Positions 1-64,000 of a stretch of 64,000 nt of DNA are shown one piece after another. Both the position numbers and the translations under genes were made by a program. The stretch comes from Microtetraspora niveoalba (GTDB lineage: Bacteria > Actinomycetota > Actinomycetes > Streptosporangiales > Streptosporangiaceae). The stretch covers positions 249,139 to 313,138 of the forward strand of contig NZ_BBYM01000003.1 in assembly GCF_001570405.1 (NCBI RefSeq), read 5' to 3'. A model generated the notes under the pieces. That model saw only the letters and a list, made by a program, of their open reading frames with translations. It had not been told where the DNA came from and did not search any database. Every line of letters begins with the position of its first letter. Position 1 is the stretch's first letter.

Positions 1-19
1 CTAATTTAGGCAGCCCTTA
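1..19. promoter_or_regulatory. possible iron box (IdeR/DmdR1-like) upstream of siderophore-binding gene
   Basis: The first 19 bases match 12 of 19 positions of the actinobacterial iron-box consensus TTAGGTTAGGCTAACCTAA; the central TTAGGC is the best part. It ends 21 bases before the ATG of a siderophore-binding lipoprotein, which is where an iron repressor would act. The match is partial and the window edge cuts off the upstream context. Confidence 0.35.
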
Positions 20-40
20 CCAAGGAAAGGCCGAATTTTG

Positions 41-1048
41 ATGAAAGCGCTTCGCGCCCTGGGCGCCGGGATCGTCCTGGCCATGGCGGTCGCCGCGTGC
101 GGCTCGTCCACCACCGCGACCGAGCCGGAGGGTGCGAGCGGGACCGCCGCGGGGGCGACGCCGGCGGCCCAGACGACGTTCCCCCGCGTGATCGAGCACG
201 CCATGGGCACGACCGAGGTGAAGGCGCAGCCCAAGCGCGTCGTCGCGCTCGACCAGAGTTTCGTGGACGCCGTCCTGACGCTGGACACCGAGGTCGTGGG
301 CTACACGCAGTACCGGTCGATCGAGGACAAACTGCCCGACTATCTGAACCCGGTGATGGCCAACGCGGCGAACGCGGTGCCGGTGGGCACGCTGGAGGCC
401 CCGAGCCTGGAGAAGATCGCCGCGCTCAAGCCGGACCTGATCGTGTCGGCCAAGGTCCGCCACGAGGCCCTGTACGACAAGCTCTCGGCCATCGCGCCGA
501 CCGTCTTCAGCGAGACCACCGGCGCCATCTGGAAGGAGAACCTCCGCCTGATGGGCAAGGCCCTGGGCAAGGAGGACCTGGCCGAGCAGCGGATCACCGC
601 ATACCAGGAGCGTGCCGCCAAGATCGGCGAGGAGATCAAGGAGAAGAACGGCGGGAAGCTGCCGACCGTCTCCATCGTCCGGTTCGCCGGTGAGCCGACG
701 GCCCGGCTCTACGTGGAGAACTCCTACTCCGGCGTCGTGCTCAAGGACGTCGGGTTCCCCCGGCCCGAGGGGCAGCCGACCGTCACCGACACGATCATGG
801 TGGAGATCAGCGAGGAGCGCATCGCCGACCTCGACGCCGACCACATCTTCGTGAGCTCGTACGAGGACCCGTCGGTGGCGGAGAGCAAGAAGAAGTTCGT
901 CACCAACCCGCTGTGGGACAAGCTCAAGGGCGAGAAGCACGACGTCTCCGACCAGACCTGGATGTCGGCGGTCGGGATGCAGGGCGCGCACGTCATCCTC
1001 GACGATCTCGCCACGACCTTCGGAGTGGACCCGGCCAAGCAGGCCTGA
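41..1048 (+). CDS. iron-siderophore ABC transporter substrate-binding lipoprotein (FecB/FepB type)
   Basis: A 335-residue extracytoplasmic binding protein of the TroA-like type III periplasmic-binding superfamily, which hands ferric siderophores to a FecCD-type permease. The start is the ATG at 41, preceded by AAGGAAAGG; a TTG one codon earlier is also in frame. A lipoprotein signal ends in V-A-A-C with the lipid-modified cysteine at residue 20. The RVVALD strand near residue 68 and the LKPDLIV strand near 130 are typical of the family. No permease or ATPase gene follows, so they must lie upstream of the window or elsewhere. Regulation by iron is suggested by the partial iron box at 1-19. Confidence 0.88.
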   Translation: MKALRALGAGIVLAMAVAACGSSTTATEPEGASGTAAGATPAAQTTFPRVIEHAMGTTEVKAQPKRVVALDQSFVDAVLTLDTEVVGYTQYRSIEDKLPDYLNPVMANAANAVPVGTLEAPSLEKIAALKPDLIVSAKVRHEALYDKLSAIAPTVFSETTGAIWKENLRLMGKALGKEDLAEQRITAYQERAAKIGEEIKEKNGGKLPTVSIVRFAGEPTARLYVENSYSGVVLKDVGFPRPEGQPTVTDTIMVEISEERIADLDADHIFVSSYEDPSVAESKKKFVTNPLWDKLKGEKHDVSDQTWMSAVGMQGAHVILDDLATTFGVDPAKQA

Positions 1049-1068
1049 GGCCCTCCGGAGACGTACGG

Positions 1069-1109
1069 CGCCGGCCGGGCGAGGGGAGCGATCTCGCCTT
1101 CGGCCGGCG
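1069..1109. terminator. strong hairpin between convergent genes
   Basis: The arms CGCCGGCCG (1069-1077) and CGGCCGGCG (1101-1109) are perfectly complementary, and GGCGAG/CTCGCC pairs inside them, giving about 15 bp with a two-base bulge. There is no long T-tract. It follows the siderophore-binding gene by 20 bases and faces the convergent Cds1-like gene, so it may end transcription from either side. Confidence 0.6.
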
Positions 1110-1221
1110 TTCTCGTGCCGGACGCCGGGCCGGTTCGCGGCCCCTCGCCTGGTCAGGGGCCGGGCGGACGTGGGAGCCCGCCCGGCGCCCGGCCCGCTTT
1201 CCGCCGCGTCCTCGGGCGGGG

Positions 1222-2295
1222 TCACGCGGGTGTGAGGAAGCCGCGGAGCTCCTCGAGATGCGGGGCGATGTCGAGCCCCTGCCGGGCCAGCCAGCCGTCG
1301 TCGCCGTAGGTGTCCCGGTACCGCTCGCCGCCGTCGCAGATCAGCGTCACCACGCTGCCCCGCTCGCCCGCCGCCCGCATCTCCTTGATGATCTGCACGG
1401 CCGCCGCCATGTTGGTCCCGGTGGAGCCGCCCACGTCGAGCCGGGTGACCTCCTTGACCCACCGCATGGCGGCGATCGACAACGCGTCGGGCACCTGGGT
1501 CATCCGGTCGATCACCGCGGGCATGAACGACGGCTCGACCCGGGGCCGGCCGATGCCCTCGATCCGGGAGCCCGCCCCGGTCAGCTCCTCGCGCTCGACC
1601 CAGGACGGGTAGAACGCGGAGCCCTCCGGATCGGCCACGCAGAGCCGGGTCTGGTGACGGCGATACCGGATATATCGCCCGATGGTGGCGGATGTGCCGC
1701 CGGTTCCGGCGCTCACCACGACCCACGCGGGCTCCGGATGCCGTTCGAGGGCCATCTGGTTGAAGATGCTCTCCGCGATGTTGTTGTTGCCCCGCCAGTC
1801 CGTGGCCCGCTCGGCGTAGGTGAACTGGTCCATGTAGTGGCCGCCGGTCTCCTCGGCCAGCCGCCGGGACTCGGCGTAGATCGCGCCGGGGTCGGCCACG
1901 AGGTGGCACTTGCCGCCGTGGAACTCGATGATCTCCCGCTTCTCCGGCGACGTGCTGGCCGGGATCACCGCGATGAACGGCAGGCCGAGCAGCCGGGCGA
2001 AGTACGCCTCGCTGACCGCGGTGGAGCCGCTCGACGACTCGATGATCGTGGTCGTGGGGCCGATCCAGCCGTTGGCCAGGCCGTACAGGAACAGGGAGCG
2101 GGCGAGCCGGTGCTTGAGTGAACCGGTCGGGTGGACGGACTCGTCTTTGAGGTAGAGATCCACGCCCCAGTGCGGAGGGAGCGGGAAGACGTGCAGGTGG
2201 GTGTCGCAACTGCGGTTGGCGTCGGCCTCCACGGCCTGGATGGCCTCCGCCGCCCATCGACGGGTGTCCGGGTCATGCCGGTCCACGTATTTCAT
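1222..2295 (-). CDS. PLP-dependent cysteine synthase family protein, Cds1-like L-cysteine desulfhydrase
   Basis: A 357-residue fold-type II PLP enzyme. It resembles the mycobacterial Cds1 group (Rv3684 type), which degrades L-cysteine to pyruvate, ammonia and sulfide, rather than CysK or CysM. The Schiff-base lysine is K61 in a PTGSLKHR context, and the phosphate/substrate loop ESSSGST lies at about 86-92. The ATG start gives the family N-terminus; no strong Shine-Dalgarno is visible. It stands alone, convergent with the siderophore-binding gene. The desulfhydrase rather than synthase role is inferred from resemblance. Confidence 0.8.
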
Positions 2296-2557
2296 GCCAT
2301 AACCCTAGCTAGTGAGCTTTGCCACAATTTCTACAGGATCGAGTAATGAGTGTTATTGTAATGAGACTTAGACGGGCCGCACGTGACTTCGCCGTGCCGG
2401 TCCTCGTCCGTGGTGACCCTTCTGACCAGGCAAGACCCTTAACGCTTCGCTTACGAGTCCCCTGCAACGATGTCGTGCGACGCAATGGGTCCCGGGCGCC
2501 CGCATGGGTCCACGCCGGAGGGGTAGCGGGGGAGCAGTTTCGCGTAGGGGGATGGAC

Positions 2558-3145
2558 ATGATCACGATGACCGATGAGCAGCGCCAGGCATGGTTCGAAC
2601 GCGACGTCGTCCCGGTGACCGGTCAGCTTTACGCCTCCGCCATGCGTCTCACACGTAACCAGGCAGACGCCGAGGACCTGGTTCAGGAGACGGTGGCCAA
2701 GGCCTACACCTCCTACCACCAGTTCCGTGAGGGCACGAACCTGAAGGCGTGGCTGCACCGGATCCTGACGAACAACTTCATCAACGACTACCGCAAGAAG
2801 CAGCGTTCGCCCAAGTTGTCGGCCGCCGAGGAGATCGAGGACTGGCAGCTCGCCGCGGCGGAGTCGCACATGTCCACCGGTTTGAAGTCCGCCGAGACCG
2901 AGGCGCTCGAGCAGCTTCCCGACAGCGCCGTGATGAACGCCCTGCGCGCCCTGCCCGAGGACTTCCGCGTCGCGGTCTACCTCGCCGACGTGGAGGGGTT
3001 CGCGTACAAGGAGATCGCCGACCGGATGGGCACCCCGATCGGCACGGTCATGTCCCGGCTGCACCGCGGCCGCCGCCAGCTCCGCGGGATGCTCGCGGAC
3101 TACGCCCGCGAGGAGGGCGTCGTCCGGGTGCCCGTCGCCGCCTGA
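2558..3145 (+). CDS. ECF RNA polymerase sigma factor, SigR/SigH-like
   Basis: A sigma-70 family factor of about 195 residues with region 2 ([15 protein letters not shown] and the KAWLHRIL segment) and region 4 (a long segment from [17 protein letters not shown] through [16 protein letters not shown]). These are near-identical in type to Streptomyces SigR and mycobacterial SigH, which direct the thiol-oxidative stress response from GGAAT/GTT promoters. The ATG at 2558 is six bases after GGGGG; in-frame ATGs also lie at 2504, 2552 and 2567. SigR/SigH genes are normally followed by the zinc anti-sigma gene rsrA/rshA, but here the next gene is an unrelated transporter on the other strand. It may be an orphan paralogue. 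Confidence 0.88.
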
Positions 3146-3175
3146 CGCCCCCGACCCCCCACCTGAGGCCGCGCG

Positions 3176-4018
3176 TCACGTGTGCGGCAGCGCGATCAGC
3201 GCCACCGCCCCGAGCGCGAACCCCACCCCCGCGATCTGCACCCGGTTGAGCCGTTCGTCCAGCACGTACCGCGCGAGCAGCAGCGTGCTCGCGGGATAGA
3301 GCGACACCAGCACGGCCACCAGGCTGAGCATGCCGCCCCTGGCCGCCAGCAGGTAGAGGACGTTGGCGGCCATGTCGAGCACCCCGGCCGCGATCGTCAC
3401 CGGGAGCGCTCCGGGGATCGGTCGCAGCGTCCTGCGCGAGACGAGGGCCAGCAGCACGACCAGCGAGATCGACGCGATGCGCGCCCCCGCGAGCGGCCAC
3501 AGGCCCGAGCCCGCCGGGGCCAGCTTGAGCAGCACGAAGAACCCGCCGAACCCCGCCCCCGACGCGAGCGCGCTCACGAGCGGGCCGAGGCGCGCCGCGG
3601 ACCGTCCCGCCCCGGACTCACGGCTCACCAGGAGCACGGCGAGCAGGCCGAGCGCGATCCCGGTCATCGCGGTGGCGGACGGGCGCTCGCCCTGGACCAG
3701 CCCGAACAGCACCGGCACGGCCATCGACGTGGTCGCCGTCGTCGGCGCGACCACGGACATCATCCCCGACGCCAGGCTCCGGTAGAACAGGACGATGCCG
3801 GCCGCGCCGGCCACGCCCGAGGCCATGCCCCACAGCAGCGCCGCCGGGCTCGCCGTGCCGGGCAGTACGGGCATGAGGGCGCACACCAGCGCCAGCCCGC
3901 CGAGCTGGGAGATGACGACGACCGCGAGCACGCGGGATCGTCGTGTGGCCAGCCCGCCGAAGAAGTCGGCCGTACCGAAGATCACCGCACACGCCGTAGC
4001 GAGCGCCACTGCCGTCAC
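3176..4018 (-). CDS. EamA/DMT family transporter
   Basis: A protein of about 280 residues with ten predicted hydrophobic segments and the two-EamA-domain architecture of drug/metabolite transporters; substrate unknown. The GTG at 4018 has GAGG six bases before it and is preferred; a GTG at 4030 has no Shine-Dalgarno. It is divergent from an XRE-cupin regulator whose promoter region it shares, so that regulator probably controls it. Such pairs commonly export amino acids or related metabolites, but the substrate is not readable from sequence. Confidence 0.85.
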   Translation of the reverse strand: MTAVALATACAVIFGTADFFGGLATRRSRVLAVVVISQLGGLALVCALMPVLPGTASPAALLWGMASGVAGAAGIVLFYRSLASGMMSVVAPTTATTSMAVPVLFGLVQGERPSATAMTGIALGLLAVLLVSRESGAGRSAARLGPLVSALASGAGFGGFFVLLKLAPAGSGLWPLAGARIASISLVVLLALVSRRTLRPIPGALPVTIAAGVLDMAANVLYLLAARGGMLSLVAVLVSLYPASTLLLARYVLDERLNRVQIAGVGFALGAVALIALPHT

Positions 4019-4041
4019 CGCACACCTCACTGTTCACTGAA

Positions 4042-4082
4042 TTGCACTGTTAATACAACCTGTTGGGTGCAACAAAGTGCAA
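4042..4082. promoter_or_regulatory. inverted repeats in the DMT transporter / XRE-cupin divergent promoter
   Basis: TTGCAC (4042-4047) is mirrored by GTGCAA (4077-4082), and inside this lies TGTTG-GGTG-CAACA (4061-4074). The stretch is AT-richer than its surroundings. It is the most likely operator for the adjacent XRE-cupin regulator. Confidence 0.5.
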
Positions 4083-4105
4083 ATCAGATTCACTACGCTG
4101 TACAC

Positions 4106-4681
4106 ATGCCGGATCTTGAGACGATCAGCGCGGCCATCGCCACCAACGTCCGGGGGCAGCGCGCCCACAGGGGGATGACCCTCGACGAGCTGGCGACGCG
4201 GTCGGGGGTGAGCCGCGGCATGCTGATCCAGATCGAGCAGGGCCGGACCAACCCGAGCATCAACACGCTGAGCAGGATCGCCGAGGCTCTCGGGGTCACC
4301 GTCGGCAGGCTCGTCGAGGTGTCCGAGACGCCCGTCGTCCGGGTGGTCCACGCCTCCGACGTGGTTACCTTCCGCCACGGGGGCGGCGGCGAGGCGCGGC
4401 TGCTCGTCGGCGCCGACGCCCCGGCCATCCTCGAACTGTGGGACTGGCGGCTCGGCCCCGGCGAGCACCACGACGGTGACCCCCATCCGGCCGGCACCCG
4501 CGAGATGCTCACCGTGCTTGAGGGCGAGCTGACCCTCAGCGTGTACGGCAAGAGCCACACGGTGGCGGCCGACGAGGCCGTGGTCTTCAGCGGCGACCGG
4601 CCGCACCGCTACGCCAACGAGGGGGGCGTCCCGCTCCGCTTCGTGATGGTCGTCATCGAGCCCCGCGAGCAGGTCGACTGA
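4106..4681 (+). CDS. XRE-family HTH regulator with C-terminal cupin domain
   Basis: A 191-residue protein. Residues 10-65 form a Cro/CI helix-turn-helix (MTLDELATRSGVSRGMLIQI followed by a PSINTLSRIAEALGV helix). Residues 110-185 form a small cupin barrel with GEHHDGDPHP and the EMLTVLEGELTL strand. The architecture matches regulators of transport or degradation of small metabolites, where the cupin senses the ligand. There is no Shine-Dalgarno before the ATG and TACGCT sits about 7 bases upstream, so the mRNA may be leaderless. It probably controls the divergent DMT transporter. Confidence 0.85.
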   Translation: MPDLETISAAIATNVRGQRAHRGMTLDELATRSGVSRGMLIQIEQGRTNPSINTLSRIAEALGVTVGRLVEVSETPVVRVVHASDVVTFRHGGGGEARLLVGADAPAILELWDWRLGPGEHHDGDPHPAGTREMLTVLEGELTLSVYGKSHTVAADEAVVFSGDRPHRYANEGGVPLRFVMVVIEPREQVD

Positions 4682-4682
4682 C

Positions 4683-4717
4683 GCCCCTCATCGCGGGCGT
4701 ACGGTTCAGGGGCTTTG
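4683..4717 (+). terminator. weak hairpin plus T-rich tail after XRE-cupin gene
   Basis: GCCCCT (4683-4688) pairs with AGGGGC (4708-4713), followed by TTTGT. The stem is only 6 bp with a long loop, but the position just after the stop codon fits an intrinsic terminator. Confidence 0.4.
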
Positions 4718-4954
4718 TCATGGCGTGATGAAGATGAAAGCTTGTGGGCGTTTGGCGGCCCTGTGTCCCCGGGAAGGCATCCAGCGTGCGACTCACGGGT
4801 GTCTTGGCCGAGATGCCCGGCGCAACGGTCAGGCCAATATTCCTGCGCGGTGACGGGCTGGAGCCCCATGATTACTCCATGAGTTCTCCCGTCCCCGCGC
4901 AAATACTGTTGGACCGTCCTTTCCGTGCCGTTCAACGGTCACGGAGTGTGAGCG

Positions 4955-5260
4955 ATGGCTGAGTCCGCGGACGCGATAGCGAAGCTGCAGGCAGAGCTCG
5001 CCGCCCTCGGCGTTTCCGACGCGTACGAGCTCGGGGACGGTGTCACCCTGCCGGTCTGGATCGGTCTCGTGGTGAGCTACCGCGACGGGTTTTACCGGTG
5101 GCAGGAGGCCTCCGTGAAACGCCGCCACGTGGGTAATGACCCTTCCGGATGCGCCATCCGGGTGGCCCGTAGATATGCCGAGCTCCGAGCGAACGTGCCG
5201 CCCTGGTGGGAGGACCTGGCCAGGGTCATACGGGGGGACAAGGCCAGGGGATATCCCTGA
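4955..5260 (+). CDS. hypothetical protein (101 aa)
   Basis: Not recognised. A small soluble protein starting at an ATG with GGAG nine bases upstream. The N-terminal 20 residues look helical, the middle carries VWIGLVVSYRDGFYRWQ, and the C-terminus is rich in Arg, Pro and Trp. Codon use is typical of the window, so the frame is likely real. It ends 25 bases before the deacetylase lipoprotein gene and could share its transcript. No function is proposed. Confidence 0.65.
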   Translation: MAESADAIAKLQAELAALGVSDAYELGDGVTLPVWIGLVVSYRDGFYRWQEASVKRRHVGNDPSGCAIRVARRYAELRANVPPWWEDLARVIRGDKARGYP

Positions 5261-5285
5261 TCCCCGCCTTGCTCGGGGGGAACAC

Positions 5286-6107
5286 ATGCGGGTCGGCCTC
5301 GCCTGTCTGGCACTACTACTGGTGGCCGGATGCGGTGTCGCGTCGACCCCTCCGGCGGAGCCTCCCGCCGGGACTCCCGCGGCGGCGCCCGGCTCGGGGG
5401 ACGGCGGCTACGCGCACTCCCCGCCGCCCCACCAGGAGAGCAGGCCGGAGGCGGGGCCCCGCGACATCCGCTGCGCGCGGATCAGGTGCGTGGCGCTGAC
5501 CTTCGACGACGGGCCGGGGAGCTACACCCCCCGCGTCCTCGACCTGCTCGCCCGGCACCGGGCCAGGGCGACGTTCTTCCTGGTCGGGGAGATGATCGAC
5601 AAGACCGATTGGCCCGTGCTGCGCCGCATGGCCGCCGAGGGCCACGAGCTCGGCAACCACACGTGGGACCACCACGACCTCACCTCGCTCGGCGACGCGG
5701 CGCTCCGGCGCGAGATCGTCAGGACCCAGCGGCTCGTCCGTGAGGTGACCGGCGTCCGCATGCGCGGGATGCGCCCGCCGTACGGCGCGACCGACGGCAG
5801 GGTGGCCAGGGAGGCGCGGCGGCTCGGGCTCGGTCAGGTCCTCTGGGCGATCGACACCCTCGACTGGCGCGACCGTGTGCCCAAGCTCGTCGTACGGCGC
5901 AGCACGGCGGCGAAGCCGGGGGAGATCGTCCTGATGCACGACATCCACAAGACCACCGTGGACGCGCTGCCGCGCCTGCTCGACGTGTTCGACAAGAAGG
6001 GGTTCACCTACGTGACCGTGTCCGAGCTGTTCGGCGATCTCAAGCCGGGGAAGCGGTACTCCGAGCGGAAACCGCGCACCGAGGGGAAGCGGGACTCCAG
6101 GCGATGA
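5286..6107 (+). CDS. polysaccharide deacetylase lipoprotein (NodB domain, CE4)
   Basis: A 273-residue exported carbohydrate esterase 4. The ATG at 5286 follows a G-rich Shine-Dalgarno and opens a lipoprotein signal with lipobox cysteine C16. A Pro/Ala-rich linker leads to the NodB domain at about 68-250. The metal triad is visible as TFDDGP (D74, catalytic base; D75, ligand) and H125/H129 in GNHTWDHH. RPPYG and LMHDIH are further family motifs. The likely substrate is cell-wall peptidoglycan or chitin oligomers. Its stop overlaps the next start by ATGA, so it is translationally coupled to a HerA-like ATPase, a pairing I cannot explain. Confidence 0.9.
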   Translation: MRVGLACLALLLVAGCGVASTPPAEPPAGTPAAAPGSGDGGYAHSPPPHQESRPEAGPRDIRCARIRCVALTFDDGPGSYTPRVLDLLARHRARATFFLVGEMIDKTDWPVLRRMAAEGHELGNHTWDHHDLTSLGDAALRREIVRTQRLVREVTGVRMRGMRPPYGATDGRVAREARRLGLGQVLWAIDTLDWRDRVPKLVVRRSTAAKPGEIVLMHDIHKTTVDALPRLLDVFDKKGFTYVTVSELFGDLKPGKRYSERKPRTEGKRDSRR

Positions 6108-7627
6108 AGGGCTACGACTTCGAGGGGCCCGCGCTGGAGCTGGGCGCCCTGGTGACGGACGGGCGGGCCGATCCCGCACAGAAGATCAGGATCCCGCTCG
6201 GGATGATGAACCGGCACGGCCTGGTCGCGGGCGCCACCGGCACGGGCAAGACCAAGACGCTGCAGATGATGGCCGAGCAACTCGCGGCCCAGGGTGTTCC
6301 GGTGTTCCTGGCCGACATGAAGGGCGACCTGTCCGGCATCGCCTCGCCCGGCGTCGCCTCCGACCGGGTGACCGCGCGGACGGCCGAGATCGGCCAGTCC
6401 TGGTCCGGAACGGCGTGTGCCGCCGAGTTCTTCTCGCTGGGAGGCCTCGGCGAGGGCATCCCGCTGCGGGCGACGATGACCGCGTTCGGGCCCACGCTGC
6501 TGTCCAAGGTGCTCGGGCTCAACGAGACCCAGGAGTCCTCGCTCGGGCTGATCTTCTACTTCGCCGACCGGCACGGCCTGCCCCTGCTGGACCTCAAGGA
6601 CCTGGTCGCCGTCATCCAGTACCTCACGGACAACCCGGAGGCGCTGAAGGGCATCGGCGGGCTGTCCCCGCAGACCGCGGGCGTGATCCTGCGCTCGCTG
6701 ATCAATTTCCAGGCGCAGGGGGCGGACGCGTTCTTCGGGGAGCCCGAGTTCGACGTCGGCGACCTGCTCCGCACGACGCCCGACGGCAGGGGCGTGATCT
6801 CGGTCCTGGAACTGCCCGCCGTACAGGACCGGCCGAAGCTCTTCTCGACGTTCCTGATGTGGCTGCTCGCGGACCTGTTCGAGGGGCTGCCCGAGATCGG
6901 CGACCCGGACCGGCCGAAGCTCGTGTTCTTCTTCGACGAGGCGCACCTGCTGTTCGACGAGGCGTCCAAGGCGTTCCTGCAGTCGATCACCCAGACGGTG
7001 CGGCTGATCCGCTCGAAGGGCGTCGGCGTCTTCTTCGTCACCCAGACGCCCAAGGACGTGCCCGCCGACGTGCTCGCCCAGCTCGGCTCGCGCGTGCAGC
7101 ACGCGCTGCGGGCCTTCACCCCCCAGGACGCCAAGGCGCTGAAGGCGACCGTGTCCACCTTTCCCACGTCGTCGTACGACCTGGAGGAGCTGCTGACCCA
7201 GCTCGGCATCGGCGAGGCGGTGGTGACCGTGTTGTCGGAGACGGGCGCGCCCACGCCGGTCGCCTGGACCCGGCTGCGCGCGCCGGAGAGCCTGATGGCC
7301 CCCTCCGACCCCGCCGTGGTCCGGCAGGCGGTCGCCGCGTCCCCCCTCCTCCCCAAGTACGGCACAGCGGTGGACAGGGAGTCGGCGTACGAGATGCTGA
7401 GCGCCCGGCTCACCCCGCCCGCGCCCGCCCCCGCGGCGCCCGCCGAGACGCCCGAACCACCGAGGGAGCGGCGTGAGGAGGCGCGGGAGCGGCGGCCGGC
7501 GGAGAGGTCGCCCCTGGAGGGGGTGCTGCGCTCGCCCGCGTTCCGGTCGCTGGCGCGTTCCGCGGCGTCGGCGCTCGGCAAGGAGATCACGCGGTCGATC
7601 TTCGGCACCGCGCGCCGCCGCCGCTGA
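6104..7627 (+). CDS. HerA-like helicase/ATPase (DUF853 family)
   Basis: A 507-residue P-loop ATPase of the FtsK/HerA superfamily. Walker A is GATGTGKTKT near residues 43-52, Walker B is LVFFFDEAHLLF near 269-280, and an arginine-rich C-terminal tail follows a Pro/Ala/Glu linker. DUF853 proteins are cytosolic, hexameric, DNA-translocase-like ATPases with poorly defined roles. The gene overlaps the deacetylase stop by four bases. There is no NurA-like nuclease beside it. Function beyond nucleotide hydrolysis is unknown. Confidence 0.88.
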   Translation: MKGYDFEGPALELGALVTDGRADPAQKIRIPLGMMNRHGLVAGATGTGKTKTLQMMAEQLAAQGVPVFLADMKGDLSGIASPGVASDRVTARTAEIGQSWSGTACAAEFFSLGGLGEGIPLRATMTAFGPTLLSKVLGLNETQESSLGLIFYFADRHGLPLLDLKDLVAVIQYLTDNPEALKGIGGLSPQTAGVILRSLINFQAQGADAFFGEPEFDVGDLLRTTPDGRGVISVLELPAVQDRPKLFSTFLMWLLADLFEGLPEIGDPDRPKLVFFFDEAHLLFDEASKAFLQSITQTVRLIRSKGVGVFFVTQTPKDVPADVLAQLGSRVQHALRAFTPQDAKALKATVSTFPTSSYDLEELLTQLGIGEAVVTVLSETGAPTPVAWTRLRAPESLMAPSDPAVVRQAVAASPLLPKYGTAVDRESAYEMLSARLTPPAPAPAAPAETPEPPRERREEARERRPAERSPLEGVLRSPAFRSLARSAASALGKEITRSIFGTARRRR

Positions 7628-7659
7628 GTCCGGCGCCGCGCGTGGTGTCCCCCGGAACG

Positions 7660-7695
7660 GGTACGGCCCGCGCGCGCTCGCGCGTGAGCCGTACC
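7660..7695. terminator. hairpin after the HerA-like gene
   Basis: GGTACGGC (7660-7667) pairs with GCCGTACC (7688-7695), enclosing alternating GC runs that also pair. It lies between the end of the HerA-like gene and the end of a small minus-strand ORF, so it may work in both directions. Confidence 0.5.
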
Positions 7696-7721
7696 GGGTG
7701 CGGTGGGCGGGCCGCCCGGGT

Positions 7722-7808
7722 TCAGCGGGCGAAGAGCAGCACCACCGCTCCGATGAGCAGCCAGGCGCCGGCCTGCGCGGAGCACAGCATCACATTGGTG
7801 ATCTTCAT
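7722..7808 (-). CDS. 28-residue single-pass membrane microprotein
   Basis: A short frame missed by length filters. The ATG at 7808 is preceded by GAGGGG about nine bases upstream and ends at TGA 7722. The product begins MKITNVMLCSAQAGAW and continues as a hydrophobic segment ending VVLLFAR, so it would be one transmembrane helix with a Cys near the N-terminus and a positive C-terminal end. It lies about 100 bases downstream of sodC on the same strand. The good Shine-Dalgarno and the helix support it; no homology can be tested here. Confidence 0.5.
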   Translation of the reverse strand: MKITNVMLCSAQAGAWLLIGAVVLLFAR

Positions 7809-7908
7809 GATGGATTTCCCCTCTCGTGGAGGCGCCGGGCCCCCGTGGCGCTCTCCTTCGCCCATGGTGGCCCGGGCCTCTTGCGCTCCGCTTGGGGGCG
7901 GCTTGGGG

Positions 7909-8514
7909 TCAGCGCACGACGCCGCAGGCGATGCGGTTGCCGGTGTCCCCGGCCTTCAGCGTGGTCGCGTCGGCCCCCGTGGTCCCCGTCGCGTCCGCCG
8001 GGTGGGTGTAGCGGGAGGGGATGTTCCCGTAGTTGTCCGGCAGCGCGTGCACGACGACCGCGCTCCCGTCCGAGTCGGCGAGCTGCGTGACCCGGAACCG
8101 GTCGGTGACGAAGGAGGTGCGCCCCGTGCCGTCGCGGCCCACGTACAGGGCGGGCAGATCGCCGGCGTGGTCGCCGTGGTGGGCGGACCCGGCGGGGTCC
8201 AGGTGCGTGCCCGCGGTGGTGAACGGGCTCCCGGTCGCCGGATCCACCGCCCTGGCGTCGCACCTTCCGGTGGTATGGACGTGGAAGCCGTGGTATCCGG
8301 CGGGCAGGCCCCAGACGCTCACGGTGATCCGGGTCGCCTGCGGTCCCTCGTCCTCGATCCGCAGCACGCCGACCCGCTTGCCGGCCGCGTCGCGCAGCGT
8401 CGCGTCGAGCGGCCGGGCGGTGTGGCCGGGGGCCGCCTCTGCGGCCGACGATCCGACGCCGGCCGCGCCGAGCGCGAGCATCACGGCGAGCGCGAGATGT
8501 GTCCTTCCAGGCAT
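7909..8514 (-). CDS. sodC: Cu/Zn superoxide dismutase, secreted
   Basis: A 201-residue extracytoplasmic superoxide dismutase (2 O2- to H2O2 and O2). The ATG at 8514 follows GGGAGA and starts a signal peptide of about 27 residues. Metal ligands are readable: H78 and H80 in HGFHVH, H104, the HHGDH cluster at 112-116, and H156 in VVVHALPDNYGN. C85 and C197 form the family disulfide. All key residues are present, so it should be active. An upstream in-frame extension to 8793 is not credible because it would run through the typA terminator region. Confidence 0.9.
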   Translation of the reverse strand: MPGRTHLALAVMLALGAAGVGSSAAEAAPGHTARPLDATLRDAAGKRVGVLRIEDEGPQATRITVSVWGLPAGYHGFHVHTTGRCDARAVDPATGSPFTTAGTHLDPAGSAHHGDHAGDLPALYVGRDGTGRTSFVTDRFRVTQLADSDGSAVVVHALPDNYGNIPSRYTHPADATGTTGADATTLKAGDTGNRIACGVVR

Positions 8515-8632
8515 GGGCTCTCCCTGCTCTGTGCGGTGGGTCTCCGTTCGATTACCTTGCGTTACGCAGGAAACCACGCCGGACCCCGACGGGAGCGGGA
8601 AAGCGGGAAAGCGGAAGCGGGCCCGGGAACAC

Positions 8633-8667
8633 GAACGCCCGTCCCGGATGGTCCGGGACGGGCGTTC
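8633..8667 (-). terminator. perfect 16-bp hairpin terminator of typA
   Basis: The arms at 8633-8648 and 8652-8667 are perfectly complementary over 16 bp with a 3-base loop. It lies 27 bases after the typA stop and before sodC on the same strand. There is no U-tract, as is common for actinobacterial terminators. Confidence 0.75.
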
Positions 8668-8693
8668 TCGCCGGGATCGCTGAGGCGTCGCGG

Positions 8694-10547
8694 TCAGTTG
8701 GAGCGCTTGGCCCGCGCGGCCGCCCGGCCGCGGATGGCGCCGTCGAGGACCACCTTGCGGAGGCGGACGCTCTCGGGGGTGATCTCCACGCACTCGTCGT
8801 CGCGGATGAACTCCAGGGCCTGCTCCAGCGACAGGACGCGCGGCGGGATGACCTTCTCGGTCTCCTCCGACGTCGAGGAGCGCATGTTGGTGAGCTTCTT
8901 CTCCTTGGTGATGTTCACGTCCATGTCGTCGGAGCGCGAGTTCTCACCGATGATCATGCCTTCGTACACCTCGGTGCCCGGGGAGACGAAGAGCGTGCCG
9001 CGCTCCTGCAGGTTCAGCATGGCGAACGCGGTGACCGGGCCGGTGCGGTCGGCGACCAGGGAGCCGTTGTTGCGGGTGCGCAGGTCGCCGAACCACGGCT
9101 CGTACGAGTCGAAGACGTGGTGGACCAGGCCGGTGCCGCGCGTCTCGGTCAGGAACTCGGTGCGGAAGCCGATCAGGCCGCGGGCCGGGACCACGAACTC
9201 CATCCGGATCCAGCCGGTGCCGTGGTTGGTCATGTGCTCCATGCGGCCCTTGCGTACGGCGAGGAGCTGCGTGACCGCGCCGAGGTACTCCTCGGGGCAG
9301 TCGACGGTGAGCCGCTCGACCGGCTCGTGCACCTTGCCGTCGACGATCTTGGTGACGACCTGCGGCTTGCCGACGGTCAGCTCGTAGCCCTCGCGGCGCA
9401 TCTGCTCGACCAGGATGGCCAGGGCGAGCTCGCCGCGGCCCTGCACCTCCCAGGCGTCGGGCCGGTCGGTCGGGAGCACCCGCAGCGACACGTTGCCGAC
9501 CAGCTCCTTGTCGAGCCGGTCCTTGACCATGCGGGCGGTGACCTTGGCGCCCTTGACCTTGCCGACCAGCGGGCTGGTGTTCGTGCCGATCGTCATGGAG
9601 ATCGCGGGCTCGTCCACCGTGATCAGAGGCAGCGGGCGCGGGTCGTCCGGGTCGGCCAGCGTCTCACCGATCATGATGTCGGGGATGCCGGCGATGGCGA
9701 TGATGTCGCCCGGCCCCGCCTCCTCGGCGGGCTTGCGCTCCAGCGCCTCGGTCATGAGCAGCTCGGAGATCTTCACCTTCTGCACGGTGCCGTCGGTGCG
9801 GCACCAGGAGACCTGCTGGCCCTTCTTGATCGTGCCCTGGTGGACCCGGCAGAGCGCGATCCGGCCGAGGTAGCTGGACGCGTCCAGGTTGGTGACGTGC
9901 GCCTGCAGCGGGGCGGTCGGGTCGTACACCGGGGCCGGGATCGTCGAGGTGATCGTCTCGAACAGCGGCTCCAGGTTCTCGGAGTCGGGCATCTCGCCGT
10001 CCTGGGGACGGTTCAGGGATGCGCGGCCCGCCTTGCCGGACGCGTAGACGATCGGGAAGTCGATCTGGTCCTCGGTCGCGTCGAGGTCCATGAAGAGCTC
10101 GTAGACCTCGTCGACGACCTCGGCGATCCGGGCGTCGGGCCGGTCCACCTTGTTGATGCACAGGATGACCGGCATCTTGGCCGACAGCGCCTTGCGCAGC
10201 ACGAACCGGGTCTGCGGCAGCGGGCCCTCGGAGGCGTCGACGAGCAGCACGACGCCGTCCACCATGGACAGGCCCCGCTCCACCTCGCCGCCGAAGTCGG
10301 CGTGGCCGGGGGTGTCGATGATGTTGAGGGTCATGCCGCCGTGCTTGACCGCGGTGTTCTTGGCGAGAATGGTGATGCCCTTCTCGCGCTCCAGGTCGTT
10401 GGAGTCCATGACCCGCTCGTCGACATCCTGGTTGGCCCGGAACGCCCCGGACTGCCACAGCATGGCGTCCACCAGCGTGGTCTTGCCGTGGTCGACGTGC
10501 GCGATGATCGCGATGTTCCTCAGGTCGTCGCGGCTGTTCAATGGCAT
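8694..10547 (-). CDS. typA: translational GTPase TypA/BipA
   Basis: A 617-residue ribosome-associated GTPase of the EF-G/LepA class, involved in ribosome assembly and stress adaptation. The G domain shows G1 AHVDHGKTT at about 16-24, G3 DTPGHADF and G4 NKVD. The EF-G-like domains II, III and V and the TypA-specific C-terminus ([16 protein letters not shown] region) follow. Length matches the family. The ATG at 10547 gives the usual N-terminus. It is a monocistronic gene closed by the hairpin at 8633-8667. Confidence 0.96.
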
Positions 10548-10913
10548 AGTGGAGTCTCGCTCTGGTTCGTTGGGCTGTCCGTCCGCGTCCCGGGAACCGG
10601 CTCGTGTCCCGCCGCGAGACGCTCTGGCCGCGAGTGCGACCTTCAGATTTTAGTTGATAGCCGTCACCTCCGCGCGCCATGGTCGCGCGATCCGGCACAC
10701 CCCACGCCTGTCGCCGGTGGTTTCATCGCTGAGAGTTTCACGGGCGATGGTTTCATCCGGTGCACAGGAGGGTGATGCGCGGGTTCGAACCGACAAAGAT
10801 CACTAAACCACCTTGCGATGTGATTAGCGTCATATTTCCGGACAAAACGGAATCGTGGGGAATGTGTGCCGCGTTCGTCCAGCCGTTGAATCCCCCTGGA
10901 AAAGGACAAAACG
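10548..10913. other. 366-bp divergent intergenic region
   Basis: Separates typA (minus) from the MFS gene (plus). The part near 10780-10870 is AT-richer than the rest and should hold the promoters. I found no convincing palindrome, RNA motif or small gene in it. Confidence 0.6.
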
Positions 10914-12200
10914 GTGGCTTTACCCGCGGCGACGCTGCGTTCCCTCCGGCATCGCAACTACCGGCTCTGGGCGGCCGCGGACCTGGTCTCCGTGACCGGG
11001 ACCTGGATGCAGGTGCTCGGCGTCAACTGGCTGATCCTCTCGGCCACCGGCTCGGCCACCAGCGTGGGAGTCAGCCTCGTCCTCCAGGCACTGCCGACGC
11101 TCGTGCTCGGCATGTGGGGCGGCTCCCTGGCCGACCGGCTCCCCTCCCGTCCCGTCGTACTCGCCGCGCAGATCGCCCAGGGCGCGCTCGCCCTGGTCCT
11201 CGCGCTGATCGCGATGGGCGAGCCCCGCTCGATGTTGCCCGTCTACGCCGTGATGCTGGTCTCCGGCGTGGTCAGCGCGCTCGGCGGCCCCGCCCTCGGC
11301 CGGTTCGGCGCCGAGGTCGTGCCGCCCGAGGACCTGCCCAACGCGATGGCGCTCGGCTCCGTGATCAGCTCCGGCGCGCGCATCCTCGGCATGAGCGCGG
11401 CCGGCATCCTGCTCCCGATCACCGGCATCGGCACGCTGTTCCTCATCAACGCGGCCAGCTTCCTCGCGGTGATCGGAGCGGTCGTCGCGATGCGCCGCGA
11501 CGAGATGCACGTCCTGGCCCGCGCCTCCTCCACCGCCGATCTCGGCGTCGGCCAGGGCGTCCGGTACGTGCTGCGGACCCCCTGGCTCCTCGTGCTGCTC
11601 GGCCTCGCCCTCGTCCTGGGCAGCCTCGGGCGCAACTACCAGGTCACCATGGCCGCGATGAGCGCCGGACCGCTCGCCGCCGGATCCGCGGGGTACGGCG
11701 TGCTCTCGACGGTCTTCGCGGTCGGCACCGTGATCGGCGGCGTGGTCGCGGCCGGCCGGGCCCGGCTCACCGTACGGCTGCTGCTCGGCGCCGCCCTGCT
11801 GGCGAGCGCGGTCCAGCTCCTGAGCGGTCTCGCTCCCGGCTTCCTGTCGTTCGCCGCCCTGATGCTGCCGGTCGCCGCGAGCGCCGTGGTGCTCGACACC
11901 GCCGTCGCGGCCCGCGCCCAGCTCGACAGCCCCGACCACATGCGCGGCCGCGTCATCGCGGTGCTGGGCGTGGTGTCCGCGGCGTCCGGCGCGGTGGGCG
12001 GGCCGCTGCTCGGCTGGCTGAGCGACAACTTCGGCCCCCGTTTGGCGCTCCAGCTCGGCGGCTCGGTGACGGTGGTCGCCACGGTGCTCGCCGCCGTCCT
12101 GTTCGCCCGCATCGCGGGCGTACGGTTCGGCGACGCGGTGCGCGAGCCGTTCCGCCGGGCCTCGCTGCGCCGCGCGGACGTCGTCCCGGAACAGGTGTGA
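10914..12200 (+). CDS. MFS transporter (DHA3-like exporter)
   Basis: A 428-residue protein with about twelve hydrophobic segments. The N-terminus LRSLRHRNYRLWAAADLVS and the early VTGTWMQVLGVNWLI segment are characteristic of the MFS_3/EntS-like drug and siderophore exporter group. The cytoplasmic loop GGSLADRLPSRPVVL is the family A-motif region. The start is a GTG at 10914 with AAGGA about seven bases upstream. The substrate is unknown. The alpha/beta hydrolase gene follows after 88 bases but probably has its own start site. Confidence 0.87.
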   Translation: MALPAATLRSLRHRNYRLWAAADLVSVTGTWMQVLGVNWLILSATGSATSVGVSLVLQALPTLVLGMWGGSLADRLPSRPVVLAAQIAQGALALVLALIAMGEPRSMLPVYAVMLVSGVVSALGGPALGRFGAEVVPPEDLPNAMALGSVISSGARILGMSAAGILLPITGIGTLFLINAASFLAVIGAVVAMRRDEMHVLARASSTADLGVGQGVRYVLRTPWLLVLLGLALVLGSLGRNYQVTMAAMSAGPLAAGSAGYGVLSTVFAVGTVIGGVVAAGRARLTVRLLLGAALLASAVQLLSGLAPGFLSFAALMLPVAASAVVLDTAVAARAQLDSPDHMRGRVIAVLGVVSAASGAVGGPLLGWLSDNFGPRLALQLGGSVTVVATVLAAVLFARIAGVRFGDAVREPFRRASLRRADVVPEQV

Positions 12201-12288
12201 CCTCCCTTGAGCCGGGGGCTCCAAGGCGCTCGGCGGGGGGACATCCTCCTGAAAACGTTGTCGGGAGCCGCCGTTACAGTTGGCTGAT

Positions 12289-13044
12289 ATGACCTTCGCT
12301 CCGGCCTTCGCGGCGATGCTGCGCACGTCGGACGGCGTGCGGATCGACGCTTCGCACACGCCCAACGGCTCGCTCGACCTCGGCATCGTGCTCGCCCACG
12401 GGTTCACCGGATCCTGGCGGACCCGCTGCACCCGTCGCATCACGCACGTCCTGTCCAGGTTCGGCGGGGTGCTCTCCTTCGACTTCCGCGGACACGGGCG
12501 CTCCACCGGCGAGTCGACCGTCGGCGACCTGGAGGTGCTCGACCTCGACGCGGCCGTGAAGCACGCCAGGTCGATCGGCTACCGGCGGGTCGTCACCCTC
12601 GGCTTCTCCATGGGCGCCGCCGTGGCCGTACGGCACGCGGCGCTGCACCGCGGCGTGGACGCGATCGTCGCGGTGAGCGGGCCCGCCTGGTGGTACTACC
12701 GGGGCACCAAGCCGATGCGTCAGGTGCACTGGGCGATCGAGCGTCCCGAGGGACGGCTCGCGGCGCGGTGGATCAAGCGGACCAGGATCGCGTCCGGTCA
12801 GTGGAACCCGGTGCCGCTTCCGCCGTACGAGGCGGCCGGGCTGATCGCCCCGACGCCGCTGCTGATCGTCCACGGCGACGCGGACCCGTTCTTCCCGCTG
12901 GATCACCCGCACGAGCTCTTCGGCAACGCGCGCGATCCCAAGGAGATGTGGATCGTCCCCGGGTACGGCCACGCGGAGGCCGCGGCCACTCCGGACCTCG
13001 TCCAGAAAATCGGTTCGTGGATCGTGCGAACCAAACCCGTATAA
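12289..13044 (+). CDS. alpha/beta hydrolase
   Basis: A 251-residue serine hydrolase. The HGFTGSW oxyanion region is near 36, the nucleophile elbow GFSMGAA near 105, the acid in HGDADPFF near 206 and the histidine in GYGHAEA near 230, a full catalytic triad. The ATG at 12289 is preferred over an in-frame TTG at 12280; no Shine-Dalgarno is visible, so the mRNA may be leaderless. It is an esterase, lipase or related enzyme; the substrate is not deducible. Confidence 0.85.
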   Translation: MTFAPAFAAMLRTSDGVRIDASHTPNGSLDLGIVLAHGFTGSWRTRCTRRITHVLSRFGGVLSFDFRGHGRSTGESTVGDLEVLDLDAAVKHARSIGYRRVVTLGFSMGAAVAVRHAALHRGVDAIVAVSGPAWWYYRGTKPMRQVHWAIERPEGRLAARWIKRTRIASGQWNPVPLPPYEAAGLIAPTPLLIVHGDADPFFPLDHPHELFGNARDPKEMWIVPGYGHAEAAATPDLVQKIGSWIVRTKPV

Positions 13045-13229
13045 CGGTCGTCTACCTCAGTTGTGCGGATCAAACCCCACGGGAGTGATCCAATCCACCG
13101 ATTAGGGGTGATCGGTGCGCACCATTGGTAGTCATGGTGTGGCCCAGCGTCGCGGGGGCGCGCTGGGCGGGCCTCCCGGTCCCGTACGGCCGCCGCGGCG
13201 GCGGGGAAACCCGCGCGTCGCGCCGCCGC

Positions 13230-13258
13230 ACGGGACCGGGACGTCGTCCCGGTCCCGT
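13230..13258 (-). terminator. 13-bp hairpin downstream of aldehyde dehydrogenase
   Basis: The arms at 13230-13242 and 13246-13258 are perfectly complementary with a 3-base loop. It begins 9 bases past the stop of the minus-strand aldehyde dehydrogenase and also faces the convergent hydrolase gene. Confidence 0.7.
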
Positions 13259-13266
13259 GAAGCCGG

Positions 13267-14703
13267 TCAGCCGAGACGGGCGATCGACTTGTACTCCAGG
13301 TAGGCCGACAGCCCCTCGGGGCCGAGCTCCCTGCCGAGGCCGCTGGCCTTGTACCCGCCGAACGGCGAGGACGGCTCCAGCGTGTTCATCATGTTGACGC
13401 CGTAGGTGCCGGTGCGGACGCGGCGCGCGACGTCCATGCCGTGCTCGGTGTCCGCCGTCCAGACCGAGCCGGACAGGCCGTAGTCGCTGTCGTTGGCGAT
13501 GCGGACCGCGTCCGCCTCGTCGTCGTACGGGATCACCGCCAGGACCGGGCCGAAGATCTCCTCGCGGGCGATCCGCATGTCGTTGGTGGCGCCGGCGAAC
13601 ACCGTCGGAGCGACGTACCACCCCCGGTCGAACGGCCGCTCCAGGCCGCCGACGACGGCCTTGGCGCCCTCGTCCAGGCCGATCCTGATGTATCCCTCGA
13701 CCCGCTCCTGCTGCCTCCTGGCCACCAGCGGGCCGATGCCGGTGGCGGGGTCGGCCGGGTCGCCGACCTGCTGGCCCGTCACCATGTCGGCCACCGCCTG
13801 CACGACCTCGTCGTACCGGTTCCTGGAGGCGAGGATGCGGGTCTGCGCGACGCACGCCTGGCCGTTGTTCATCAGCGAGGCGATCGACAGGAAGCCCATC
13901 GCGGACGGCAGGTCGCAGTCGTCGAGGATGATGGCGGCGGACTTGCCGCCCAGTTCGAGGCTGCACCGCTTGAGCTGCTCGCCGCAGATCCCGGCGATGC
14001 GGCGGCCGGCGGCGGTCGAGCCGGTGAACGCGACCTTGTCGACGCCGGGGTGGGAGACGAGGTGCTCGCCCGCCTCGCGCCCGGCGGCCACGATGTTGAC
14101 GACGCCGTCCGGGATCCCGGCCTCCTTGACCATCTCGGCGAGGAGGTAGGAGTCGAGCGGCGTCTCGGGGGCGGGCTTGACGACGATCGTGCAGCCCGCG
14201 ACGAGCGCGGGGGCGAGCTTGGTCATGATGACGAACTGGGGCACGTTCCAGGGGACGACGGCGGCGACGACGCCGACCGGCTCGCGGCGCACCGTGATGG
14301 GGCCGAACATGCCGGGCCGCTCGTCCTCGACGGCGTAGGAGGCGCCCAGCTCGGCGAAGTACTGGAGCATCCCGAGCGGCTGCGGGGCCTGGGCGAGCTG
14401 GGAGAAGGTGATCGGCGCCCCCATCTCCAGCGTGATCACGTCGGCGATCTCGTTCTGGCGCGCGGCGTAGATCTCGGCCAGCCGCGCGACGACCGCCGCG
14501 CGCTCGGCCATGCTCATGCGCGGCCACGGCCCGTTGTCGAACGCCTCGCGCGCCGCGGCCACCGCGCGGTCCATGTCCGCGGCGGTGCCGTCGGGGACCC
14601 GCCCGACCACTTCCTCGGTGTGCGGCGACACCACGTCGATGGTCCCGGTGCCCGCGGGGGCCACCCAGTCGCCCCCGATGAAGAGTCTGTCGTGCTGAAT
14701 CAT
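13267..14703 (-). CDS. NAD(P)-dependent aldehyde dehydrogenase
   Basis: A 478-residue ALDH-superfamily enzyme oxidising an aldehyde to its acid. The catalytic cysteine is C284 in NNGQACVAQ and the general base is E250 in LELGGKSA. The Rossmann GSTAAGRRI stretch is at 228-236 and VPWNVPQ at 150-156. The ATG at 14703 is preceded by AGGAGG; an in-frame upstream extension lacks such a site. It resembles betaine- and aryl-aldehyde dehydrogenases of broad range, so the substrate is open. Monocistronic. Confidence 0.88.
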   Translation of the reverse strand: MIQHDRLFIGGDWVAPAGTGTIDVVSPHTEEVVGRVPDGTAADMDRAVAAAREAFDNGPWPRMSMAERAAVVARLAEIYAARQNEIADVITLEMGAPITFSQLAQAPQPLGMLQYFAELGASYAVEDERPGMFGPITVRREPVGVVAAVVPWNVPQFVIMTKLAPALVAGCTIVVKPAPETPLDSYLLAEMVKEAGIPDGVVNIVAAGREAGEHLVSHPGVDKVAFTGSTAAGRRIAGICGEQLKRCSLELGGKSAAIILDDCDLPSAMGFLSIASLMNNGQACVAQTRILASRNRYDEVVQAVADMVTGQQVGDPADPATGIGPLVARRQQERVEGYIRIGLDEGAKAVVGGLERPFDRGWYVAPTVFAGATNDMRIAREEIFGPVLAVIPYDDEADAVRIANDSDYGLSGSVWTADTEHGMDVARRVRTGTYGVNMMNTLEPSSPFGGYKASGLGRELGPEGLSAYLEYKSIARLG

Positions 14704-14958
14704 GCTGGTCCGCCTCCTGGTCGGGCGCGCCTGATTTGAGCGAATGCTTGTTTGGTAGACAGTCTGTGCGCCGCGGCGGCGCGGGACAAGCACCCGGCCG
14801 CCATTGGGACCGAATCATGTTCTGGGTGACCCTGGCAAGCCACGCCAAATCCGGTCAAGTCCGGCAAATGCCTAGAAATCGGGACGGGTTCCCCCGTTCG
14901 GGTGGCAACGTTCGTGATCACCTCCTATAGTTTCGGACCGTCTGCAGGGGAGGATCAC

Positions 14959-15843
14959 GTGCAACCGGGGCGCTGGGTCGGCCTGGCGGTGGTGTTCACC
15001 GCGCTCCTCGGCGCGCTCACCGCCCCCGGCGCACAGGCGGCGCCGGACGAGCAGGAGAAGATCAAGAAACTCACCCAGGAGGCGGCCGACCTCACCAAGG
15101 CGTACCGCGGGGAGATCGTCAGCCTGGAGGACGCGCAGAAGCTCGTCGAGAACTCCTCCACCCGCCTGAAGCGGCTCAAGCGCTCCCTGGCCGCCGCCGA
15201 GCGGCGGCTCACGATGTTCGCCCAGACCGCGTACATGGGCGGCGGGTTCGACGGCTCCGAGCTGCTGGTGCCGTCGAGCGACCTCGGCGCGTACTCGATC
15301 GTCTCGTACCTCTCCAGCGAGAAGACCCAGCGGGTCAACTCGATCAAGACGTTGATTGCGGAGCAGAGGAAGGCGGCGAAGGACGCCGACGCGAAGATCG
15401 CGAAACTGGAGCAGCACATCAAGGACCTGAAGGCCAAGCAGCGCGAGGTCGAGGCGAAGCTGGCCAAGTTCGGCTTCCAGACCCCCGGCTCCTCGTCCGG
15501 CCTCACCCAGCGCCTGATCGACCTGCGCGGGGCGGTGATGCAGTCCTTCCCGATGCCGTTCGGCGTGGGCTGCCTGCGCGTCGGCGACCCCGGAGAGCAC
15601 GGCAAGGGCCGGGCCTGCGACTTCATGATGAGCAACGGCCGGATGCCCGACCCGGTGGCGAAGGCGCGCGGCGACGCCCTGGCCCAGTGGTGCATCGAGA
15701 ACGCCGACAAGTACGGGATCATGTACATCATCTGGCAGCAGCGCTTCTACGACATGCGCACGGGCGCGGGTTGGCGGATGATGTCCGACCGCGGGGGCAT
15801 CACCGCGAACCACTACGACCACGTCCACATCTCCGTGCTCTGA
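14959..15843 (+). CDS. secreted coiled-coil protein with M15/LAS-like C-terminal domain (ARB_07466-like)
   Basis: About 294 residues. The GTG at 14959 follows GGGGAGG and opens a signal peptide ending near AQA. Residues 30-190 form two long coiled coils of the kind seen in secreted NlpC/P60 and M23 hydrolases. The C-terminal 110 residues carry HGKGRACDF and YDHVHIS, the HxxGxAxD and HxH zinc ligands of LAS-type peptidoglycan peptidases. The likely role is cell-wall peptide cleavage or regulation of such activity. The enzymatic claim rests on these motifs only. Confidence 0.78.
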   Translation: MQPGRWVGLAVVFTALLGALTAPGAQAAPDEQEKIKKLTQEAADLTKAYRGEIVSLEDAQKLVENSSTRLKRLKRSLAAAERRLTMFAQTAYMGGGFDGSELLVPSSDLGAYSIVSYLSSEKTQRVNSIKTLIAEQRKAAKDADAKIAKLEQHIKDLKAKQREVEAKLAKFGFQTPGSSSGLTQRLIDLRGAVMQSFPMPFGVGCLRVGDPGEHGKGRACDFMMSNGRMPDPVAKARGDALAQWCIENADKYGIMYIIWQQRFYDMRTGAGWRMMSDRGGITANHYDHVHISVL

Positions 15844-15873
15844 TCCCTCCGCCTCGGCGACGCCGCGGGCGGA

Positions 15874-15897
15874 GCGCGGGGTGACGGCGTCCCGCGC
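15874..15897. terminator. hairpin between convergent coiled-coil and GH1 genes
   Basis: GCGCGGG (15874-15880) pairs with CCCGCGC (15891-15897) in the 74-base gap between two converging genes. There is no T-tract; the assignment rests on position. Confidence 0.4.
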
Positions 15898-15917
15898 CCG
15901 CGCCGGTCATTCCCCGC

Positions 15918-17198
15918 TCACTCCGAGATCAGCCGCTTCAGCCAGTGGTAGCTCGCCTTCGGGGTGCGCCGCTGGGTCTCGAAGTCGACGTGGACCAGGC
16001 CGAACCGCTGGTGGTAGCCCTCGGCCCACTCGAAGTTGTCCAGCAGCGACCAGACGAAGTAGCCGCGCACGTCCACACCCTCGGCCTGGGCCTGCCCGAC
16101 CGCCTTGATGTGGCCGTCGAGGTACTCGATCCGCTCCTGGTCGTCGATCCCCTCGTACGAGCAGCCGTTCTCGGTGATGTAGACGGGCGGGAGGGCCGTG
16201 CCGTACCGGGTCTTGAGGGTGACGAGCAGCTCGCGCAGGCCGTCGGGGACGACCGGCCAGCCGAACGCGGTGGTCGGATAGCCGGTGACGCCGGCGTCGT
16301 CGAACGGCAGCTCGTCCGTGGTCGGCGCGGCGATCCTGGTGGGGTTGTAGTAGTTGATCCCCAGCCCGTCGAGGGGCTGCGCGATGGTCTCCAGGTCCCC
16401 GTCCTGGATGAAGTCCAGCTTCTCCACCCCGAAAGCCGAGAGATCGGGATACTCGGCGACGAAGAGCGGGTCGTTGAACAGCCGGTTGTGCAGGGCGTCG
16501 TACGCCGCGGCGGCGGCGAGATCCTCGGGGGAGTCCGAGGCCGGCCAGACCGGCGTGCAGTTGTTCGTGATGAGCACCTGGCGCGCGCCGTTCGCGCGCA
16601 GCGCCGTCGTGGCGAGGCCGTGCCCGAGGAGCTGGTGGTGCGCGACGGGGAGGGCGTCGAGGAACAGCGTCCGGCCCGGCGCGTGGGTGCCCAGGGCGTA
16701 CCCGAAGGTCATGTGCACGAACGGCTCGTTGAGGGTGATCCACATCGGGACCCGGTCGGACAGCCGCTCGGCCACGATGGCCGCGTAATCAGCGAAATAT
16801 CGGGGTGTGTCGCGATTGAGCCAGCCGCCCTCGTCCTCCAGTGCCTGGGGGAGGTCCCAGTGGAACAGCGTCAGCGCGGGAGTGATGCCCTTCTCGCACA
16901 GGCCGTCCACCAGCCGGTCGTAGAAGTCGAGTCCGGCCTGGTTGACCGCGCCCCTCCCGGCGGGCTGGATCCGCGGCCACGCGACCGAGAAGCGGTACGC
17001 GTTGAGACCCGCGTCGGCCATCAGCGCGACGTCCTCCGGCCAGCGATGGTAGTGATCGCAGGCCACGTCGCCGGTGTGCCCGTCCCGGACCCGGCCGGGC
17101 TCGTGGGAGAACGTGTCCCAGATCGAGACGCCGCGTCCGTCCTCGGAGACCGCGCCCTCGATCTGGTAGGAGGCGGTAGCCGTACCCCAGAGGAACAT
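15918..17198 (-). CDS. GH1 family beta-glucosidase
   Basis: A 426-residue retaining glycoside hydrolase cleaving beta-glucosides, probably cellobiose or plant aryl-glucosides in the cytoplasm (no signal peptide). The acid/base is E158 in TLNEP and the nucleophile is E343 in ITENG. The N-terminal motif FLWGTATASYQIEGA is the family signature. The ATG at 17198 has AAAGGGTG upstream. The start is a few residues shorter than many GH1 proteins but no core element is missing. A palindrome at 17216-17230 in front of it, next to the divergent TetR gene, indicates local repression. Confidence 0.93.
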   Translation of the reverse strand: MFLWGTATASYQIEGAVSEDGRGVSIWDTFSHEPGRVRDGHTGDVACDHYHRWPEDVALMADAGLNAYRFSVAWPRIQPAGRGAVNQAGLDFYDRLVDGLCEKGITPALTLFHWDLPQALEDEGGWLNRDTPRYFADYAAIVAERLSDRVPMWITLNEPFVHMTFGYALGTHAPGRTLFLDALPVAHHQLLGHGLATTALRANGARQVLITNNCTPVWPASDSPEDLAAAAAYDALHNRLFNDPLFVAEYPDLSAFGVEKLDFIQDGDLETIAQPLDGLGINYYNPTRIAAPTTDELPFDDAGVTGYPTTAFGWPVVPDGLRELLVTLKTRYGTALPPVYITENGCSYEGIDDQERIEYLDGHIKAVGQAQAEGVDVRGYFVWSLLDNFEWAEGYHQRFGLVHVDFETQRRTPKASYHWLKRLISE

Positions 17199-17215
17199 GT
17201 GTCACCCTTTCGGAT

Positions 17216-17230
17216 ATGAGTGACGCTCAT
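17216..17230. promoter_or_regulatory. TetR-type operator between GH1 and tetR genes
   Basis: ATGAGTGACGCTCAT is a 15-base inverted repeat (arms ATGAG/CTCAT). It starts 18 bases upstream of the GH1 start codon and ends 40 bases before the TetR start codon. TetR dimers commonly bind such sites, so one site probably controls both genes. Confidence 0.7.
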
Positions 17231-17269
17231 GTTAACGCGGAGCCCGGCCATCCGGTAGAGAATGGGCGA

Positions 17270-17995
17270 ATGACGAACGCCGCGGGTGGAACGCTGCGCC
17301 GCCGCCCCTCCCAGCGCCGCAGCCTCGAACGGGTCGAGCGGATGCTGGACGAGTGCGCCCTGCTGCTCGACGAGGTCGGCTACGAGCAGCTCACGACCAA
17401 GGAGGTCGCCCGCCGGGCCGAGGTGCCCATCGGGACCTTCTACCAGTTCTTCCCCGACAAACAGGGGCTGGTCCGGGCGCTCGCCCTGCGCAACCTCGAC
17501 GCGTTCCTGGACCGGATGGCCGCCCGGGTGGCCGGGGCCGACCTGCGGGACTGGACCGACGCCGTCGACCTGGTCATCGACGAGTTCGTCGAGATGAAGC
17601 GGACGATGCCCGGCTTCGGGGTCGTCGACTTCGGCGAGATACTGACCACGCCCGGCGGCCCCGCGCTGCCCGAGAGTCGGCGCATGCTCGACCACGCCCT
17701 GGACAACAACGTCATCGTGGCCGATCGGCTTCGCTCGCTCATCGTCGAACTGCTGGGCGCGCCCAGGAACGAGGGCCTCGGCCGCGCGTTCATCGTCGCG
17801 GTGGAGGCGGCCGACGCCGTGCTCAAGCTCGCCTTCCGCGCCCATCCGGAGGGCGACCCCGACCTCATCGCCGAGTGCAAGCGGCTGGTCCGGCGCTACC
17901 TCTCCGAGTACATCTCCGAGCCTCCCGTGGAGCCCGGGCCCGGGACGCCCGGCGAGCGCGAGCCCGCGGGCGACGCCGGGACGGACGGCGACTGA
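17270..17995 (+). CDS. TetR/AcrR family transcriptional regulator
   Basis: About 241 residues. The N-terminal helix-turn-helix spans roughly 18-65 (LTTKEVARRAEVPIGTFYQF) and the rest is a helical ligand-binding domain with a low-complexity Pro/Gly/Glu tail. The ATG at 17270 is preferred; an in-frame ATG at 17216 lies inside the operator palindrome. It is divergent from the GH1 beta-glucosidase and most likely represses it and itself until a sugar or glucoside appears. Confidence 0.88.
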   Translation: MTNAAGGTLRRRPSQRRSLERVERMLDECALLLDEVGYEQLTTKEVARRAEVPIGTFYQFFPDKQGLVRALALRNLDAFLDRMAARVAGADLRDWTDAVDLVIDEFVEMKRTMPGFGVVDFGEILTTPGGPALPESRRMLDHALDNNVIVADRLRSLIVELLGAPRNEGLGRAFIVAVEAADAVLKLAFRAHPEGDPDLIAECKRLVRRYLSEYISEPPVEPGPGTPGEREPAGDAGTDGD

Positions 17996-18040
17996 CCCGG
18001 CGCCGCCGGCCACGCCCCGCCCGTCCCGGCCCGGGGGCGG

Positions 18041-18720
18041 TCAGGCGGGCTCGTCCAGCCGGGCGAGCAGCACGGGGTCCAGCTCCACCTCGGCCAGCGA
18101 CTCGTCGAGCTGGGCCACCGAGCCGGCGCCCACGATCGGAAGGGTGCCCTGGGCCCGCAACCACGCCAGGACGACCTGGTTGCGGGTCGCGCCCAGCTCG
18201 CGGGCCACGCCGTCCAGTGCCGCGAGCCGCCGGGCCGTCCCGGGATGGTCGTAGTGCTCCGGCAGCGGCTTGGCCGAGTACGCGCCGGAGAGCAGCGACG
18301 AGTAGACCCAGAGCGTCAGGTCCGGCTCCGAACGCGTGTAGTCCAGTGTCTCCTCGGTGACCTGGACGTGGCCGCCTTCCGGCAGCCGCACGCCCGGGCG
18401 CGGGCGCAGGTAGGAGTGCCGCAACTGCAGATGCGTGTACGGCGCCCGCCCGAGTTCGGCGGCGAGCCGCCGGGCCCGTTCGACCCGCCAGGCGGGGTGG
18501 TTGCTCGCCCCCAGCGCGCCGACCTTCCCCGAGGCGACCAGCCCGCCGAGGGCGTCCACGGTCTCCTCCAGCGGGACGGAGCGGTCCTCGATGTGCGCCC
18601 AGTAGACGTCGATCCGGTCGACGCCGAGCCGGCGCAGGCTGCCCTCGGCCGCCGCGCGTACGGTGTCCGCGGACAATCCCTCGGCAGAGGCGAGCGTGGT
18701 GTCGCCGGGCCTCCGGATCC
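18041..18720 (-). pseudogene. aldo/keto reductase, 5'-truncated remnant
   Basis: The reading frame from the PGDTTLASAEGLSADTV region to the stop encodes the C-terminal two thirds of an aldo/keto reductase: the VYWAHIED segment with the catalytic His, the GALGASNHPAW strand and the VVLAWLRAQGTLPIVGAGS cofactor region. The first 80-100 residues of the TIM barrel, carrying the catalytic Asp, Tyr and Lys, are absent. Further upstream the frame reads as unrelated Arg/Gly/Pro-rich sequence without a credible start. The break lies about 130 bases from the divergent merR start, so a deletion probably removed the 5' end. Confidence 0.7.
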
Positions 18721-18809
18721 GGCGGCCGATGAGAGGCCGGGCGCCGGCGCCGTGGTCCCGCCGCGCGCGGGACTCCCGGCCGGGCGGAGGAGGGCGCGGT
18801 CCGGTCGGC

Positions 18810-18840
18810 TTGACCTGGAGCCCGCTCCAGGTGCCACGAT
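18810..18840 (+). promoter_or_regulatory. MerR-type promoter with 19-bp spacer and palindrome
   Basis: A TTGACC -35 element (18810-18815) and CACGAT (18835-18840) are 19 bases apart. The spacer contains the perfect repeat ACCTGGAG-CCCG-CTCCAGGT (18813-18832). The over-long spacer with dyad is the hallmark of MerR-controlled promoters. The GTG start of the merR gene lies 7 bases past the -10, so the transcript is probably leaderless. Confidence 0.8.
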
Positions 18841-18847
18841 CGGGGGC

Positions 18848-19288
18848 GTGACCGCCTACACACCCGGACAGGCCGCGGAGGAGACCGGATTCAGTCTGGA
18901 CACGCTCCGCTATTACGAGCGCATCGGGCTGCTGGAACCGATCGAACGCAACGCCGCGGGGCAGCGCCGCTTCAGCGAGGACGACCTCCACTGGCTCGGC
19001 ATGGTCCGCTGCCTGCGCGACACCGGCATGTCGATCGCCGAGATGCTGCGCTTCGCCGAGCTCACCCGCGAGGGCGAGCACACGATCCGCGACCGGATCG
19101 CCCTGCTCGCGGCGCACGACCGCGCCGTCGAGAGCCAGATCGCCGAACTGCGGCAGAAGCAGGAGGTCATCCAGGGCAAGATCCAGTACTACAGGGACGT
19201 GCTGGCCATCCCCGACGGCCTCTACGACTGCCAGGAGAAGCACGCCGCCCCCGAGGAGCGCCGCGACCTCCAGCACGCCGACGGCTAA
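18848..19288 (+). CDS. MerR family transcriptional regulator
   Basis: A 146-residue regulator. The winged helix-turn-helix occupies 3-72 (YTPGQAAEETGFSLDTLRYY, then the IGLLEP wing), followed by the long dimerisation helix and an effector segment with a single Cys in LYDCQEKH. It belongs to the group linked to aldo/keto reductases and redox or aldehyde stress. It starts at a leaderless GTG downstream of its own MerR-type promoter. The gene it would normally control, the adjacent reductase, is truncated. It converges on the DedA gene with a four-base overlap of the stops. Confidence 0.88.
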   Translation: MTAYTPGQAAEETGFSLDTLRYYERIGLLEPIERNAAGQRRFSEDDLHWLGMVRCLRDTGMSIAEMLRFAELTREGEHTIRDRIALLAAHDRAVESQIAELRQKQEVIQGKIQYYRDVLAIPDGLYDCQEKHAAPEERRDLQHADG

Positions 19289-19902
19289 CCGAGGGGCCCG
19301 TCCGGGCCTCGGCGTCGCCGCCGTAGACGGCGTGCCCGGATCCGGGTCGCCCAGAGGAAGAGGAGGGCGACCGCGACCGCCGCCGGGCCCGCGACCGCGA
19401 GGTGGGTGGTGAACCGCCGGACGAGCTCGGGCGCGACGCGGTCGCTGAGGATGACCAGCGTCGCCGCCCAGGCGCAGGCCGTGGGCAGGCTCGCGCTGAC
19501 GAAGGTCGGGTACGGCATGCCGGCCCAGGCCGCGAGCCTGGGGGTGAGCGTGCGCGCGCTGCCGAACCACTGGCCGGCGACCACCGCCCAGCGGCCGTGC
19601 CTGCCGAGCAGCTCCCGGGGCCGGTCCCAGCGCCCGGGAGCGAACCGGTGGAACGTCGGGGCGCCCTCGCGCCGCCGTCCCCACAGGTAGGAGATCTGGG
19701 CCCCGGTCACCGCCGCGGAGGCGGCCACCCCGACCGCCCCGCCCAAGGGCACCACGCCGAGATGGGCGAAGTAGCCGAGCGCGACGAGCACGCTCGTCCC
19801 GGGCAGGGCGACGCCGATCAGCAGCCCGGCCTCGGCCACGAGCAGCACCCAGGCGGCGGCCAGCAGCAGCGGCGGGGAGAGCTGACCGAGCAGATCAGAC
19901 AC
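19285..19902 (-). CDS. DedA family membrane protein (VTT domain)
   Basis: A 205-residue membrane protein with about five hydrophobic segments and the VTT/SNARE-associated core (a GTSVLVALGYFAHLG region and, later, GQWFGSARTLTPRLAAWAGM). DedA proteins act in membrane lipid (undecaprenyl phosphate or phosphatidylethanolamine) flipping and proton-motive-force maintenance. The GTG start overlaps the end of the upstream methyltransferase gene by eight bases, so the two are one operon. A role in envelope lipid handling fits both genes but is inferred. Confidence 0.82.
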   Translation of the reverse strand: MSDLLGQLSPPLLLAAAWVLLVAEAGLLIGVALPGTSVLVALGYFAHLGVVPLGGAVGVAASAAVTGAQISYLWGRRREGAPTFHRFAPGRWDRPRELLGRHGRWAVVAGQWFGSARTLTPRLAAWAGMPYPTFVSASLPTACAWAATLVILSDRVAPELVRRFTTHLAVAGPAAVAVALLFLWATRIRARRLRRRRRGPDGPLG

Positions 19903-20512
19903 GGGCGACCGGCCTCCGGCAGACGTACGTCATCCCCGGCGGCAGGTTCCGCCAGACCGGCCCGGTCGTCAGCACCTCGTCGAAGGCGGACCGCAGCCGC
20001 CGCCGCAGCGCCCTCGCACCGGCGAGCGGCACGGCGTGCAGGTACGTCACGGTCGTGAACGCCCCGGCCGGAGCGAGCGCCCGGCCGATCTCGCCGATGA
20101 TCCGCTCCTGGCGCTCGCCGGGGAACAGCGACCACGGCAGCGTGCTGACCAGCGCGTCCACCCGCTCCACACCGGCGCGGGTCAGGAGCGCGCCGAGGTC
20201 GGCGGCGTCGCCCCGGATGGTCTCCATCCAGGGTTTGGTGCGGCGTAGGTGCTCGGCCAGGTGCGGCTCGATCTCGACGGCGAGGTGCCGCGAACCGGGG
20301 GCGAGCCGCCGCCGGATGGCCTCGCTGATCGAGCCGGTCCCCGGACCGAGCTCGACCACCACCGGCGTGCCGGTGGTCGGCACCACCGCGGTGAGCGCCC
20401 TCGCCAGCGCGGGGGAGCTGGGGGCGATCGCCCCCACCACCCCCTGCTTGCGCAGCGCGACCGACATGAATGCCCGCAGGTCCGGAACCGACGCCGTCTT
20501 CATGACCTCCAT
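19895..20512 (-). CDS. class I SAM-dependent methyltransferase, phospholipid N-methyltransferase-like
   Basis: A 205-residue methyltransferase. Motif I is VELGPGTGSIS near 53-63, the acidic strand VEIEP follows, and the VSTLPWSLFPGE segment replaces the usual motif IV. This pattern is typical of PmtA-like phosphatidylethanolamine N-methyltransferases. The ATG at 20512 lies over 120 bases from the divergent kinase start. It is coupled to the DedA gene, which supports a membrane-lipid substrate. Confidence 0.8.
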   Translation of the reverse strand: MEVMKTASVPDLRAFMSVALRKQGVVGAIAPSSPALARALTAVVPTTGTPVVVELGPGTGSISEAIRRRLAPGSRHLAVEIEPHLAEHLRRTKPWMETIRGDAADLGALLTRAGVERVDALVSTLPWSLFPGERQERIIGEIGRALAPAGAFTTVTYLHAVPLAGARALRRRLRSAFDEVLTTGPVWRNLPPGMTYVCRRPVARV

Positions 20513-20637
20513 GAGATCGTCGCGGGGGCGCCGCCCGCAGGACGCCGGAACCTAGTCTTCCGGGTATGCCTGGCCATACCCGAGGGGTGGATCCAGCCCG
20601 CTGGGACGCGCGCGGGCGCCGGCCGTACCGTCATGGG

Positions 20638-21915
20638 ATGCAGGCATCGGCGGCCTGGCGCGCCCTCACCCGGTGGGACCTGTTGCGGACCCCCTGGCCG
20701 TGGCGCTCGCTGGCCTATCTGGTCACCGGCGTGCTCCTCGGCGAGGTCGTCCTGGTGGCGTTCCTCTTCGCGCTCTTCGTGAGCACGATCCTGGCGCTGC
20801 TGGTGGTGGGCATCCCGCTGCTGCTCGCACTGGGGTTCAGCGGGATACCGGTGGCCGCGCTGGAGCGCCGCCGGTTGCGGATCATCGACCCGGAGCCGGC
20901 CGGCACCCCGCACCGGCGGCCGGACCGGCCGGGGCTGCGCGGATGGGTGGCCCTGCGCGTCCAGGAGCAGGCGACCTGGCGGGAGCTGGCCTACGTGGTC
21001 CTGCTGGTCACCGTGCTCTGGCCGATCGAGTTGCTGGCGGTGGTGCTCGGCCTCGGTGGGCCGGCGTCGATGATCCTGACGCCGGTCCTGCGCGCCCAGA
21101 TGGGTGAGGTGAGGGTGCTGAAGTTCTGGACGGTCGACACGGAGCTGGAGGCCTTCGCGGCACTGGCGGTCGGCGTGATCTGGCTCGCCCTGGCCCTTTA
21201 CCCGCTGACGCTGCTCGCCACGGCCCACGGGGCGCTGGCCAGGCTGCTCCTCGTGTCCCGGGAGACCGACACGGGGCGGCGGCTGGAGGAGCTCACCCGG
21301 TCCAGGACACGGCTGGTGGAGGCGTTCGAGGTCGAACGGCGGCGGATCGAGCGGGACCTGCACGACGGCGCCCAGCAGCGGCTGGTCGCGCTCACCATGA
21401 CGCTCGGCCTGGCCAAGCTGTCGGAGGGCGCGGAGGCGGCCGACCTGGTCGCGAGAGCGCACGAACAGGCGAAGCTCGCGCTGGCGGAGGTCCGCGACCT
21501 GATCAGGGGGATCCATCCGCAGATCCTCACCGACCGGGGACTGCCCGCGGCCGCCGCCGACGTGGCCGACCGCTCCCCGGTGCCCGTGGAGGTCTCCGTG
21601 GTGCTTCCCGGACGCCTGCCCGAGGTGGTGGAGTCCGCCGCCTACTTCGTGATCTCCGAGGCGCTCACGAACGTGGCCAAGCACAGCGGCGCCCGCAGGG
21701 CCTCCGTCATCGGGCGGCTGGACGGCGGACGGCTGGTCGTGGAGATCCGCGACGACGGCGTGGGCGGCGCGGACGCGTCGGAGGGCACCGGCCTCGCCGG
21801 GCTGGCCGACCGCGTCTCGGTGGTGAACGGCAGACTGATGCTCTCCAGCCCGCCCGGCGGGCCGACCCTGCTACGAGTGGAGATCCCTTGCGCGTCGATC
21901 GTCCCCTCTCGATAG
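20638..21915 (+). CDS. NarL-type two-component sensor histidine kinase
   Basis: A 425-residue membrane kinase. The first 200 residues hold a four-helix actinobacterial sensor region, followed by HisKA_3 with phospho-acceptor H242 (ERDLHDGAQQRL) and a HATPase_c domain (AYFVISEALTNVAKHSG N-box, then IRDDGVGG). The ATG at 20638 has no Shine-Dalgarno but TACCGT about 7 bases upstream, so the mRNA is likely leaderless; an upstream ATG at 20566 is in frame but less likely. The response regulator gene overlaps it by 28 bases. The stimulus is unknown; the ABC exporter downstream is on the other strand. Confidence 0.9.
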   Translation: MQASAAWRALTRWDLLRTPWPWRSLAYLVTGVLLGEVVLVAFLFALFVSTILALLVVGIPLLLALGFSGIPVAALERRRLRIIDPEPAGTPHRRPDRPGLRGWVALRVQEQATWRELAYVVLLVTVLWPIELLAVVLGLGGPASMILTPVLRAQMGEVRVLKFWTVDTELEAFAALAVGVIWLALALYPLTLLATAHGALARLLLVSRETDTGRRLEELTRSRTRLVEAFEVERRRIERDLHDGAQQRLVALTMTLGLAKLSEGAEAADLVARAHEQAKLALAEVRDLIRGIHPQILTDRGLPAAAADVADRSPVPVEVSVVLPGRLPEVVESAAYFVISEALTNVAKHSGARRASVIGRLDGGRLVVEIRDDGVGGADASEGTGLAGLADRVSVVNGRLMLSSPPGGPTLLRVEIPCASIVPSR

Positions 21916-22547
21916 TCCTCGCCGAGGACGGCGTGCTGCTCCGCGAGGGCCTGGCCGGGTTGCTCAACCGCTTCGGTCACCGTGTGGTGGCCGCGGTGGG
22001 CGACGCCGGAGGGCTCGTCGAGGCGGTGCGCGCGCACGCCCCGGACATCGTGGTCACCGACGTGCGGATGCCGCCCGGGTTCACGGACGAGGGCCTGCGG
22101 GCCGCCGTGGCGCTCCGTTCGGCGGACCCGCGGCTGCCGGTCCTCGTGCTGAGCCAGTACGTCGAGCAGACCTACGCGAGCGAGCTGCTGGACTCCGGCG
22201 ACGGCACCGGGGTGGGCTACCTGCTCAAGGACCGGGTGGGCGACGTGGAGGAGTTCGTCGACGCGCTGCACAGCGTCGCCGCCGGCGGGACGGTCGTGGA
22301 CCCCGAGGTGGTCAGGCAGTTGCTGCGCCGCCGTCGCGACCCGCTGCAACGGCTCTCCCCGCGCGAGCGGGAGGTCCTGGCGCTGATGGCCGAGGGCCGG
22401 TCCAACGCCGCCATCGCCAGGACCCTGGTGGTGTCCGAGGCCGCCGTGGGCAAGCACATCGGCAACATCCTCACCAAGCTCGACCTGCCCCCGGCCGAGG
22501 AGGACCACCGCCGGGTCCTCGCCGTCGTGACCTACCTGCGGGGTTAG
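21888..22547 (+). CDS. LuxR/NarL family response regulator
   Basis: A 219-residue regulator with a receiver domain (phospho-acceptor D58 in VVTDVRMP, conserved Lys in LLKDRVGD) and a C-terminal LuxR helix-turn-helix (LSPREREVLALMAEGRSNAA). The TTG start at 21888 has GGAG five bases upstream and lies inside the kinase gene, which implies translational coupling. Its stop overlaps the stop of the convergent ABC exporter by four bases. Confidence 0.9.
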   Translation: MRVDRPLSIVLAEDGVLLREGLAGLLNRFGHRVVAAVGDAGGLVEAVRAHAPDIVVTDVRMPPGFTDEGLRAAVALRSADPRLPVLVLSQYVEQTYASELLDSGDGTGVGYLLKDRVGDVEEFVDALHSVAAGGTVVDPEVVRQLLRRRRDPLQRLSPREREVLALMAEGRSNAAIARTLVVSEAAVGKHIGNILTKLDLPPAEEDHRRVLAVVTYLRG

Positions 22548-24664
22548 GTCGCCGCGTGGTACGCCTCGGCCTGGAGGGTGTACAGCTCGGCGTAGATGCC
22601 GGAGATCGCCATGAGCTCGTCGTGCGTGCCCTGCTCGGCGACCTTCCCGTGGTCGAGGACGTAGATCCGGTCGGCGTAGCGGACGCTGGCCAGCCGGTGG
22701 GTGATGAGCAGCACGGTGCGGCCGTCGGCGTGCCGCCTGACCCGCTCGAAGAGCGCGTGCTCGGCCCGCGCGTCGAGCGCCGCCGTGGGCTCGTCGCAGA
22801 TCAGCAGGGGCGCGTCCCGGTAGAAACCGCGCGCGACGGCGATGCGCTGCCACTGCCCGCCCGACAGCTCGTGGCCGTCCTTGAACCGCTTGTCGAGCAG
22901 CGTGTGATAGCCGTGCGGCAGCTCGGCGATGACCTCGTCGGCCCCGGCGACCTCGGCCGCGCGGCGCAGCGCCTCCTCTCCCTTCTCGGCGCCCATCGTG
23001 ATGTTGTGCCGCGCGTTCAACGGCCAGTGGCTGTGGTCCTGCGCGATCACCGCGATCCTGTCGCGCAGCAGGTGCGGGTCGACCCCGCTCAGGTCGGTCG
23101 AGTCCCACAGGACCCGGCCGCCGTCCGGGGCGTACAGGCCGGCCAGGATCCGGGAGAGAGTGGTCTTGCCCGAGCCGTTCTCGCCGACGAGCGCGACCAC
23201 CTCGCCCCGTTCGAGCCGGATCGACACGCCGCGCAGGGCGGGCGTCTCCGCCCCGGGATAGCTGAACGTGACGTCGTCCACGGTGATCCGCTCGAACGTC
23301 TCGGGCGGCGCGTCCCGCCGCTCCTGCGTCCGCTCGCTCCGCGCCGCGTCGCAGAAGTCGACGAAGTCGGTGAAGTAGAGCCCGTTCTCGTACAGCCGGT
23401 TCACCGCGTACAGCAGGCTGGCCAGTGAGGACTGGCCCGAGCGGATCGCCAGGACGGCGGTGCCGGCCACGGCGAGCGGCACCGCGCCGAACGCGAGGAG
23501 CAGCCCGAGCGCGACGTAGACCAGGGCGGTGCCGAGGCCGCCCAGCGCCTCGCCGAGGAGCCGGGCGAACGTCTGCCGCCGGGCCAGCGCGATGAGGACC
23601 GCCTGCTCGGTGCGGGCCACCCGGTCGTAGACCCGGAGCAGGAAGCCCCGCATGGTGAAGGAGCGGACCTCCGCCGCGGTGGGCCGCTCGGCGAGCAGCT
23701 CGCTGACGATCCATTTGCGGCGGTACGTGGGCACGAGCGACAACATGGTGGTGTAGCGCATCCGCGCGGAGCGCACCGCCGACCAGGCGTCGGGCAGGAC
23801 GGCGACGACGAGCAGCGGCAGCAGCACCGGATGGAGGACGCCGAGGACGCCGGCGGCCGCGCCGAGGCCGATCGCCGCGGTAAGCACGTCGATCGCCGAC
23901 CCGACCACGGCGTCGGCGGAGTCGACGCCGCGGGCGCGTGCCCGCTGCAGGCTGTCGTGGAAGTCGGAGTCGTCGAAACGGACCAGCGCGACATCACTGG
24001 TCACGCCGTAGAGCCGCTTCTCGGCGATGCGGCTGACCTGCGGTTCGAGCCGGCTCTGCGCCCAGTTGGCGCCCGCCTGGAGGCTGGTGCGCACGGTCGC
24101 CGCGGCGGCGACGGCCAGCAGCGCGGGCAGCGCCGCGCGCACCCGCTCGGGCGTCGGCCCGGCGGCGAGGAGGGCCTGGAGCACGCCGGTGGTGGCCAGC
24201 AGCCCGAACGCGGTGAAGACGCCGGCGAGGAGGTTGAGCCCGATGGTGGCGACCGTGTCGCGGCGGCTCGCCTCCCAGGCCATGCGCGTGGCCTGGACGA
24301 CCAGCGCGGGCAGCCTGCGCGCGATGGTGAGGAAGCCGATGTTCCGCATCGTGTCGTCGTGGGCGTGCCACCTGTGGGTGGTGAGATCGGAGAAGTCCGG
24401 CAGCTCGTCCGCTCCGTCCAGTCCGTCAGCTGCGTCCGCTCCGTCCGGCCCGGCCGACCCTGTCTCGGAGCCCGGCGCTCTCTCGTCCGGCGCCGTCCCG
24501 CCCGAACCCTCGCCGGTCGGAGCATGGCCCACGCCGGACGCCGTCCCGCCCGGCTCCGTGTCCGCCGGCCCGTCCGGCCCGGGGTCGGAGGATGATTTCG
24601 GTCCTGCTGTGGGGCCTGTCTCCGGGCTCGCCCCTGCGCCCGCCCCCCGCGACGTGACAGTCAT
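22544..24664 (-). CDS. ABC transporter, fused permease-ATPase (exporter)
   Basis: About 706 residues. After a disordered Gly/Pro/Ser/Asp-rich N-terminus of some 85 residues come a six-helix exporter domain and a nucleotide-binding domain: Walker A GENGSGKTT, signature LSGGQWQRIAVARG, Walker B LLICDEPTAALD and the H-loop ITHRLAS. Several actinobacterial peptide and lanthipeptide exporters look like this, but no precursor peptide gene is visible nearby. The ATG at 24664 is chosen; in-frame ATGs farther upstream only lengthen the disordered part. The substrate is unknown. Confidence 0.87.
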   Translation of the reverse strand: MTVTSRGAGAGASPETGPTAGPKSSSDPGPDGPADTEPGGTASGVGHAPTGEGSGGTAPDERAPGSETGSAGPDGADAADGLDGADELPDFSDLTTHRWHAHDDTMRNIGFLTIARRLPALVVQATRMAWEASRRDTVATIGLNLLAGVFTAFGLLATTGVLQALLAAGPTPERVRAALPALLAVAAAATVRTSLQAGANWAQSRLEPQVSRIAEKRLYGVTSDVALVRFDDSDFHDSLQRARARGVDSADAVVGSAIDVLTAAIGLGAAAGVLGVLHPVLLPLLVVAVLPDAWSAVRSARMRYTTMLSLVPTYRRKWIVSELLAERPTAAEVRSFTMRGFLLRVYDRVARTEQAVLIALARRQTFARLLGEALGGLGTALVYVALGLLLAFGAVPLAVAGTAVLAIRSGQSSLASLLYAVNRLYENGLYFTDFVDFCDAARSERTQERRDAPPETFERITVDDVTFSYPGAETPALRGVSIRLERGEVVALVGENGSGKTTLSRILAGLYAPDGGRVLWDSTDLSGVDPHLLRDRIAVIAQDHSHWPLNARHNITMGAEKGEEALRRAAEVAGADEVIAELPHGYHTLLDKRFKDGHELSGGQWQRIAVARGFYRDAPLLICDEPTAALDARAEHALFERVRRHADGRTVLLITHRLASVRYADRIYVLDHGKVAEQGTHDELMAISGIYAELYTLQAEAYHAAT

Positions 24665-24835
24665 GGCAGCAGTGTGACGAGGGTCACTGACATTTCCCAT
24701 CGGCGCCGGGTCGCCAGGAACACGACCCGGGAGACAGGCGAATCCCTCCGGAACGCTGGTATGCGGAGACGTTATCCGCGCGTAGCCGCGCATCCCTTGA
24801 CGCCCGGCGGTGCGAGATGGGTTGATAAAGGTTCT

Positions 24836-24853
24836 GCTGACAACGTTGTCAGC
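24836..24853. promoter_or_regulatory. LacI-family operator upstream of sugar ABC operon
   Basis: GCTGACAACGTTGTCAGC is a perfect 18-base palindrome with the central CG step typical of LacI-family sites. It ends 47 bases before the solute-binding gene. The inner 14 bases recur in front of the lacI-type gene at 29239. Confidence 0.85.
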
Positions 24854-24899
24854 TCTCGGGGGTAAGGATTTCTACGACCACACCCCGAAGGGATGTGCG

Positions 24900-26186
24900 A
24901 TGAGGCGACGGTGGTTGGCGGCCGTGGCGGTCTCGGTGGCCGGGCTGCTCACCCTCACGGCCTGCGGCGGAAACGACGACAAGGCGGCGGGCGGCGGACA
25001 GTCCGGGCAGAAGAAGGTCGAGGTCTTCTCGTGGTGGACCGGCCCCGGCGAGGCCGACGGGCTGAAGGCCATGCGGGAGATCTTCGAGAAGGGCAATCCC
25101 GGCTTCACGTTCTATGACGCGGCCGTCGCGGGCGGTTCCGGAGACCAGGCCCGCGCGCTGCTGGCCAGCAAGCTCCAGGCCAACCAGCCCCCGGACACCT
25201 TCCAGGGGCACGCCGGCGCCGAGCTGCAGGGATACATCAAGGCGGGCAAGCTCGAGCCGTTGAACTCCCTCTACGACGAGCTCAAGTTGAAGGACGTCCT
25301 GCCTCAGGAGCTGATCGACCAGATCTCGGTCCAGGGCCAGGTCTACTCGGTGCCGGTGAACATCCACCGGTCCAACGTCCTCTGGTTCAACCCGTCGGTC
25401 CTCAAGGAAGCGGGCATCTCCGCGGCCCCCACGACGATCGAGGAGTTCGTCGCCGATCTCGACAAGGTGAAGAAGACCGGCAAGATCCCGCTCTCCATCG
25501 GCTCGCAGTGGACCGCCGTCCACCTGCTGGAGAGCGTCCTGCTTGGCTCGCTCGGCACCGACGCGTACAACCAGTTGTGGACGGCGAACGCGGACTGGTC
25601 CGGCGCGAACGTGACGAAGGCCCTGGAGAACTTCAAGGCGATCCTGTCGTACGCGGGGACGCCGCAGGAGGACTGGCAGCCGGCGGCCAAGCAGGTCGCC
25701 GACGGCGAGGCCGCGTTCAACATCATGGGCGACTGGGCCTACGGCTACTTCCACAACCCGGCCCCCGGCGGTCTGGGCAAGACGTCCAAGACCGACTTCG
25801 ACTGGGCGGCGTCTCCCGGCACCGACGGCACCTTCATGTGGCTGTCGGACAGCTTCACCCTGCCCAAGGGCGCTCCCAACCGCGACGGCGCGCTGGCGTG
25901 GCTGAAGGTCGCCGCCAGCAAGGAGGGCCAGGACGCCTTCAACCCCAAGAAGGGGTCCATCCCGGCGCGCAAGGACGCCGACAAGTCCCTCTACCAGGAC
26001 TATCTCGCCTGGGACCTGGAGCAGTGGGCGAGCGACAAGCTGGCCGGCTCCATCCAGCACGGCGTCGTCGCGAACGACGCCTGGCGCACCGCGATCAACG
26101 ACGCCGTCGGCCTCTTCCAGCAGGACAAGGACGTCGCCAAGTTCCAGCAGGCGCTGACCGACGCCGCCAAGAACAGCGGGCAGTGA
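24900..26186 (+). CDS. carbohydrate ABC transporter substrate-binding lipoprotein
   Basis: A 428-residue family 1 extracellular solute-binding protein. The ATG at 24900 has AAGGGA six bases upstream and opens a lipoprotein signal with lipobox TACGG. The KVEVFSWWTGPGEADGL and later NIMGDWAYGYF segments match sugar-binding proteins of the glucose/xylose/galactoside ABC type. It heads a three-gene operon with two permeases; no ATPase is encoded, so it likely uses a shared MsiK-type ATPase, as is usual in actinomycetes. Controlled by the LacI palindrome at 24836. Confidence 0.92.
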   Translation: MRRRWLAAVAVSVAGLLTLTACGGNDDKAAGGGQSGQKKVEVFSWWTGPGEADGLKAMREIFEKGNPGFTFYDAAVAGGSGDQARALLASKLQANQPPDTFQGHAGAELQGYIKAGKLEPLNSLYDELKLKDVLPQELIDQISVQGQVYSVPVNIHRSNVLWFNPSVLKEAGISAAPTTIEEFVADLDKVKKTGKIPLSIGSQWTAVHLLESVLLGSLGTDAYNQLWTANADWSGANVTKALENFKAILSYAGTPQEDWQPAAKQVADGEAAFNIMGDWAYGYFHNPAPGGLGKTSKTDFDWAASPGTDGTFMWLSDSFTLPKGAPNRDGALAWLKVAASKEGQDAFNPKKGSIPARKDADKSLYQDYLAWDLEQWASDKLAGSIQHGVVANDAWRTAINDAVGLFQQDKDVAKFQQALTDAAKNSGQ

Positions 26187-26319
26187 CCTGACCTTCGTAC
26201 GGCGCGCGCCGGGGCGGACCACCGGACCCGGCGCGCGTCCGCGGTCTCGTCCCCTCGCTGAGCACATCCGGACGTGCCCGAGCCCGGCGCGGGCACGTCC
26301 TCGACGTTGAGAGGTGCAA

Positions 26320-27207
26320 TTGAGACGGGTGCGCAGGTGGCTGCCCGGTCTGCTCCTGGTGTCGCCGTCGATCGTCGCCATCGCGGTCTTCGTGTACGGC
26401 CTGCTCGGGTGGAACTTCAAGGTCGCGATGAGCGACCAGCACGACGAGATCTCCCAGGGGAGCTTCGTCAGGCTGGAGAACTTCATCGGCATCTGGGAAC
26501 AGGAGCGCTGGGGCATCTCGGTCCGGCACGCGATCGTCTTCACGGTCGTCTTCGTCGGCGGGGCGCTCGTCCTCGGCTGGTTCCTGGCCTTCCTGATGGA
26601 GAAGGGGATCCGCGGGGAGGGCGGGTTCCGGGCGGTCTACCTGTTCCCCATGGCCGTCTCGTTCATCGCCACCGGCGTGGTCTGGCGGTGGCTGATGAAC
26701 AGCGGCACGGGGGAGCGCGCGGTCGGGTTGAACAGCCTGCTCCACTATCTGGGGCTGGACTTCCTGCAGTGGCAGTGGTTCCGGGATCCCGACTGGGGGA
26801 TGGCCGCGATGGCGATCCCCGCGATCTGGCAGATGTCCGGATATGTCATGGCCTTGTTCCTGGCGGGCTTCCGCGGGGTGCCCGAAGAACTGCGCGAGTC
26901 CGCCCGGGTGGACGGGTGCGGCGAGTGGCAGGTCTACCGGTACATCGTGCTGCCGATGCTGCGCCCGGTGACCCTTTCGGCCCTGATCATCCTCGGGCAC
27001 ATCTCGCTCAAGGTCTTCGACCTGATCGTGGCGGTGTCCGGCAAGCAGATCATCACCGACGTGCCGGCCATCTTCATGTGGACGGCCGTCTTCGACTCGC
27101 ACGACCCGGCCAAGGGAGCCACGATCGCGGCGTACATCGTGCTCTCCGTCGCCGTCTTCGTCATCCCGTATCTGGTGTGGAACGCGCGCAAGGGGAAGCG
27201 GTCATGA
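26320..27207 (+). CDS. carbohydrate ABC transporter permease (MalF type)
   Basis: About 295 residues, six transmembrane segments, with the EAA loop readable as ELRESARVDGCGEWQVYRYI before the last helices. The TTG at 26320 is five bases after GAGAGG and is preferred; a GTG at 26314 overlaps that Shine-Dalgarno. It follows the binding-protein gene by 130 bases and overlaps the second permease by four bases. Confidence 0.9.
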   Translation: MRRVRRWLPGLLLVSPSIVAIAVFVYGLLGWNFKVAMSDQHDEISQGSFVRLENFIGIWEQERWGISVRHAIVFTVVFVGGALVLGWFLAFLMEKGIRGEGGFRAVYLFPMAVSFIATGVVWRWLMNSGTGERAVGLNSLLHYLGLDFLQWQWFRDPDWGMAAMAIPAIWQMSGYVMALFLAGFRGVPEELRESARVDGCGEWQVYRYIVLPMLRPVTLSALIILGHISLKVFDLIVAVSGKQIITDVPAIFMWTAVFDSHDPAKGATIAAYIVLSVAVFVIPYLVWNARKGKRS

Positions 27208-28091
27208 GCGTCGCGCAGGAGACCGTACGGCGGACGGCCCCGGTGGAGCGGACCCGGGGGGCGGCGGTCGCCCGATGGGTTCGGCCGGCACTGCTGCTGA
27301 TCTTCGTCGTGGTGTTCCTGATCCCCGTCTACGTGCTGCTCGTGACCAGCTTCAAGCCGCTGTCCGAGGCCGACCCGGGCCAGGCGTGGAACCTGCCGAA
27401 GGTCTGGACGACCGAGGCGTGGAGCGTGGCCTGGGAGAAGCTCGAACCGGGCATCGTCAACAGTGTCCTGCTCGCCGTGCCGGGGTCGCTGATCTCCGCC
27501 GTGCTCGGCTCCATGAACGGGTACGTGTTGTCGAAGTGGCGGTTCCCCGGCGCGGACGTGGTGTTCACGCTGTTCCTGTTCGGGATGTTCATCCCGTACC
27601 AGGGCGTGATGATCCCGCTGGTCCAGCTCATGGTGAACCTCGGCGAGACGCTCGGCGTCGACCTCTACGGCGGCATCCCCGGCCTGACGCTGGCCCACGT
27701 CGTCTACGGCATCCCGATCTGCACGCTGATCTTCCGGAATTACTACGTGACGATCCCGGACGAGCTGGTCGAGGCGTCCAGGGTGGACGGCGCGGGGATG
27801 CTCCGGACGTTCTGGTCGATCATCCTGCCGGTCTCCGGCCCGGCGTTCGCCGTCGTGATCATCTGGCAGTTCACGTCGATGTGGAACGACTTCCTGTTCG
27901 CCGTGTTCCTCACCGCGCCCAGCTCGTGGCCGACCACGGTCATGCTGAACAACATCGCGGGAGCCCAGACCGTGCCGTACAGCCAGCAGATGGCCGCCGC
28001 GATCCTGGCGTCGATCCCCACCATGGTCGTGTACGTGCTCCTGGGCCGGTTCTTCATGCGCGGTCTGATGGCGGGCGCGCTGAAGGGCTGA
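27204..28091 (+). CDS. carbohydrate ABC transporter permease (MalG type)
   Basis: A 295-residue membrane protein with six helices and the EAA loop ELVEASRVDGAGMLRTFWSI. The ATG at 27204 overlaps the stop of the first permease (ATGA). Together with the binding protein it forms a sugar importer whose ATPase must come from elsewhere. An upstream in-frame extension in the ORF is only the antisense/shifted reading of the first permease. Confidence 0.92.
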   Translation: MSVAQETVRRTAPVERTRGAAVARWVRPALLLIFVVVFLIPVYVLLVTSFKPLSEADPGQAWNLPKVWTTEAWSVAWEKLEPGIVNSVLLAVPGSLISAVLGSMNGYVLSKWRFPGADVVFTLFLFGMFIPYQGVMIPLVQLMVNLGETLGVDLYGGIPGLTLAHVVYGIPICTLIFRNYYVTIPDELVEASRVDGAGMLRTFWSIILPVSGPAFAVVIIWQFTSMWNDFLFAVFLTAPSSWPTTVMLNNIAGAQTVPYSQQMAAAILASIPTMVVYVLLGRFFMRGLMAGALKG

Positions 28092-28100
28092 GATCCCGGC

Positions 28101-28140
28101 CCGGCCGGTTGGCACTGAGGAGCCGACTCCCCGGCCGGGG
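28101..28140. terminator. hairpin between the sugar operon and lacI-type gene
   Basis: CCCGGCCGG (28101-28109) pairs with CCGGCCGGG (28132-28140) and TTGGC/GCCGA pairs inside with one G-T. It sits between two convergent genes and could end both transcripts. Confidence 0.6.
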
Positions 28141-28158
28141 CGGACCGGGGGGCCGAGC

Positions 28159-29220
28159 TCAGGGAAGGGGCCGCCGCTCGCCCGATCCGCGTACGACGAG
28201 ACGGGTGGGCAGCTCCAGCCGCTGCGGCGGGCCGCTCTCGCCGGACAGGCGGCGGAAGAGCAGCTCCGCCGCCGCCCGGCCCATGCCGACCGGGTCCTGC
28301 TCGATCACCGTGATGCCGAGCAGGTCGGCCGGCTCGAAGTCGTCGAAGCCGACGATGGCGACCGGCCCGGCCGACGGCGGCGCCTGGCGGGTGGGCACGG
28401 GCCCCGCGGTCCCGGCGAGGGCGCGCAGGGTGGCGACCGTGATCTGGCCGTTGCCGGTGAACAGCGCGGTCGGAGGGTCGGCGAGCCGGAGCAGGCGCCG
28501 CAGGTCGGCCAGCACCCGCGCCTGGTCGGGCCGGCCCATCGCGACCAGCCCCTCGTCGTACGGCAGGCCGGCCGCGGCGAGGGCCTCCCGGTAGCCGCGC
28601 AGCCGCTCGGCCGCCGTGAAGATCGACGGCGCGTCCGCGAGGAACGCGATACGACGGTGCCCGTGGGCGAGCAGGTGCTCGGTGCCGGTGCGGGCGCCGC
28701 CCGCGTTGTCGCAGACGACCGTGTCCGCGTCCGGACCCGCGCCGGGCGGCCGGTCGGCGAACACCGCCGCGATGCCGGCCTCGACCTCGGGGGTGAGGTA
28801 GTCGTGGTCGGTGCCCGCGGGCACGATGATCAGCCCGTCCACGCGCCGGGCGCAGAAGGCGAGCACCAGCTCGCGCTCGCGTGCCGGGTCCTCCCCGGAC
28901 GAACCGGTGAAGACCAGGCAGCCCTCGGCGAGCGCGATGTCCTCGACCGCCCTGCTCAGGCCGGAGTAGAACGGGTCGGCGACGTCCTCGATCACCAGGC
29001 CGATGCTCGCGGTGCGGCCGCGGCGCAGCGTCCTGGCACCGTCGTTGCGCCGGTAGCCGAGGCTCTCGATGGCGGCGTGGACCCGCTCCGCGGTGGAGGC
29101 GTTCACGCCGGGCTCGTTGTTGACGACCCTCGACACGGTCTTGAGCGCCACCCCCGCGGCGGCGGCGACATCGTTCATGGTCGGGCGACCGCGTCTCGTC
29201 TCTGACACATCCCGGATCAT
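28159..29220 (-). CDS. LacI family transcriptional regulator
   Basis: About 353 residues: the N-terminal LacI HTH (TMNDVAAAAGVALKTVSRVV) and a periplasmic-binding-protein-like sugar domain. The ATG at 29220 is chosen because it lies just before the HTH and right behind the operator; a GTG at 29208 is an alternative. The same palindrome lies in front of this gene and of the convergent sugar ABC operon. It is therefore almost certainly the repressor of that importer and of itself. Confidence 0.92.
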   Translation of the reverse strand: MIRDVSETRRGRPTMNDVAAAAGVALKTVSRVVNNEPGVNASTAERVHAAIESLGYRRNDGARTLRRGRTASIGLVIEDVADPFYSGLSRAVEDIALAEGCLVFTGSSGEDPARERELVLAFCARRVDGLIIVPAGTDHDYLTPEVEAGIAAVFADRPPGAGPDADTVVCDNAGGARTGTEHLLAHGHRRIAFLADAPSIFTAAERLRGYREALAAAGLPYDEGLVAMGRPDQARVLADLRRLLRLADPPTALFTGNGQITVATLRALAGTAGPVPTRQAPPSAGPVAIVGFDDFEPADLLGITVIEQDPVGMGRAAAELLFRRLSGESGPPQRLELPTRLVVRGSGERRPLP

Positions 29221-29238
29221 CCCGCATTTCAGAGATGG

Positions 29239-29252
29239 TGACAACGTTGTCA
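29239..29252. promoter_or_regulatory. LacI-family operator in front of the regulator gene
   Basis: TGACAACGTTGTCA, a perfect 14-base palindrome identical to the core of the site at 24836, lies 18 bases upstream of the lacI-type start codon. This indicates autoregulation. Confidence 0.85.
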
Positions 29253-29376
29253 AGATTCGGTCTGACGCCGCCTTCCGGCGGCCGTGTCGGCGGGAGGGCG
29301 AACGGGGTCGCCGCCTTATTGACGCGAAGATCGCCCCCGGCGTAGCGTCCATCCAGGACATTCCGCGTAGAGAACT

Positions 29377-29397
29377 GTTGTTCGCCTGGCGAACAAC
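29377..29397. promoter_or_regulatory. IclR-like palindrome upstream of benzoylformate decarboxylase
   Basis: The arms GTTGTTCGCC (29377-29386) and GGCGAACAAC (29388-29397) are perfectly complementary around a single T. Dyads with GTTCG/CGAAC cores are typical targets of IclR-family regulators of aromatic catabolism. No IclR gene is in the window. The site lies about 200 bases before the decarboxylase start. Confidence 0.65.
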
Positions 29398-29595
29398 CCG
29401 GCCGACACGCCTGCGCACGAGCCCGCGAACGACTCAGACCGGGTGAACGGCCGGGCATCCGGGGCGGGCCCGGTCCGGTGCCGCCCAACGGGGGCGGCGG
29501 GTGATCGCGCCGTCACCGTCGCCTACGGTGGTGGTCGGGGCCGGGTCGCGCGGCCGTGTCCGTGCACGGATCCGGCGCGCGAGAGGTGGAATGAC

Positions 29596-31266
29596 GTGAC
29601 GGTCACGACGGTCAGGGACGCGGCGTTCGACGTGCTCCGCCGTACGGGCATGACGACGATCTTCAGCAACCCGGGGTCCACCGAGGTTCCGCTGCTGGCC
29701 GGGCTGCCGGAGGACCTGGAGTTCGTGCTCGCCCTGCACGAGGGATCCGTCGTCGGCATGGCGACCGGCTGGGCGCTCGCGCGGGACCGGCCGGCGCTCG
29801 CGCTGCTCCACACGACCGCCGGGCTCGGCAACGCGGTCGGCGCGATCGCGACGGCCCGGGTGAACCGCGCGCCGGTCGTGGTCGTCGTGGGCCAGCAGGA
29901 CCGCAGGCACCTCGCTCTCGAACCCTTCCTCGCCGGGCGGCTCCACGGCCTGGCCGGCGACTATCCGGTCTGGGTGGACCAGCCGGCCCGGGCCCAGGAC
30001 GTGCCGGGCGCGATCGCCCGCGCGGGGCACGAGGCGGTCACCGGACGCGGTCCCGCACTGGTCGTCGTCCCGATGGACGACTGGTCGGCGGAGTGGGACG
30101 GCACGGTCGCGGCGGCCCCGCGGGTCGTGGCGCGGCCGGTGGCGGTGGACGACGCCGATCTCGCGCCGCTCGTCGCCCTGCTCGGCGGCGCCTCCTCGCC
30201 GGTCGTCGTCTCCGGATCCGGCGCCGACTCGGCGCGAGCCTGGGAGGGGCTGGTCGCGCTCGCCGAACGGCTCGGCTGCCCGGTGTGGCAGGAGTCGTTC
30301 GGGGCCAGGGCGGGCTTCCCGCAGGACCATCCGCTGTTCGCCGGGATCCTGCCCGCCGACCGGTCCGGGCTGCGCGGCGCGCTCCGGAGGCACGACGTGG
30401 TCCTGGCGGTCGGCGCCCCGGTGTTCCGGCAGTACCCGTACGAGCCGGGGCCCATGGTCGAGCCCGGCACCCGCGTGGCGGTCGTCAGCGACGACCCGGC
30501 GGAGGTCCACCGCAGCCCCGCCGAGCTGGCCTTCCTGGCCGATCCCGGCGTCGTCGCCGGGCGGCTCGCGGCGCTGCTCCCCGCCCGCGGCCACGCGCCC
30601 GGAGCACCGGCGGCCCCCGAGGGCGCCCCGTCGTACGGCGCCGCCGGGGACCAGAGGAGCGGAGGCGCGGGACGGGTGGTCGCGGCGCCCTCCCCTCCGG
30701 GGCCGGGCGAGCCGCTCCGGGCGGCCCACGTCATGCACGAGCTCGCGCTGCGGCTCGCGCCGGAGGCGGTCGTGGTGGAGGAGACCCCGTCGTCCCGGCC
30801 CGACCTGCACCGGTTGATGCCCGCGAGACGGCCGCTCGGGTTCCTCTCGGCGGCGATGGGCGGGCTGGGCTTCGCCCTCCCGGCGGCGGTCGGTCTGCGC
30901 ATGGCCGCGCCGTACCGGCCGGTCGTGGCGGTCACGGGGGACGGCTCGGCGATCTACGGGATCCAGGCGCTGTGGAGCGCCGCGCACTACGGGGTCGGCG
31001 CCCTCTTCGTCGTGCTGGCGAACGGCCGGTACGCGGTGATGGACCGGCTGGCGGAGAAGAACGGCGCCGGAAAGGCGCCCTGGCCGGCGTTCACGGAGGT
31101 CAGCCTGTCGGCGATGGCCCGGTCGTTCGGCTGCCCGGCGACGCGGGTGGACTCGTACGACGACCTCGTGGCGGCCCTCGACGAGATCGTCCCGGACCTC
31201 GGCTCCCGTACGGAACCGATGCTTCTGGAAATAACAGTGGTCCCTGACTCCGAATTCCGTCCTTAG
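29596..31266 (+). CDS. mdlC: benzoylformate decarboxylase (ThDP-dependent)
   Basis: A 556-residue enzyme converting benzoylformate to benzaldehyde and CO2 with thiamine diphosphate. The N-terminal FSNPGSTEVPLLAGLPEDLE region carries the family serine. LALHEGSVVGMATGWA holds the ThDP-activating Glu, and LHTTAGLGNAVGA holds an active-site His. The ThDP/metal motif starts at GDGSAIYGIQALWS and ends at the LAN about 30 residues later. The GTG at 29596 follows GAGAGG. A Gly/Ala/Pro-rich insertion lies between the central and C-terminal domains. The next gene is a benzaldehyde-type dehydrogenase, which strongly supports the assignment over other ThDP decarboxylases. Confidence 0.85.
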   Translation: MTVTTVRDAAFDVLRRTGMTTIFSNPGSTEVPLLAGLPEDLEFVLALHEGSVVGMATGWALARDRPALALLHTTAGLGNAVGAIATARVNRAPVVVVVGQQDRRHLALEPFLAGRLHGLAGDYPVWVDQPARAQDVPGAIARAGHEAVTGRGPALVVVPMDDWSAEWDGTVAAAPRVVARPVAVDDADLAPLVALLGGASSPVVVSGSGADSARAWEGLVALAERLGCPVWQESFGARAGFPQDHPLFAGILPADRSGLRGALRRHDVVLAVGAPVFRQYPYEPGPMVEPGTRVAVVSDDPAEVHRSPAELAFLADPGVVAGRLAALLPARGHAPGAPAAPEGAPSYGAAGDQRSGGAGRVVAAPSPPGPGEPLRAAHVMHELALRLAPEAVVVEETPSSRPDLHRLMPARRPLGFLSAAMGGLGFALPAAVGLRMAAPYRPVVAVTGDGSAIYGIQALWSAAHYGVGALFVVLANGRYAVMDRLAEKNGAGKAPWPAFTEVSLSAMARSFGCPATRVDSYDDLVAALDEIVPDLGSRTEPMLLEITVVPDSEFRP

Positions 31267-31277
31267 GGGGATTCCTC

Positions 31278-32738
31278 ATGGCACTCATGGACGCGTCGAT
31301 CTGGACCGGATCGGTGTTCAGCGACGGCTGGACCGCCTCGCGCGCGGGAAACGCGCCGGTCATCGAACCGGCCACCGGCAGCGAGATCGGCAGGGTGGGC
31401 GTCGCCGGGCCCGAGGACGTGGCCGCGGCCGCCGCGTCGGCGAGCAAGGCCCAGCGCGACTGGGCCGCGGCGAGCTTCGAGGAGCGCGCCGGTGTGCTGC
31501 GGCGCGCGGGACGGCTCTTCGAGGAGCACGCCGAGGAGATCCAGGGCTGGCTCATCCGCGAGTCCGGGTCGATCCCCGGCAAGGCGGGGTTCGAGACCCA
31601 CGTGGCGGCAGGGGAGTGCTACGAGGCGGCCGCCCTGGCGTCCCAGCCGCCAGGAGAGATCCTGCCGTCGGCGAAGAAGCGCCTCAGCCTCGCCCGCCAC
31701 ATCCCCGTCGGCGTGGTCGGCGTCATCGCGCCGTTCAACGCGCCGCTGATCCTCGGCATCCGCTCGGTCGCGCCCGCCCTCGCCCTCGGCAACGCCGTCG
31801 TCTTCAAGCCGGACCCGCGCACGGCGGTCTGCGGCGGGGTCTCGATCGCGCGCGTCTTCGAGGAGGCCGGGCTGCCCTCCGGCGTCCTGCACGTGCTGCC
31901 GGGCGGCCCGGAGGCGGGGGAGGCGCTCGTCGCCGACCCCAACATCCCGGTCATCTCGTTCACCGGCTCCACCGCCGCCGGACGCAAGATCGGAGAGGTG
32001 TGCGGGCGGCTGCTCAAGCGGGTGCACCTGGAGCTGGGCGGCAACTCCGCCCTCGTCGTCCTCGACGACGCCGACCTGGACCGGGCCGTCTCGGCGGGCG
32101 CGTGGGGGTCGTTCTTCCACCAGGGGCAGATCTGCATGACGACCGGACGGCACCTGGTCCACGCCTCGATCAAGGACGAGTACGTGGAGCGGCTCGCCGC
32201 CAAGGCCGCCGCGATGCGGGTCGGCGACCCGGCCGTCGAGGAGGTCGCCCTCGGGCCGCTGATCGACGCCCACCAGCGGGACAAGGTCCACGCGCTGGTC
32301 ACCGACAGCGTCGAGAGCGGAGCCAGGCTCGCGACCGGCGGCACGTACGAGGGCCTGTTCTACCGGCCCACGGTGCTCACCGACGTCACGCCCCGGATCC
32401 CGGCGTACGCGCAGGAGGTCTTCGGGCCGGTCGCGCCGGTCATGCCGTTCTCGACGCTGGAGGAGGCCGCCGCGCTCGCCCGCGACAGCGAGTACGGCCT
32501 CTCGCTCGGCATCCTCACCCGGGACGCGATGAAGGGGCTGGCGCTGGCCGACCTGATCCCGACCGGCATCGTCCACATCAACGACCAGACCGTGGACGAC
32601 GAGGCGGTCGCGCCCTTCGGCGGGCTCGGAGCGTCCGGCACGGGGTCCCGTTTCGGCGGGGGCCGGGCCAACATGGAGGCGTTCACGCACACCCAGTGGG
32701 TCACGATGCAGGGGGACATCGCCGGATACCCGTTCTGA
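31278..32738 (+). CDS. benzaldehyde dehydrogenase (NAD(P)+)
   Basis: A 486-residue ALDH-superfamily enzyme. The catalytic base is E252 in HLELGGNS, the nucleophile C286 in HQGQICMTTGR, and the cofactor loop SFTGSTAAGRKI lies at about 227-238. The sequence type matches vanillin/benzaldehyde dehydrogenases. It starts 11 bases after the benzoylformate decarboxylase and would turn that enzyme's benzaldehyde into benzoate. The ATG has AGGGGGA upstream. Confidence 0.85.
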   Translation: MALMDASIWTGSVFSDGWTASRAGNAPVIEPATGSEIGRVGVAGPEDVAAAAASASKAQRDWAAASFEERAGVLRRAGRLFEEHAEEIQGWLIRESGSIPGKAGFETHVAAGECYEAAALASQPPGEILPSAKKRLSLARHIPVGVVGVIAPFNAPLILGIRSVAPALALGNAVVFKPDPRTAVCGGVSIARVFEEAGLPSGVLHVLPGGPEAGEALVADPNIPVISFTGSTAAGRKIGEVCGRLLKRVHLELGGNSALVVLDDADLDRAVSAGAWGSFFHQGQICMTTGRHLVHASIKDEYVERLAAKAAAMRVGDPAVEEVALGPLIDAHQRDKVHALVTDSVESGARLATGGTYEGLFYRPTVLTDVTPRIPAYAQEVFGPVAPVMPFSTLEEAAALARDSEYGLSLGILTRDAMKGLALADLIPTGIVHINDQTVDDEAVAPFGGLGASGTGSRFGGGRANMEAFTHTQWVTMQGDIAGYPF

Positions 32739-32748
32739 CGTTCGCGCC

Positions 32749-33924
32749 GTGAAACGGCCAGGATCGGGCGAGACGAGCCGGATATTGCTGATCGCGGGGT
32801 TCGTCCTCGCGGCGCTGAACCTCCGGCCCGCGCTCGCGGGAGTGTCGCCGCTGCTCGGCGACATCATGGGCGAGCTCGGGCTCACCCCGGCGGCGGGCGG
32901 CGCGATCACCACGGTAATGGTGGCCTGCCTCGGCCTGCTCGCGCCGCTGGCCCCCGCGCTCGCCGGGCGGATCGGCCTGGACCGCACGCTGCTCGCCGGC
33001 CTGCTCATCCTCGCCGCCGGTGTCGCCCTGCGCAGCATGGACGGCGTCGCCGCCCTTTACGCCGGGGCCGCGATCGCCGGCACGGCCATCGCCATCATGA
33101 ACGTGGCCATGCCGGCGATCGTCAAGCAGCACTTCCCGTCGCGGGTCGGGCTCTACACCGCTGTCTACGTCTCGTTCCTGGTGGCCGGGGCCGCGGGGTC
33201 CTCGGCCGCGATGGTCCCGCTGGCCCGCGAGTACGGCTGGCGCGCGGCGGCCGGGTCGGCGGCCGCGCTCGCGGTCGTCGCCGCCGTCCTCTGGGCGCCG
33301 CAGGCGCTGCGCCGCCCACCGGTGCGCGCCGCGACGGCGGCGCCCCGGCCGTACCTGACGCTGCTGGGCAGCCGCATGACCTGGTTCGTGATGGCGTTCA
33401 TGGGCCTGCAGTCGCTGACGTTCTACGTCATGCTGGCGTGGCTGCCCACGATCTTCCGGGACGCGGGCCTCTCCGCGGAGGACGCCGGCTATCTGCTCAG
33501 CCTGACCAACCTGGCCCAGATCGCGGCGACGCTGACCGTGCCCGTACACGCGGGCAACTCCCGCTCGCAGGTGCCGCACGTCGTGGTGGCCGCGCTTCTC
33601 ACGGTCGTCGGGTACGCCGGGGTGCTGGTGGCTCCCGCGACGCTCTCATGGGTGTGGATGGTCGTCCTCGGCGTCGGCCAGGGCGCCTCCATCGCGCTCG
33701 CCCTGCTCATCATCGCGCTGCGGGCGCCCGACCCCGCCTCGGTGACCGCGCTCTCCGCCGTCGCCCAGTCCAGCGGGTACGTCCTCGCGGCGGTCGGCCC
33801 GGTCCTCTTCGGCCTGCTGCACCAGCTCTCCGGGAACTGGACGCTGCCGCTGCTCGCGGGTCTCGGCGCGTGCGCCGTCCAGCTCGTGTTCGGCTGCCTG
33901 GCCGGTCGCCCGGCGAGCCGGTGA
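32749..33924 (+). CDS. MFS transporter, CynX/NimT-like
   Basis: A 391-residue transporter with about twelve hydrophobic segments and the N-terminal FVLAALNLRPALAGVSPLL typical of the CynX/NimT/YeaN group. GTG start, 10 bases after the dehydrogenase stop, so it is the third gene of the aromatic operon. It may import mandelate or benzoylformate, or export an aromatic acid; this is inferred from position only. Confidence 0.85.
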   Translation: MKRPGSGETSRILLIAGFVLAALNLRPALAGVSPLLGDIMGELGLTPAAGGAITTVMVACLGLLAPLAPALAGRIGLDRTLLAGLLILAAGVALRSMDGVAALYAGAAIAGTAIAIMNVAMPAIVKQHFPSRVGLYTAVYVSFLVAGAAGSSAAMVPLAREYGWRAAAGSAAALAVVAAVLWAPQALRRPPVRAATAAPRPYLTLLGSRMTWFVMAFMGLQSLTFYVMLAWLPTIFRDAGLSAEDAGYLLSLTNLAQIAATLTVPVHAGNSRSQVPHVVVAALLTVVGYAGVLVAPATLSWVWMVVLGVGQGASIALALLIIALRAPDPASVTALSAVAQSSGYVLAAVGPVLFGLLHQLSGNWTLPLLAGLGACAVQLVFGCLAGRPASR

Positions 33925-33925
33925 C

Positions 33926-34465
33926 TCACGCCTGGTCGAGCGGGCGCAGCTCGTCCGCGTAGCTGACCGACAGCCGCCGCATCATCCCGTCGTCGCCGAT
34001 GGAGTACTGCCCCAGCCGCCACAGCGGCGGCGAGTAGGCGTGGATCGACACGCTGCCGTGCTCGACCCCCGTCAGCCGGTGGATGTGGTCCGGGCCGAAG
34101 GAGAACGACTGGCCCGCGGTGACGGTCGTCTCCAGATGCCGTCCGCCGATCCTGGGGTTGCTCTCCTTGAGGGCGCCGTCGACCACGCGCACCGCTCCGG
34201 AGGAGACGTCGTGGTCGTGCCAGCCCGTGTCGTCCTCGGGCCGCCAGCACAGCAGCCACACGTCCACGTACGCGTCGCGATGGAGCGAGGCGTAGTGCCG
34301 GCCGCCGTCCTCGCTCCCCTCGAAGTTGAGGTGCTCCTTCCACAGCTCGGGCCGGGCTGCGAGGTCGTCGACGAGCGCCGCCAGCTCCCTGCGGTCCAGG
34401 GCGCGGGCCGGCAGCCGCTCGTATGGGGTGTCGCTCCCCGTCACCTCGACTGTGGGCGTGCTCAT
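33926..34465 (-). CDS. cysteine dioxygenase-like cupin protein
   Basis: A 179-residue thiol dioxygenase-type cupin. The iron ligands fit H83 and H85 in TGWHDHDVSSGAV and a later His in FGPDHIHRL. Family members oxidise cysteine or 3-mercaptopropionate. The ATG at 34465 has AAGGGA upstream and overlaps the amidohydrolase stop by four bases (ATGA), so the two are one operon. The exact thiol is unknown. Confidence 0.8.
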   Translation of the reverse strand: MSTPTVEVTGSDTPYERLPARALDRRELAALVDDLAARPELWKEHLNFEGSEDGGRHYASLHRDAYVDVWLLCWRPEDDTGWHDHDVSSGAVRVVDGALKESNPRIGGRHLETTVTAGQSFSFGPDHIHRLTGVEHGSVSIHAYSPPLWRLGQYSIGDDGMMRRLSVSYADELRPLDQA

Positions 34466-35508
34466 GACTGCGGTTCCCTTCGTGACGGCGGTTCCGGGCG
34501 TGGCCGCTCGTTGTCCTTCCGGTCGTGCTCTTGGTCCTGCTCGGGGTTCTGCTCTCGGTTGTGCTTCCGGCCGTGCTCTCGGTTCTGCTCGCGGTCGTGC
34601 TCGCGGTCGTGATCTCCGCGCAGGGGCCGCGGCGTCCCGAGCAGCCGCAGCGCGTTCGCGTGGCCGATCGCGTGCCGCGCGGCCTCGCCGAAGTCCGGCG
34701 ACGGGGCCCGCGCGTACGGCTCGTCGGATCCGGTGACGACGACGTCGACGCCGAGCTCCCGGATCACCGCGTCGATGGCGCGCGGGCCGTACGAGGACGT
34801 CTCGACGAACGCGTCCGGGTCCACCCGCCCGCGCCCGGGCGCCCCCCGGTTGAGCGCGCGCTCCGAGTGGAGCGGCGCCAGCCCGGCGAGCAGGGCGAAG
34901 CAGACCCGCAGGCCGGGGTGCCGCGGCCGCCCCACGGCCTGGAAGGCGTACCAGGCCGCGTGCATCTGCTGTGCGTACGGCACGACCGGGGCCCACCAGG
35001 CCGGGCTCCCGTGCGGGACGGCGGCCGGTCCCGGATGGACGAACAACGGGAGGCCGCGCTCGGCGAGCACGTCGAGCAGCGGGGCCGCCGCCGCGAACCC
35101 CTCGGCGTCCAGCAGCCCGGTGGCCGGGAGCTGGAGCCCGGCGAATCCCCGGTCGAGGGCGCGCGACAGCCGTACGGGATCGGGGTCGGTCAGCGGGGCG
35201 GCGGCCCAGGCCCGGAAGGGGGCGGGCAGCCGGGTGGCTCCCGCATGGTAGGCGTCGATCAGCGGCCACGCGTCGTCCGGCGGCAGGTGCTCGATGCCGA
35301 GCGGGCAGGACAGGGAGACCAGGGCGAGGTCGAGCCCGGCCGCCCGCGCCGTCCGCAGGTCGAGGTCGTGGTCGTCCGGGTTCACCTCGTACGGCGGCTC
35401 GCCGTCCAGGAGGAGGGTCCAGCCGTCGAGGCGGGGCGGCACGGACCGTCGGCGCAGGGCGTCGAGGAACGACGGCGTCCAGAGATGCTGGTGGACGTCG
35501 ATGCTCAT
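34462..35508 (-). CDS. amidohydrolase family protein (ACMSD-like TIM barrel) with charged tail
   Basis: A 348-residue metal-dependent hydrolase or decarboxylase of the amidohydrolase 2 family. IDVHQHLW gives the first HxH metal pair, LPLFVHPG a later His, and VVTGSDEPYA the conserved Asp strand. The ATG at 35508 is chosen over an upstream in-frame GTG. The last 50 residues are an odd, highly charged run of REHDREQN-like repeats (34470-34620) that does not belong to the barrel. It is coupled to the cysteine-dioxygenase-like gene; substrate unknown. Confidence 0.8.
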   Translation of the reverse strand: MSIDVHQHLWTPSFLDALRRRSVPPRLDGWTLLLDGEPPYEVNPDDHDLDLRTARAAGLDLALVSLSCPLGIEHLPPDDAWPLIDAYHAGATRLPAPFRAWAAAPLTDPDPVRLSRALDRGFAGLQLPATGLLDAEGFAAAAPLLDVLAERGLPLFVHPGPAAVPHGSPAWWAPVVPYAQQMHAAWYAFQAVGRPRHPGLRVCFALLAGLAPLHSERALNRGAPGRGRVDPDAFVETSSYGPRAIDAVIRELGVDVVVTGSDEPYARAPSPDFGEAARHAIGHANALRLLGTPRPLRGDHDREHDREQNREHGRKHNREQNPEQDQEHDRKDNERPRPEPPSRREPQS

Positions 35509-35652
35509 CCTCACCCCCACGGTTCTCGTTATTTCCTACTCATAATATGGGTTAGCCGCGTGAGGGTGAAACGGTCGCGCCGCCCGGCGGCCGGAGGGCC
35601 GGCCGGGGCGGCGCGTGCGACGTGGGGATCGGGGACGGGGCGGGGCGTGCTG

Positions 35653-36027
35653 TCAGTCGTTGACGCGGAGGATCAGCTCCAGGACCCAGCTGATCACGCC
35701 GATCAGGAGCGCGCCCCAGAAGGCGGCCATGAACCCGTCGACGTGGAAGGGCAGGCTGAGCTGCTCGGACGCCCAGCCGGTGAGCAGGAGCAGGGCGGCG
35801 TTGACCACCAGCGCGAAGAGGCCGAACGTGAGCACGTAGAACGCGCAGCCCACGAACTTGATGACCGGCTTGATGACCGCGTTCACCAGGCCGAAGATCA
35901 GCGCGACCGCGAGCAGCGTGCCGATCTGTTTGGAGGTGGTGTCTGCGGTGAGCACGATGCCGTCCACCAGCTTGGTGGACGCCCACAGCGCCGCCGCGAC
36001 GATCAGAATCTTGATGATGACCTTCAC
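35653..36027 (-). CDS. phage holin family / YvlD-like membrane protein (PF04020)
   Basis: A 124-residue protein with four hydrophobic helices. The IFGLVNAVIKPVIKFVG loop is the signature of the mycobacterial 4-TMS holin-like (DUF360) family, whose members are chromosomal membrane proteins rather than lysis genes. The GTG at 36027 is chosen because the protein then begins at the first helix. Function unknown. Confidence 0.82.
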   Translation of the reverse strand: MKVIIKILIVAAALWASTKLVDGIVLTADTTSKQIGTLLAVALIFGLVNAVIKPVIKFVGCAFYVLTFGLFALVVNAALLLLTGWASEQLSLPFHVDGFMAAFWGALLIGVISWVLELILRVND

Positions 36028-36189
36028 GTGATGGAGTCTTCCACGCCAGGGCACGCCGTGGGCATCGTCGATTCCCGGTAAAACCGGCCGCGGCCGCCCG
36101 GGGGACACGGGTGGGGGATGAGTGAGGAATCGTCCGTTTCTCATCGGACATCTTGCATTAATCGCCCCAAGTCTGGGGAAATCACCTCG

Positions 36190-36480
36190 ATGGGGGTGGG
36201 AAGGATGGACGTGGAAGACCTTGAGCGGCTCTCCGCCAGGGAGCTGCACGACCGCGCCGTCCGTTATGCCGTGCGGCACGGTGACCTCGGGTTCCTCTGG
36301 CGCCTGCTGAAAGCGATTCCGGCGGCGGAGGCCGCCAGCGGGGACCGCGAGGAGAGCGCCAATGACCTCAGCAGGGTGTCCGCGCTGCTCAGCGACGCGA
36401 TGGCGTCGGGTGAGGGCCGTCTGGGCGAGGCGTTGCGCCCCGTCTACATCGAGTACCTCGCCAAGCACCCCGACGCCTGA
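36190..36480 (+). CDS. conserved hypothetical protein (96 aa)
   Basis: A small, soluble, helical protein. The core RLSARELHDRAVRYAVRHGD followed by LGFLWRLLKAIPAAEA looks like a conserved actinobacterial hypothetical family, but I cannot name it. The ATG at 36190 has GGGGAAA about eight bases upstream; an ATG at 36118 is in frame but gives an unstructured extension. It precedes the two-component system by 69 bases. Confidence 0.7.
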   Translation: MGVGRMDVEDLERLSARELHDRAVRYAVRHGDLGFLWRLLKAIPAAEAASGDREESANDLSRVSALLSDAMASGEGRLGEALRPVYIEYLAKHPDA

Positions 36481-36549
36481 CCACGCGGGTTATCGCGCGA
36501 TGTTCCCGGAGTTCACGACTATTTCCGCTTTTCGGGTCATCATGGCACC

Positions 36550-37230
36550 GTGACCGGAACACGCGTCCTCGTCGTGGACGACGAGCCGGGGGTGCGTAAC
36601 GCGGTGTCCCGCGCCCTCCGGCTGGAGGGGTACCAGGTCGCCGGAGCGGCCGACGGAGTGACCGCGCTGGCCTCGATCAGCGCGGTCGCGCCCGATCTGG
36701 TCGTCCTCGACGTGATGATGCCGCTGATGGACGGTCTGGAGGTCTGCCGCAGGCTCCGCGAGAGCGGCGACCGGACGCCCGTGCTCATGCTGACCGCCCT
36801 CGGAGGGGTCGGCGACCGCGTGACCGGCCTGGATGCGGGGGCCGACGACTACCTGATCAAGCCGTTCGCGCTGGAGGAGCTGTTCGCGCGGGTGCGCGCC
36901 CTGCTGCGCCGTACGGCCCCGGCCCGGTCGGTGACCCGCTTCGCGGACCTGGTGCTGCTTCCGGACAGCAGGCAGGCACGGCGGGGCCCGCGCACCATCG
37001 ACCTGACGAGAACCGAGTTCGCGCTGCTCGACCTGCTCATGGCGAACGGAGGTCAGGTGCTCACCCGCGAGATCATCCTCGAACGCATCTGGGGATACGC
37101 GTTCACCCCCGGCTCCAACTCGCTGGAGGTCTACATCCGCTATCTGCGCAGGAAGACCGAGGCGGGCGGGGAGCCGCGACTGATCCAGACCGTGCACGGC
37201 CTCGGCTACACCCTCAGGGAGCAGCCGTGA
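36550..37230 (+). CDS. OmpR-family response regulator (MprA/TcrA-like)
   Basis: A 226-residue regulator: receiver domain with D54 in VVLDVMMP and the switch [10 protein letters not shown], then a winged-helix domain ([20 protein letters not shown], later [10 protein letters not shown]). GTG start without clear Shine-Dalgarno. It overlaps the kinase gene by four bases (GTGA). The actinobacterial MprA/TcrA type often answers envelope stress, but the stimulus here is not known. Confidence 0.92.
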
Positions 37231-38297
37231 AGCTCCGCTGGAGGCTCGCCCTCGCCTCGGCGCTGGCCGCCGCGATCAGCGTGATCGTCGCGATCGTCGC
37301 CGCGTACCTGATCACCTGCCGCAGGGTCGAGAGCGCGCTCGGGCACTACGAGGTGTGGCCGGACCGGCCTCCGGCCGGCGTGCTCGCCAGCCTGGGAGAC
37401 GTCGACGATCTGAGCTGGCCGTTCTTCCTCGCCGCCCTCGGCGGGCTCTGCGTGGCGGGCGCCCTGGGCTGGCTCGCCGCGCACACCGGCCTGCGCCCCG
37501 TGGGCACGCTGAAGGACGCGGCCGAGCGGGTCGCCACGACGCGTGACCTCACCACCCGCATCGAGGTCGCGAAGGATGACGAACTGGGCAGCCTCGCCCG
37601 TAGTTTCAACGTGATGCTCGACGCGCTGGAACGTTCCGCACGCGCGCAGAAACGCCTGGTGGCGGACGCCTCCCACGAGCTGCGCACTCCGCTCACCGCG
37701 CTGCGGACGAACGTCGAGATGTTGATCAGGGGCGGGCTCGGACAGGAGGACCGCGACGAGGTCAGCAAGGCGGTGATGGCCGGGCTGGAGGAGCTGACCG
37801 TGCTGATCTCCGACGTGGTCGAGCTGGCCAGGGACGAGGAACCCGCCGCCATGGTCGAGGACGTACGCATCGACGAGGTCGTCAGGCGGGAGGTGTCGCG
37901 GGCCTCCGCCCACTGGCCGGCCGCGACGTACCGGGTGTCGGTGCAGCCGGCGGTGGTGCGGGGCGTGTCCGACCGGTTGTCCCGCGCGGTGGCCAACCTG
38001 CTGGACAACGCGGGCAAGTACAGCCCGCCCGGAGGGGCCGTCGAGGTGTGCCAGGCCGGAGGCGTGGTGACCGTGCGCGACCACGGGCGGGGGATCGCGC
38101 CCGAGGATCTGCCGCATGTCTTCGACCGGTTCTATCGTGCGCCGGGCGCCCGGTCGATGCCCGGTTCGGGGCTGGGACTCGCCATCGTGCGCCAGGTCGT
38201 GGACAGCCACGGAGGAAGCGTCGCGGCGAGCGCGGCACCCGGCGGAGGGACGCTCGTCCGGCTCGACCTGCCCCTGCACGGCCACCCCTCGACCTGA
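37227..38297 (+). CDS. two-component sensor histidine kinase (HisKA/HATPase)
   Basis: A 356-residue kinase. Two transmembrane helices (about 8-30 and 70-90) flank a short extracytoplasmic loop of some 40 residues. HAMP follows, then HisKA with H150 in [10 protein letters not shown] and HATPase_c ([33 protein letters not shown]). GTG start with AGGGAG upstream, overlapping the response regulator stop. The small sensor loop suggests an in-membrane signal. Confidence 0.93.
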
Positions 38298-38431
38298 CCC
38301 GGTGGGGGCTTCGGGAGCGCCCGGGCGTGCTTTCCGGCTCTCGACGGTTGGTCTTGCCCGGCGTGGTCCAAGGCCCGGGACCGAGGCGGAAACCCCACCC
38401 TGACATGACCCGTTCGTGGTGTGGCCCTCGC

Positions 38432-38603
38432 TAATGTGGAAGCAGGTCAAGGGGGCTGTGGCTCCACAAGTGAAGCTTTGCCGATAAGGACGCGGAGGGG
38501 GAACCGCGTCCGGACAGCGGGAACCGCCGGTGCCTTTGGGGAGGGTATCCCGGGCGGACCGCTTGAAGTCGGGGCCGGGCAGTTGGGGGACTGTCCGGCC
38601 CCG
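38432..38603 (+). ncRNA. candidate structured RNA / riboswitch-like leader
   Basis: GGACGCGG/CCGCGTCC folds around an AGGGGGAA loop near 38488-38511. GGGAACCGCCGGTGCCTTTG then GGG follows, and a 14-bp hairpin (CGGGGCCGG-GCAGT at 38570-38583 with ACTGT-CCGGCCCCG at 38590-38603, one G-T) closes the block. The GGGGGAACC and CCGGTGCC-TTGGGG words recall parts of actinobacterial c-di-AMP (ydaO) riboswitches. The 3' element with GTCAGCTAAC is absent, so I do not call it one. The nearest gene downstream begins 1 kb away. Confidence 0.35.
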
Positions 38604-39399
38604 GCGCATGTCCGGGGAAAGTCGCGCGGATCCGCCGCGGTCGGCGTCCCGACGAGACCGCCACCGAGACGCCGCCGAGGACACGTCGAGGGCCTTGTCG
38701 AGGATGCGCCCGAGGACGTCGCCAAGGCGCCGCCGCTCCCGCCGCCCCCGGGGTTCTGTCCGGGAGTTCTCCCGGTTCCCTGTGGGGCCTTTCGACGGTT
38801 CGATTCGTCTTTCACATGAGCACCGTCTGTCCCTTCTTTCGATTCGGTCGCTCTTCTTTCGGCGACGGTTCCGATCAATCGAGGTCCGCGAATGCGCGGG
38901 CCTTTTCTCATGCCTGGGATCACTCCGTCCGGGCGGGCCGGAACGTTCATGCCCGAACGCCTCCCGGCCTTTCCCCCGCCCAGCCGCCGGGATGATCCGG
39001 GTGCCTTCCCGTCGTGTTCACAGCATGTGGATCATGCCTTGGGCGTCGCTGTGACCTGCGCCGCCGTGCGGTGCCGCCTGCCGCTCCCCGTGGTGGTTGC
39101 CGTCCGCTGTACAGGCGTGGCACGGCCTGGGGCCGCCCATGCCCCTGGTTTGCCTGCCGCGGCCTCCATTCAGAGATCGGCCCTTTGCCTTACCGGAAGC
39201 GCCCTTTGCCATGCCGTACACGGAAATGCCGCTGTATACGCGGCTTTCGGCATCCGCAGGTGACTCGCACCAGATCATCTATAGCCGATCCGGTAGATCT
39301 TTTGGGGTCTTTGCGTGATTTCGTTTGCTTTGTCATGTCTTGGTGTGTAGTGTCCATATTGCTGCCGACCGGTGGCTGGACTTTTCAGGAGAGGAGACC

Positions 39400-39420
39400 T
39401 TGCGGGAGACCCCCGCCTGA
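39400..39420 (+). CDS. possible 6-codon leader peptide with strong Shine-Dalgarno
   Basis: AGGAGAGGAG (39387-39396) is among the strongest ribosome binding sites in the window, yet only a 6-codon frame (TTG start, product MRETPA) follows. It could be a leader ORF in the 5' untranslated region of the RlpA-like gene, or a chance match. Evidence is limited to the Shine-Dalgarno. Confidence 0.2.
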   Translation: MRETPA

Positions 39421-39628
39421 CTCTGGCTCCGGGTCCTACGGCCCGTACGTCCGATACGACCATCGGCCCCCAGCCGATTCGTACAGCGCACTGAATGTGC
39501 ATCTCAGTGGCGATCGACATCTCTCGACCCGCTCCGCGCCCCGTGCCCGGCCCGCCCTTGACCTCGCAGGCCTGATACACGACGCACGCGGCCGTCCCCT
39601 GTCGTCTCACGAAAGATCTCAATTCTTC

Positions 39629-40234
39629 ATGAACACGCTGTTTGGCCTGCGCAACAACCGGAAGCTGACCGCTCTGACCGCCGTCGCCGGCGCCGCCTTC
39701 GTGGGCGTCACCGCGTTCGGCGCGACCGCGGCCAGCGCGGCCCCCGCCACGGTGGCCCCGGTGAACGCCGCTCACACCTCCCACACCGCCAAGGTCGCAC
39801 AGGCTCCCGAGCAGAAGGAGCAGGCGCTCCTCCGGGGCAGCACCACCGGCTCGTACTTCTGGGACGACGCGTCGGGACGCCAGGGTGACACCGGCATGCC
39901 CGCCATCGGCAAGCCCATGCAGAAGGGGCTGTTCTCCAGCCCCAGCTGGCCTCTCGGCACCGAGGGCTACATCGTCTACAAGGGCAAGAAGGCGAAGTTC
40001 TTCATCGGCGACCGCGGTCCGGGCATCCCGTCCGACAACGGCGTCATGCTGGACATCGACGGCAAGACCTTCGCCGAGCTCACCGGCGGCACGTGGAACA
40101 CCAACACGCTGACGGTCGAGAACAACGGCGGCGACGGTCACATCAAGATCGACTACGTCATCACCAAGTGGGGCAACGGCCCCGGCACCAAGGGTGCTCC
40201 CCAGCCCTTCTCCTCCGGTGCGTGGAGGGCGTGA
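39629..40234 (+). CDS. secreted RlpA-like double-psi beta-barrel protein
   Basis: 201 residues with a signal peptide ending near SAAPA (about 35), a short Gln/Ala linker and a domain with GDTGMPAIGKPMQKG, a FFIGDRGPG strand and VMLDIDGKTFAEL. The Asp-Arg-Gly-Pro strand matches the core of RlpA-like double-psi barrels. A role at the cell wall is likely; lytic activity is not shown. The ATG at 39629 has only a weak purine stretch upstream. The gene is followed by a strong terminator and the tRNA-Lys gene. Confidence 0.72.
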   Translation: MNTLFGLRNNRKLTALTAVAGAAFVGVTAFGATAASAAPATVAPVNAAHTSHTAKVAQAPEQKEQALLRGSTTGSYFWDDASGRQGDTGMPAIGKPMQKGLFSSPSWPLGTEGYIVYKGKKAKFFIGDRGPGIPSDNGVMLDIDGKTFAELTGGTWNTNTLTVENNGGDGHIKIDYVITKWGNGPGTKGAPQPFSSGAWRA

Positions 40235-40272
40235 CCGAGTCCGGTCCGCCGGTCATTCCCTGAAGCTCGACG

Positions 40273-40296
40273 CTCCCTGGGCCGCGGCCCAGGGAG
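40273..40296 (+). terminator. perfect palindrome terminator after RlpA-like gene
   Basis: CTCCCTGGGC (40273-40282) and GCCCAGGGAG (40287-40296) form a perfect 10-bp stem around CGCG, 38 bases after the stop codon. Confidence 0.75.
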
Positions 40297-40352
40297 ACGG
40301 CGACGAATGTGCGTGACGCCGTGGAGACTGCTAAGGTTACGAGCGTTCGCAG

Positions 40353-40426
40353 GCGCCGCTAGCTCAGTTGGTTAGAGCAGCTGACTCTTAATCAGCGGGT
40401 CCGGGGTTCGAGTCCCTGGCGGCGCA
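40353..40426 (+). tRNA. tRNA-Lys (anticodon CTT)
   Basis: A 74-base cloverleaf. The acceptor stem pairs GCGCCGC with GCGGCGC, followed by discriminator A. The D arm is GCTCAGTTGGTTAGAGC, and the anticodon stem GCTGA/TCAGC has loop CTCTTAA, giving CTT. The T arm carries GGTTCGAGTCC. The 3' CCA is not encoded. Part of it is duplicated at 41482. Confidence 0.97.
40380..40403. repeat. attachment-site-like repeat, copy 1 (inside tRNA-Lys)
   Basis: The 24-base anticodon-arm segment of tRNA-Lys. It matches 41482-41505 in 23 of 24 positions, ending with 17 identical bases, CTTAATCAGCGGGTCCG. Tyrosine integrases often use tRNA anticodon arms as core sites. Confidence 0.7.
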
Positions 40427-40841
40427 CAGAACGAGAGCCCAGGTCGGCATAGCCGGTCTGGGCTTTCCGCATTCGATGGTCGCCATTTGCTGATCACCGC
40501 AGTGGCGTGACGCGCCCCGCCTTGATCGCGACGGTCGCTCGGCCGACCTGCGGTCTCCTCCTCGGACGGCATGTACGTTTCATCGGGCGCCGCGTCGCGG
40601 AGCTTCTCCAGTTGCTGGACGAGGTTCGCACGCCGGCCGAAATCCTGGTCGTCACATGATCGTCACGCCGTTCGCGGTGCGTGACCGGCAGCGAGGGGAG
40701 GTCTCGTCGGCGCGGATCGCCGCCGGCGCCCGGTTGCGCCTTCGGTCGGCACGTCCCTGACCTGAGTTTCGACCGTGTGCGGGGCACGGTCGGCGTCAGG
40801 GGATGTCCGGACCTATCCCGAAAAATCAGGACCGCACTAGC
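40427..40841. other. 415-bp region after tRNA-Lys
   Basis: Apart from the tRNA terminator it contains no convincing gene. Short frames on both strands around 40500-40660 look coding-like (plus: a run RRVAELLQLLDEVRTPAEIL; minus: ANLVQQLEKLRDAAPDETYM) but neither has a good start. Since it lies between the two attachment-like repeats it may hold debris of an integrated element. Confidence 0.5.
40436..40466 (+). terminator. terminator of tRNA-Lys
   Basis: AGCCCAG (40436-40442) pairs with CTGGGCT (40458-40464), followed by TT. An inner CGG/CCG pairing extends the stem. It starts 10 bases after the tRNA. Confidence 0.75.
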
Positions 40842-41309
40842 ATGAGCGCCATGCATCCGCCGGTGCCACCCACCCCATGGATCCAGCCGCCCCCGCCCGT
40901 TCCTCCGGGGGCGCAGGCGCATCTCGTCCTCGACGTGAAGCGGCACTGGCTGAGCTTCATGCTGGCCATGATCACGCCGAAGATCGTCCTCAACGGCCAT
41001 CAGATGCTGGGCCGGTGGGGACGCAACACGATCCCGCTTCCTCCCGGCCAGTACCATCTCCACGTCCACCTGCCCTATCTCCTCCCCGCGCAGATCGGTC
41101 CGGCGGATCTGACGATCTGGCTCCAGCCCGGGATGGCGCTCGAACTCGAGTACCGCGCCCCCATGTGGACCTACTCCAGAGGCGCCCTCGGCCCCGCGCC
41201 ACAGCCGTGGAACGGGAAGGGTTGCGCGATCACGTCCCTGGCGTTCGCGGGCGGCCTGTTGGCGCTCCTGCTGGTGCTGATCGTCGTCGCGGTGCTCTCG
41301 GTCGGCTGA
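40842..41309 (+). CDS. hypothetical Pro-rich protein with C-terminal membrane anchor
   Basis: 155 residues, not recognised. The N-terminus is Pro-rich (PPVPPTPWIQPPPPVPPG), the middle is a beta-rich domain of about 85 residues with HLHVHLPYLL and DLTIWLQPG, and the C-terminus is one transmembrane helix (LAFAGGLLALLLVLIVVAVL). The ATG at 40842 is the most likely start. It is the only clear gene between the tRNA-Lys and its partial copy, so it may be cargo of an integrated element. Confidence 0.7.
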   Translation: MSAMHPPVPPTPWIQPPPPVPPGAQAHLVLDVKRHWLSFMLAMITPKIVLNGHQMLGRWGRNTIPLPPGQYHLHVHLPYLLPAQIGPADLTIWLQPGMALELEYRAPMWTYSRGALGPAPQPWNGKGCAITSLAFAGGLLALLLVLIVVAVLSVG

Positions 41310-41481
41310 CGCCGGGGAGGGGCTCATCACGGAGAGCCGTGCGCGGAGGCCCCCGGTCGTGCGCGGAACCCCGCACTTCCCGTCCTGGCAGCGTGCCGAC
41401 GGGGCCGTCGCCGACCTCCGCCACCCTCATCGGTCACCGAGTATGCGCGAGTGACACCGGCAGGGAGTGACACAGGAAACC

Positions 41482-41505
41482 GCTGACGCTTAATCAGCGG
41501 GTCCG
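41482..41505. repeat. attachment-site-like repeat, copy 2
   Basis: A second, isolated copy of the tRNA-Lys anticodon arm, differing only at position 7 (G for T), with no acceptor, D or T arm around it. The layout is what an integration/excision event at tRNA-Lys would leave. Confidence 0.7.
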
Positions 41506-41608
41506 AGAACTTTCGCATCATCTGTCACATGAGTACCGGGTTCGCGGAAATTGTCAGTCCACAGGGTCAGAGTGAACGGCGACTCCCCAGCTTCCCCGGA
41601 GGCCACCG

Positions 41609-42322
41609 ATGGCGCGACGACGTACCCCGGCCCGGCGACGATCACGGCGACGCCGGACAGACGCCGACTGGTTCTTATGGCTGGTCGCGGCGATCATCCT
41701 GGTCGTCGTGGCCAAATGGCTCATCGAGCTCGTCACCGCGAACTGGCCGCTGGTCATCGGAATCACCGTCGTTTCGGTGGCCGGCGTCATCGGAGCGATG
41801 GTGCTGCGATCCCGGATGCTCGAAACCCGGCGGCAGGAGTGGCTGAGGGACAACGCCCGCCTCGAGAAGGCCGACCGAATGACCGGCGATCAGTTCGAAG
41901 CCCTCGTCGAGGCCCTGCTCCGGCGCGAGGGCTTCCACAAGGTGCACCGGGTCGGCGGCAGCGGCGACGGCGGTGTCGACGTCGTCGGAGTCGCGGCTAC
42001 GGGGAGCCGGTTCGTCGTCCAGTGCAAGAGGTGGACCAAGTCGGTGGGCTCACCCGAGATACGCGACCTTCTCGGCGCGCTTCACGCCTACCCCGGCCAC
42101 CGGGGCGTCCTCGTCACCACGGCGAAGTTCACGGCTCCCGCCCGGCAGTGCGCGGCGGGAACGGACCTGATCCTGATCGATCGCGGTCAGCTCGCCGCCT
42201 GGCTGGCCGGCTCCTTCGTCCTCGACCCCGCCACCCATGCACCTTCCGGCCTCCGATCTCCACGCCGCCCCACGGCACGCCCCCAGGATGGCTTCGGCCT
42301 CGACGGCGCGCTCGGCGAGTAG
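41609..42322 (+). CDS. membrane-anchored Mrr-type restriction endonuclease-like protein
   Basis: A 237-residue protein. An Arg-rich start and two transmembrane helices (21-42, 46-66) precede a PD-(D/E)XK Mrr_cat domain: GDQFEALVEALLRREGF, then D124 in GGVDVV and Q138-x-K140 in VVQCKRW, the catalytic set. The ATG at 41609 is six bases after GGAGG. Mrr-type nucleases cut methylated DNA; membrane-tethered forms are a distinct, poorly studied group. It lies 103 bases beyond the tRNA repeat copy, so it may have arrived with the same element. Confidence 0.85.
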   Translation: MARRRTPARRRSRRRRTDADWFLWLVAAIILVVVAKWLIELVTANWPLVIGITVVSVAGVIGAMVLRSRMLETRRQEWLRDNARLEKADRMTGDQFEALVEALLRREGFHKVHRVGGSGDGGVDVVGVAATGSRFVVQCKRWTKSVGSPEIRDLLGALHAYPGHRGVLVTTAKFTAPARQCAAGTDLILIDRGQLAAWLAGSFVLDPATHAPSGLRSPRRPTARPQDGFGLDGALGE

Positions 42323-42433
42323 GCGGTCACCTGCCCTTCCCCGCGTGGCCATCCGAGACACTCCCTCGTTGAGGCCCTGCTCCCAGCGACGGCGTACGGC
42401 ACGAGACCCGGAACGGGCGGCGGGTGACGGGCC

Positions 42434-42474
42434 GGCCCCGCGTGTGGCTCCTCGGGAGAGCCGTACGCGGGGCC
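42434..42474. terminator. strong hairpin between mrr-like and LPMO genes
   Basis: GGCCCCGCGT (42434-42443) pairs with ACGCGGGGCC (42465-42474), with GGCTC/GAGCC stacked inside. It lies 12 bases beyond the LPMO stop and between convergent genes. Confidence 0.75.
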
Positions 42475-42485
42475 GAGTGACGAGG

Positions 42486-43223
42486 TCAGCTCAGCCGCTG
42501 CCAGAGCGCCGGGGTGTTCGGCGGCTCCCAGCCGGTCAGAGCGGTGTGGGCCTGGAGGCACCGGTAGCTCACGCTGCCGTAGGTGACCTGGTCACCCGGC
42601 TTGTACGCGGTGCCGGCCGCCCAGGTGCCGGACGGGTTGCTCGGGCTCGTCGTGGGGCTCGGGCTGGGGCTCGGGCTCACGGTCGGGCTGGGGCTGGGGC
42701 TGGGGTCGGTGCCGCCGCCCACCTGCAGGTCGATGCAGGAGTAGAAGGCGTTCGGGGTGTCGGCGATGTTCCAGATGGCGAGCACTTTCTGCCTGCCGGA
42801 GAAGCCGCCGAGGTTCACGCTGTGCGAGACGGTGGCGCCGGGCTGGCGCCCCCCGTCGTTGAACAGCGCGACCCGGGTGCCGCCGATGTAGTACTCCCAC
42901 GTGCTCGTGGCGTGGCGGGCGGTCAGCACCCAGTTGAACGTGACGCTGTTGCCCACGCGGGTGGTCGGCCACGCCTTGCTCTCGTCGTCGAGCTGGGCGA
43001 AGCGCGCGTTTCCGCCGCTGCACGACCGCAGGCCCTTCGGGCCCTCCACGCTCTGCGGCTCATAGATGATCTCGCCGCAGTTCGCGACGCGACCCTCGGC
43101 GCACATGGCCTGCCTGCTGGCGGGCGACGACACGTAGCCGTGGGCCAGGGCCGGCGAGGCGAGGAACAGGGTGCTCCCGCCGGCGACGATCGCCGACGAG
43201 ATGAAGATGACCGCTTTTCGCAT
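42486..43223 (-). CDS. AA10 lytic polysaccharide monooxygenase with CBM5/12
   Basis: A 245-residue secreted copper enzyme that oxidatively cleaves chitin (possibly cellulose). The signal peptide ends ALA before H28, so the mature protein begins with the copper-binding His. The histidine brace is completed by H104 in TARHATSTWEY. An AA10 domain (28-175), a Pro/Ser/Thr linker and a C-terminal CBM5/12 (WAAGTAYKPGDQVTYGSVSY) follow. The ATG at 43223 has AAGGAG six bases upstream. Chitin is the likely substrate because of the CBM5/12. Confidence 0.94.
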   Translation of the reverse strand: MRKAVIFISSAIVAGGSTLFLASPALAHGYVSSPASRQAMCAEGRVANCGEIIYEPQSVEGPKGLRSCSGGNARFAQLDDESKAWPTTRVGNSVTFNWVLTARHATSTWEYYIGGTRVALFNDGGRQPGATVSHSVNLGGFSGRQKVLAIWNIADTPNAFYSCIDLQVGGGTDPSPSPSPTVSPSPSPSPTTSPSNPSGTWAAGTAYKPGDQVTYGSVSYRCLQAHTALTGWEPPNTPALWQRLS

Positions 43224-43262
43224 GTCACACTCCTTCTTGCTGGGGGGTAACCCTCAACATAA

Positions 43263-43275
43263 AGGAAAGTTTCCT
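43263..43275. promoter_or_regulatory. palindrome in LPMO promoter
   Basis: AGGAAAGTTTCCT, an odd-length inverted repeat with 6-base arms, lies 39 bases upstream of the LPMO start codon. It is a plausible binding site for a regulator of polysaccharide use; no such gene is adjacent. Confidence 0.5.
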
Positions 43276-43355
43276 AACAGTAAATGTCTCCGTTACCTCA
43301 TTCGCCGATTGTTGTCGAGAGGCCGGAGCTCCCCTCTCGATCGCAGAGGGCCCTC

Positions 43356-44372
43356 TCAGAGGGCGATCAGCACCCCCGCGTACGCGAGCCCGCCGATGAG
43401 CAGCCACGAGGCGAACCCCAACGCGAGCGCCCGCGGCCCGGTACGGCGCAGCGAGGCGAGGTGGACACCGGTGCCCAGACCGAACATCGCCGCGGCGAGC
43501 AGCCACGTGTCGAAGGTCTTGATCGCGTCGAGGGCTCCGGGGGCCAGCAGGCCGGTGCTCCGTACGGCGACCATGGCGAGGAAGCCGACCACGAACAGCG
43601 GCACGATCGGAGGACGTTCGCCGCCCGCGACGGCGGTGCCCGCCCGGCGGCGCGCGATGCCGACGCCGGCGAGGAGGGGGGCCAGCAGCGCGACCCTGGT
43701 CAGCTTGACGACGACGGCCGCGCCCAGAGCGCCAGGAACGGTCGCCGCGGTCGCGACGACCTGGGAGACCTCGTGGACGCTCGCGCCGGTCCACGCCCCG
43801 AACGTACGCGGGTCGAGGCCGAGCGGCCCCCGCAGGAGCGGCAGCAGGAAGATCGCGAGAGTGCCGCAGACGGTCACCAGGCCGATGCCCGTGGCGACGT
43901 CCTCCTCGTCGCTTTCGGAGACGCTGTTCATCGCGGCGATCGCCGCCGCGCCGCATACGGCCGATCCCGTGGCGATGAGGAGCGACTGCCCCGGCCGCAC
44001 CCCCATCCGCCGGCCCAGCCACTGAGTGCCGAGGAACGTCGCGACGGTGACGACCACGACCGCGCCGAGCATGGGGCCGCCCAGCCCGAGTACGTCCGAC
44101 ACGGCCAGTTGGAGCCCGAGCAGGACGACCCCGGCACGCAGGACCTGCTTCGCGGAGAACCGCGTACCGGCGCGGGCCCACGGGCGGATCAGCCCCGAGT
44201 TGGCCGCGACCACCCCCAGCAGGATGGCGCCGGTGAGGATCCCGATCGCGGGGACGAGCCGGTTGAGCAGGACGGCGAGCACGACGGCGGCGACGGTGAG
44301 CGCGAGCCCCGGCAGCAGCGGGACGACCCGCGAGGCGGGTGCCGGAGGCGCCGCCCGTTCATCGGTGATCAA
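43356..44372 (-). CDS. YeiH family putative anion (sulfate/sulfonate) exporter
   Basis: A 338-residue membrane protein of the YeiH/UPF0324 family, about ten helices, with SLLIATGSAVCGAAAIAAMN and WTGASVHEVSQVVATAA, the family cores. The TTG start at 44372 has GGAGGAAAG five bases upstream; no ATG is in frame nearby. It is divergent from a LysR gene, the arrangement seen for yeiH/yeiE in many bacteria, which suggests LysR control. The transported ion is inferred from family work, not proven. Confidence 0.88.
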   Translation of the reverse strand: MITDERAAPPAPASRVVPLLPGLALTVAAVVLAVLLNRLVPAIGILTGAILLGVVAANSGLIRPWARAGTRFSAKQVLRAGVVLLGLQLAVSDVLGLGGPMLGAVVVVTVATFLGTQWLGRRMGVRPGQSLLIATGSAVCGAAAIAAMNSVSESDEEDVATGIGLVTVCGTLAIFLLPLLRGPLGLDPRTFGAWTGASVHEVSQVVATAATVPGALGAAVVVKLTRVALLAPLLAGVGIARRRAGTAVAGGERPPIVPLFVVGFLAMVAVRSTGLLAPGALDAIKTFDTWLLAAAMFGLGTGVHLASLRRTGPRALALGFASWLLIGGLAYAGVLIAL

Positions 44373-44448
44373 CTTTCCTCCACTTCGTTGTGTTCACCAC
44401 GGTTCCGTCGCGGATGGCCGCTCGCTAGCCGGAAGATGGCGACGGATC

Positions 44449-44465
44449 CATAGAATGTTTCTATG
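44449..44465. promoter_or_regulatory. inverted repeat overlapping the lysR start codon
   Basis: CATAGA (44449-44454) and TCTATG (44460-44465) are a perfect dyad around ATGTT; the right arm contains the lysR ATG. It has the T-N11-A layout of a LysR box and lies between divergent genes, so it should act in autoregulation and yeiH control. Confidence 0.6.
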
Positions 44466-45374
44466 AGGCTGAACCGCTGGCCCGATCTCGAGGCGCTCGC
44501 CCTGCTGGTCACGGTGAGCGAGCTGGGCGGGGTCGGCCGCGCGGCCCGGCAACTCGGCATCTCCCAGCCGTCGGCGAGCAGCCGCCTGCGGACCCTGGAG
44601 CGGCGGCTCGGCGTGCCGGTGCTCCAGCGCCTGCCCGTGGGGTCCCGGCTGACCGCCGAGGGGCAGATGGTGGTCGACTGGGCGCGCGAGGTGCTCGGCG
44701 CGGCCGACGCCCTGATGACCGGCGTCACGGCGATGCGCCGCGAGCGCGGCGCCGCGCTCCCGGTGGCCGCGAGCATGACCGTCGCCGAGTACCTGGTGCC
44801 GGGCTGGCTCATCGCGCTGCGCCCGGTCGAGCCGGACGTCACCGTCGGGCTGCAGGTCGTGAACTCCGCCCGGGTCGCCGAGCTGGTGCTGGCGGGCGAG
44901 GCGGAGATCGGGTTCGTCGAGGGGCCGTCGTTGCCGGTCGGCCTCGCCTCCCGGCTGGTCGGACGGGACCGGCTGGTGGTCGTCGTCTCGCCCGGGCATC
45001 CGTGGGCCCGGCGTCGTACGCCGTTGCGCCCACGCGAGCTGGCGGCCACGCCGCTGATCGTCCGCGAGCCCGGATCGGGGACGCGGATCACGTTCGAGAC
45101 CGTGATGGAGCGTCACGGGCCGCTGGCCGAGCCGCTGCTGGAACTGGGCTCGAACTCCGCCGTTAAGGTGGCGCTCGCCTCCGGTGCGGGGCCGGCCGTG
45201 CTCAGCGAGCTCGCCGTGGCCGACGAACTCGCCGACGGCAGGCTGCTCGCGGTGCATCCGGAAGGCGTCGATCTCCAGCGGAAACTGCGCGCCGTCTGGA
45301 TCGAGGGGCGGCGGCTGGACGGCCCCGCGCGCTCGCTGCTCACCCTCGCCGCGCGTCGTCCTCTCGGATCCTGA
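44463..45374 (+). CDS. LysR family transcriptional regulator
   Basis: A 303-residue regulator with an N-terminal winged HTH (VGRAARQLGISQPSASSRLR) and a periplasmic-binding-like effector domain. The ATG at 44463 has no Shine-Dalgarno and lies within an inverted repeat, so the transcript may be leaderless and autorepressed. It is divergent from the YeiH transporter, its most likely target. Confidence 0.9.
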   Translation: MRLNRWPDLEALALLVTVSELGGVGRAARQLGISQPSASSRLRTLERRLGVPVLQRLPVGSRLTAEGQMVVDWAREVLGAADALMTGVTAMRRERGAALPVAASMTVAEYLVPGWLIALRPVEPDVTVGLQVVNSARVAELVLAGEAEIGFVEGPSLPVGLASRLVGRDRLVVVVSPGHPWARRRTPLRPRELAATPLIVREPGSGTRITFETVMERHGPLAEPLLELGSNSAVKVALASGAGPAVLSELAVADELADGRLLAVHPEGVDLQRKLRAVWIEGRRLDGPARSLLTLAARRPLGS

Positions 45375-46335
45375 CAGTCGCGGGGCGTGGGCCTCCTGAC
45401 GCCCGCGCATCGCGGATCTCGCCGGAGCACGGGTCAACCGGCTCTCGGGTCCGGTGGGCGGTTCCCGAGCCTTCATACGTTCCCGTCGATCACGGTGCGC
45501 TCGCGAAGTCCGGTCGCTTTTCCGGGCAGGGTCGCCGCTCGGTTCTCCGTCCTTTCCGGCGACCCGTTCCCTCTGAAGTCGCCGTACGGCTTCGACGCGC
45601 GTAGGCGGGATTTCGTTCACCGGCTTTCTCGTGTTTTCCGGATTCATTTCGGCGCCGGTCGGCGGTTCGCGCGGGGTGTGTCCGAAATCATGTGTGCGTA
45701 AATATGTCCCCGATATGGAGTTCCAGGCATTGTCTGAACGAGGGACGGTGAGCGTCATGTATGGGTCGCCCGCGTATGGAACGGCTCTGGATCCGTCCTC
45801 CGGTACGGTCGGCGCCATTTTCCGCTTTCACGGAAACGGCAGGTCGGGGCCCCAGGTAAAGGTGGAGACTAGTTGGCGGCCAGCCGTTGACAGCCTGTCG
45901 GGCGCGGGTCATTTTTGCTGAGGAACACATCGATCATACGGCTCGCGCGGCCGGATGATAATCACGGATTCACGCGGTTGAATCGTACGGTCCCGGCTGT
46001 GCGCCGGCCGTATATCTGGGCCGTATATCAGGGGTCGTATATCCGGCGCGTCCCGGATTCGGGTCCGGCGTACGCGGTCGCTGTTTCGGGGGCGCATCCG
46101 GTCGTGCGGGGGAGTCGGCGGAGTTCGCGGAGTTTCCGGAGTTCGCGGAGATTCTGCGGCTGGGGCACCGCGTTTACGGCCCGGTGTCATGGCCCAGTGC
46201 TGCGGCCCGGTGCGGTCGATTCGCGGGCGGGGCCGGGGCCGTACGCCGGAAACATCGGCCCGATGAACCGCGTGGTGATTGTTTCGATGCCGTTCCCGAT
46301 CCGACGGATTCTCGATATCTGGAGGGGATTCTCTG
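45375..46335. other. 961-bp region without a convincing gene
   Basis: A hairpin at 45380-45406 (GCGGGGCGT with ACGCCCGC, one bulged G) may end the lysR transcript. The rest has several AT-richer runs (45600-45720, 45940-46060) and short frames on both strands that resemble nothing. It presumably contains a long leader or promoter region for the secreted choice-of-anchor P protein. No riboswitch was recognised. Confidence 0.5.
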
Positions 46336-48069
46336 GTGAACGAATCGCAGGCGCTCGGGCGTGGATCCCGCGCGATGAAGCGCGCACTGGCCGGCACGGC
46401 CGCGCTCGCCCTGGCCACCGCGCTGGCGGCGGTGGGGCAGAGCGGCATCGCGACGGCGGAGGCCGCTTCTCCCGGCGAGCCGAAGGATCCGAAGGTGGTC
46501 TTCACCGAGGACTTCGAGAACGACCAGGGGGCCACGCCCATCCTGGTCACCGATTACACCGGGGCGGCGCCGATCGGGCAGACCTACGACGCCGACCCCG
46601 CCTGGCTGACCGGGTGCAACGGCTGGATCACCTCGCTCCAGCAGCCCGGCACCGGCCCCGCGGGCGCCGGTTGCGGGAACTGGTGGACGTCCGCCCAGCA
46701 GATGGCCGGCGCGCTGGGTCAGTGGGCGGGTGGCGACAAGGCGAAGAACCACGCGGTCACGGCGTACACCAGCGGGAACCCCGGAGCGAACAAGACGCAG
46801 CTCGAGACCAGGAAGCCGGTCGACGTCGGCGCCGCGGGCCGGTTCCTGACCTTCTCGGTCGACGTGGCGGAGGTCAACTGCTACGCCGAACACGCCAAGC
46901 TCGGCTTCTACCTCCTGGACGGCGACAAGGCCGTGCCCACCTTCACCACCCCGATCGACCCGTGCTCGAACCCCGGAGGCACGGTGAACGGGGTCCCGGT
47001 CGGCACGTACACCAGCAATGGGCCGGTGCTGTTCGACGGCTCGACGCTGGGCCTGCGGCTGGTCAACTTCCAGGGCAGCGGGTACGGCAACGACGCCGCG
47101 TTCGACAACGTCCGCGTCCTGGACGTCACCCCGCAGCTCGACGTCGCCTTCGACCCCGGCCAGGTCGAGGTGGGCGGCACGTCCACCATGACCCTGAGGG
47201 TCACCAACACGAGCGAGCTGGCGGTGAAGAAGGGCTGGTCGTTCACCGAGCGGCTTCCCGACGGGCTCACCCTGACCGGCGCGCCTCCGGTGACCGACTG
47301 CGCGGACGCCACGGTCACCGCGGTCTCGGGCGGCGGGAAGATCGGCGTGACCGGCACCCTCGCGGCCGGCGCGAAGTCCTGCGGTGTCACGGTCAAGGTG
47401 ACCTCGGCGCGCGCGGCCACGTACACCGTGTGCGCCGAAGACGTGGTCGAGCACGCCGGAGTGAACCTGCCGGAGTGCGCCCGGGTGCGGTTCGTGCCGC
47501 CGGTCCTGGTGTTCGACGCCCACGCGCACGGCGGCCGCGTCACCGCGCCGCTGATCGACATCGCGCCGCTGGCGCCGTCCGACCTGTCCTGCAGAGAGGC
47601 GGCGGGAGACGACCGGCACAAGCTGCTGAGCGCCGGTCTCGGCCAGCTCGGCTCGCTCGGGGTCATCGACACACGCGCGACCGGGGCGGTCGACCCGGAC
47701 GGGCGCCGCACCGCGACGGCGTCGGCCACGACCAGCAAGCTCAGCCTGCTCGCCGGTCTCGTCACCGCTGACGAGATCACCGCCTTCGCCCGCGCCCGCG
47801 GCGACGACGCGGGCCGTGTGACCGCCGACGGCAAGGTGGACATCACCAACCTGAAGGTCAACGGCGTAAAGATCACCGATCTGAAGACCGACCTCACCAT
47901 CGACGTTCCGCTGGTGGCCAAGGTCGTGATCAATGAGCAGGTGCGGACCGGCGGAGGCGGCGGCATCAAGGTCAACGCCATCCACATCCGCACGCTGGCC
48001 GGTGTCGACATCATCGTGGGCCACGCCCGCGCGTCGCTGATCCGGCCGGGACAGGCCTGTCCCGCCTGA
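46336..48069 (+). CDS. secreted choice-of-anchor P family protein
   Basis: 577 residues. The GTG at 46336 lies eight bases after GGAGGGG; an ATG at 46375 is an alternative. After the signal peptide (ending near ATAEA) comes a jelly-roll-like part (FTEDFENDQGATPILVTDYT to about 260). A DUF11-type repeat (VEVGGTSTMTLRVTNTSELA) follows, then a C-terminal choice-of-anchor P domain (SLLAGLVTADEITAFARARG and the VVINEQVRTGGGG region). These actinobacterial surface proteins are exported and probably bind the cell envelope or a substrate. The ligand is unknown. Confidence 0.82.
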   Translation: MNESQALGRGSRAMKRALAGTAALALATALAAVGQSGIATAEAASPGEPKDPKVVFTEDFENDQGATPILVTDYTGAAPIGQTYDADPAWLTGCNGWITSLQQPGTGPAGAGCGNWWTSAQQMAGALGQWAGGDKAKNHAVTAYTSGNPGANKTQLETRKPVDVGAAGRFLTFSVDVAEVNCYAEHAKLGFYLLDGDKAVPTFTTPIDPCSNPGGTVNGVPVGTYTSNGPVLFDGSTLGLRLVNFQGSGYGNDAAFDNVRVLDVTPQLDVAFDPGQVEVGGTSTMTLRVTNTSELAVKKGWSFTERLPDGLTLTGAPPVTDCADATVTAVSGGGKIGVTGTLAAGAKSCGVTVKVTSARAATYTVCAEDVVEHAGVNLPECARVRFVPPVLVFDAHAHGGRVTAPLIDIAPLAPSDLSCREAAGDDRHKLLSAGLGQLGSLGVIDTRATGAVDPDGRRTATASATTSKLSLLAGLVTADEITAFARARGDDAGRVTADGKVDITNLKVNGVKITDLKTDLTIDVPLVAKVVINEQVRTGGGGGIKVNAIHIRTLAGVDIIVGHARASLIRPGQACPA

Positions 48070-48084
48070 CGTCCCCGCTCGTAT

Positions 48085-48116
48085 GGCCGCGCCGTCCCCG
48101 CCGGGCCGGCGCGGCC
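48085..48116 (+). terminator. hairpin after choice-of-anchor P gene
   Basis: GGCCGCGCCG (48085-48094) pairs perfectly with CGGCGCGGCC (48107-48116), followed by TTCC, 16 bases after the stop codon. Confidence 0.65.
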
Positions 48117-48286
48117 TTCCGCGTCCCCGGCCCGCCGTCTTCCGCCCCTGGCGCGGTGGGCCACGGTTCGCGGTGTGATGCGCCGCACGCTGGTGGTACG
48201 CGGGTGACACCAGTGGAAAGAATGCGGTTTTTGAGTAGTTTGTCTGGCGCCGGTTTCCTTCCCGATCCCGCTCAGGAGCGCCTCCC

Positions 48287-50062
48287 ATGTTCATCGCCGT
48301 CGATCTGGCCACCGGAGCCGTCGAACATGAGGACGTTCCGGACGGGAGTGACCGGCTCGGCGGATCGATCCACGGGCTCCGGCTGCTCACCGACCGCTGC
48401 CCCAGCCGGATCGACCCGTACGCCCCCCGGGCCCTGCTGTACGTCGCGGCCGGGATCATGGGCGGGGCGCCGGGGCCGGGGCTGGCGAAGGCGGTCTTCC
48501 TGGCCAAGTCCCCGCTGACCGGCGTGGTGGGGGAGGCGCACGCCCTCGGCCCGTTCGCGTCCGGTATGCGGGCGGCGGGGATCGAGGCGCTGGCGGTGAC
48601 CGGACGCGCCCCGCGGCTGTCGTACCTGCTGGTCGAGGACGGGCGCGTCACCCGGCACGACGCCGAGGAGTTGCGCGGGCTCGGCACGGCCGCCACGACG
48701 GACGCGCTGCGCGCCAGACACGGCGCGGGCGCCCACGTCGCCGCGATCGGCCCGGCGGGGGAGAACCTCGTCCGGTACGCGAGCGTGGTGACCGATCACG
48801 CCTATCCCGCCGCCCGGTACGGCCTGGGCGCGGTCTTCGGCGCGAAGAACCTCAAGGCGATCGTCTGCGCGGGCGACGTCCCCGTCCCCGTGGCCGATCC
48901 GGAGCGGCTGTCGGAGATCGCCGCGTATTACCGGGGCTCGCTGGCGGCGAATCCGCTCGCCGCGCTCCAGCACGGGGAGCCCGGCTTCGCCGGCTGGACC
49001 GGTGACACGCCCGACCCCGGCCATCTCGCCGTGCGGAACTTCTCCGTCACGGGAGAGAGCGGCCTGCGGACGCCCACGGCGGAGGACTTCCACGGGCGGG
49101 CCGTGGCGACGCGGGGCGGCTGCCCCGGCTGCCCCAACGACTGCCTCAAGACGTACGGCCCGCCCGGGTCGCCCGTACGCGGATCGGGCGGGCTGGGCCA
49201 GGAGGCGTTCCCGTCCCTCGGCTGGAACCTGGGCGTCGACGACCTCGACGCGGTGCTCGACGCCAACGCGCTCTGCAACGACCTCGGCCTCGACCAGGTC
49301 TCGCTCGGAGGAACGCTCGCCTTCGCGATGGAGTGCGCCGCCCGCGGCCTCCTGCCCGGAGGGCCGTCCTTCGGCGACGCGGCGGCGCTCCCCGGCCTGG
49401 TCGGGGACGTGGCGGCGCGCCGCGGCCCCTTCGGCGACCTGCTGGCCGAGGGGTCCGCCCGCGCCGCGCGGCTGATCGGTCCGGACGCCGTGCCGTACGT
49501 GATGGCGGTCAAGGGGGCGGAGCTGCCCTGCTTCGACCCGCGCGTCCAGCCGGGGCTCGGGCTCGGATACGCCGCCGCGCCGATCGGGCCGCGTTACGAC
49601 GCGCTGGAGCACGACCTGGACTTCGATCCCGAGTCGGGCCTGCCGTACTGCTTCCCGGAGGCGGCGCGGGTCGGGGTGACCCCCGAGGCGGCCGGTGTCC
49701 TGGACGCCGGTCGGGGTCGCCGCACGGCGCGGCTGCTCCGGCTGTGGAGCGCCCTCGACGCGCTGAACATCTGCGTCTTCGCGAGCACGCCCACCCGGCC
49801 GCTGACGCTGGACCATCTGGTGTCGCTGGTCACGGCGGTCTCGGGGACGGAGTTCACCGTGCGCGACCTGCTCGCCGCCGGGCAGCGCAGGCTCGACCTG
49901 ATGCGCGCGTACGCGGTGCGCGAGGAGGGCGGGCCGGACGAGCTGCCCGGCCGGTTCCACGACGAGCCGGTCGCGGCGGGCCGGCACGCGGGCGCGGTGT
50001 TGCGGCGCGACTCCTTCGCGGAGGCGCTCGCCGCCTTCTACGAGGAGCTGGGCTGGAGCTGA
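48287..50062 (+). CDS. aldehyde ferredoxin oxidoreductase family tungstoenzyme
   Basis: A 591-residue AOR-family protein with its three domains. The 4Fe-4S ligands are C279-x2-C282-x3-C286 in GGCPGCPNDCLKTYG and C496 in ALNICVFAS. Conserved stretches include the VTGRAPRLSYLLVEDG region and the GLGAVFGAKNLKAIV segment that contacts the tungstopterin. The ATG at 48287 has AGGAG upstream. AOR enzymes oxidise aldehydes with tungsten and ferredoxin and are mostly known from anaerobes. No moaD-like or ferredoxin gene is beside it. The substrate is unknown. Confidence 0.87.
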   Translation: MFIAVDLATGAVEHEDVPDGSDRLGGSIHGLRLLTDRCPSRIDPYAPRALLYVAAGIMGGAPGPGLAKAVFLAKSPLTGVVGEAHALGPFASGMRAAGIEALAVTGRAPRLSYLLVEDGRVTRHDAEELRGLGTAATTDALRARHGAGAHVAAIGPAGENLVRYASVVTDHAYPAARYGLGAVFGAKNLKAIVCAGDVPVPVADPERLSEIAAYYRGSLAANPLAALQHGEPGFAGWTGDTPDPGHLAVRNFSVTGESGLRTPTAEDFHGRAVATRGGCPGCPNDCLKTYGPPGSPVRGSGGLGQEAFPSLGWNLGVDDLDAVLDANALCNDLGLDQVSLGGTLAFAMECAARGLLPGGPSFGDAAALPGLVGDVAARRGPFGDLLAEGSARAARLIGPDAVPYVMAVKGAELPCFDPRVQPGLGLGYAAAPIGPRYDALEHDLDFDPESGLPYCFPEAARVGVTPEAAGVLDAGRGRRTARLLRLWSALDALNICVFASTPTRPLTLDHLVSLVTAVSGTEFTVRDLLAAGQRRLDLMRAYAVREEGGPDELPGRFHDEPVAAGRHAGAVLRRDSFAEALAAFYEELGWS

Positions 50063-50115
50063 CGGCCATCCACGCGTGCGGGGGAGGGCGGCCGGGCCGT
50101 GACCTCGCGATTCTG

Positions 50116-50144
50116 TTGACACCCGGATGGGGCCGGTCTAGCTT
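50116..50144 (+). promoter_or_regulatory. sigma-70-type promoter of amidohydrolase gene
   Basis: TTGACA (50116-50121), a 17-base spacer and TAGCTT (50139-50144), close to the HrdB/SigA consensus. It lies 38 bases before the GTG start of the downstream gene, so that gene is transcribed independently of the AOR gene. Confidence 0.7.
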
Positions 50145-50182
50145 GTCCACGCTTCGCCCGGTTGATCGGCAAAGGAGAGCGT

Positions 50183-51022
50183 GTGCCCGTCATCGATGCG
50201 CATCAGCATTTCTGGAACCTGAGCACGGGGTCCTACCCGTGGCTGACGCCCGACGCGGGACCGATCTACCGGACCTTCGAGCCCGAGGAGCTGATCCCGC
50301 AGCTCGCCGAGGCCGGTGTGGACCGCACGGTGCTGGTCCAGGCCATGGACTCCTACGCCGACACCGACGCGATGCTGGCGCAGGCCGACGAGCACGACTT
50401 CATCGCCGCCGTGGTCGGATGGGTCCCGCTCAACCGGCCCGACGAGGCGGCGCGGGCCCTGGAGCGGTACGGCAGGCACCCCAGGTTCGCGGGCGTACGC
50501 CACCTGATCCACGACGATCCCGACCCGGACTGGGTAGTCCAGGACTCGGTGGTCGAGGGGCTGGGACTGCTCGCGGAGGCCGGCCTGCCGTTCGACGTGG
50601 TCGCGGTGCTGCCCCGGCATCTGGAGCACGTGCCCGTGCTCGCCGAGCGGGTGCCCGGCCTGCGCATGGTGATCGACCATCTGGCCAAGCCCCCGATCAG
50701 GAAGAAGGGCTGGGAGCCGTGGGCGTCGCTGCTCGCCGCGGCGGCCGAGTGCCCCGGCGTGTACGCCAAGGTCTCTGGGCTCAACACCGCCGCCCACGCC
50801 ACGACATGGACCGCCGACGACCTGCGGCCGTACGTCGACCACGCGATCGAGGTGTTCGGGCCGGACCGGCTGATGTTCGGCAGCGACTGGCCGGTCGCCC
50901 TCCTCGCCGGTGACTACGCGAAGGTGTGGCGGGCGACCGGAGCTCTGCTGGAGGGGTTGCCCGCCGACGCCCGCGCCGCCGTGCTGGGAGGGACGGCGGC
51001 CCGCGTCTACGGGATCTCCTGA
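50183..51022 (+). CDS. amidohydrolase family protein (fuconolactonase-like)
   Basis: A 279-residue TIM-barrel metal hydrolase of the amidohydrolase 2/lactonase type. VPVIDAHQHFW gives the H7/H9 metal pair, MVIDHLAKPP the central His and RLMFGSDWPV the catalytic Asp. The GTG at 50183 is five bases after AAAGGAG. Relatives hydrolyse L-fuconolactone and related sugar lactones; the substrate is unproven. It has its own TTGACA promoter. Confidence 0.87.
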   Translation: MPVIDAHQHFWNLSTGSYPWLTPDAGPIYRTFEPEELIPQLAEAGVDRTVLVQAMDSYADTDAMLAQADEHDFIAAVVGWVPLNRPDEAARALERYGRHPRFAGVRHLIHDDPDPDWVVQDSVVEGLGLLAEAGLPFDVVAVLPRHLEHVPVLAERVPGLRMVIDHLAKPPIRKKGWEPWASLLAAAAECPGVYAKVSGLNTAAHATTWTADDLRPYVDHAIEVFGPDRLMFGSDWPVALLAGDYAKVWRATGALLEGLPADARAAVLGGTAARVYGIS

Positions 51023-51088
51023 CGCCGGCCCCTGGGTGCCCCACGGCGGGACCGGCGGCACGAGCCGCGGAACGCGGGCCTGACGGAT

Positions 51089-51108
51089 ATCGTTTGATAA
51101 CAAACGAT
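51089..51108. promoter_or_regulatory. perfect operator-like palindrome before GATase gene
   Basis: ATCGTTTGATAACAAACGAT has 8-base arms around ATAA. It is AT-rich in a GC-rich genome and lies 14 bases before the start codon, so a bound regulator would block transcription or translation. No matching regulator gene is adjacent. Confidence 0.65.
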
Positions 51109-51122
51109 TTTCGGGAGTGTCG

Positions 51123-51833
51123 ATGCGCGCGCTGTTCGTCCAGCAGGACCACGTCTCACCCACGGGGCCGATCGGGGAGCGCTTCGAGCGGCGCGGCTAC
51201 GAGACGGTGGAGTTCCCCGTGGTCCCGGCCGGGCGTTTCCACGCGCCGGACGTCGAGGTCGTCTTCCCCGACCCGCGCGACTACGACGTGATCGTCCCGA
51301 TGGGCGCGCCCTGGTCGGTGTACGACGAGGCGACGATCGGGAGCTGGGTCCGCGCCGAGCTGGAGTTCCTGCGGCTCGCCCACGAGTCGGGCGTACCGGT
51401 CCTCGGCATCTGCTTCGGCGGTCAGGCCCTGGCGGCCGCGCTCGGAGGGCGGGTCGAGCGCGGCCCCGAGCCCGAAATCGGCTGGCACACGATCGAGACC
51501 CGCGCGCCCGGCCTCGTCGAGGCGGGCCCGTGGTTCCAGTGGCACCACGACCGGTGGAGCCCGCCTCCCGGCGCCGACGCCCTCGCCCGGACGGCGGCCG
51601 CGCCCCAGGCGTTCACGCTGAGGCGCAGCCTCGCGGTGCAGTTCCATCCCGAACTCACGCTCACCATGCTGGAGGGCTGGCTGGGCAACGGCGGCGGCGA
51701 CTGGGTGACCGCCCACGGCGGGGACGTCGAGCGCCTGGTCGCGATGACGGAGGAAGAGGAGCCGGCCGCCGTCGCCCGCGCGTACCGGCTGGTCGACCGG
51801 TTCCTCGACCAGGTCGCGGCGCGTCCGCGCTGA
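51123..51833 (+). CDS. class I glutamine amidotransferase-like protein
   Basis: A 236-residue GATase1 protein of the GuaA-like stand-alone type. The nucleophile is C97 in LGICFGGQ and the His is in AVQFHPEL, with its acid two residues on. The ATG at 51123 follows GGGAG. Without a fused or neighbouring synthetase its acceptor is unknown; such proteins act on gamma-glutamyl compounds or as peptidases. A tight palindrome overlaps its promoter. Confidence 0.85.
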   Translation: MRALFVQQDHVSPTGPIGERFERRGYETVEFPVVPAGRFHAPDVEVVFPDPRDYDVIVPMGAPWSVYDEATIGSWVRAELEFLRLAHESGVPVLGICFGGQALAAALGGRVERGPEPEIGWHTIETRAPGLVEAGPWFQWHHDRWSPPPGADALARTAAAPQAFTLRRSLAVQFHPELTLTMLEGWLGNGGGDWVTAHGGDVERLVAMTEEEEPAAVARAYRLVDRFLDQVAARPR

Positions 51834-52036
51834 CGGCGGCTCGCGGTTCGACGGAGGGCCGCCGGGGTATGCGTGATCAGGCGTGTGGTCCACACGCGGC
51901 CTCCCGCGAGACACCCGTCGCCGTCGTTTGCCGCCCGTCGGCGACCGGCCGGCGCCGGGCCGTACGGGTCCGCGCCGGACGGCCGGGCCGTACGGGCTGA
52001 CGCGGGTTCGATCGGGGGTACTGCGGGGGTGACCGG

Positions 52037-53965
52037 TTGGCCGGGTCGGCACGGCGTGGGACGGCCCGTGAGGGGGCGTTCCGGGCATGGCTGCTGCACG
52101 GCCTACGGCACGAGGACCTGCGGGCACTGGGGCCGCACGGCCCCCGCTCACCCGAGAAGCAGTACTCCTGGTGGCGCGTCATGTGCCTCACCGGAGTGGA
52201 CTACTTCTCCAGCCTCGGCTACCAGCCGGGCATCGCCGCGCTGGCGGCCGGCAGCCTCTCTCCGATCGCCACCATCCTGCTCGTCCTGCTGACGCTGCTG
52301 GGCGCGCTGCCCGTCTATCGCCGGGTGGCCGTCGAGAGCCCGTACGGCCAGGGCTCGATCGCGATGCTGGAAGGGCTCGCGCCGCGCTGGTGGGGCAAGC
52401 TGATCGTGCTGGTCCTGCTCGGCTTCGCGGCCACCGACTTCGTCATCACGATCACGCTCTCGGCGGCCGACGCCACCGCGCACATCCTGGAGAACCCCTT
52501 CGTCCCGCGCGCGTTCTCGGGGCAGCACGTCGCGGTCACGCTGTTCCTGCTCGCCCTGCTCTCCGCCGTGTTCCTGATGGGCTTCACCGAGGCCATCGGC
52601 ATCGCCGTGCTGCTGGTCGGCGTCTATCTGGCCCTGAACGCCGTCGTGGTCGTGACGGCGATCCTGCACATCCTGGCGCACCCGGACCTGTTCGGCGGCT
52701 GGCAGCGGGCGCTCACCGCGCGGCACGCCAGTCCTCTGGGACTGCTCGCGGTGTCGGTGCTGGTGATGCCCAGGCTGGCGCTCGGCATGTCGGGGTTCGA
52801 GACCGGTGTGGCCGTGATGCCCCTGATCAAGGGCGATCTGGCGGGACGCATCGCGGGGGCCAGGCGGTTGCTGACCACCGCCGCGCTGATCATGAGTGTG
52901 TTCCTGATCTGCAGCAGCTTCGCCACGATCATGTTGATCCCGGAGAAGGAGTTCCAGGCGGGGGGCAAGGCCAACGGCCGGGCGCTGGCCTACCTGGCGC
53001 ACAACTACCTCGGCAACGGCTTCGGCACGCTGTACGACATCAGCACGATCACCATCCTGTGGTTCGCCGGGGCGTCCGCGATGGCCGGCCTGATCAACCT
53101 CGTGCCCCGCTACCTGCCCAGGTACGGCATGGCGCCCGACTGGACCGCCGCCGTGCGCCCGCTGGTCCTCGTGTTCACCGTCGTCGCGGTCGCCATCACG
53201 CTCGTCTTCGACGCCAACGTGGACGCCCAGGGAGGCGCGTACGCCACCGGCGTGCTGGTGCTGTTCCTGTCCGCGGGCGTCGCGGTCACCGTGGACGCCC
53301 ACCGGGCGGGCCGCCGGTGGCGGACCTGGATCTTCGGCCTGATCACGCTGGTCCTCGCGTACACGCTGGTGGACAACATCCGCGAGCGTCCCGAAGGTGT
53401 GAAGATCGCGTCGCTGTTCATCGCGGCGATCGTCGTGATGTCGCTGATCTCGCGGGCCACGCGGTCCACCGAGCTGCGGGTGTCCGACGTGCGCCTCGAC
53501 ACGCTCGCCCAGGAGTTCATCTCCGAGTCCAGCGGCGAGATCCACCTGATCGCCAACGACCCCCGCCGCCGGGACCAGGCGGAGTACAACGCCAAGCTCC
53601 GCGAGCAGTGGTACACGCACCGGCTGCGCAGTGCGGAGCCGGTCATGTTCGTCGAGGTCACCGTGCTCGACGCGTCGCAGTTCCAGAGCGAGCTGCGGGT
53701 CAAGGGGGACGTGCGGTACGGCCACCGGATCCTCCGCGTCGAGAGCGCGACGGTGGCGAACGCCCTGGCGGCGCTGCTGCTGTACATCCGGGACCGCACC
53801 GGCGAGGTGCCGAACATCTACTTCCAATGGGGCGAGGGGAACCCGATCCTCGCGATGCTGCGCTATCTGGTCTTCGGAGGCGGTGACGTGCCGGGGATGA
53901 CCCGGGAGGTGCTGCGCGAGGCCGAACCGGATCCGGCGCGCCGCCCCCACGTCCACGTGGGGTGA
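52037..53965 (+). CDS. APC family permease, probable potassium or amino acid transporter
   Basis: Up to 642 residues with about twelve transmembrane helices (50-480) and a soluble C-terminal domain of some 150 residues. The [21 protein letters not shown] segment and [16 protein letters not shown] are its most distinctive parts. The start is uncertain: TTG at 52037 keeps the EKQYSWWRV lead-in, while the first ATG (52181) would cut into helix 1. It lies directly upstream of kdpD-kdpE, which suggests potassium uptake similar in principle to KimA (an APC-type K+ importer). The substrate is inferred. Confidence 0.78.
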
Positions 53966-54322
53966 CGGCGTGCCGGGACCGTAGAAATATCATCAACATT
54001 CCGGAGAAATGCGTATATAAAGCATCAAGATCGACGAAATGCCGCAAATCTCACGATTTCCTGATAGGGGCAGTCGGCGGAGCCTGACGGGGTGATGCGC
54101 CGGGGCCGCGGGCCCCTCCCGTGATCGGCCCGCCGACCACCCGGCGCGTACGGCCCGGCCCGGCCGGGCACGACCTGGACGGGCATGACCTGGACGGGCA
54201 TGACCTGGACGGGCATGACCTGGACGAGCACGACCCGGCCGAGCACGGCCTCTTGGGGGCGGACCGGCGGCCGACCTGCCGCGGCCTAACCTGGTCGTGG
54301 ACGGCACGAGGAGATGAGGCAC
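53966..54322. other. 357-bp region upstream of kdpD with AT-rich island
   Basis: Bases 53985-54065 are unusually AT-rich for this genome (including GCGTATATAAAGC) and probably hold the kdpDE promoter. A 15-base tandem repeat follows at 54169-54243. A GTG-started frame through the repeats (54121) has no family resemblance. Confidence 0.6.
54169..54243. repeat. 15-bp tandem repeats upstream of kdpD
   Basis: Five consecutive units based on CATGACCTGGACGGG; units 2 and 3 are identical and the others differ at one to four positions. They begin 154 bases before the kdpD start codon. Such minisatellites can change copy number by slippage. Confidence 0.85.
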
Positions 54323-56998
54323 ATGGCGCGTGGGCGGCTCCGGATCTATCTCGGTGCCGCTCCCGGAGTCGGAAAGACCTTCGCGATGCTCGGCGAGGGC
54401 CGCAGGGCGCTGGAGCGGGGCCGGGACGTCGTCGTCGGGCTCGTCGAGACCCACGGCCGCGCCCGTACGGCCGAGCTGCTCGACGGCATGGAGATCGTCC
54501 CCAGGAATGCCCTCGTCTACCGGGGGATGACCGTCGCCGAGCTCGACGTGGACGCCGTCATCGCCCGCGACCCCCGCGTGGTCCTGGTGGACGAGCTCGC
54601 GCACACCAACGTGCCGGGCTCGCGCAACGTCAAACGCTGGCAGGACATCGACGAGATCCTCGACGCCGGGATCGACGTCGTCTCGACCGTCAACATCCAG
54701 CACCTGGAGTCGCTCAACGACGTCGTCCAGGAGATCACGGGGGTGCCCCAGCGCGAGACCGTCCCCGACGAGGTCGTACGGCGGGCCGACCAGATCGAGC
54801 TCGTCGACATGTCGCCCGAGGCGCTGCGCCGCAGGATGGCGCACGGCAACGTCTACCCGCCGGAGAAGGTCGACGCCGCGCTGTCGAACTACTTCCGCGT
54901 CGGCAACCTGACCGCCCTGCGCGAGCTGGCCCTGCTCTGGGTCGCCGGAAAGGTCGACGAGCAGCTCGACCGCTACCGCGCCGAGCACGGCATCGCCGGG
55001 ACGTGGGAGGCCCGCGAACGCGTCGTGGTCGCCCTGACCGGCGGCCCCGAAGGCGACACCCTGGTGCGCCGGGCCACCCGCATCGCCGACAGGAGCAAGG
55101 GCGCCGACCTGCTCGCCGTACACGTCACGAGGGCCGACGGGCTGGCCGGGCAGGACCCGGCGAGCCTGGCCAGGCAGCGCGCGCTGGTCGAGAGCGTCGG
55201 CGGCACCTACCACCAGGTGGTCGGCGACGACATCCCGCGCGCGCTGCTCGACTTCGCGCGCGGCGTCAACGCCACCCAGCTCGTGCTCGGCGCGTCCCGG
55301 CGCGGGCGGCTGGCGCAGGTGTTCTCGCGCGGCGTCGGCGTCACCACCACCGCCATGTCCGGCTCCATCGACGTCCACATGGTGACGCACGAGCAGATCA
55401 GCAAGGGCAGGACCAGGAGCTCCCGATCGAGGGCCGCGCTCACCCGCAGGCGACGGCTGGCCGGCTGGGGGCTCGCCGGGCTCGGGATCCCCGGGCTGAC
55501 CGCACTGCTGGTCGCCTTCCGCGACACGATCACCCTTCCGAGCGAGATCCTGCTCTTCCTGCTCATGGTGGTCGTCGTGGCGCTCGTCGGCGGCATGTGG
55601 CCGGCCATCACCGCGGCCGTGGTCGGCTTCGCCCTGCTCAACTGGTACTTCACGCCGCCCCTCTACACGCTGACCATCTACAGCCCGGAGAACCTGTTCG
55701 CGCTGGCGATCTACGTGCTGGTCGCGGTCATGGTCAGCGCCGTCGTCGACGTGGCGGCCCGCCGTACGAGAGAGGCGGCCAGGGCGAGCGCGGACGCCGA
55801 GGTGCTCTCGACGCTCGCCGGGCATGTGCTGCGCGGCGAGGCGGCCCTGCCGTCCCTGCTCGGCCGGCTCAGGGAGACCTTCGGCCTGACCTCGGTCACC
55901 CTCCTCGAACGGCGCGGCGATCGGCAGCCGGCCGCGGGAGACCAGTCCGATCCGGACGCCTGGCGCATCGTCGCCACCACCGGAGGCCCGCCGTGCGCCT
56001 GCCCCGGTACGGCCGACACCGACGTGGTCATCGACGACGACCTGGTGCTCACGGCGAGCGGCCGGCTGCTGGACGCGTCCGACCGCAGGGTCCTGGAGGC
56101 GTTCGCGGCGGAGGCCGCCATCGCGCTCCGGCAGGAGCGGCTGGAGGAGGAGGCGGAGCAGGCCAGGCCGCTCGCCGAGGCGGACAAGATGCGCACCGCC
56201 CTGCTCGCCGCCGTCAGCCACGACCTGCGCACCCCGCTCGCCTCCGCCAGGGCGGCCGTGGAGAGCCTGCGCAACACCGAGATCGACTGGACGGAGGAGG
56301 ACCGCGCCGAACTTCTGGCCACCGCCGACGAGTCGCTGCTCAAACTGGACCGGCTGGTGGCGAACCTGCTCGACATGAGCCGTCTCCAGGCGGGGGCGCT
56401 CGGGCTCGCGATGCAGCCGACCGCCCTGGAGGACGTCGTGCCCCGGGCGATCGACGATCTCGGCCCCCTCTGGGACCGTATCGATGGGGACATCTCGGTC
56501 GAACTTCCCGAGATCCAGGCCGATCCCGCCCTGCTGGAACGAGTACTGGCCAATTTGATGGCCAACGCCGTCCGCTACAGCCCCCCGGAGGAGAAGGTGC
56601 TCGTCACCGCCAGCGGACACGGCGGCCACGTGGAGATCAGAGTCGTCGATCGCGGCCCCGGCATCCCCCCGGAGGCCCATGATCGGGTCTTTCTGCCCTT
56701 CCAGCGCCTCGGCGACCGGGACAACCATACGGGCGTCGGGCTCGGGCTGGCCCTCTCGCGCGGCCTGACCGAGGCCATGGGTGGCACCCTGGTGCCTGAG
56801 GAGACGCCCGGAGGAGGACTCACCATGACCGTCACCCTGCCCATCTCGTGGGACACGGCCGCCGAGTACACCCCGGGCCGCGACCGCGACGCCCCCTTCA
56901 GCGCCGACGGTGACACGCCCGCCGAGTACACCGCGGGCCGCGACCGCGACGCCTCCTTCAGCGCGGACGGCGACACGCCCGCCGCGGAGCGCCGATGA
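54323..56998 (+). CDS. kdpD: sensor histidine kinase KdpD
   Basis: An 891-residue kinase sensing low potassium and turgor. The N-terminal KdpD domain has Walker A GAAPGVGKT (10-18) and VLVDELAHTN. A Usp-like domain (about 245-365), known in other bacteria to bind c-di-AMP, follows. Four transmembrane helices, GAF, HisKA with H633 (VSHDLRTPLASA) and HATPase_c complete it. The ATG at 54323 is nine bases after GAGGAG; an ATG at 54314 abuts that site. The C-terminus ends in two 20-residue repeats of a charged tail. kdpE overlaps its stop by four bases. Confidence 0.94.
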   Translation: MARGRLRIYLGAAPGVGKTFAMLGEGRRALERGRDVVVGLVETHGRARTAELLDGMEIVPRNALVYRGMTVAELDVDAVIARDPRVVLVDELAHTNVPGSRNVKRWQDIDEILDAGIDVVSTVNIQHLESLNDVVQEITGVPQRETVPDEVVRRADQIELVDMSPEALRRRMAHGNVYPPEKVDAALSNYFRVGNLTALRELALLWVAGKVDEQLDRYRAEHGIAGTWEARERVVVALTGGPEGDTLVRRATRIADRSKGADLLAVHVTRADGLAGQDPASLARQRALVESVGGTYHQVVGDDIPRALLDFARGVNATQLVLGASRRGRLAQVFSRGVGVTTTAMSGSIDVHMVTHEQISKGRTRSSRSRAALTRRRRLAGWGLAGLGIPGLTALLVAFRDTITLPSEILLFLLMVVVVALVGGMWPAITAAVVGFALLNWYFTPPLYTLTIYSPENLFALAIYVLVAVMVSAVVDVAARRTREAARASADAEVLSTLAGHVLRGEAALPSLLGRLRETFGLTSVTLLERRGDRQPAAGDQSDPDAWRIVATTGGPPCACPGTADTDVVIDDDLVLTASGRLLDASDRRVLEAFAAEAAIALRQERLEEEAEQARPLAEADKMRTALLAAVSHDLRTPLASARAAVESLRNTEIDWTEEDRAELLATADESLLKLDRLVANLLDMSRLQAGALGLAMQPTALEDVVPRAIDDLGPLWDRIDGDISVELPEIQADPALLERVLANLMANAVRYSPPEEKVLVTASGHGGHVEIRVVDRGPGIPPEAHDRVFLPFQRLGDRDNHTGVGLGLALSRGLTEAMGGTLVPEETPGGGLTMTVTLPISWDTAAEYTPGRDRDAPFSADGDTPAEYTAGRDRDASFSADGDTPAAERR
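56861..56980 (+). repeat. 60-bp tandem duplication in the 3' end of kdpD
   Basis: Two in-frame copies (56861-56920, 56921-56980), each beginning GCCGAGTACACC and differing at only a few bases. They encode two 20-residue units, the first starting AEYTPGRDRDAPFSADGDTP. This tail lies beyond the kinase core. Confidence 0.9.
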
Positions 56999-57663
56999 CC
57001 AAGATCCTGATCGTCGACGACGAACCGCAGATCCTTCGGGCGCTGCGCATCAACTTCGCCGCCCGGCACTACGAGGTGGCCGTGGCGGCCGACGGCGGCT
57101 CCGCGCTCCGCCAGGCCGCCGACTGGCATCCCGATCTCGTCGTACTCGACCTGGGCCTGCCCGACATCGAGGGCATCGACGTGATCCACGGCCTGCGCGG
57201 GTGGAGCCAGGTGCCGATCATCGTGCTCACCGGCCGCGCCGGCAGCGCCGACGCGGTGAGCGCCCTCGACGCGGGAGCCGACGACTACGTCACCAAACCG
57301 TTCGGCCTGGACGAGCTGCTCGCCCGGGTACGCGCCGCCACCCGCCGCGCCGCCGTACACCAGGCCGAGGCCCCCGTGGTGCGGATCGGCGACCATACGG
57401 TCGACCTCGCCGACAAGACGATCTCCGGCGGCGTACGGCTCACCCCGACGGAATGGCACCTGCTGGAGATCCTGCTGCGCAACCCCGAGAAGCTGGTCAG
57501 CCAGCGCCAGATGCTCACCGAGGTGTGGGGGGCCACATACGTGACGGCGACGCACTATCTCCGGCAGTACATGGCGCAGTTGCGCCGCAAACTGGAGCGG
57601 GACCCGGCCCACCCCGTGCATCTGATCACCGAGCCCGGGATGGGCTACCGCTTCCGCCCCTGA
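56995..57663 (+). CDS. kdpE: response regulator KdpE
   Basis: A 222-residue OmpR-type regulator partnered with KdpD. The receiver has D52 in VVLDLGLPD and the switch VTKPFGLDEL. The winged helix carries LTPTEWHLLEILLRNPEKLV and TATHYLRQYMAQLRRKLE, typical of KdpE. The ATG overlaps the kdpD stop (ATGA). Its classical target operon kdpFABC is not in the window; the neighbouring APC permease is a candidate target. Confidence 0.95.
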   Translation: MTKILIVDDEPQILRALRINFAARHYEVAVAADGGSALRQAADWHPDLVVLDLGLPDIEGIDVIHGLRGWSQVPIIVLTGRAGSADAVSALDAGADDYVTKPFGLDELLARVRAATRRAAVHQAEAPVVRIGDHTVDLADKTISGGVRLTPTEWHLLEILLRNPEKLVSQRQMLTEVWGATYVTATHYLRQYMAQLRRKLERDPAHPVHLITEPGMGYRFRP

Positions 57664-57780
57664 ATGGGGTGCCGGTGCGTGGCCGGGGACGTCCGAGGGG
57701 ACGGTCGGCCGGGCTCGGCCGGACCTCGCCGCGTGCTGTCCTCGGCGGATCCCCTGCCTCGCCCGGCCGGGCCGTACGAG

Positions 57781-58512
57781 TCAGGCCGGGACGGCCTCGA
57801 TGTCGGCGACGATGACGCTGATGTTGTCCGGGCCGCCCGCCTCGTTGGCCAGCTCGATGAACTGGCGCACCGCTTCCTCGCGATCGCCGACCGTGGTGAG
57901 CACGCGGTGCAGCGTCTCCGGATCGAGCACCGCGGTCAGGCCGTCCGAGCAGAGCAGATAGCGGTCACCGGGGTGGGCCCCGCGGAGCGAGAGGTCGGGG
58001 TCGGCCAGACCGCTCGTCTCCACCGCCCGCAACAAGAGGGACCGGTTGGGATGCTTGGCCGCCTGATCAGGGCTCATCCGGCCGTCGTCCACCAGTGACT
58101 GGACAAGCGTGTGATCGCGCGTGATCTGGTACAGGGCGCCGTCACGCAGCATGTACGCCCGCGAGTCGCCCACGTGCGCCAGCGCGAAGCGCGAGCCGTC
58201 CCACAGCATCGCGGTGATGGTGGTGCCCATCCGCTCAAGGGCCGGGTCGCGGACCGCCAGGTCTCGTAACCTGCGGCTGGCCTCCTGCACCGCGTCATCG
58301 AGGGCGGCGACCGCGTCCTCGGGGAACGGCCCCTCTTCCAGGAGGGCGAGGGCGGTTATCGCCGCGGCGCTGGCCACCTCTCCGTTACCGTGACCACCCA
58401 TCCCGTCCGCGATGGCGAGCAGTCTCTCGCCGGCGTGAAACGAGTCCTCGTTCTTCTTCCGGGAACGGCCGACGTCGGATCCCGCGGCGTAGCGAAGTCG
58501 GTTGTGCGTCAT
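57781..58512 (-). CDS. PP2C-family serine/threonine protein phosphatase, cytosolic
   Basis: A 243-residue metal-dependent phosphatase. The motifs are in order: NEDSF, LLAIADGMGGHGNGE, the TTITAML strand, ALAHVGDSRAYMLRDG, YLLCSDGLT and GGPDNISVIV; all metal-binding Asp residues are present. Unlike PstP it has no transmembrane or extracellular part. It is divergent from a DNA methyltransferase gene (57 bases apart) whose downstream neighbour is a Ser/Thr kinase, so the phosphatase and kinase may act on the methyltransferase or a shared target. Confidence 0.9.
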   Translation of the reverse strand: MTHNRLRYAAGSDVGRSRKKNEDSFHAGERLLAIADGMGGHGNGEVASAAAITALALLEEGPFPEDAVAALDDAVQEASRRLRDLAVRDPALERMGTTITAMLWDGSRFALAHVGDSRAYMLRDGALYQITRDHTLVQSLVDDGRMSPDQAAKHPNRSLLLRAVETSGLADPDLSLRGAHPGDRYLLCSDGLTAVLDPETLHRVLTTVGDREEAVRQFIELANEAGGPDNISVIVADIEAVPA

Positions 58513-58532
58513 GCTTTTGAGTAAAGCACTGG

Positions 58533-58564
58533 TTGAATGACTTCACAAGCTCCAGCTAAGCTGG
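58533..58564 (+). promoter_or_regulatory. promoter and palindrome before the DNA methyltransferase gene
   Basis: TTGAAT (58533-58538), an 18-base spacer and TAAGCT (58557-58562) form a promoter whose start point would fall at about the ATG (58570), giving a leaderless mRNA. CCAGCT-A-AGCTGG (58552-58564) is a perfect dyad overlapping the -10, a likely operator. Confidence 0.55.
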
Positions 58565-58569
58565 CCGTC

Positions 58570-60879
58570 ATGAGCCACGACGCCACAGTGAACGCGGGCG
58601 ACATCGCCCGCCTAGCCGACGTCGGGAGGGCCGCGGTGAGCAACTGGCGCCGTCGGTATGACGACTTTCCGCAGCCGGTCGGGGGCACCGCGTCCAGCCC
58701 GCTGTTCTCCCTGCCCGAAATCGAGGAGTGGCTGCGCAAGAACGGCAAATCCTTCGAGGTGTCGTTGGGCGACCGCGTCTGGCAGGGGCTCAGGGCCGCC
58801 GTGGACGATCTCCGGCTCGGCGAGCTGGCGGGCTTCGCGGGGGCGTTCCTTCTCTACGTGCTCCGCGACCCCGACGGCTGGCGTCGGATCGCCGCCGCCC
58901 CCGATCTCGTCGTACGGCTTCCGCGCGAGGTGGCGTCGGCGACGCCCGATCTGCCGGTCCGGCCGGGAACGGTCCTGGAAGACGCGCAACTGATCCGCTG
59001 GATCGCCGACCTGTCCGCGCTCCACGGGCCGGCCACCGCGTTCGAGTTCGTGTGCGAGCGCTATGTCGAGGCGCACACCCGGCGGCTCGCGGTCACGCGG
59101 GGCGAGGTGGCGGCGCTGATGGGGCGGCTCGCGCGGCAGTCCTGCCCCGCGGGAGGCGTGGTCCTCGATCCCGCCGTAGGTGTGGGAACGCTCCTGCTGT
59201 CCGTCTCCGACACCGCCGTCCTCGACGGCGGCCCGCCCGGTGTCCCGCCGGCACGGGATGCCGGCGTTCCCGACGGCGTGCCCGGCGTTCCGCCGGTACG
59301 CCTGCTCGGCCAGGAGATCAACGAGACGTCCGCTCTGCTCGCCTCGCTGCGGCTCCTGCTGCGCGGCGCGGACGCGCGCGTCGTGGCGGGAGACTCGCTG
59401 CGGCACGACGGCTTCGTGGGCCGGCGAGCGGACGTCGTGCTGTGCGACCCGCCGTTCAACGAGCGGGCGTGGGGCCACGAGGAGCTGATCGGCGATCCGC
59501 GCTGGGACTACGGCGTGCCGCCTCGCGGCGAGCCGGAGCTGGCCTGGGTCCAGCACTGCCTCGCGCACGCGCGTCCGGGAGGCCTGGTCGCGATCCTGAT
59601 GCCCGCCGCCGCCGCCGCGCGGCGTTCCGGCCGGCGGATCCGCGCCAACCTGCTGCGTGCCGGCGCCTTGCGCGCCGTCATCACCCTGTCCGCTGCCGGA
59701 CCGGATCTCTGGCTGCTGCGCCGGCCCCATGCCGGGGAGCCTTCCCCGGCATCGATCCTGCTCGCCGACGCGTCCGACGACCTCTCGATCGTGGAGTCGG
59801 CATGGCGGGCCTACCTCGCCGACACCGCCCACGGCGGCACGGCACGCGCCGAAGCGGAGGCCGATGTTCCTGTCCGGCCCGGAGCCGCCGGGTCGGAGCG
59901 GAGGGGATCGGGGCGCACGGGGTCGAAGCGCACAGGGTCGGGGCGCACGGGGTTGGAGCGCACCGGGCCGGTGGCCGCCGCCGACAGCGGGTCCGCGCCC
60001 TCGGTGCCCGCCGGGACACCCGGAGAAGGGCCCGGGCCGTACGTGCCGGAGGGGGCCGGGGCGTGGCGGCCGGCCGACGCGCTCGGCCCCGCGCGTGGCG
60101 GCGCCGGAGCGGACGCCGATGACGGCCGGGTCGAGAGGGCGGGCGGCGAGCTGCCGCGCTCCGCCCGGATCGTGCGGATCATCGACCTGCTCGACGACGA
60201 GGTGGACGTGAGCCCGGCCCGGCACGTCTCCTCACGAAGCGACCCTCATCGTTATCCCGCCGCCGGACGACGGCTCCGGGACCTCGCCGAGTCGCTGGCC
60301 GAGGCCGCCGGAGCGCTGCCCGAGCTGGAGGTGCTGTCCGGCCGATCCGGCCTCCCCACGACCGCTATCACCGATCTGGTCAAAGCCGGCATGGTGACGA
60401 TCCGGCATTCGGTGCTGAAGGCGGCCGAAAGGGGGGATCTCGGCGTGCTGACCGCCGACGACCTGGAGCGGGGCGGGCCGCCGTCCGGTCGCACCGCCAA
60501 CGTGCCGGGCCTCGTGACGGTGGCGGCCGGAGACGTGGTGGCCTCCCCGACCGCCGTGCGCGTGATCGAACAGTCGGGCGCCGTGCTCGGCCCGCAGCTC
60601 TCGCTGTATCGGGTGGACCGCTCTCGGCTCGACGCGGACTTCCTCGCCGGCTTCCTCCGGTACGCGGCCGTCAGGGTCCATCCCGGAGCCAGCCGCGTCG
60701 ACGTGCGCCGGGCCCGCCTCCCGCGGCTCCCACTCACGGAGCAGCAGGCGTACGGCGCGGCCTTCCGGCGGCTCGCCGCTCTTGAGGACGCGATCAGGGA
60801 AGCGGCCGAGGCGGGCGAGGCGCTGATCCGGCTCGGGTTGGAGGGGCTGGTTGACGGCCGTCTACGACCGCGCGCGTGA
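58570..60879 (+). CDS. N6-adenine DNA methyltransferase with N-terminal HTH and C-terminal specificity-like region
   Basis: A 769-residue protein. Residues 8-60 look like a DNA-binding HTH (AGDIARLADVGRAAVSNWRR). A HsdM-like methyltransferase core follows, with SAM motif LDPAVGVGTLLL at about 199-210 and catalytic DPPF (D293-F296; N/D/S-PP-Y/F is allowed in this class). A disordered insert with 15-base repeats encoding RTGS-type units lies near 440-470. The C-terminal 200 residues resemble an HsdS target-recognition unit. It is an all-in-one type I-like modification enzyme with no restriction subunit nearby. ATG 58570 is probably leaderless. The kinase gene follows after 38 bases. Confidence 0.85.
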   Translation: MSHDATVNAGDIARLADVGRAAVSNWRRRYDDFPQPVGGTASSPLFSLPEIEEWLRKNGKSFEVSLGDRVWQGLRAAVDDLRLGELAGFAGAFLLYVLRDPDGWRRIAAAPDLVVRLPREVASATPDLPVRPGTVLEDAQLIRWIADLSALHGPATAFEFVCERYVEAHTRRLAVTRGEVAALMGRLARQSCPAGGVVLDPAVGVGTLLLSVSDTAVLDGGPPGVPPARDAGVPDGVPGVPPVRLLGQEINETSALLASLRLLLRGADARVVAGDSLRHDGFVGRRADVVLCDPPFNERAWGHEELIGDPRWDYGVPPRGEPELAWVQHCLAHARPGGLVAILMPAAAAARRSGRRIRANLLRAGALRAVITLSAAGPDLWLLRRPHAGEPSPASILLADASDDLSIVESAWRAYLADTAHGGTARAEAEADVPVRPGAAGSERRGSGRTGSKRTGSGRTGLERTGPVAAADSGSAPSVPAGTPGEGPGPYVPEGAGAWRPADALGPARGGAGADADDGRVERAGGELPRSARIVRIIDLLDDEVDVSPARHVSSRSDPHRYPAAGRRLRDLAESLAEAAGALPELEVLSGRSGLPTTAITDLVKAGMVTIRHSVLKAAERGDLGVLTADDLERGGPPSGRTANVPGLVTVAAGDVVASPTAVRVIEQSGAVLGPQLSLYRVDRSRLDADFLAGFLRYAAVRVHPGASRVDVRRARLPRLPLTEQQAYGAAFRRLAALEDAIREAAEAGEALIRLGLEGLVDGRLRPRA

Positions 60880-60917
60880 AGGTGTAGCTTTTCCCGAAAG
60901 GTCGACGGGAGGGGCGG

Positions 60918-61808
60918 ATGGTCATCGGCGACCGGTATGAGCTGGACGACCTTCCCCTCGGCCAGGGCGGCATGGGGGCCGTCTACGGCGGCCACGACAG
61001 GCGCCTCGACCGCAAGGTGGCGGTGAAGTTCCTCCGCTTCCCCGGCGGTCACGACGAGGAGCTGGAGCGCCGGTTCATCCGCGAGGCACGCATTCTCGCG
61101 CGGCTGGAGCATCCGGGCGCGCCCGTCCTCTATGACTTCGGCACGTATGATCAGCGCCTCTTCCAGGTGATGCAGTTCATCGAGGGCGTCACGGTCGCCG
61201 ACCTGGTCAGCGAGCACGGGCCGCTTCCTGTCCCGTGGGCCGCCGCGATCGCCGCCCAGGCGTGCGCGGTGCTGACGGCGGCGCACGCGCTGTCCATCTG
61301 CCACCGTGACCTCAAGCCGACGAACCTCATGCTCTGCCCCGACGGCAGCGTCAAGGTCCTCGACTTCGGCCTGGCGATGGTGCGCGAGTCGGACGGCGCC
61401 CAGTTCACCCGTGTCGGCCAGATCCTGGGCACTCCCGCGTACATGTCGCCCGAGCAGATCCAGCGCGGTGTCGCCGGGCCGAAGAGCGATCTCTACGCTC
61501 TCGGTTGCGTCCTGCACGAGATGCTGACCGGGAAACCGCTGTTCACCGGCCCGACCGAGTACGCCGTGTTCGACAAGCAGGTGAAGGAACAGCCGCCGTC
61601 GGTGCCCGACGTCCCGGCCGAGCTCGACCGGCTGATCGCCGAACTGCTGGAGAAGCAGCCGGAGAACCGCCCCGCCGATGCCGCCACGCTGTACGAGCGA
61701 CTGCAGCCTTTCGCCGTTGACCTGCCCATGCTGCCGGGCTTCCTGCACTCGCCGTCCGTGCCGAGCCCCGGCCGCATGTACGCCCGCATGGTAGGCCGGG
61801 TTCTCTGA
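60918..61808 (+). CDS. serine/threonine protein kinase, cytosolic, kinase domain only
   Basis: A 296-residue Hanks-type kinase with all key motifs: GQGGMGAVYGG loop, K37 in VAVKFL, HRDLKPTN with D130, DFG with D148, and GTPAYMSPEQ. The C-terminal 25 residues are a short Pro/Ser/Arg-rich tail. There is no transmembrane helix or PASTA region, so it is soluble, unlike PknB. The ATG follows GGGAGGGG. It is cotranscribed with the DNA methyltransferase and complements the PP2C gene of the same locus. Related kinases may carry a longer C-terminus, so a truncation is possible. Confidence 0.9.
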   Translation: MVIGDRYELDDLPLGQGGMGAVYGGHDRRLDRKVAVKFLRFPGGHDEELERRFIREARILARLEHPGAPVLYDFGTYDQRLFQVMQFIEGVTVADLVSEHGPLPVPWAAAIAAQACAVLTAAHALSICHRDLKPTNLMLCPDGSVKVLDFGLAMVRESDGAQFTRVGQILGTPAYMSPEQIQRGVAGPKSDLYALGCVLHEMLTGKPLFTGPTEYAVFDKQVKEQPPSVPDVPAELDRLIAELLEKQPENRPADAATLYERLQPFAVDLPMLPGFLHSPSVPSPGRMYARMVGRVL

Positions 61809-62202
61809 CCACTCCCTCGGCCCGCTCGCGGCCGTCTTGGGTGCACAACCGGCCGTCCCGTCCCTGCGGCGGTGCGGTCCTGAGTCGGGCGGCCTCGTTC
61901 CCTTACGTCCCCAGTCGCCGTGAGGTCGCGTATCGACCGCGAGGGCTGCGCGCGGCGGTACGCGGGTGGCGGCGTCGGAGCGGCGCCGCGAACCGCGGGG
62001 CTCGACGCGGCCGCCCGTCGTGGTCCCCCGGCGTGACGTAGGAACCCGGCGGCGAAGCGCCCTTTTCGGTCAGACCCCCCACTACCTGATCCCAACCCGC
62101 GGGTATCTCCCGTCACCTGATCCGCCCCATCCTTATCTCCCGCCACCTGATCTCAACCCGCGGGACTTCGCTGGGGGTCTCCAGGGGGAGTGGGTCTCCC
62201 GA
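61809..62202. other. 394-bp intergenic region with short direct repeats
   Basis: Between the kinase gene and the end of the DUF222/HNH gene. The left 230 bases show nothing clear. The right part holds three copies of ACCTGATC within longer direct repeats, listed separately. Confidence 0.6.
62084..62164. repeat. direct repeats downstream of DUF222/HNH gene
   Basis: ACCTGATCCCAACCCGCGGG (62084-62103) recurs at 62145-62164 with one change. TATCTCCCG-T/C-CACCTGATC occurs at 62104-62122 and 62134-62152. The core ACCTGATC thus occurs three times at about 30-base steps. Too few and too short for CRISPR; could be a protein-binding array. Confidence 0.75.
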
Positions 62203-64000
62203 TCAGTTGTGGGTGGTCGGGCGTGGGCCGAGGTAGGCGAAGGCCCAGCGGTCCTTTCCGGCGCGGTAGAGGCGGTAGCGCTCTGGGTGCCGGTAGCGGT
62301 CGCGGTTGTGGAACTGGCAGGTGGGTGCGAGTTTGTCCAGGTCGGTCGTGCCGCCGTCGCTCCAGTTGTCGATGTGGTCGGTCTGGCACAGGTGGGCGGG
62401 CAGCGGGCAGTCGTCGACGACGCATGTGGTGTAGCGGGCGAGGATGGCTCGGCGTTGTGCTGGGATAGCGCGGCGGACTTTGCGGCCCATGTCCAGGATC
62501 TGGCTGTCGGCGTTCATGACGAGACGGGCCAGGGTGGAGGTGTGGGCCAGGCGGTGGATGTCGGGGGCCGGGAGGAACTGGCCGGTGGCCAGCAGCAGTC
62601 CGGGGAGTCTGCGGCCGGACAGCAGCCCCGCGGGCAGCGCCCACGCCACCGGCGGTTCATCGGCTGGAGGCTGGTCTGTCAGCGAGTCCGCGTCTGCTGA
62701 TGCTTTGAGGGGTGCTTCGCCTCCTTCGGGCGCGGCGAAGCGCCCCGCGCCCGGCTCTGGCTTGGCTGACGGTGAGGTGCCCGGCGCTGCTGGGGCCGGT
62801 GGCGGCGTGTTCGGCAGCGGCTCCGCTGACGCTGATGCGCCTGGCGCTGCTGCGGCCGGTGATGGCGTGTTCGGCAGCGGCTCCGCTGATGGTGAGATGC
62901 CCGGCGTGGGTGCGCCCGGTGGTGGCGTGTTCGGCAGCGGTTCCGCCGACCGTGACGTGCTTGATGGTGGTGGCGTGTCCGAGGGGCGTTCGGGCGACGG
63001 CGGCATGTCGTCGGGTGACGGGGACTGCGCGGCGGCGGGTTGCCCCACGGCTGTGCCGACGGGACGGGAGTCACCGGATGAGGGCATCGCGGATGCACGC
63101 CTGTCTCGGGCTGCTCCTGTCGTTGCCCGCTCCGGGGACCGTGTCTCGGCCGTCTTCCCGGTCGGGTGCGGGCGGCCTGCGCGCGGGGCAGCGGAGGCGG
63201 TGCCGGTCGCGTTCGGGGTGGCGGTGCTGGTCGTGTGTTGGGTGGCTTCCTGGGGGCCGACAGGCCGGTTGGCCGGATTTGGGCGGTCTGGGCGAGTGGT
63301 GGAGGTGGTGCCGGTCCCGTTCGTGGCGGCGGTGCTGGTCGAGTGCGGGGCGGGCGTCGGTGGGGGAACCGGCTGCGCGGCCTCCCCGCCGGCAGGGCGC
63401 GAGGGGGCCGAGCGTGGACGGGGCGACTGGGAAGCCGCAGGAGCCTCCGAAGGAGAAGCGGTCGTGGTGGCGGATTCGGGGCCGGTGGAGCGTGCGGCGG
63501 CCCTGTTCTCTACACCGGGCTCGGGATCGGGGGCGGGATCGGCTGGGTGTGAGACAGGGCAGTCCCCTACCCCTACCCCAGGCCCGGGCCCGGGGTCGGG
63601 AGCGGTGGGGCGTGCGGTCGGCCGGTCGCCCTCAGCAGGGACAGGGTCATCCGGCAGCGAACCGGCGTTCACCAACACGAGAAGCTCGGTGGCAACCTGC
63701 TGCTCCAGCAAAGCGATCAACACATCCGCGTTACGCACCCGAAGCGGCCGATCATCCCCCACAGCCCTGGGCTTGGCATACGCATCCAGCAACGCCCGCA
63801 ACCGCGCCCCCGCCTCACGCGGAAGACGGAACTCCCCCTCAAGCCCACCCGAGGAACTCTCCCTGACCAACAAAAACCGCCGCCGATAATCCGCGTCCGC
63901 CTCATCCTCAGCGCCATCGGGATTCAGCACCGCATGCAGATAACGACCAGCACGAGCCACCTCAGCAGGAGTCGCCCGATCCGCCAGCGACACCAAAATC
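62203..64000 (-). CDS. DUF222/HNH endonuclease (13E12-repeat type), 5' end beyond window
   Basis: At least 598 residues, continuing past the right edge. The part seen starts inside DUF222 (LADRATPAEVARAGRYLHAV, then LPREAGARLRALLDAYAKPR). It passes through a linker of about 330 residues very rich in Pro, Ser, Thr and Ala and ends in an HNH nuclease domain: C-x4-C, QTDHIDNWSDGGTTDLDKL and CQFHN. The family includes the REP13E12 proteins of mycobacteria, which host prophage integration. The linker contains 20-residue repeats (SAEPLPNTPPP type). The linker is far longer than usual. Confidence 0.88.
   Translation of the reverse strand, partial: ILVSLADRATPAEVARAGRYLHAVLNPDGAEDEADADYRRRFLLVRESSSGGLEGEFRLPREAGARLRALLDAYAKPRAVGDDRPLRVRNADVLIALLEQQVATELLVLVNAGSLPDDPVPAEGDRPTARPTAPDPGPGPGVGVGDCPVSHPADPAPDPEPGVENRAAARSTGPESATTTASPSEAPAASQSPRPRSAPSRPAGGEAAQPVPPPTPAPHSTSTAATNGTGTTSTTRPDRPNPANRPVGPQEATQHTTSTATPNATGTASAAPRAGRPHPTGKTAETRSPERATTGAARDRRASAMPSSGDSRPVGTAVGQPAAAQSPSPDDMPPSPERPSDTPPPSSTSRSAEPLPNTPPPGAPTPGISPSAEPLPNTPSPAAAAPGASASAEPLPNTPPPAPAAPGTSPSAKPEPGAGRFAAPEGGEAPLKASADADSLTDQPPADEPPVAWALPAGLLSGRRLPGLLLATGQFLPAPDIHRLAHTSTLARLVMNADSQILDMGRKVRRAIPAQRRAILARYTTCVVDDCPLPAHLCQTDHIDNWSDGGTTDLDKLAPTCQFHNRDRYRHPERYRLYRAGKDRWAFAYLGPRPTTHN
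62761..62955 (-). repeat. 60-bp tandem repeats in the DUF222/HNH linker
   Basis: Three full 60-base units (62761-62820, 62821-62880, 62881-62940), each ending GGCGTGTTCGGCAGCGG, and a partial fourth. They encode 20-residue Pro-rich units on the minus strand. Confidence 0.85.

Follow-up and report, generated by a model that had tools for sequence, protein, structure and literature searches.

A conserved phosphatase, methyltransferase and kinase gene trio with a shared intergenic element in Streptosporangiaceae: a candidate phosphorylation-controlled regulatory module

Introduction

An N6-adenine DNA methyltransferase (MTase) and a Hanks-type kinase occur together in actinomycetes in Pgl/BREX type 2 (PglX and PglW), and the models of MADS, the methylation-associated defence system, likewise include an MTase and a kinase. 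A different precedent is offered by the solitary core MTases CamA of C. difficile and CcrM of Caulobacter, N6-adenine MTases which have no restriction partner and belong to the core of their taxon; to our knowledge neither has a dedicated kinase or phosphatase, or a fused HTH. According to the excerpted text of PMC4365076, Pgl needs both the Hanks kinase and the N6-adenine MTase, and its authors conclude that PglX is activated by a signal from PglW, probably phosphorylation. Linkage of a kinase gene to a PP2C phosphatase gene was described for the kinase-PP2C-vWA triads (Kaur et al. 2020, PMC7159879, excerpted text). A term search found no use of the word kinase in a preprint on the YprA helicase (PMC12458937).

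Here we describe a locus which combines a PP2C phosphatase, an HTH-containing MTase (MT) and a Hanks-type kinase within a 64,000-nucleotide stretch of Microtetraspora niveoalba DNA, called the window below. An initial annotation had proposed that the three genes form a phosphorylation-controlled modification or defence system. Our literature search covered open-licence publications, subscription literature being outside its scope; no such trio was found among the matches listed, and as far as that literature goes it appears to be unstudied so far.

Results

Composition of the locus

The genes, and the parts of their products to which we refer, are the following:

57781-58512, minus strand: PP2C, soluble Ser/Thr phosphatase of 243 aa, Stp1/IreP-like
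58570-60879, plus strand: MT, HTH + HsdM-like N6-adenine methyltransferase + C-terminal specificity-like domain, 769 aa
58576-58746, plus strand: N-terminal HTH of MT, residues ~14-70 numbered from 58537; PADLOC mad1 match of 6.6e-8 at 15-70; helices in the model
59092-59691, plus strand: methyltransferase core, residues 186-385, with motif I (DPAxGxG) and motif IV (DPPF)
60163-60864, plus strand: C-terminal HsdS/TRD-like domain of MT, residues ~543-776; ordered in the AlphaFold model
60918-61808, plus strand: kinase, soluble Hanks-type Ser/Thr kinase, 296 aa
61713-61805, plus strand: C-terminal tail of the kinase, LPxLPGFL...PSPGRMYAR, a proposed docking tail; the tail helix is ordered in the model

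All three reading frames are open and intact in the window. The domain assignments of the initial annotation hold, Pfam (PP2C, 3.2e-13; N6_Mtase, 1.9e-25 over MT residues 186-385; Pkinase, 4.5e-47) and AlphaFold being in agreement with them. PP2C scores just under the cut-off of the NCBIfam model for Stp1/IreP-like phosphatases (NF033484, 219.6 vs. 230 bits). The MT reading frame is already open from 58537, the start codon is probably the ATG at 58570. With the start taken there the divergent gap between PP2C and MT is 57 bases, and this spacing, like the 38 bases between MT and kinase, is the one noted earlier.

The kinase and the phosphatase had been said to lack a membrane anchor, and Kyte-Doolittle profiles (19-residue windows) revealed no clear membrane helix in PP2C, MT or kinase. 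The highest values were 1.14, 1.66 and 1.68, respectively, those of MT and kinase being borderline against the usual threshold of 1.6; the most hydrophobic MT segment is motif I of the core and that of the kinase is a helix within the kinase fold.

The AlphaFold model of MT (47 sequences, mean pLDDT 82.8) shows, in this order, the HTH, the HsdM-like core, a disordered linker of 87 residues (447-533, below 50) and the ordered C-terminal domain. The best structural matches were the PacII M subunit and other type I M subunits, followed by M.TaqI and CamA. The protein thus has the features of a type I-like N6-adenine MTase, the HsdM fold and motifs I and IV, the latter being DPPF in the window. 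The C-terminal domain gave no family match of its own; we take it to be HsdS-like. The kinase model is PknB-like (41 sequences, mean pLDDT 87.9). In the 8.47 Mb genome from which the window derives, MT as a query matched once at E<=0.001, and its nearest relatives in the tree are the MTs of Microtetraspora.

Comparison with described systems and with defence-associated cousins

The trio resembles Pgl/BREX type 2 in pairing an N6-adenine MTase with a Hanks kinase in actinomycetes. It differs in having a PP2C, in being core and single-copy in Nonomuraea, and in its kinase, a single domain of 296 aa that scores 54 bits with the PglW model NF033442 against a cut-off of 990. No gene family other than the three is a consistent partner (see below), hence there is no conserved PglY or PglZ. 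We did not find PglZ at the locus: the most frequent outer family reaches 20 of 81 loci, and the ten commonest are without a PADLOC match. The single PglZ match (PF08665) of the genome lies on contig C25, the window being on C3. The earlier statement that this is not plain Pgl/BREX is therefore strongly supported.

MADS was compared through the PADLOC and NCBIfam models. The HTH is mad1-like, the MTase mad2-like (3.5e-16, residues 181-415) and the kinase mad6-like (3e-64), but in the trio the HTH and the MTase are fused, a further consistent partner gene is lacking, and the kinase stays far under the curated MAD6 cut-off (NF047741, 133.9 vs. 460 bits). Other PADLOC matches were MTase_I (1.6e-83) for MT and PD-T4-6 (1.9e-98) for the kinase. 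There is no HsdR of type I restriction-modification at the locus; the single HSDR_N match of the genome is on contig C24, beside a type I MTase of its own (MTase_I, 4.9e-251). The kinase-PP2C-vWA triads likewise link a kinase gene to a PP2C gene; judged from the excerpted text of PMC7159879 the trio differs from them in having an HTH-MTase and no vWA gene.

More distant members of the MT family ("cousins") provide a link to defence. A kinase lies within 600 bases of 18 of the 60 non-trio MTs, and such MT-kinase loci contain DrmA/DrmB, HsdR, HmaA or pPIWI-RE proteins. These partner families were domain-scanned in one example each and the other members were assigned by sequence cluster (the DrmA/DrmB pair was scanned in L113, whereas L116 and L135 were assigned by cluster). 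DISARM, type I restriction-modification and Hma loci of Streptosporangiaceae (L113, L110 and L131 scanned) have the same MT and kinase families, with MT upstream, and differ from the trio in carrying DrmA/B, HsdR or HmaA. In some HsdR loci (L125, L134, L140) the kinase lies beyond HsdR. Where paired, the cousin kinases are longer, about 480-2,090 aa; no PP2C was found within 600 bases and no strict copy of the element described below was found in cousin loci. In the 81-locus comparison DrmA and DrmB were not found beside a trio MTase, their clusters being present in L077 and L097 only, both without PP2C. Five upstream neighbours in the window were scanned without a convincing defence match; a response regulator (56995-57663) gave a weak SduA match (1.3e-6, residues 2-68), which we read as its receiver domain.

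Since the distant MT-kinase cousins sit in defence loci, defence ancestry of the trio is likely. The gene set resembles a defence cassette from which the effectors have disappeared and to which a phosphatase was added on one occasion, a direction of change which we infer. By the features tested, the trio is distinct from BREX/Pgl, DISARM, MADS and type I restriction-modification systems. In its mode of action it would come closest to a solitary regulatory methyltransferase equipped with its own phospho-switch.

The three genes stay together

A pattern scan of 84,980 genomes yielded at least 216 confirmed relatives of MT, and the best 80 were kept, thus the sample leans towards close kin. Among these best 80 of at least 216 relatives PP2C adjoined MT in 73 and both partners did so in 64. 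The commonest arrangement (60/80) was a same-direction kinase of at least 70% identity with a divergent PP2C; in four loci the same kinase was accompanied by a co-directional PP2C. An adjacent kinase was missing from nine loci with PP2C, co-directional in six and divergent in three, five loci had a more distant kinase and no PP2C, and two had neither partner. Reference-free clustering of the neighbours in 81 loci gave the same three families, MT in 81, kinase in 68 and PP2C in 66 loci, with the next family in 20; it must be noted that the simple gene caller behind this clustering missed some kinases that tblastn shows. Outer neighbours vary between genera while the trio persists, and PP2C changes its orientation yet stays adjacent. 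PADLOC gave no match to representatives of the ten commonest outer families.

From the full-trio count onward, MT ORFs shorter than 450 aa were left out. Distinct MTs number 119 in the resulting 122 full trios and 118 in the 119 divergent loci, a few genomes being present twice. The MT tree (132 rows, quick method, SH-aLRT only, midpoint root) also leaves out MTs with less than 150 summed bits and five of the six Nonomuraea rows. All PP2C-associated MTs fell in one clade of 93 rows (SH-aLRT 100), made up of 81 MTs with both partners, ten with PP2C and without kinase, and two with kinase and without PP2C. The 39 rows outside this clade are all without PP2C.

The grouping of PP2C, MT and kinase is far beyond chance. 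The initial annotation had named dispersal of the three homologues in related genomes as an observation that would speak against it; the relatives keep the three genes together. The functional link which it had postulated is thus strongly supported by the frequency of full trios among the best 80 relatives and by the single PP2C clade.

The kinase is not always kept. It is gone in six of ten Actinomadura loci among the best 80 of at least 216 MT relatives, with no trio-type kinase elsewhere in those six genomes at E<=1e-90, and is also missing in L036, L043 (both metagenome assemblies), L143/G015 and L247/G430. Kinase-less loci keep PP2C and MT and, outside Actinomadura, the intergenic element as well, so the phosphatase and the MTase can be retained without it, perhaps served by other kinases in these genomes.

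Distribution by genus and family

The census was based on the trio-type kinase and on 54 Nonomuraea regions. In a sample of 394 genomes of the class, a kinase of at least 82% identity was found in 16, the window genome included, all from the same family; the next best kinases had at most 61% identity and lay mostly within longer ORFs. In a sample of the family the trio-type kinase was present (E<=1e-120) in 123 of 297 genomes and 22 of 68 genera, and one genome (G555) had a second kinase match of 67%. The distribution above genus level is thus patchy.

In Nonomuraea, each of 54 genomes has exactly one trio-type kinase. MT adjoins it in 52 and PP2C was seen in 48; four of the six regions without visible PP2C stop at a contig edge. 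In N. dietziae and G605 the kinase is displaced, with PP2C, the element and MT all found at most 8 kb away. We regard the locus as core in Nonomuraea because there is one trio-type kinase in 54/54 genomes with MT beside it (52) or within 8 kb (2). DISARM DrmA, the sole defence control run, was present in 13 of the same 54 genomes, thus the trio, single in every Nonomuraea genome while DrmA comes and goes, is unlike a defence locus in its behaviour. Outside Nonomuraea the pattern is less strict, and Actinomadura is often without the kinase.

A single conserved element between the divergent genes

The short region between PP2C and MT is characterised by the following features:

58520-58550: 31-bp element between PP2C and MT, AGTAAA-N-CAYTGGTTGA-N5-TTCACAAGC
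58520-58548, minus strand: PP2C promoter-like boxes, TTGTGA, 17 nt, TTTACT, 7 nt to the start codon; by eye
58533-58562, plus strand: MT promoter-like boxes, TTGAAT, 18 nt, TAAGCT, 7 nt to the ATG at 58570; by eye

The initial annotation did not mention this element. Its core, TGGTTGA-N5-TTCACAA, occurs once per locus in all 119 divergent loci, Amycolatopsis included. In the window the element is the sole match at up to two mismatches (0.03 expected). Among 130 genomes of the family, 50 contain a single exact copy of an 18-base form. In this sample the element is all-or-none by genus: 22 genera have it in all of their sampled members (two or more members in 12 of these genera), and in a 23rd genus (G442, G470) a variant longer by one base is present. 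A comparison of coordinates placed 48 of the 50 exact matches within 3.5 kb of a trio-type kinase; the remaining two (G015, G430) adjoin PP2C and MT but no trio-type kinase.

A regulon governed by the element was considered and rejected: there were 11 off-locus matches with one or two mismatches (12 with an unplaced match in G470) vs. 14 for the reversed control. The single match with one mismatch is upstream of a second, paralogous MT without PP2C in Microbispora amethystogenes (L070/L248).

We propose that the element is a shared operator which overlaps the promoter of PP2C as well as, in the window, the -35 region of MT. A strict scan detected no consensus sigma-70 promoters, the promoter boxes listed above being by-eye readings. 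Of the 119 divergent loci, 114 have a TAnnnT box 6-8 nt ahead of a start codon, compared to 4% of sequences after mononucleotide shuffling. Given the spacing between box and start codon on both sides, the PP2C and MT messages both look leaderless, and the two divergent transcripts apparently are so. No structured RNA was found in 57700-61900 by a search of Rfam.

The strict element is absent from all 13 co-directional loci. In these Actinomadura-type loci TTGTGAA occurs within 60 bases of PP2C in 13/13 and TTGA-N5-TTCAC just before MT in 11/13, hence each of the separated promoters seems to have kept its half of the element or a copy of its own. TTGA-N5-TTCAC also precedes 4 of 60 family MTs without PP2C, where the remaining sequence of these loci would predict 0.11; since three of these four MTs belong to one clade, the independent events number fewer than four. 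The motif thus tracks the MT family and not PP2C or the kinase, which makes MT the best candidate binder. From this pattern we infer that MT itself binds the element.

Active sites of the three proteins

The active-site motifs of kinase and phosphatase are intact. K37, HRD and DFG of the kinase are invariant in 122/122 trio kinases, as are the LPGFL and MY columns of its C-terminal tail, which is recognisable in a diverged form in cousins such as L097. In the phosphatases of the trio relatives GDSR is found in 122/122 and SDG in 121/122.

The MTases are less uniform. D211, P212, G215 and G217 of motif I and the PP of motif IV are present in all 122 trio MTs. As far as is known, active amino-methyltransferases carry D, N or S at the first residue of motif IV. 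This residue is D in 108, N in six, H in seven and E in one of the trio MTs, thus 114/122, the one in the window included, look active. The histidine occurs in three branches of the tree (Actinomadura macra, L099; L104; the L067/L068/L238/L239/L150 group, in which L068 is a Microtetraspora sp.), and also in L143, which is outside the 122 trios. The N. dietziae MT has GLATL as motif I, and that of L193 contains an in-frame stop. The 39 non-trio MTs begin motif IV with N (15), D (seven), S (three) or another amino acid (14).

Because H or E replaces D, N or S, some trio MTs may be catalytically inactive, even though the HTH and PP2C stay, as does the element where the locus is divergent. The eight substitutions in motif IV suggest that DNA binding by MT may carry more weight than methylation.

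Of the three regions of MT that were compared, the HTH showed the highest conservation, in every identity band and in trio and non-trio MTs alike. Near-invariance makes S35 of the HTH (VSNW) and T51 candidate phosphorylation sites. Conservation of the C-terminal specificity-like domain was considered as a sign of a fixed target and rejected: in bands of like core identity, trio MTs show no higher conservation of this domain than non-trio MTs do.

Discussion

PP2C, MT and kinase have been maintained as a unit together with one conserved control element, and this unit is core and single-copy in Nonomuraea. The explanation which we prefer, and to which we give slightly better than an even chance, is that Streptosporangiaceae have retained the locus by vertical descent as a regulatory module, domesticated from a defence cassette and built around an autoregulated, phosphorylation-controlled DNA-binding MT. 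An older cassette of an HTH-HsdM-type methyltransferase and a Hanks kinase would have been turned into a regulator. Either the HTH or the C-terminal specificity-like domain of MT would bind the element, and the bound MT would control two divergent transcripts, PP2C in one direction and MT-kinase in the other. The kinase, perhaps recruited via its conserved tail, would phosphorylate MT and PP2C would undo this, setting DNA binding or methylation. That methylation or HTH binding is switched by phosphorylation, as the initial annotation suggested, is plausible. With PP2C and MT-kinase fired from one control site, the kinase:phosphatase ratio would be under the module's own control, and divergent expression would tie this ratio to the occupancy of the site by MT. 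The output would be the expression of the module itself and m6A at few or many host sites, not restriction of foreign DNA.

We count against the regulatory module the losses of the kinase, the lack of the strict element in all 13 co-directional loci and the patchiness above genus level, and also the C-terminal domain, which is no better conserved in the trio, and the presence of related MT-kinase pairs in defence loci.

It is quite possible, if somewhat short of an even chance, that MT is a solitary epigenetic regulator of the CamA/CcrM type, whose output is methylation at a conserved motif of the host and whose activity is tuned by the kinase and PP2C. This explanation overlaps with the regulatory module, and the two estimates are not exclusive. 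It is consistent with the complete conservation of the motif I residues, with D or N at motif IV in 114/122 trio MTs and with CamA being among the structural matches. Two marks of a solitary regulatory MTase were found in Nonomuraea, core status (by the kinase census) and no cognate restriction gene at the locus. It fits less well with the HPPF (7/122) and EPPF (1/122) forms of motif IV, the histidine having arisen in at least three separate branches, with the aberrant motif I of N. dietziae and the in-frame stop of L193, and with a specificity-like domain that is conserved no better than in non-trio MTs. Since the HPPF and EPPF changes recur, methylation might even be optional: the MT scaffold could be a phosphorylation-switched transcription switch, SAM-dependent or independent of catalysis, whose output is binding to the single operator and few other sites, its own kinase and phosphatase being expressed divergently from that operator. 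We consider this version improbable.

A role in defence or modification, as initially proposed, is not favoured and seems to us rather unlikely. MT would mark host DNA, infection would trigger the kinase, and a distant effector or MT itself would attenuate the phage in a Pgl-like manner. The PADLOC defence models that match MT and kinase, the cousin pairs adjoining DrmA/DrmB, HsdR, HmaA and pPIWI-RE genes and the joint requirement of Pgl for kinase and MTase all point in this direction. Yet the trio has no further consistent partner (the next family reaches 20/81 loci), neither the ten commonest outer families nor the five upstream neighbours offer a convincing defence match, the HsdR and PglZ matches of the genome are on other contigs, HsdR with its own type I MTase nearby, and the element is all-or-none by genus. 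The core status in 54/54 Nonomuraea genomes vs. 13/54 for DrmA argues in the same sense. That three independently useful genes came together by chance or by weak operon selection is very improbable and largely refuted: several genomes without the kinase do retain PP2C and MT, but the trio persists as its outer neighbours change, PP2C stays adjacent when reoriented, and the loci have a common element.

Kinases adjoin DNA methyltransferases in several defence systems. The trio is the same MT-kinase pair minus the nucleases and helicases of its cousins, plus a phosphatase and a fixed control site, and it is core in a genus. As a small, tractable system of three genes it would lend itself to tests for control of bacterial DNA methylation by protein phosphorylation, and it may also serve as a model for how a defence cassette turns into a regulator.

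Genes flanking the trio

The trio in the window, consisting of a PP2C phosphatase, the HTH-containing N6-adenine methyltransferase (MTase) and a Hanks-type kinase, is bordered on its two sides by the following genes:

52037-57663: 642-residue transporter-like protein, followed by KdpD and then by a KdpE-like response regulator
62203-63996, minus strand: DUF222 protein (Pfam), convergent with the trio kinase

The 642-residue protein, for which a Pfam search returned no match, is perhaps a KimA-like potassium importer. The DUF222 protein contains a long Pro/Ser-rich insert.

Incomplete trios and other neighbours of the MTases

In one related locus (L193, genome G472) an in-frame stop splits the trio MTase in two, leaving parts 58 and 537 residues long, and the kinase, the PP2C phosphatase and the conserved element between phosphatase and MTase are intact. 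Another locus (L247) of a 4.2-Mb genome (G430) has the phosphatase, the element and the MTase, and its kinase position is occupied only by a 114-residue ORF, which matched none of the PADLOC models. In L248 about 30 residues resembling the beginning of a kinase lie after a second, element-bearing MTase; the gene divergent from this MTase (4681-7998, minus strand) encodes a 1,105-residue protein, also without a match among the PADLOC models.

A DUF6119 protein was identified by domain scan in one MTase locus:

L114, 10241-12016: DUF6119 protein

Its cluster (f37) recurs next to or near MTases of the same family as the window enzyme (L114, L115, L119, L123, L140, L145, L148).

MTases outside the trio

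Some DISARM-type loci carry an HTH-MTase together with a long Hanks kinase (DrmA-DrmB assigned by domain scan in L113, by sequence cluster in L116, L135, L077 and L097); we know of no description of DISARM that includes a kinase. Type I R-M-like operons combine HTH-MTase, HsdR and Hanks kinase in a single array (HsdR scanned in L110, assigned by cluster in L085, L098, L125, L134 and L140). In L120, L121 and L139 the kinase protein beside the MTase is very long, at about 2,070-2,090 residues, and in L136 it is shorter (470 residues); pPIWI-RE island genes also occur in L120 (domain scan) and L136.

In 14 of the 39 non-trio MTases (L113, L119, L120, L121, L124, L125, L129, L131, L132, L133, L135, L139, L140, L141) the first residue of motif IV is H, E, V, A or G, not D, N or S, and several of these 14 are located in defence loci. 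The substitutions hint that these proteins may be inactive or altered methyltransferases.
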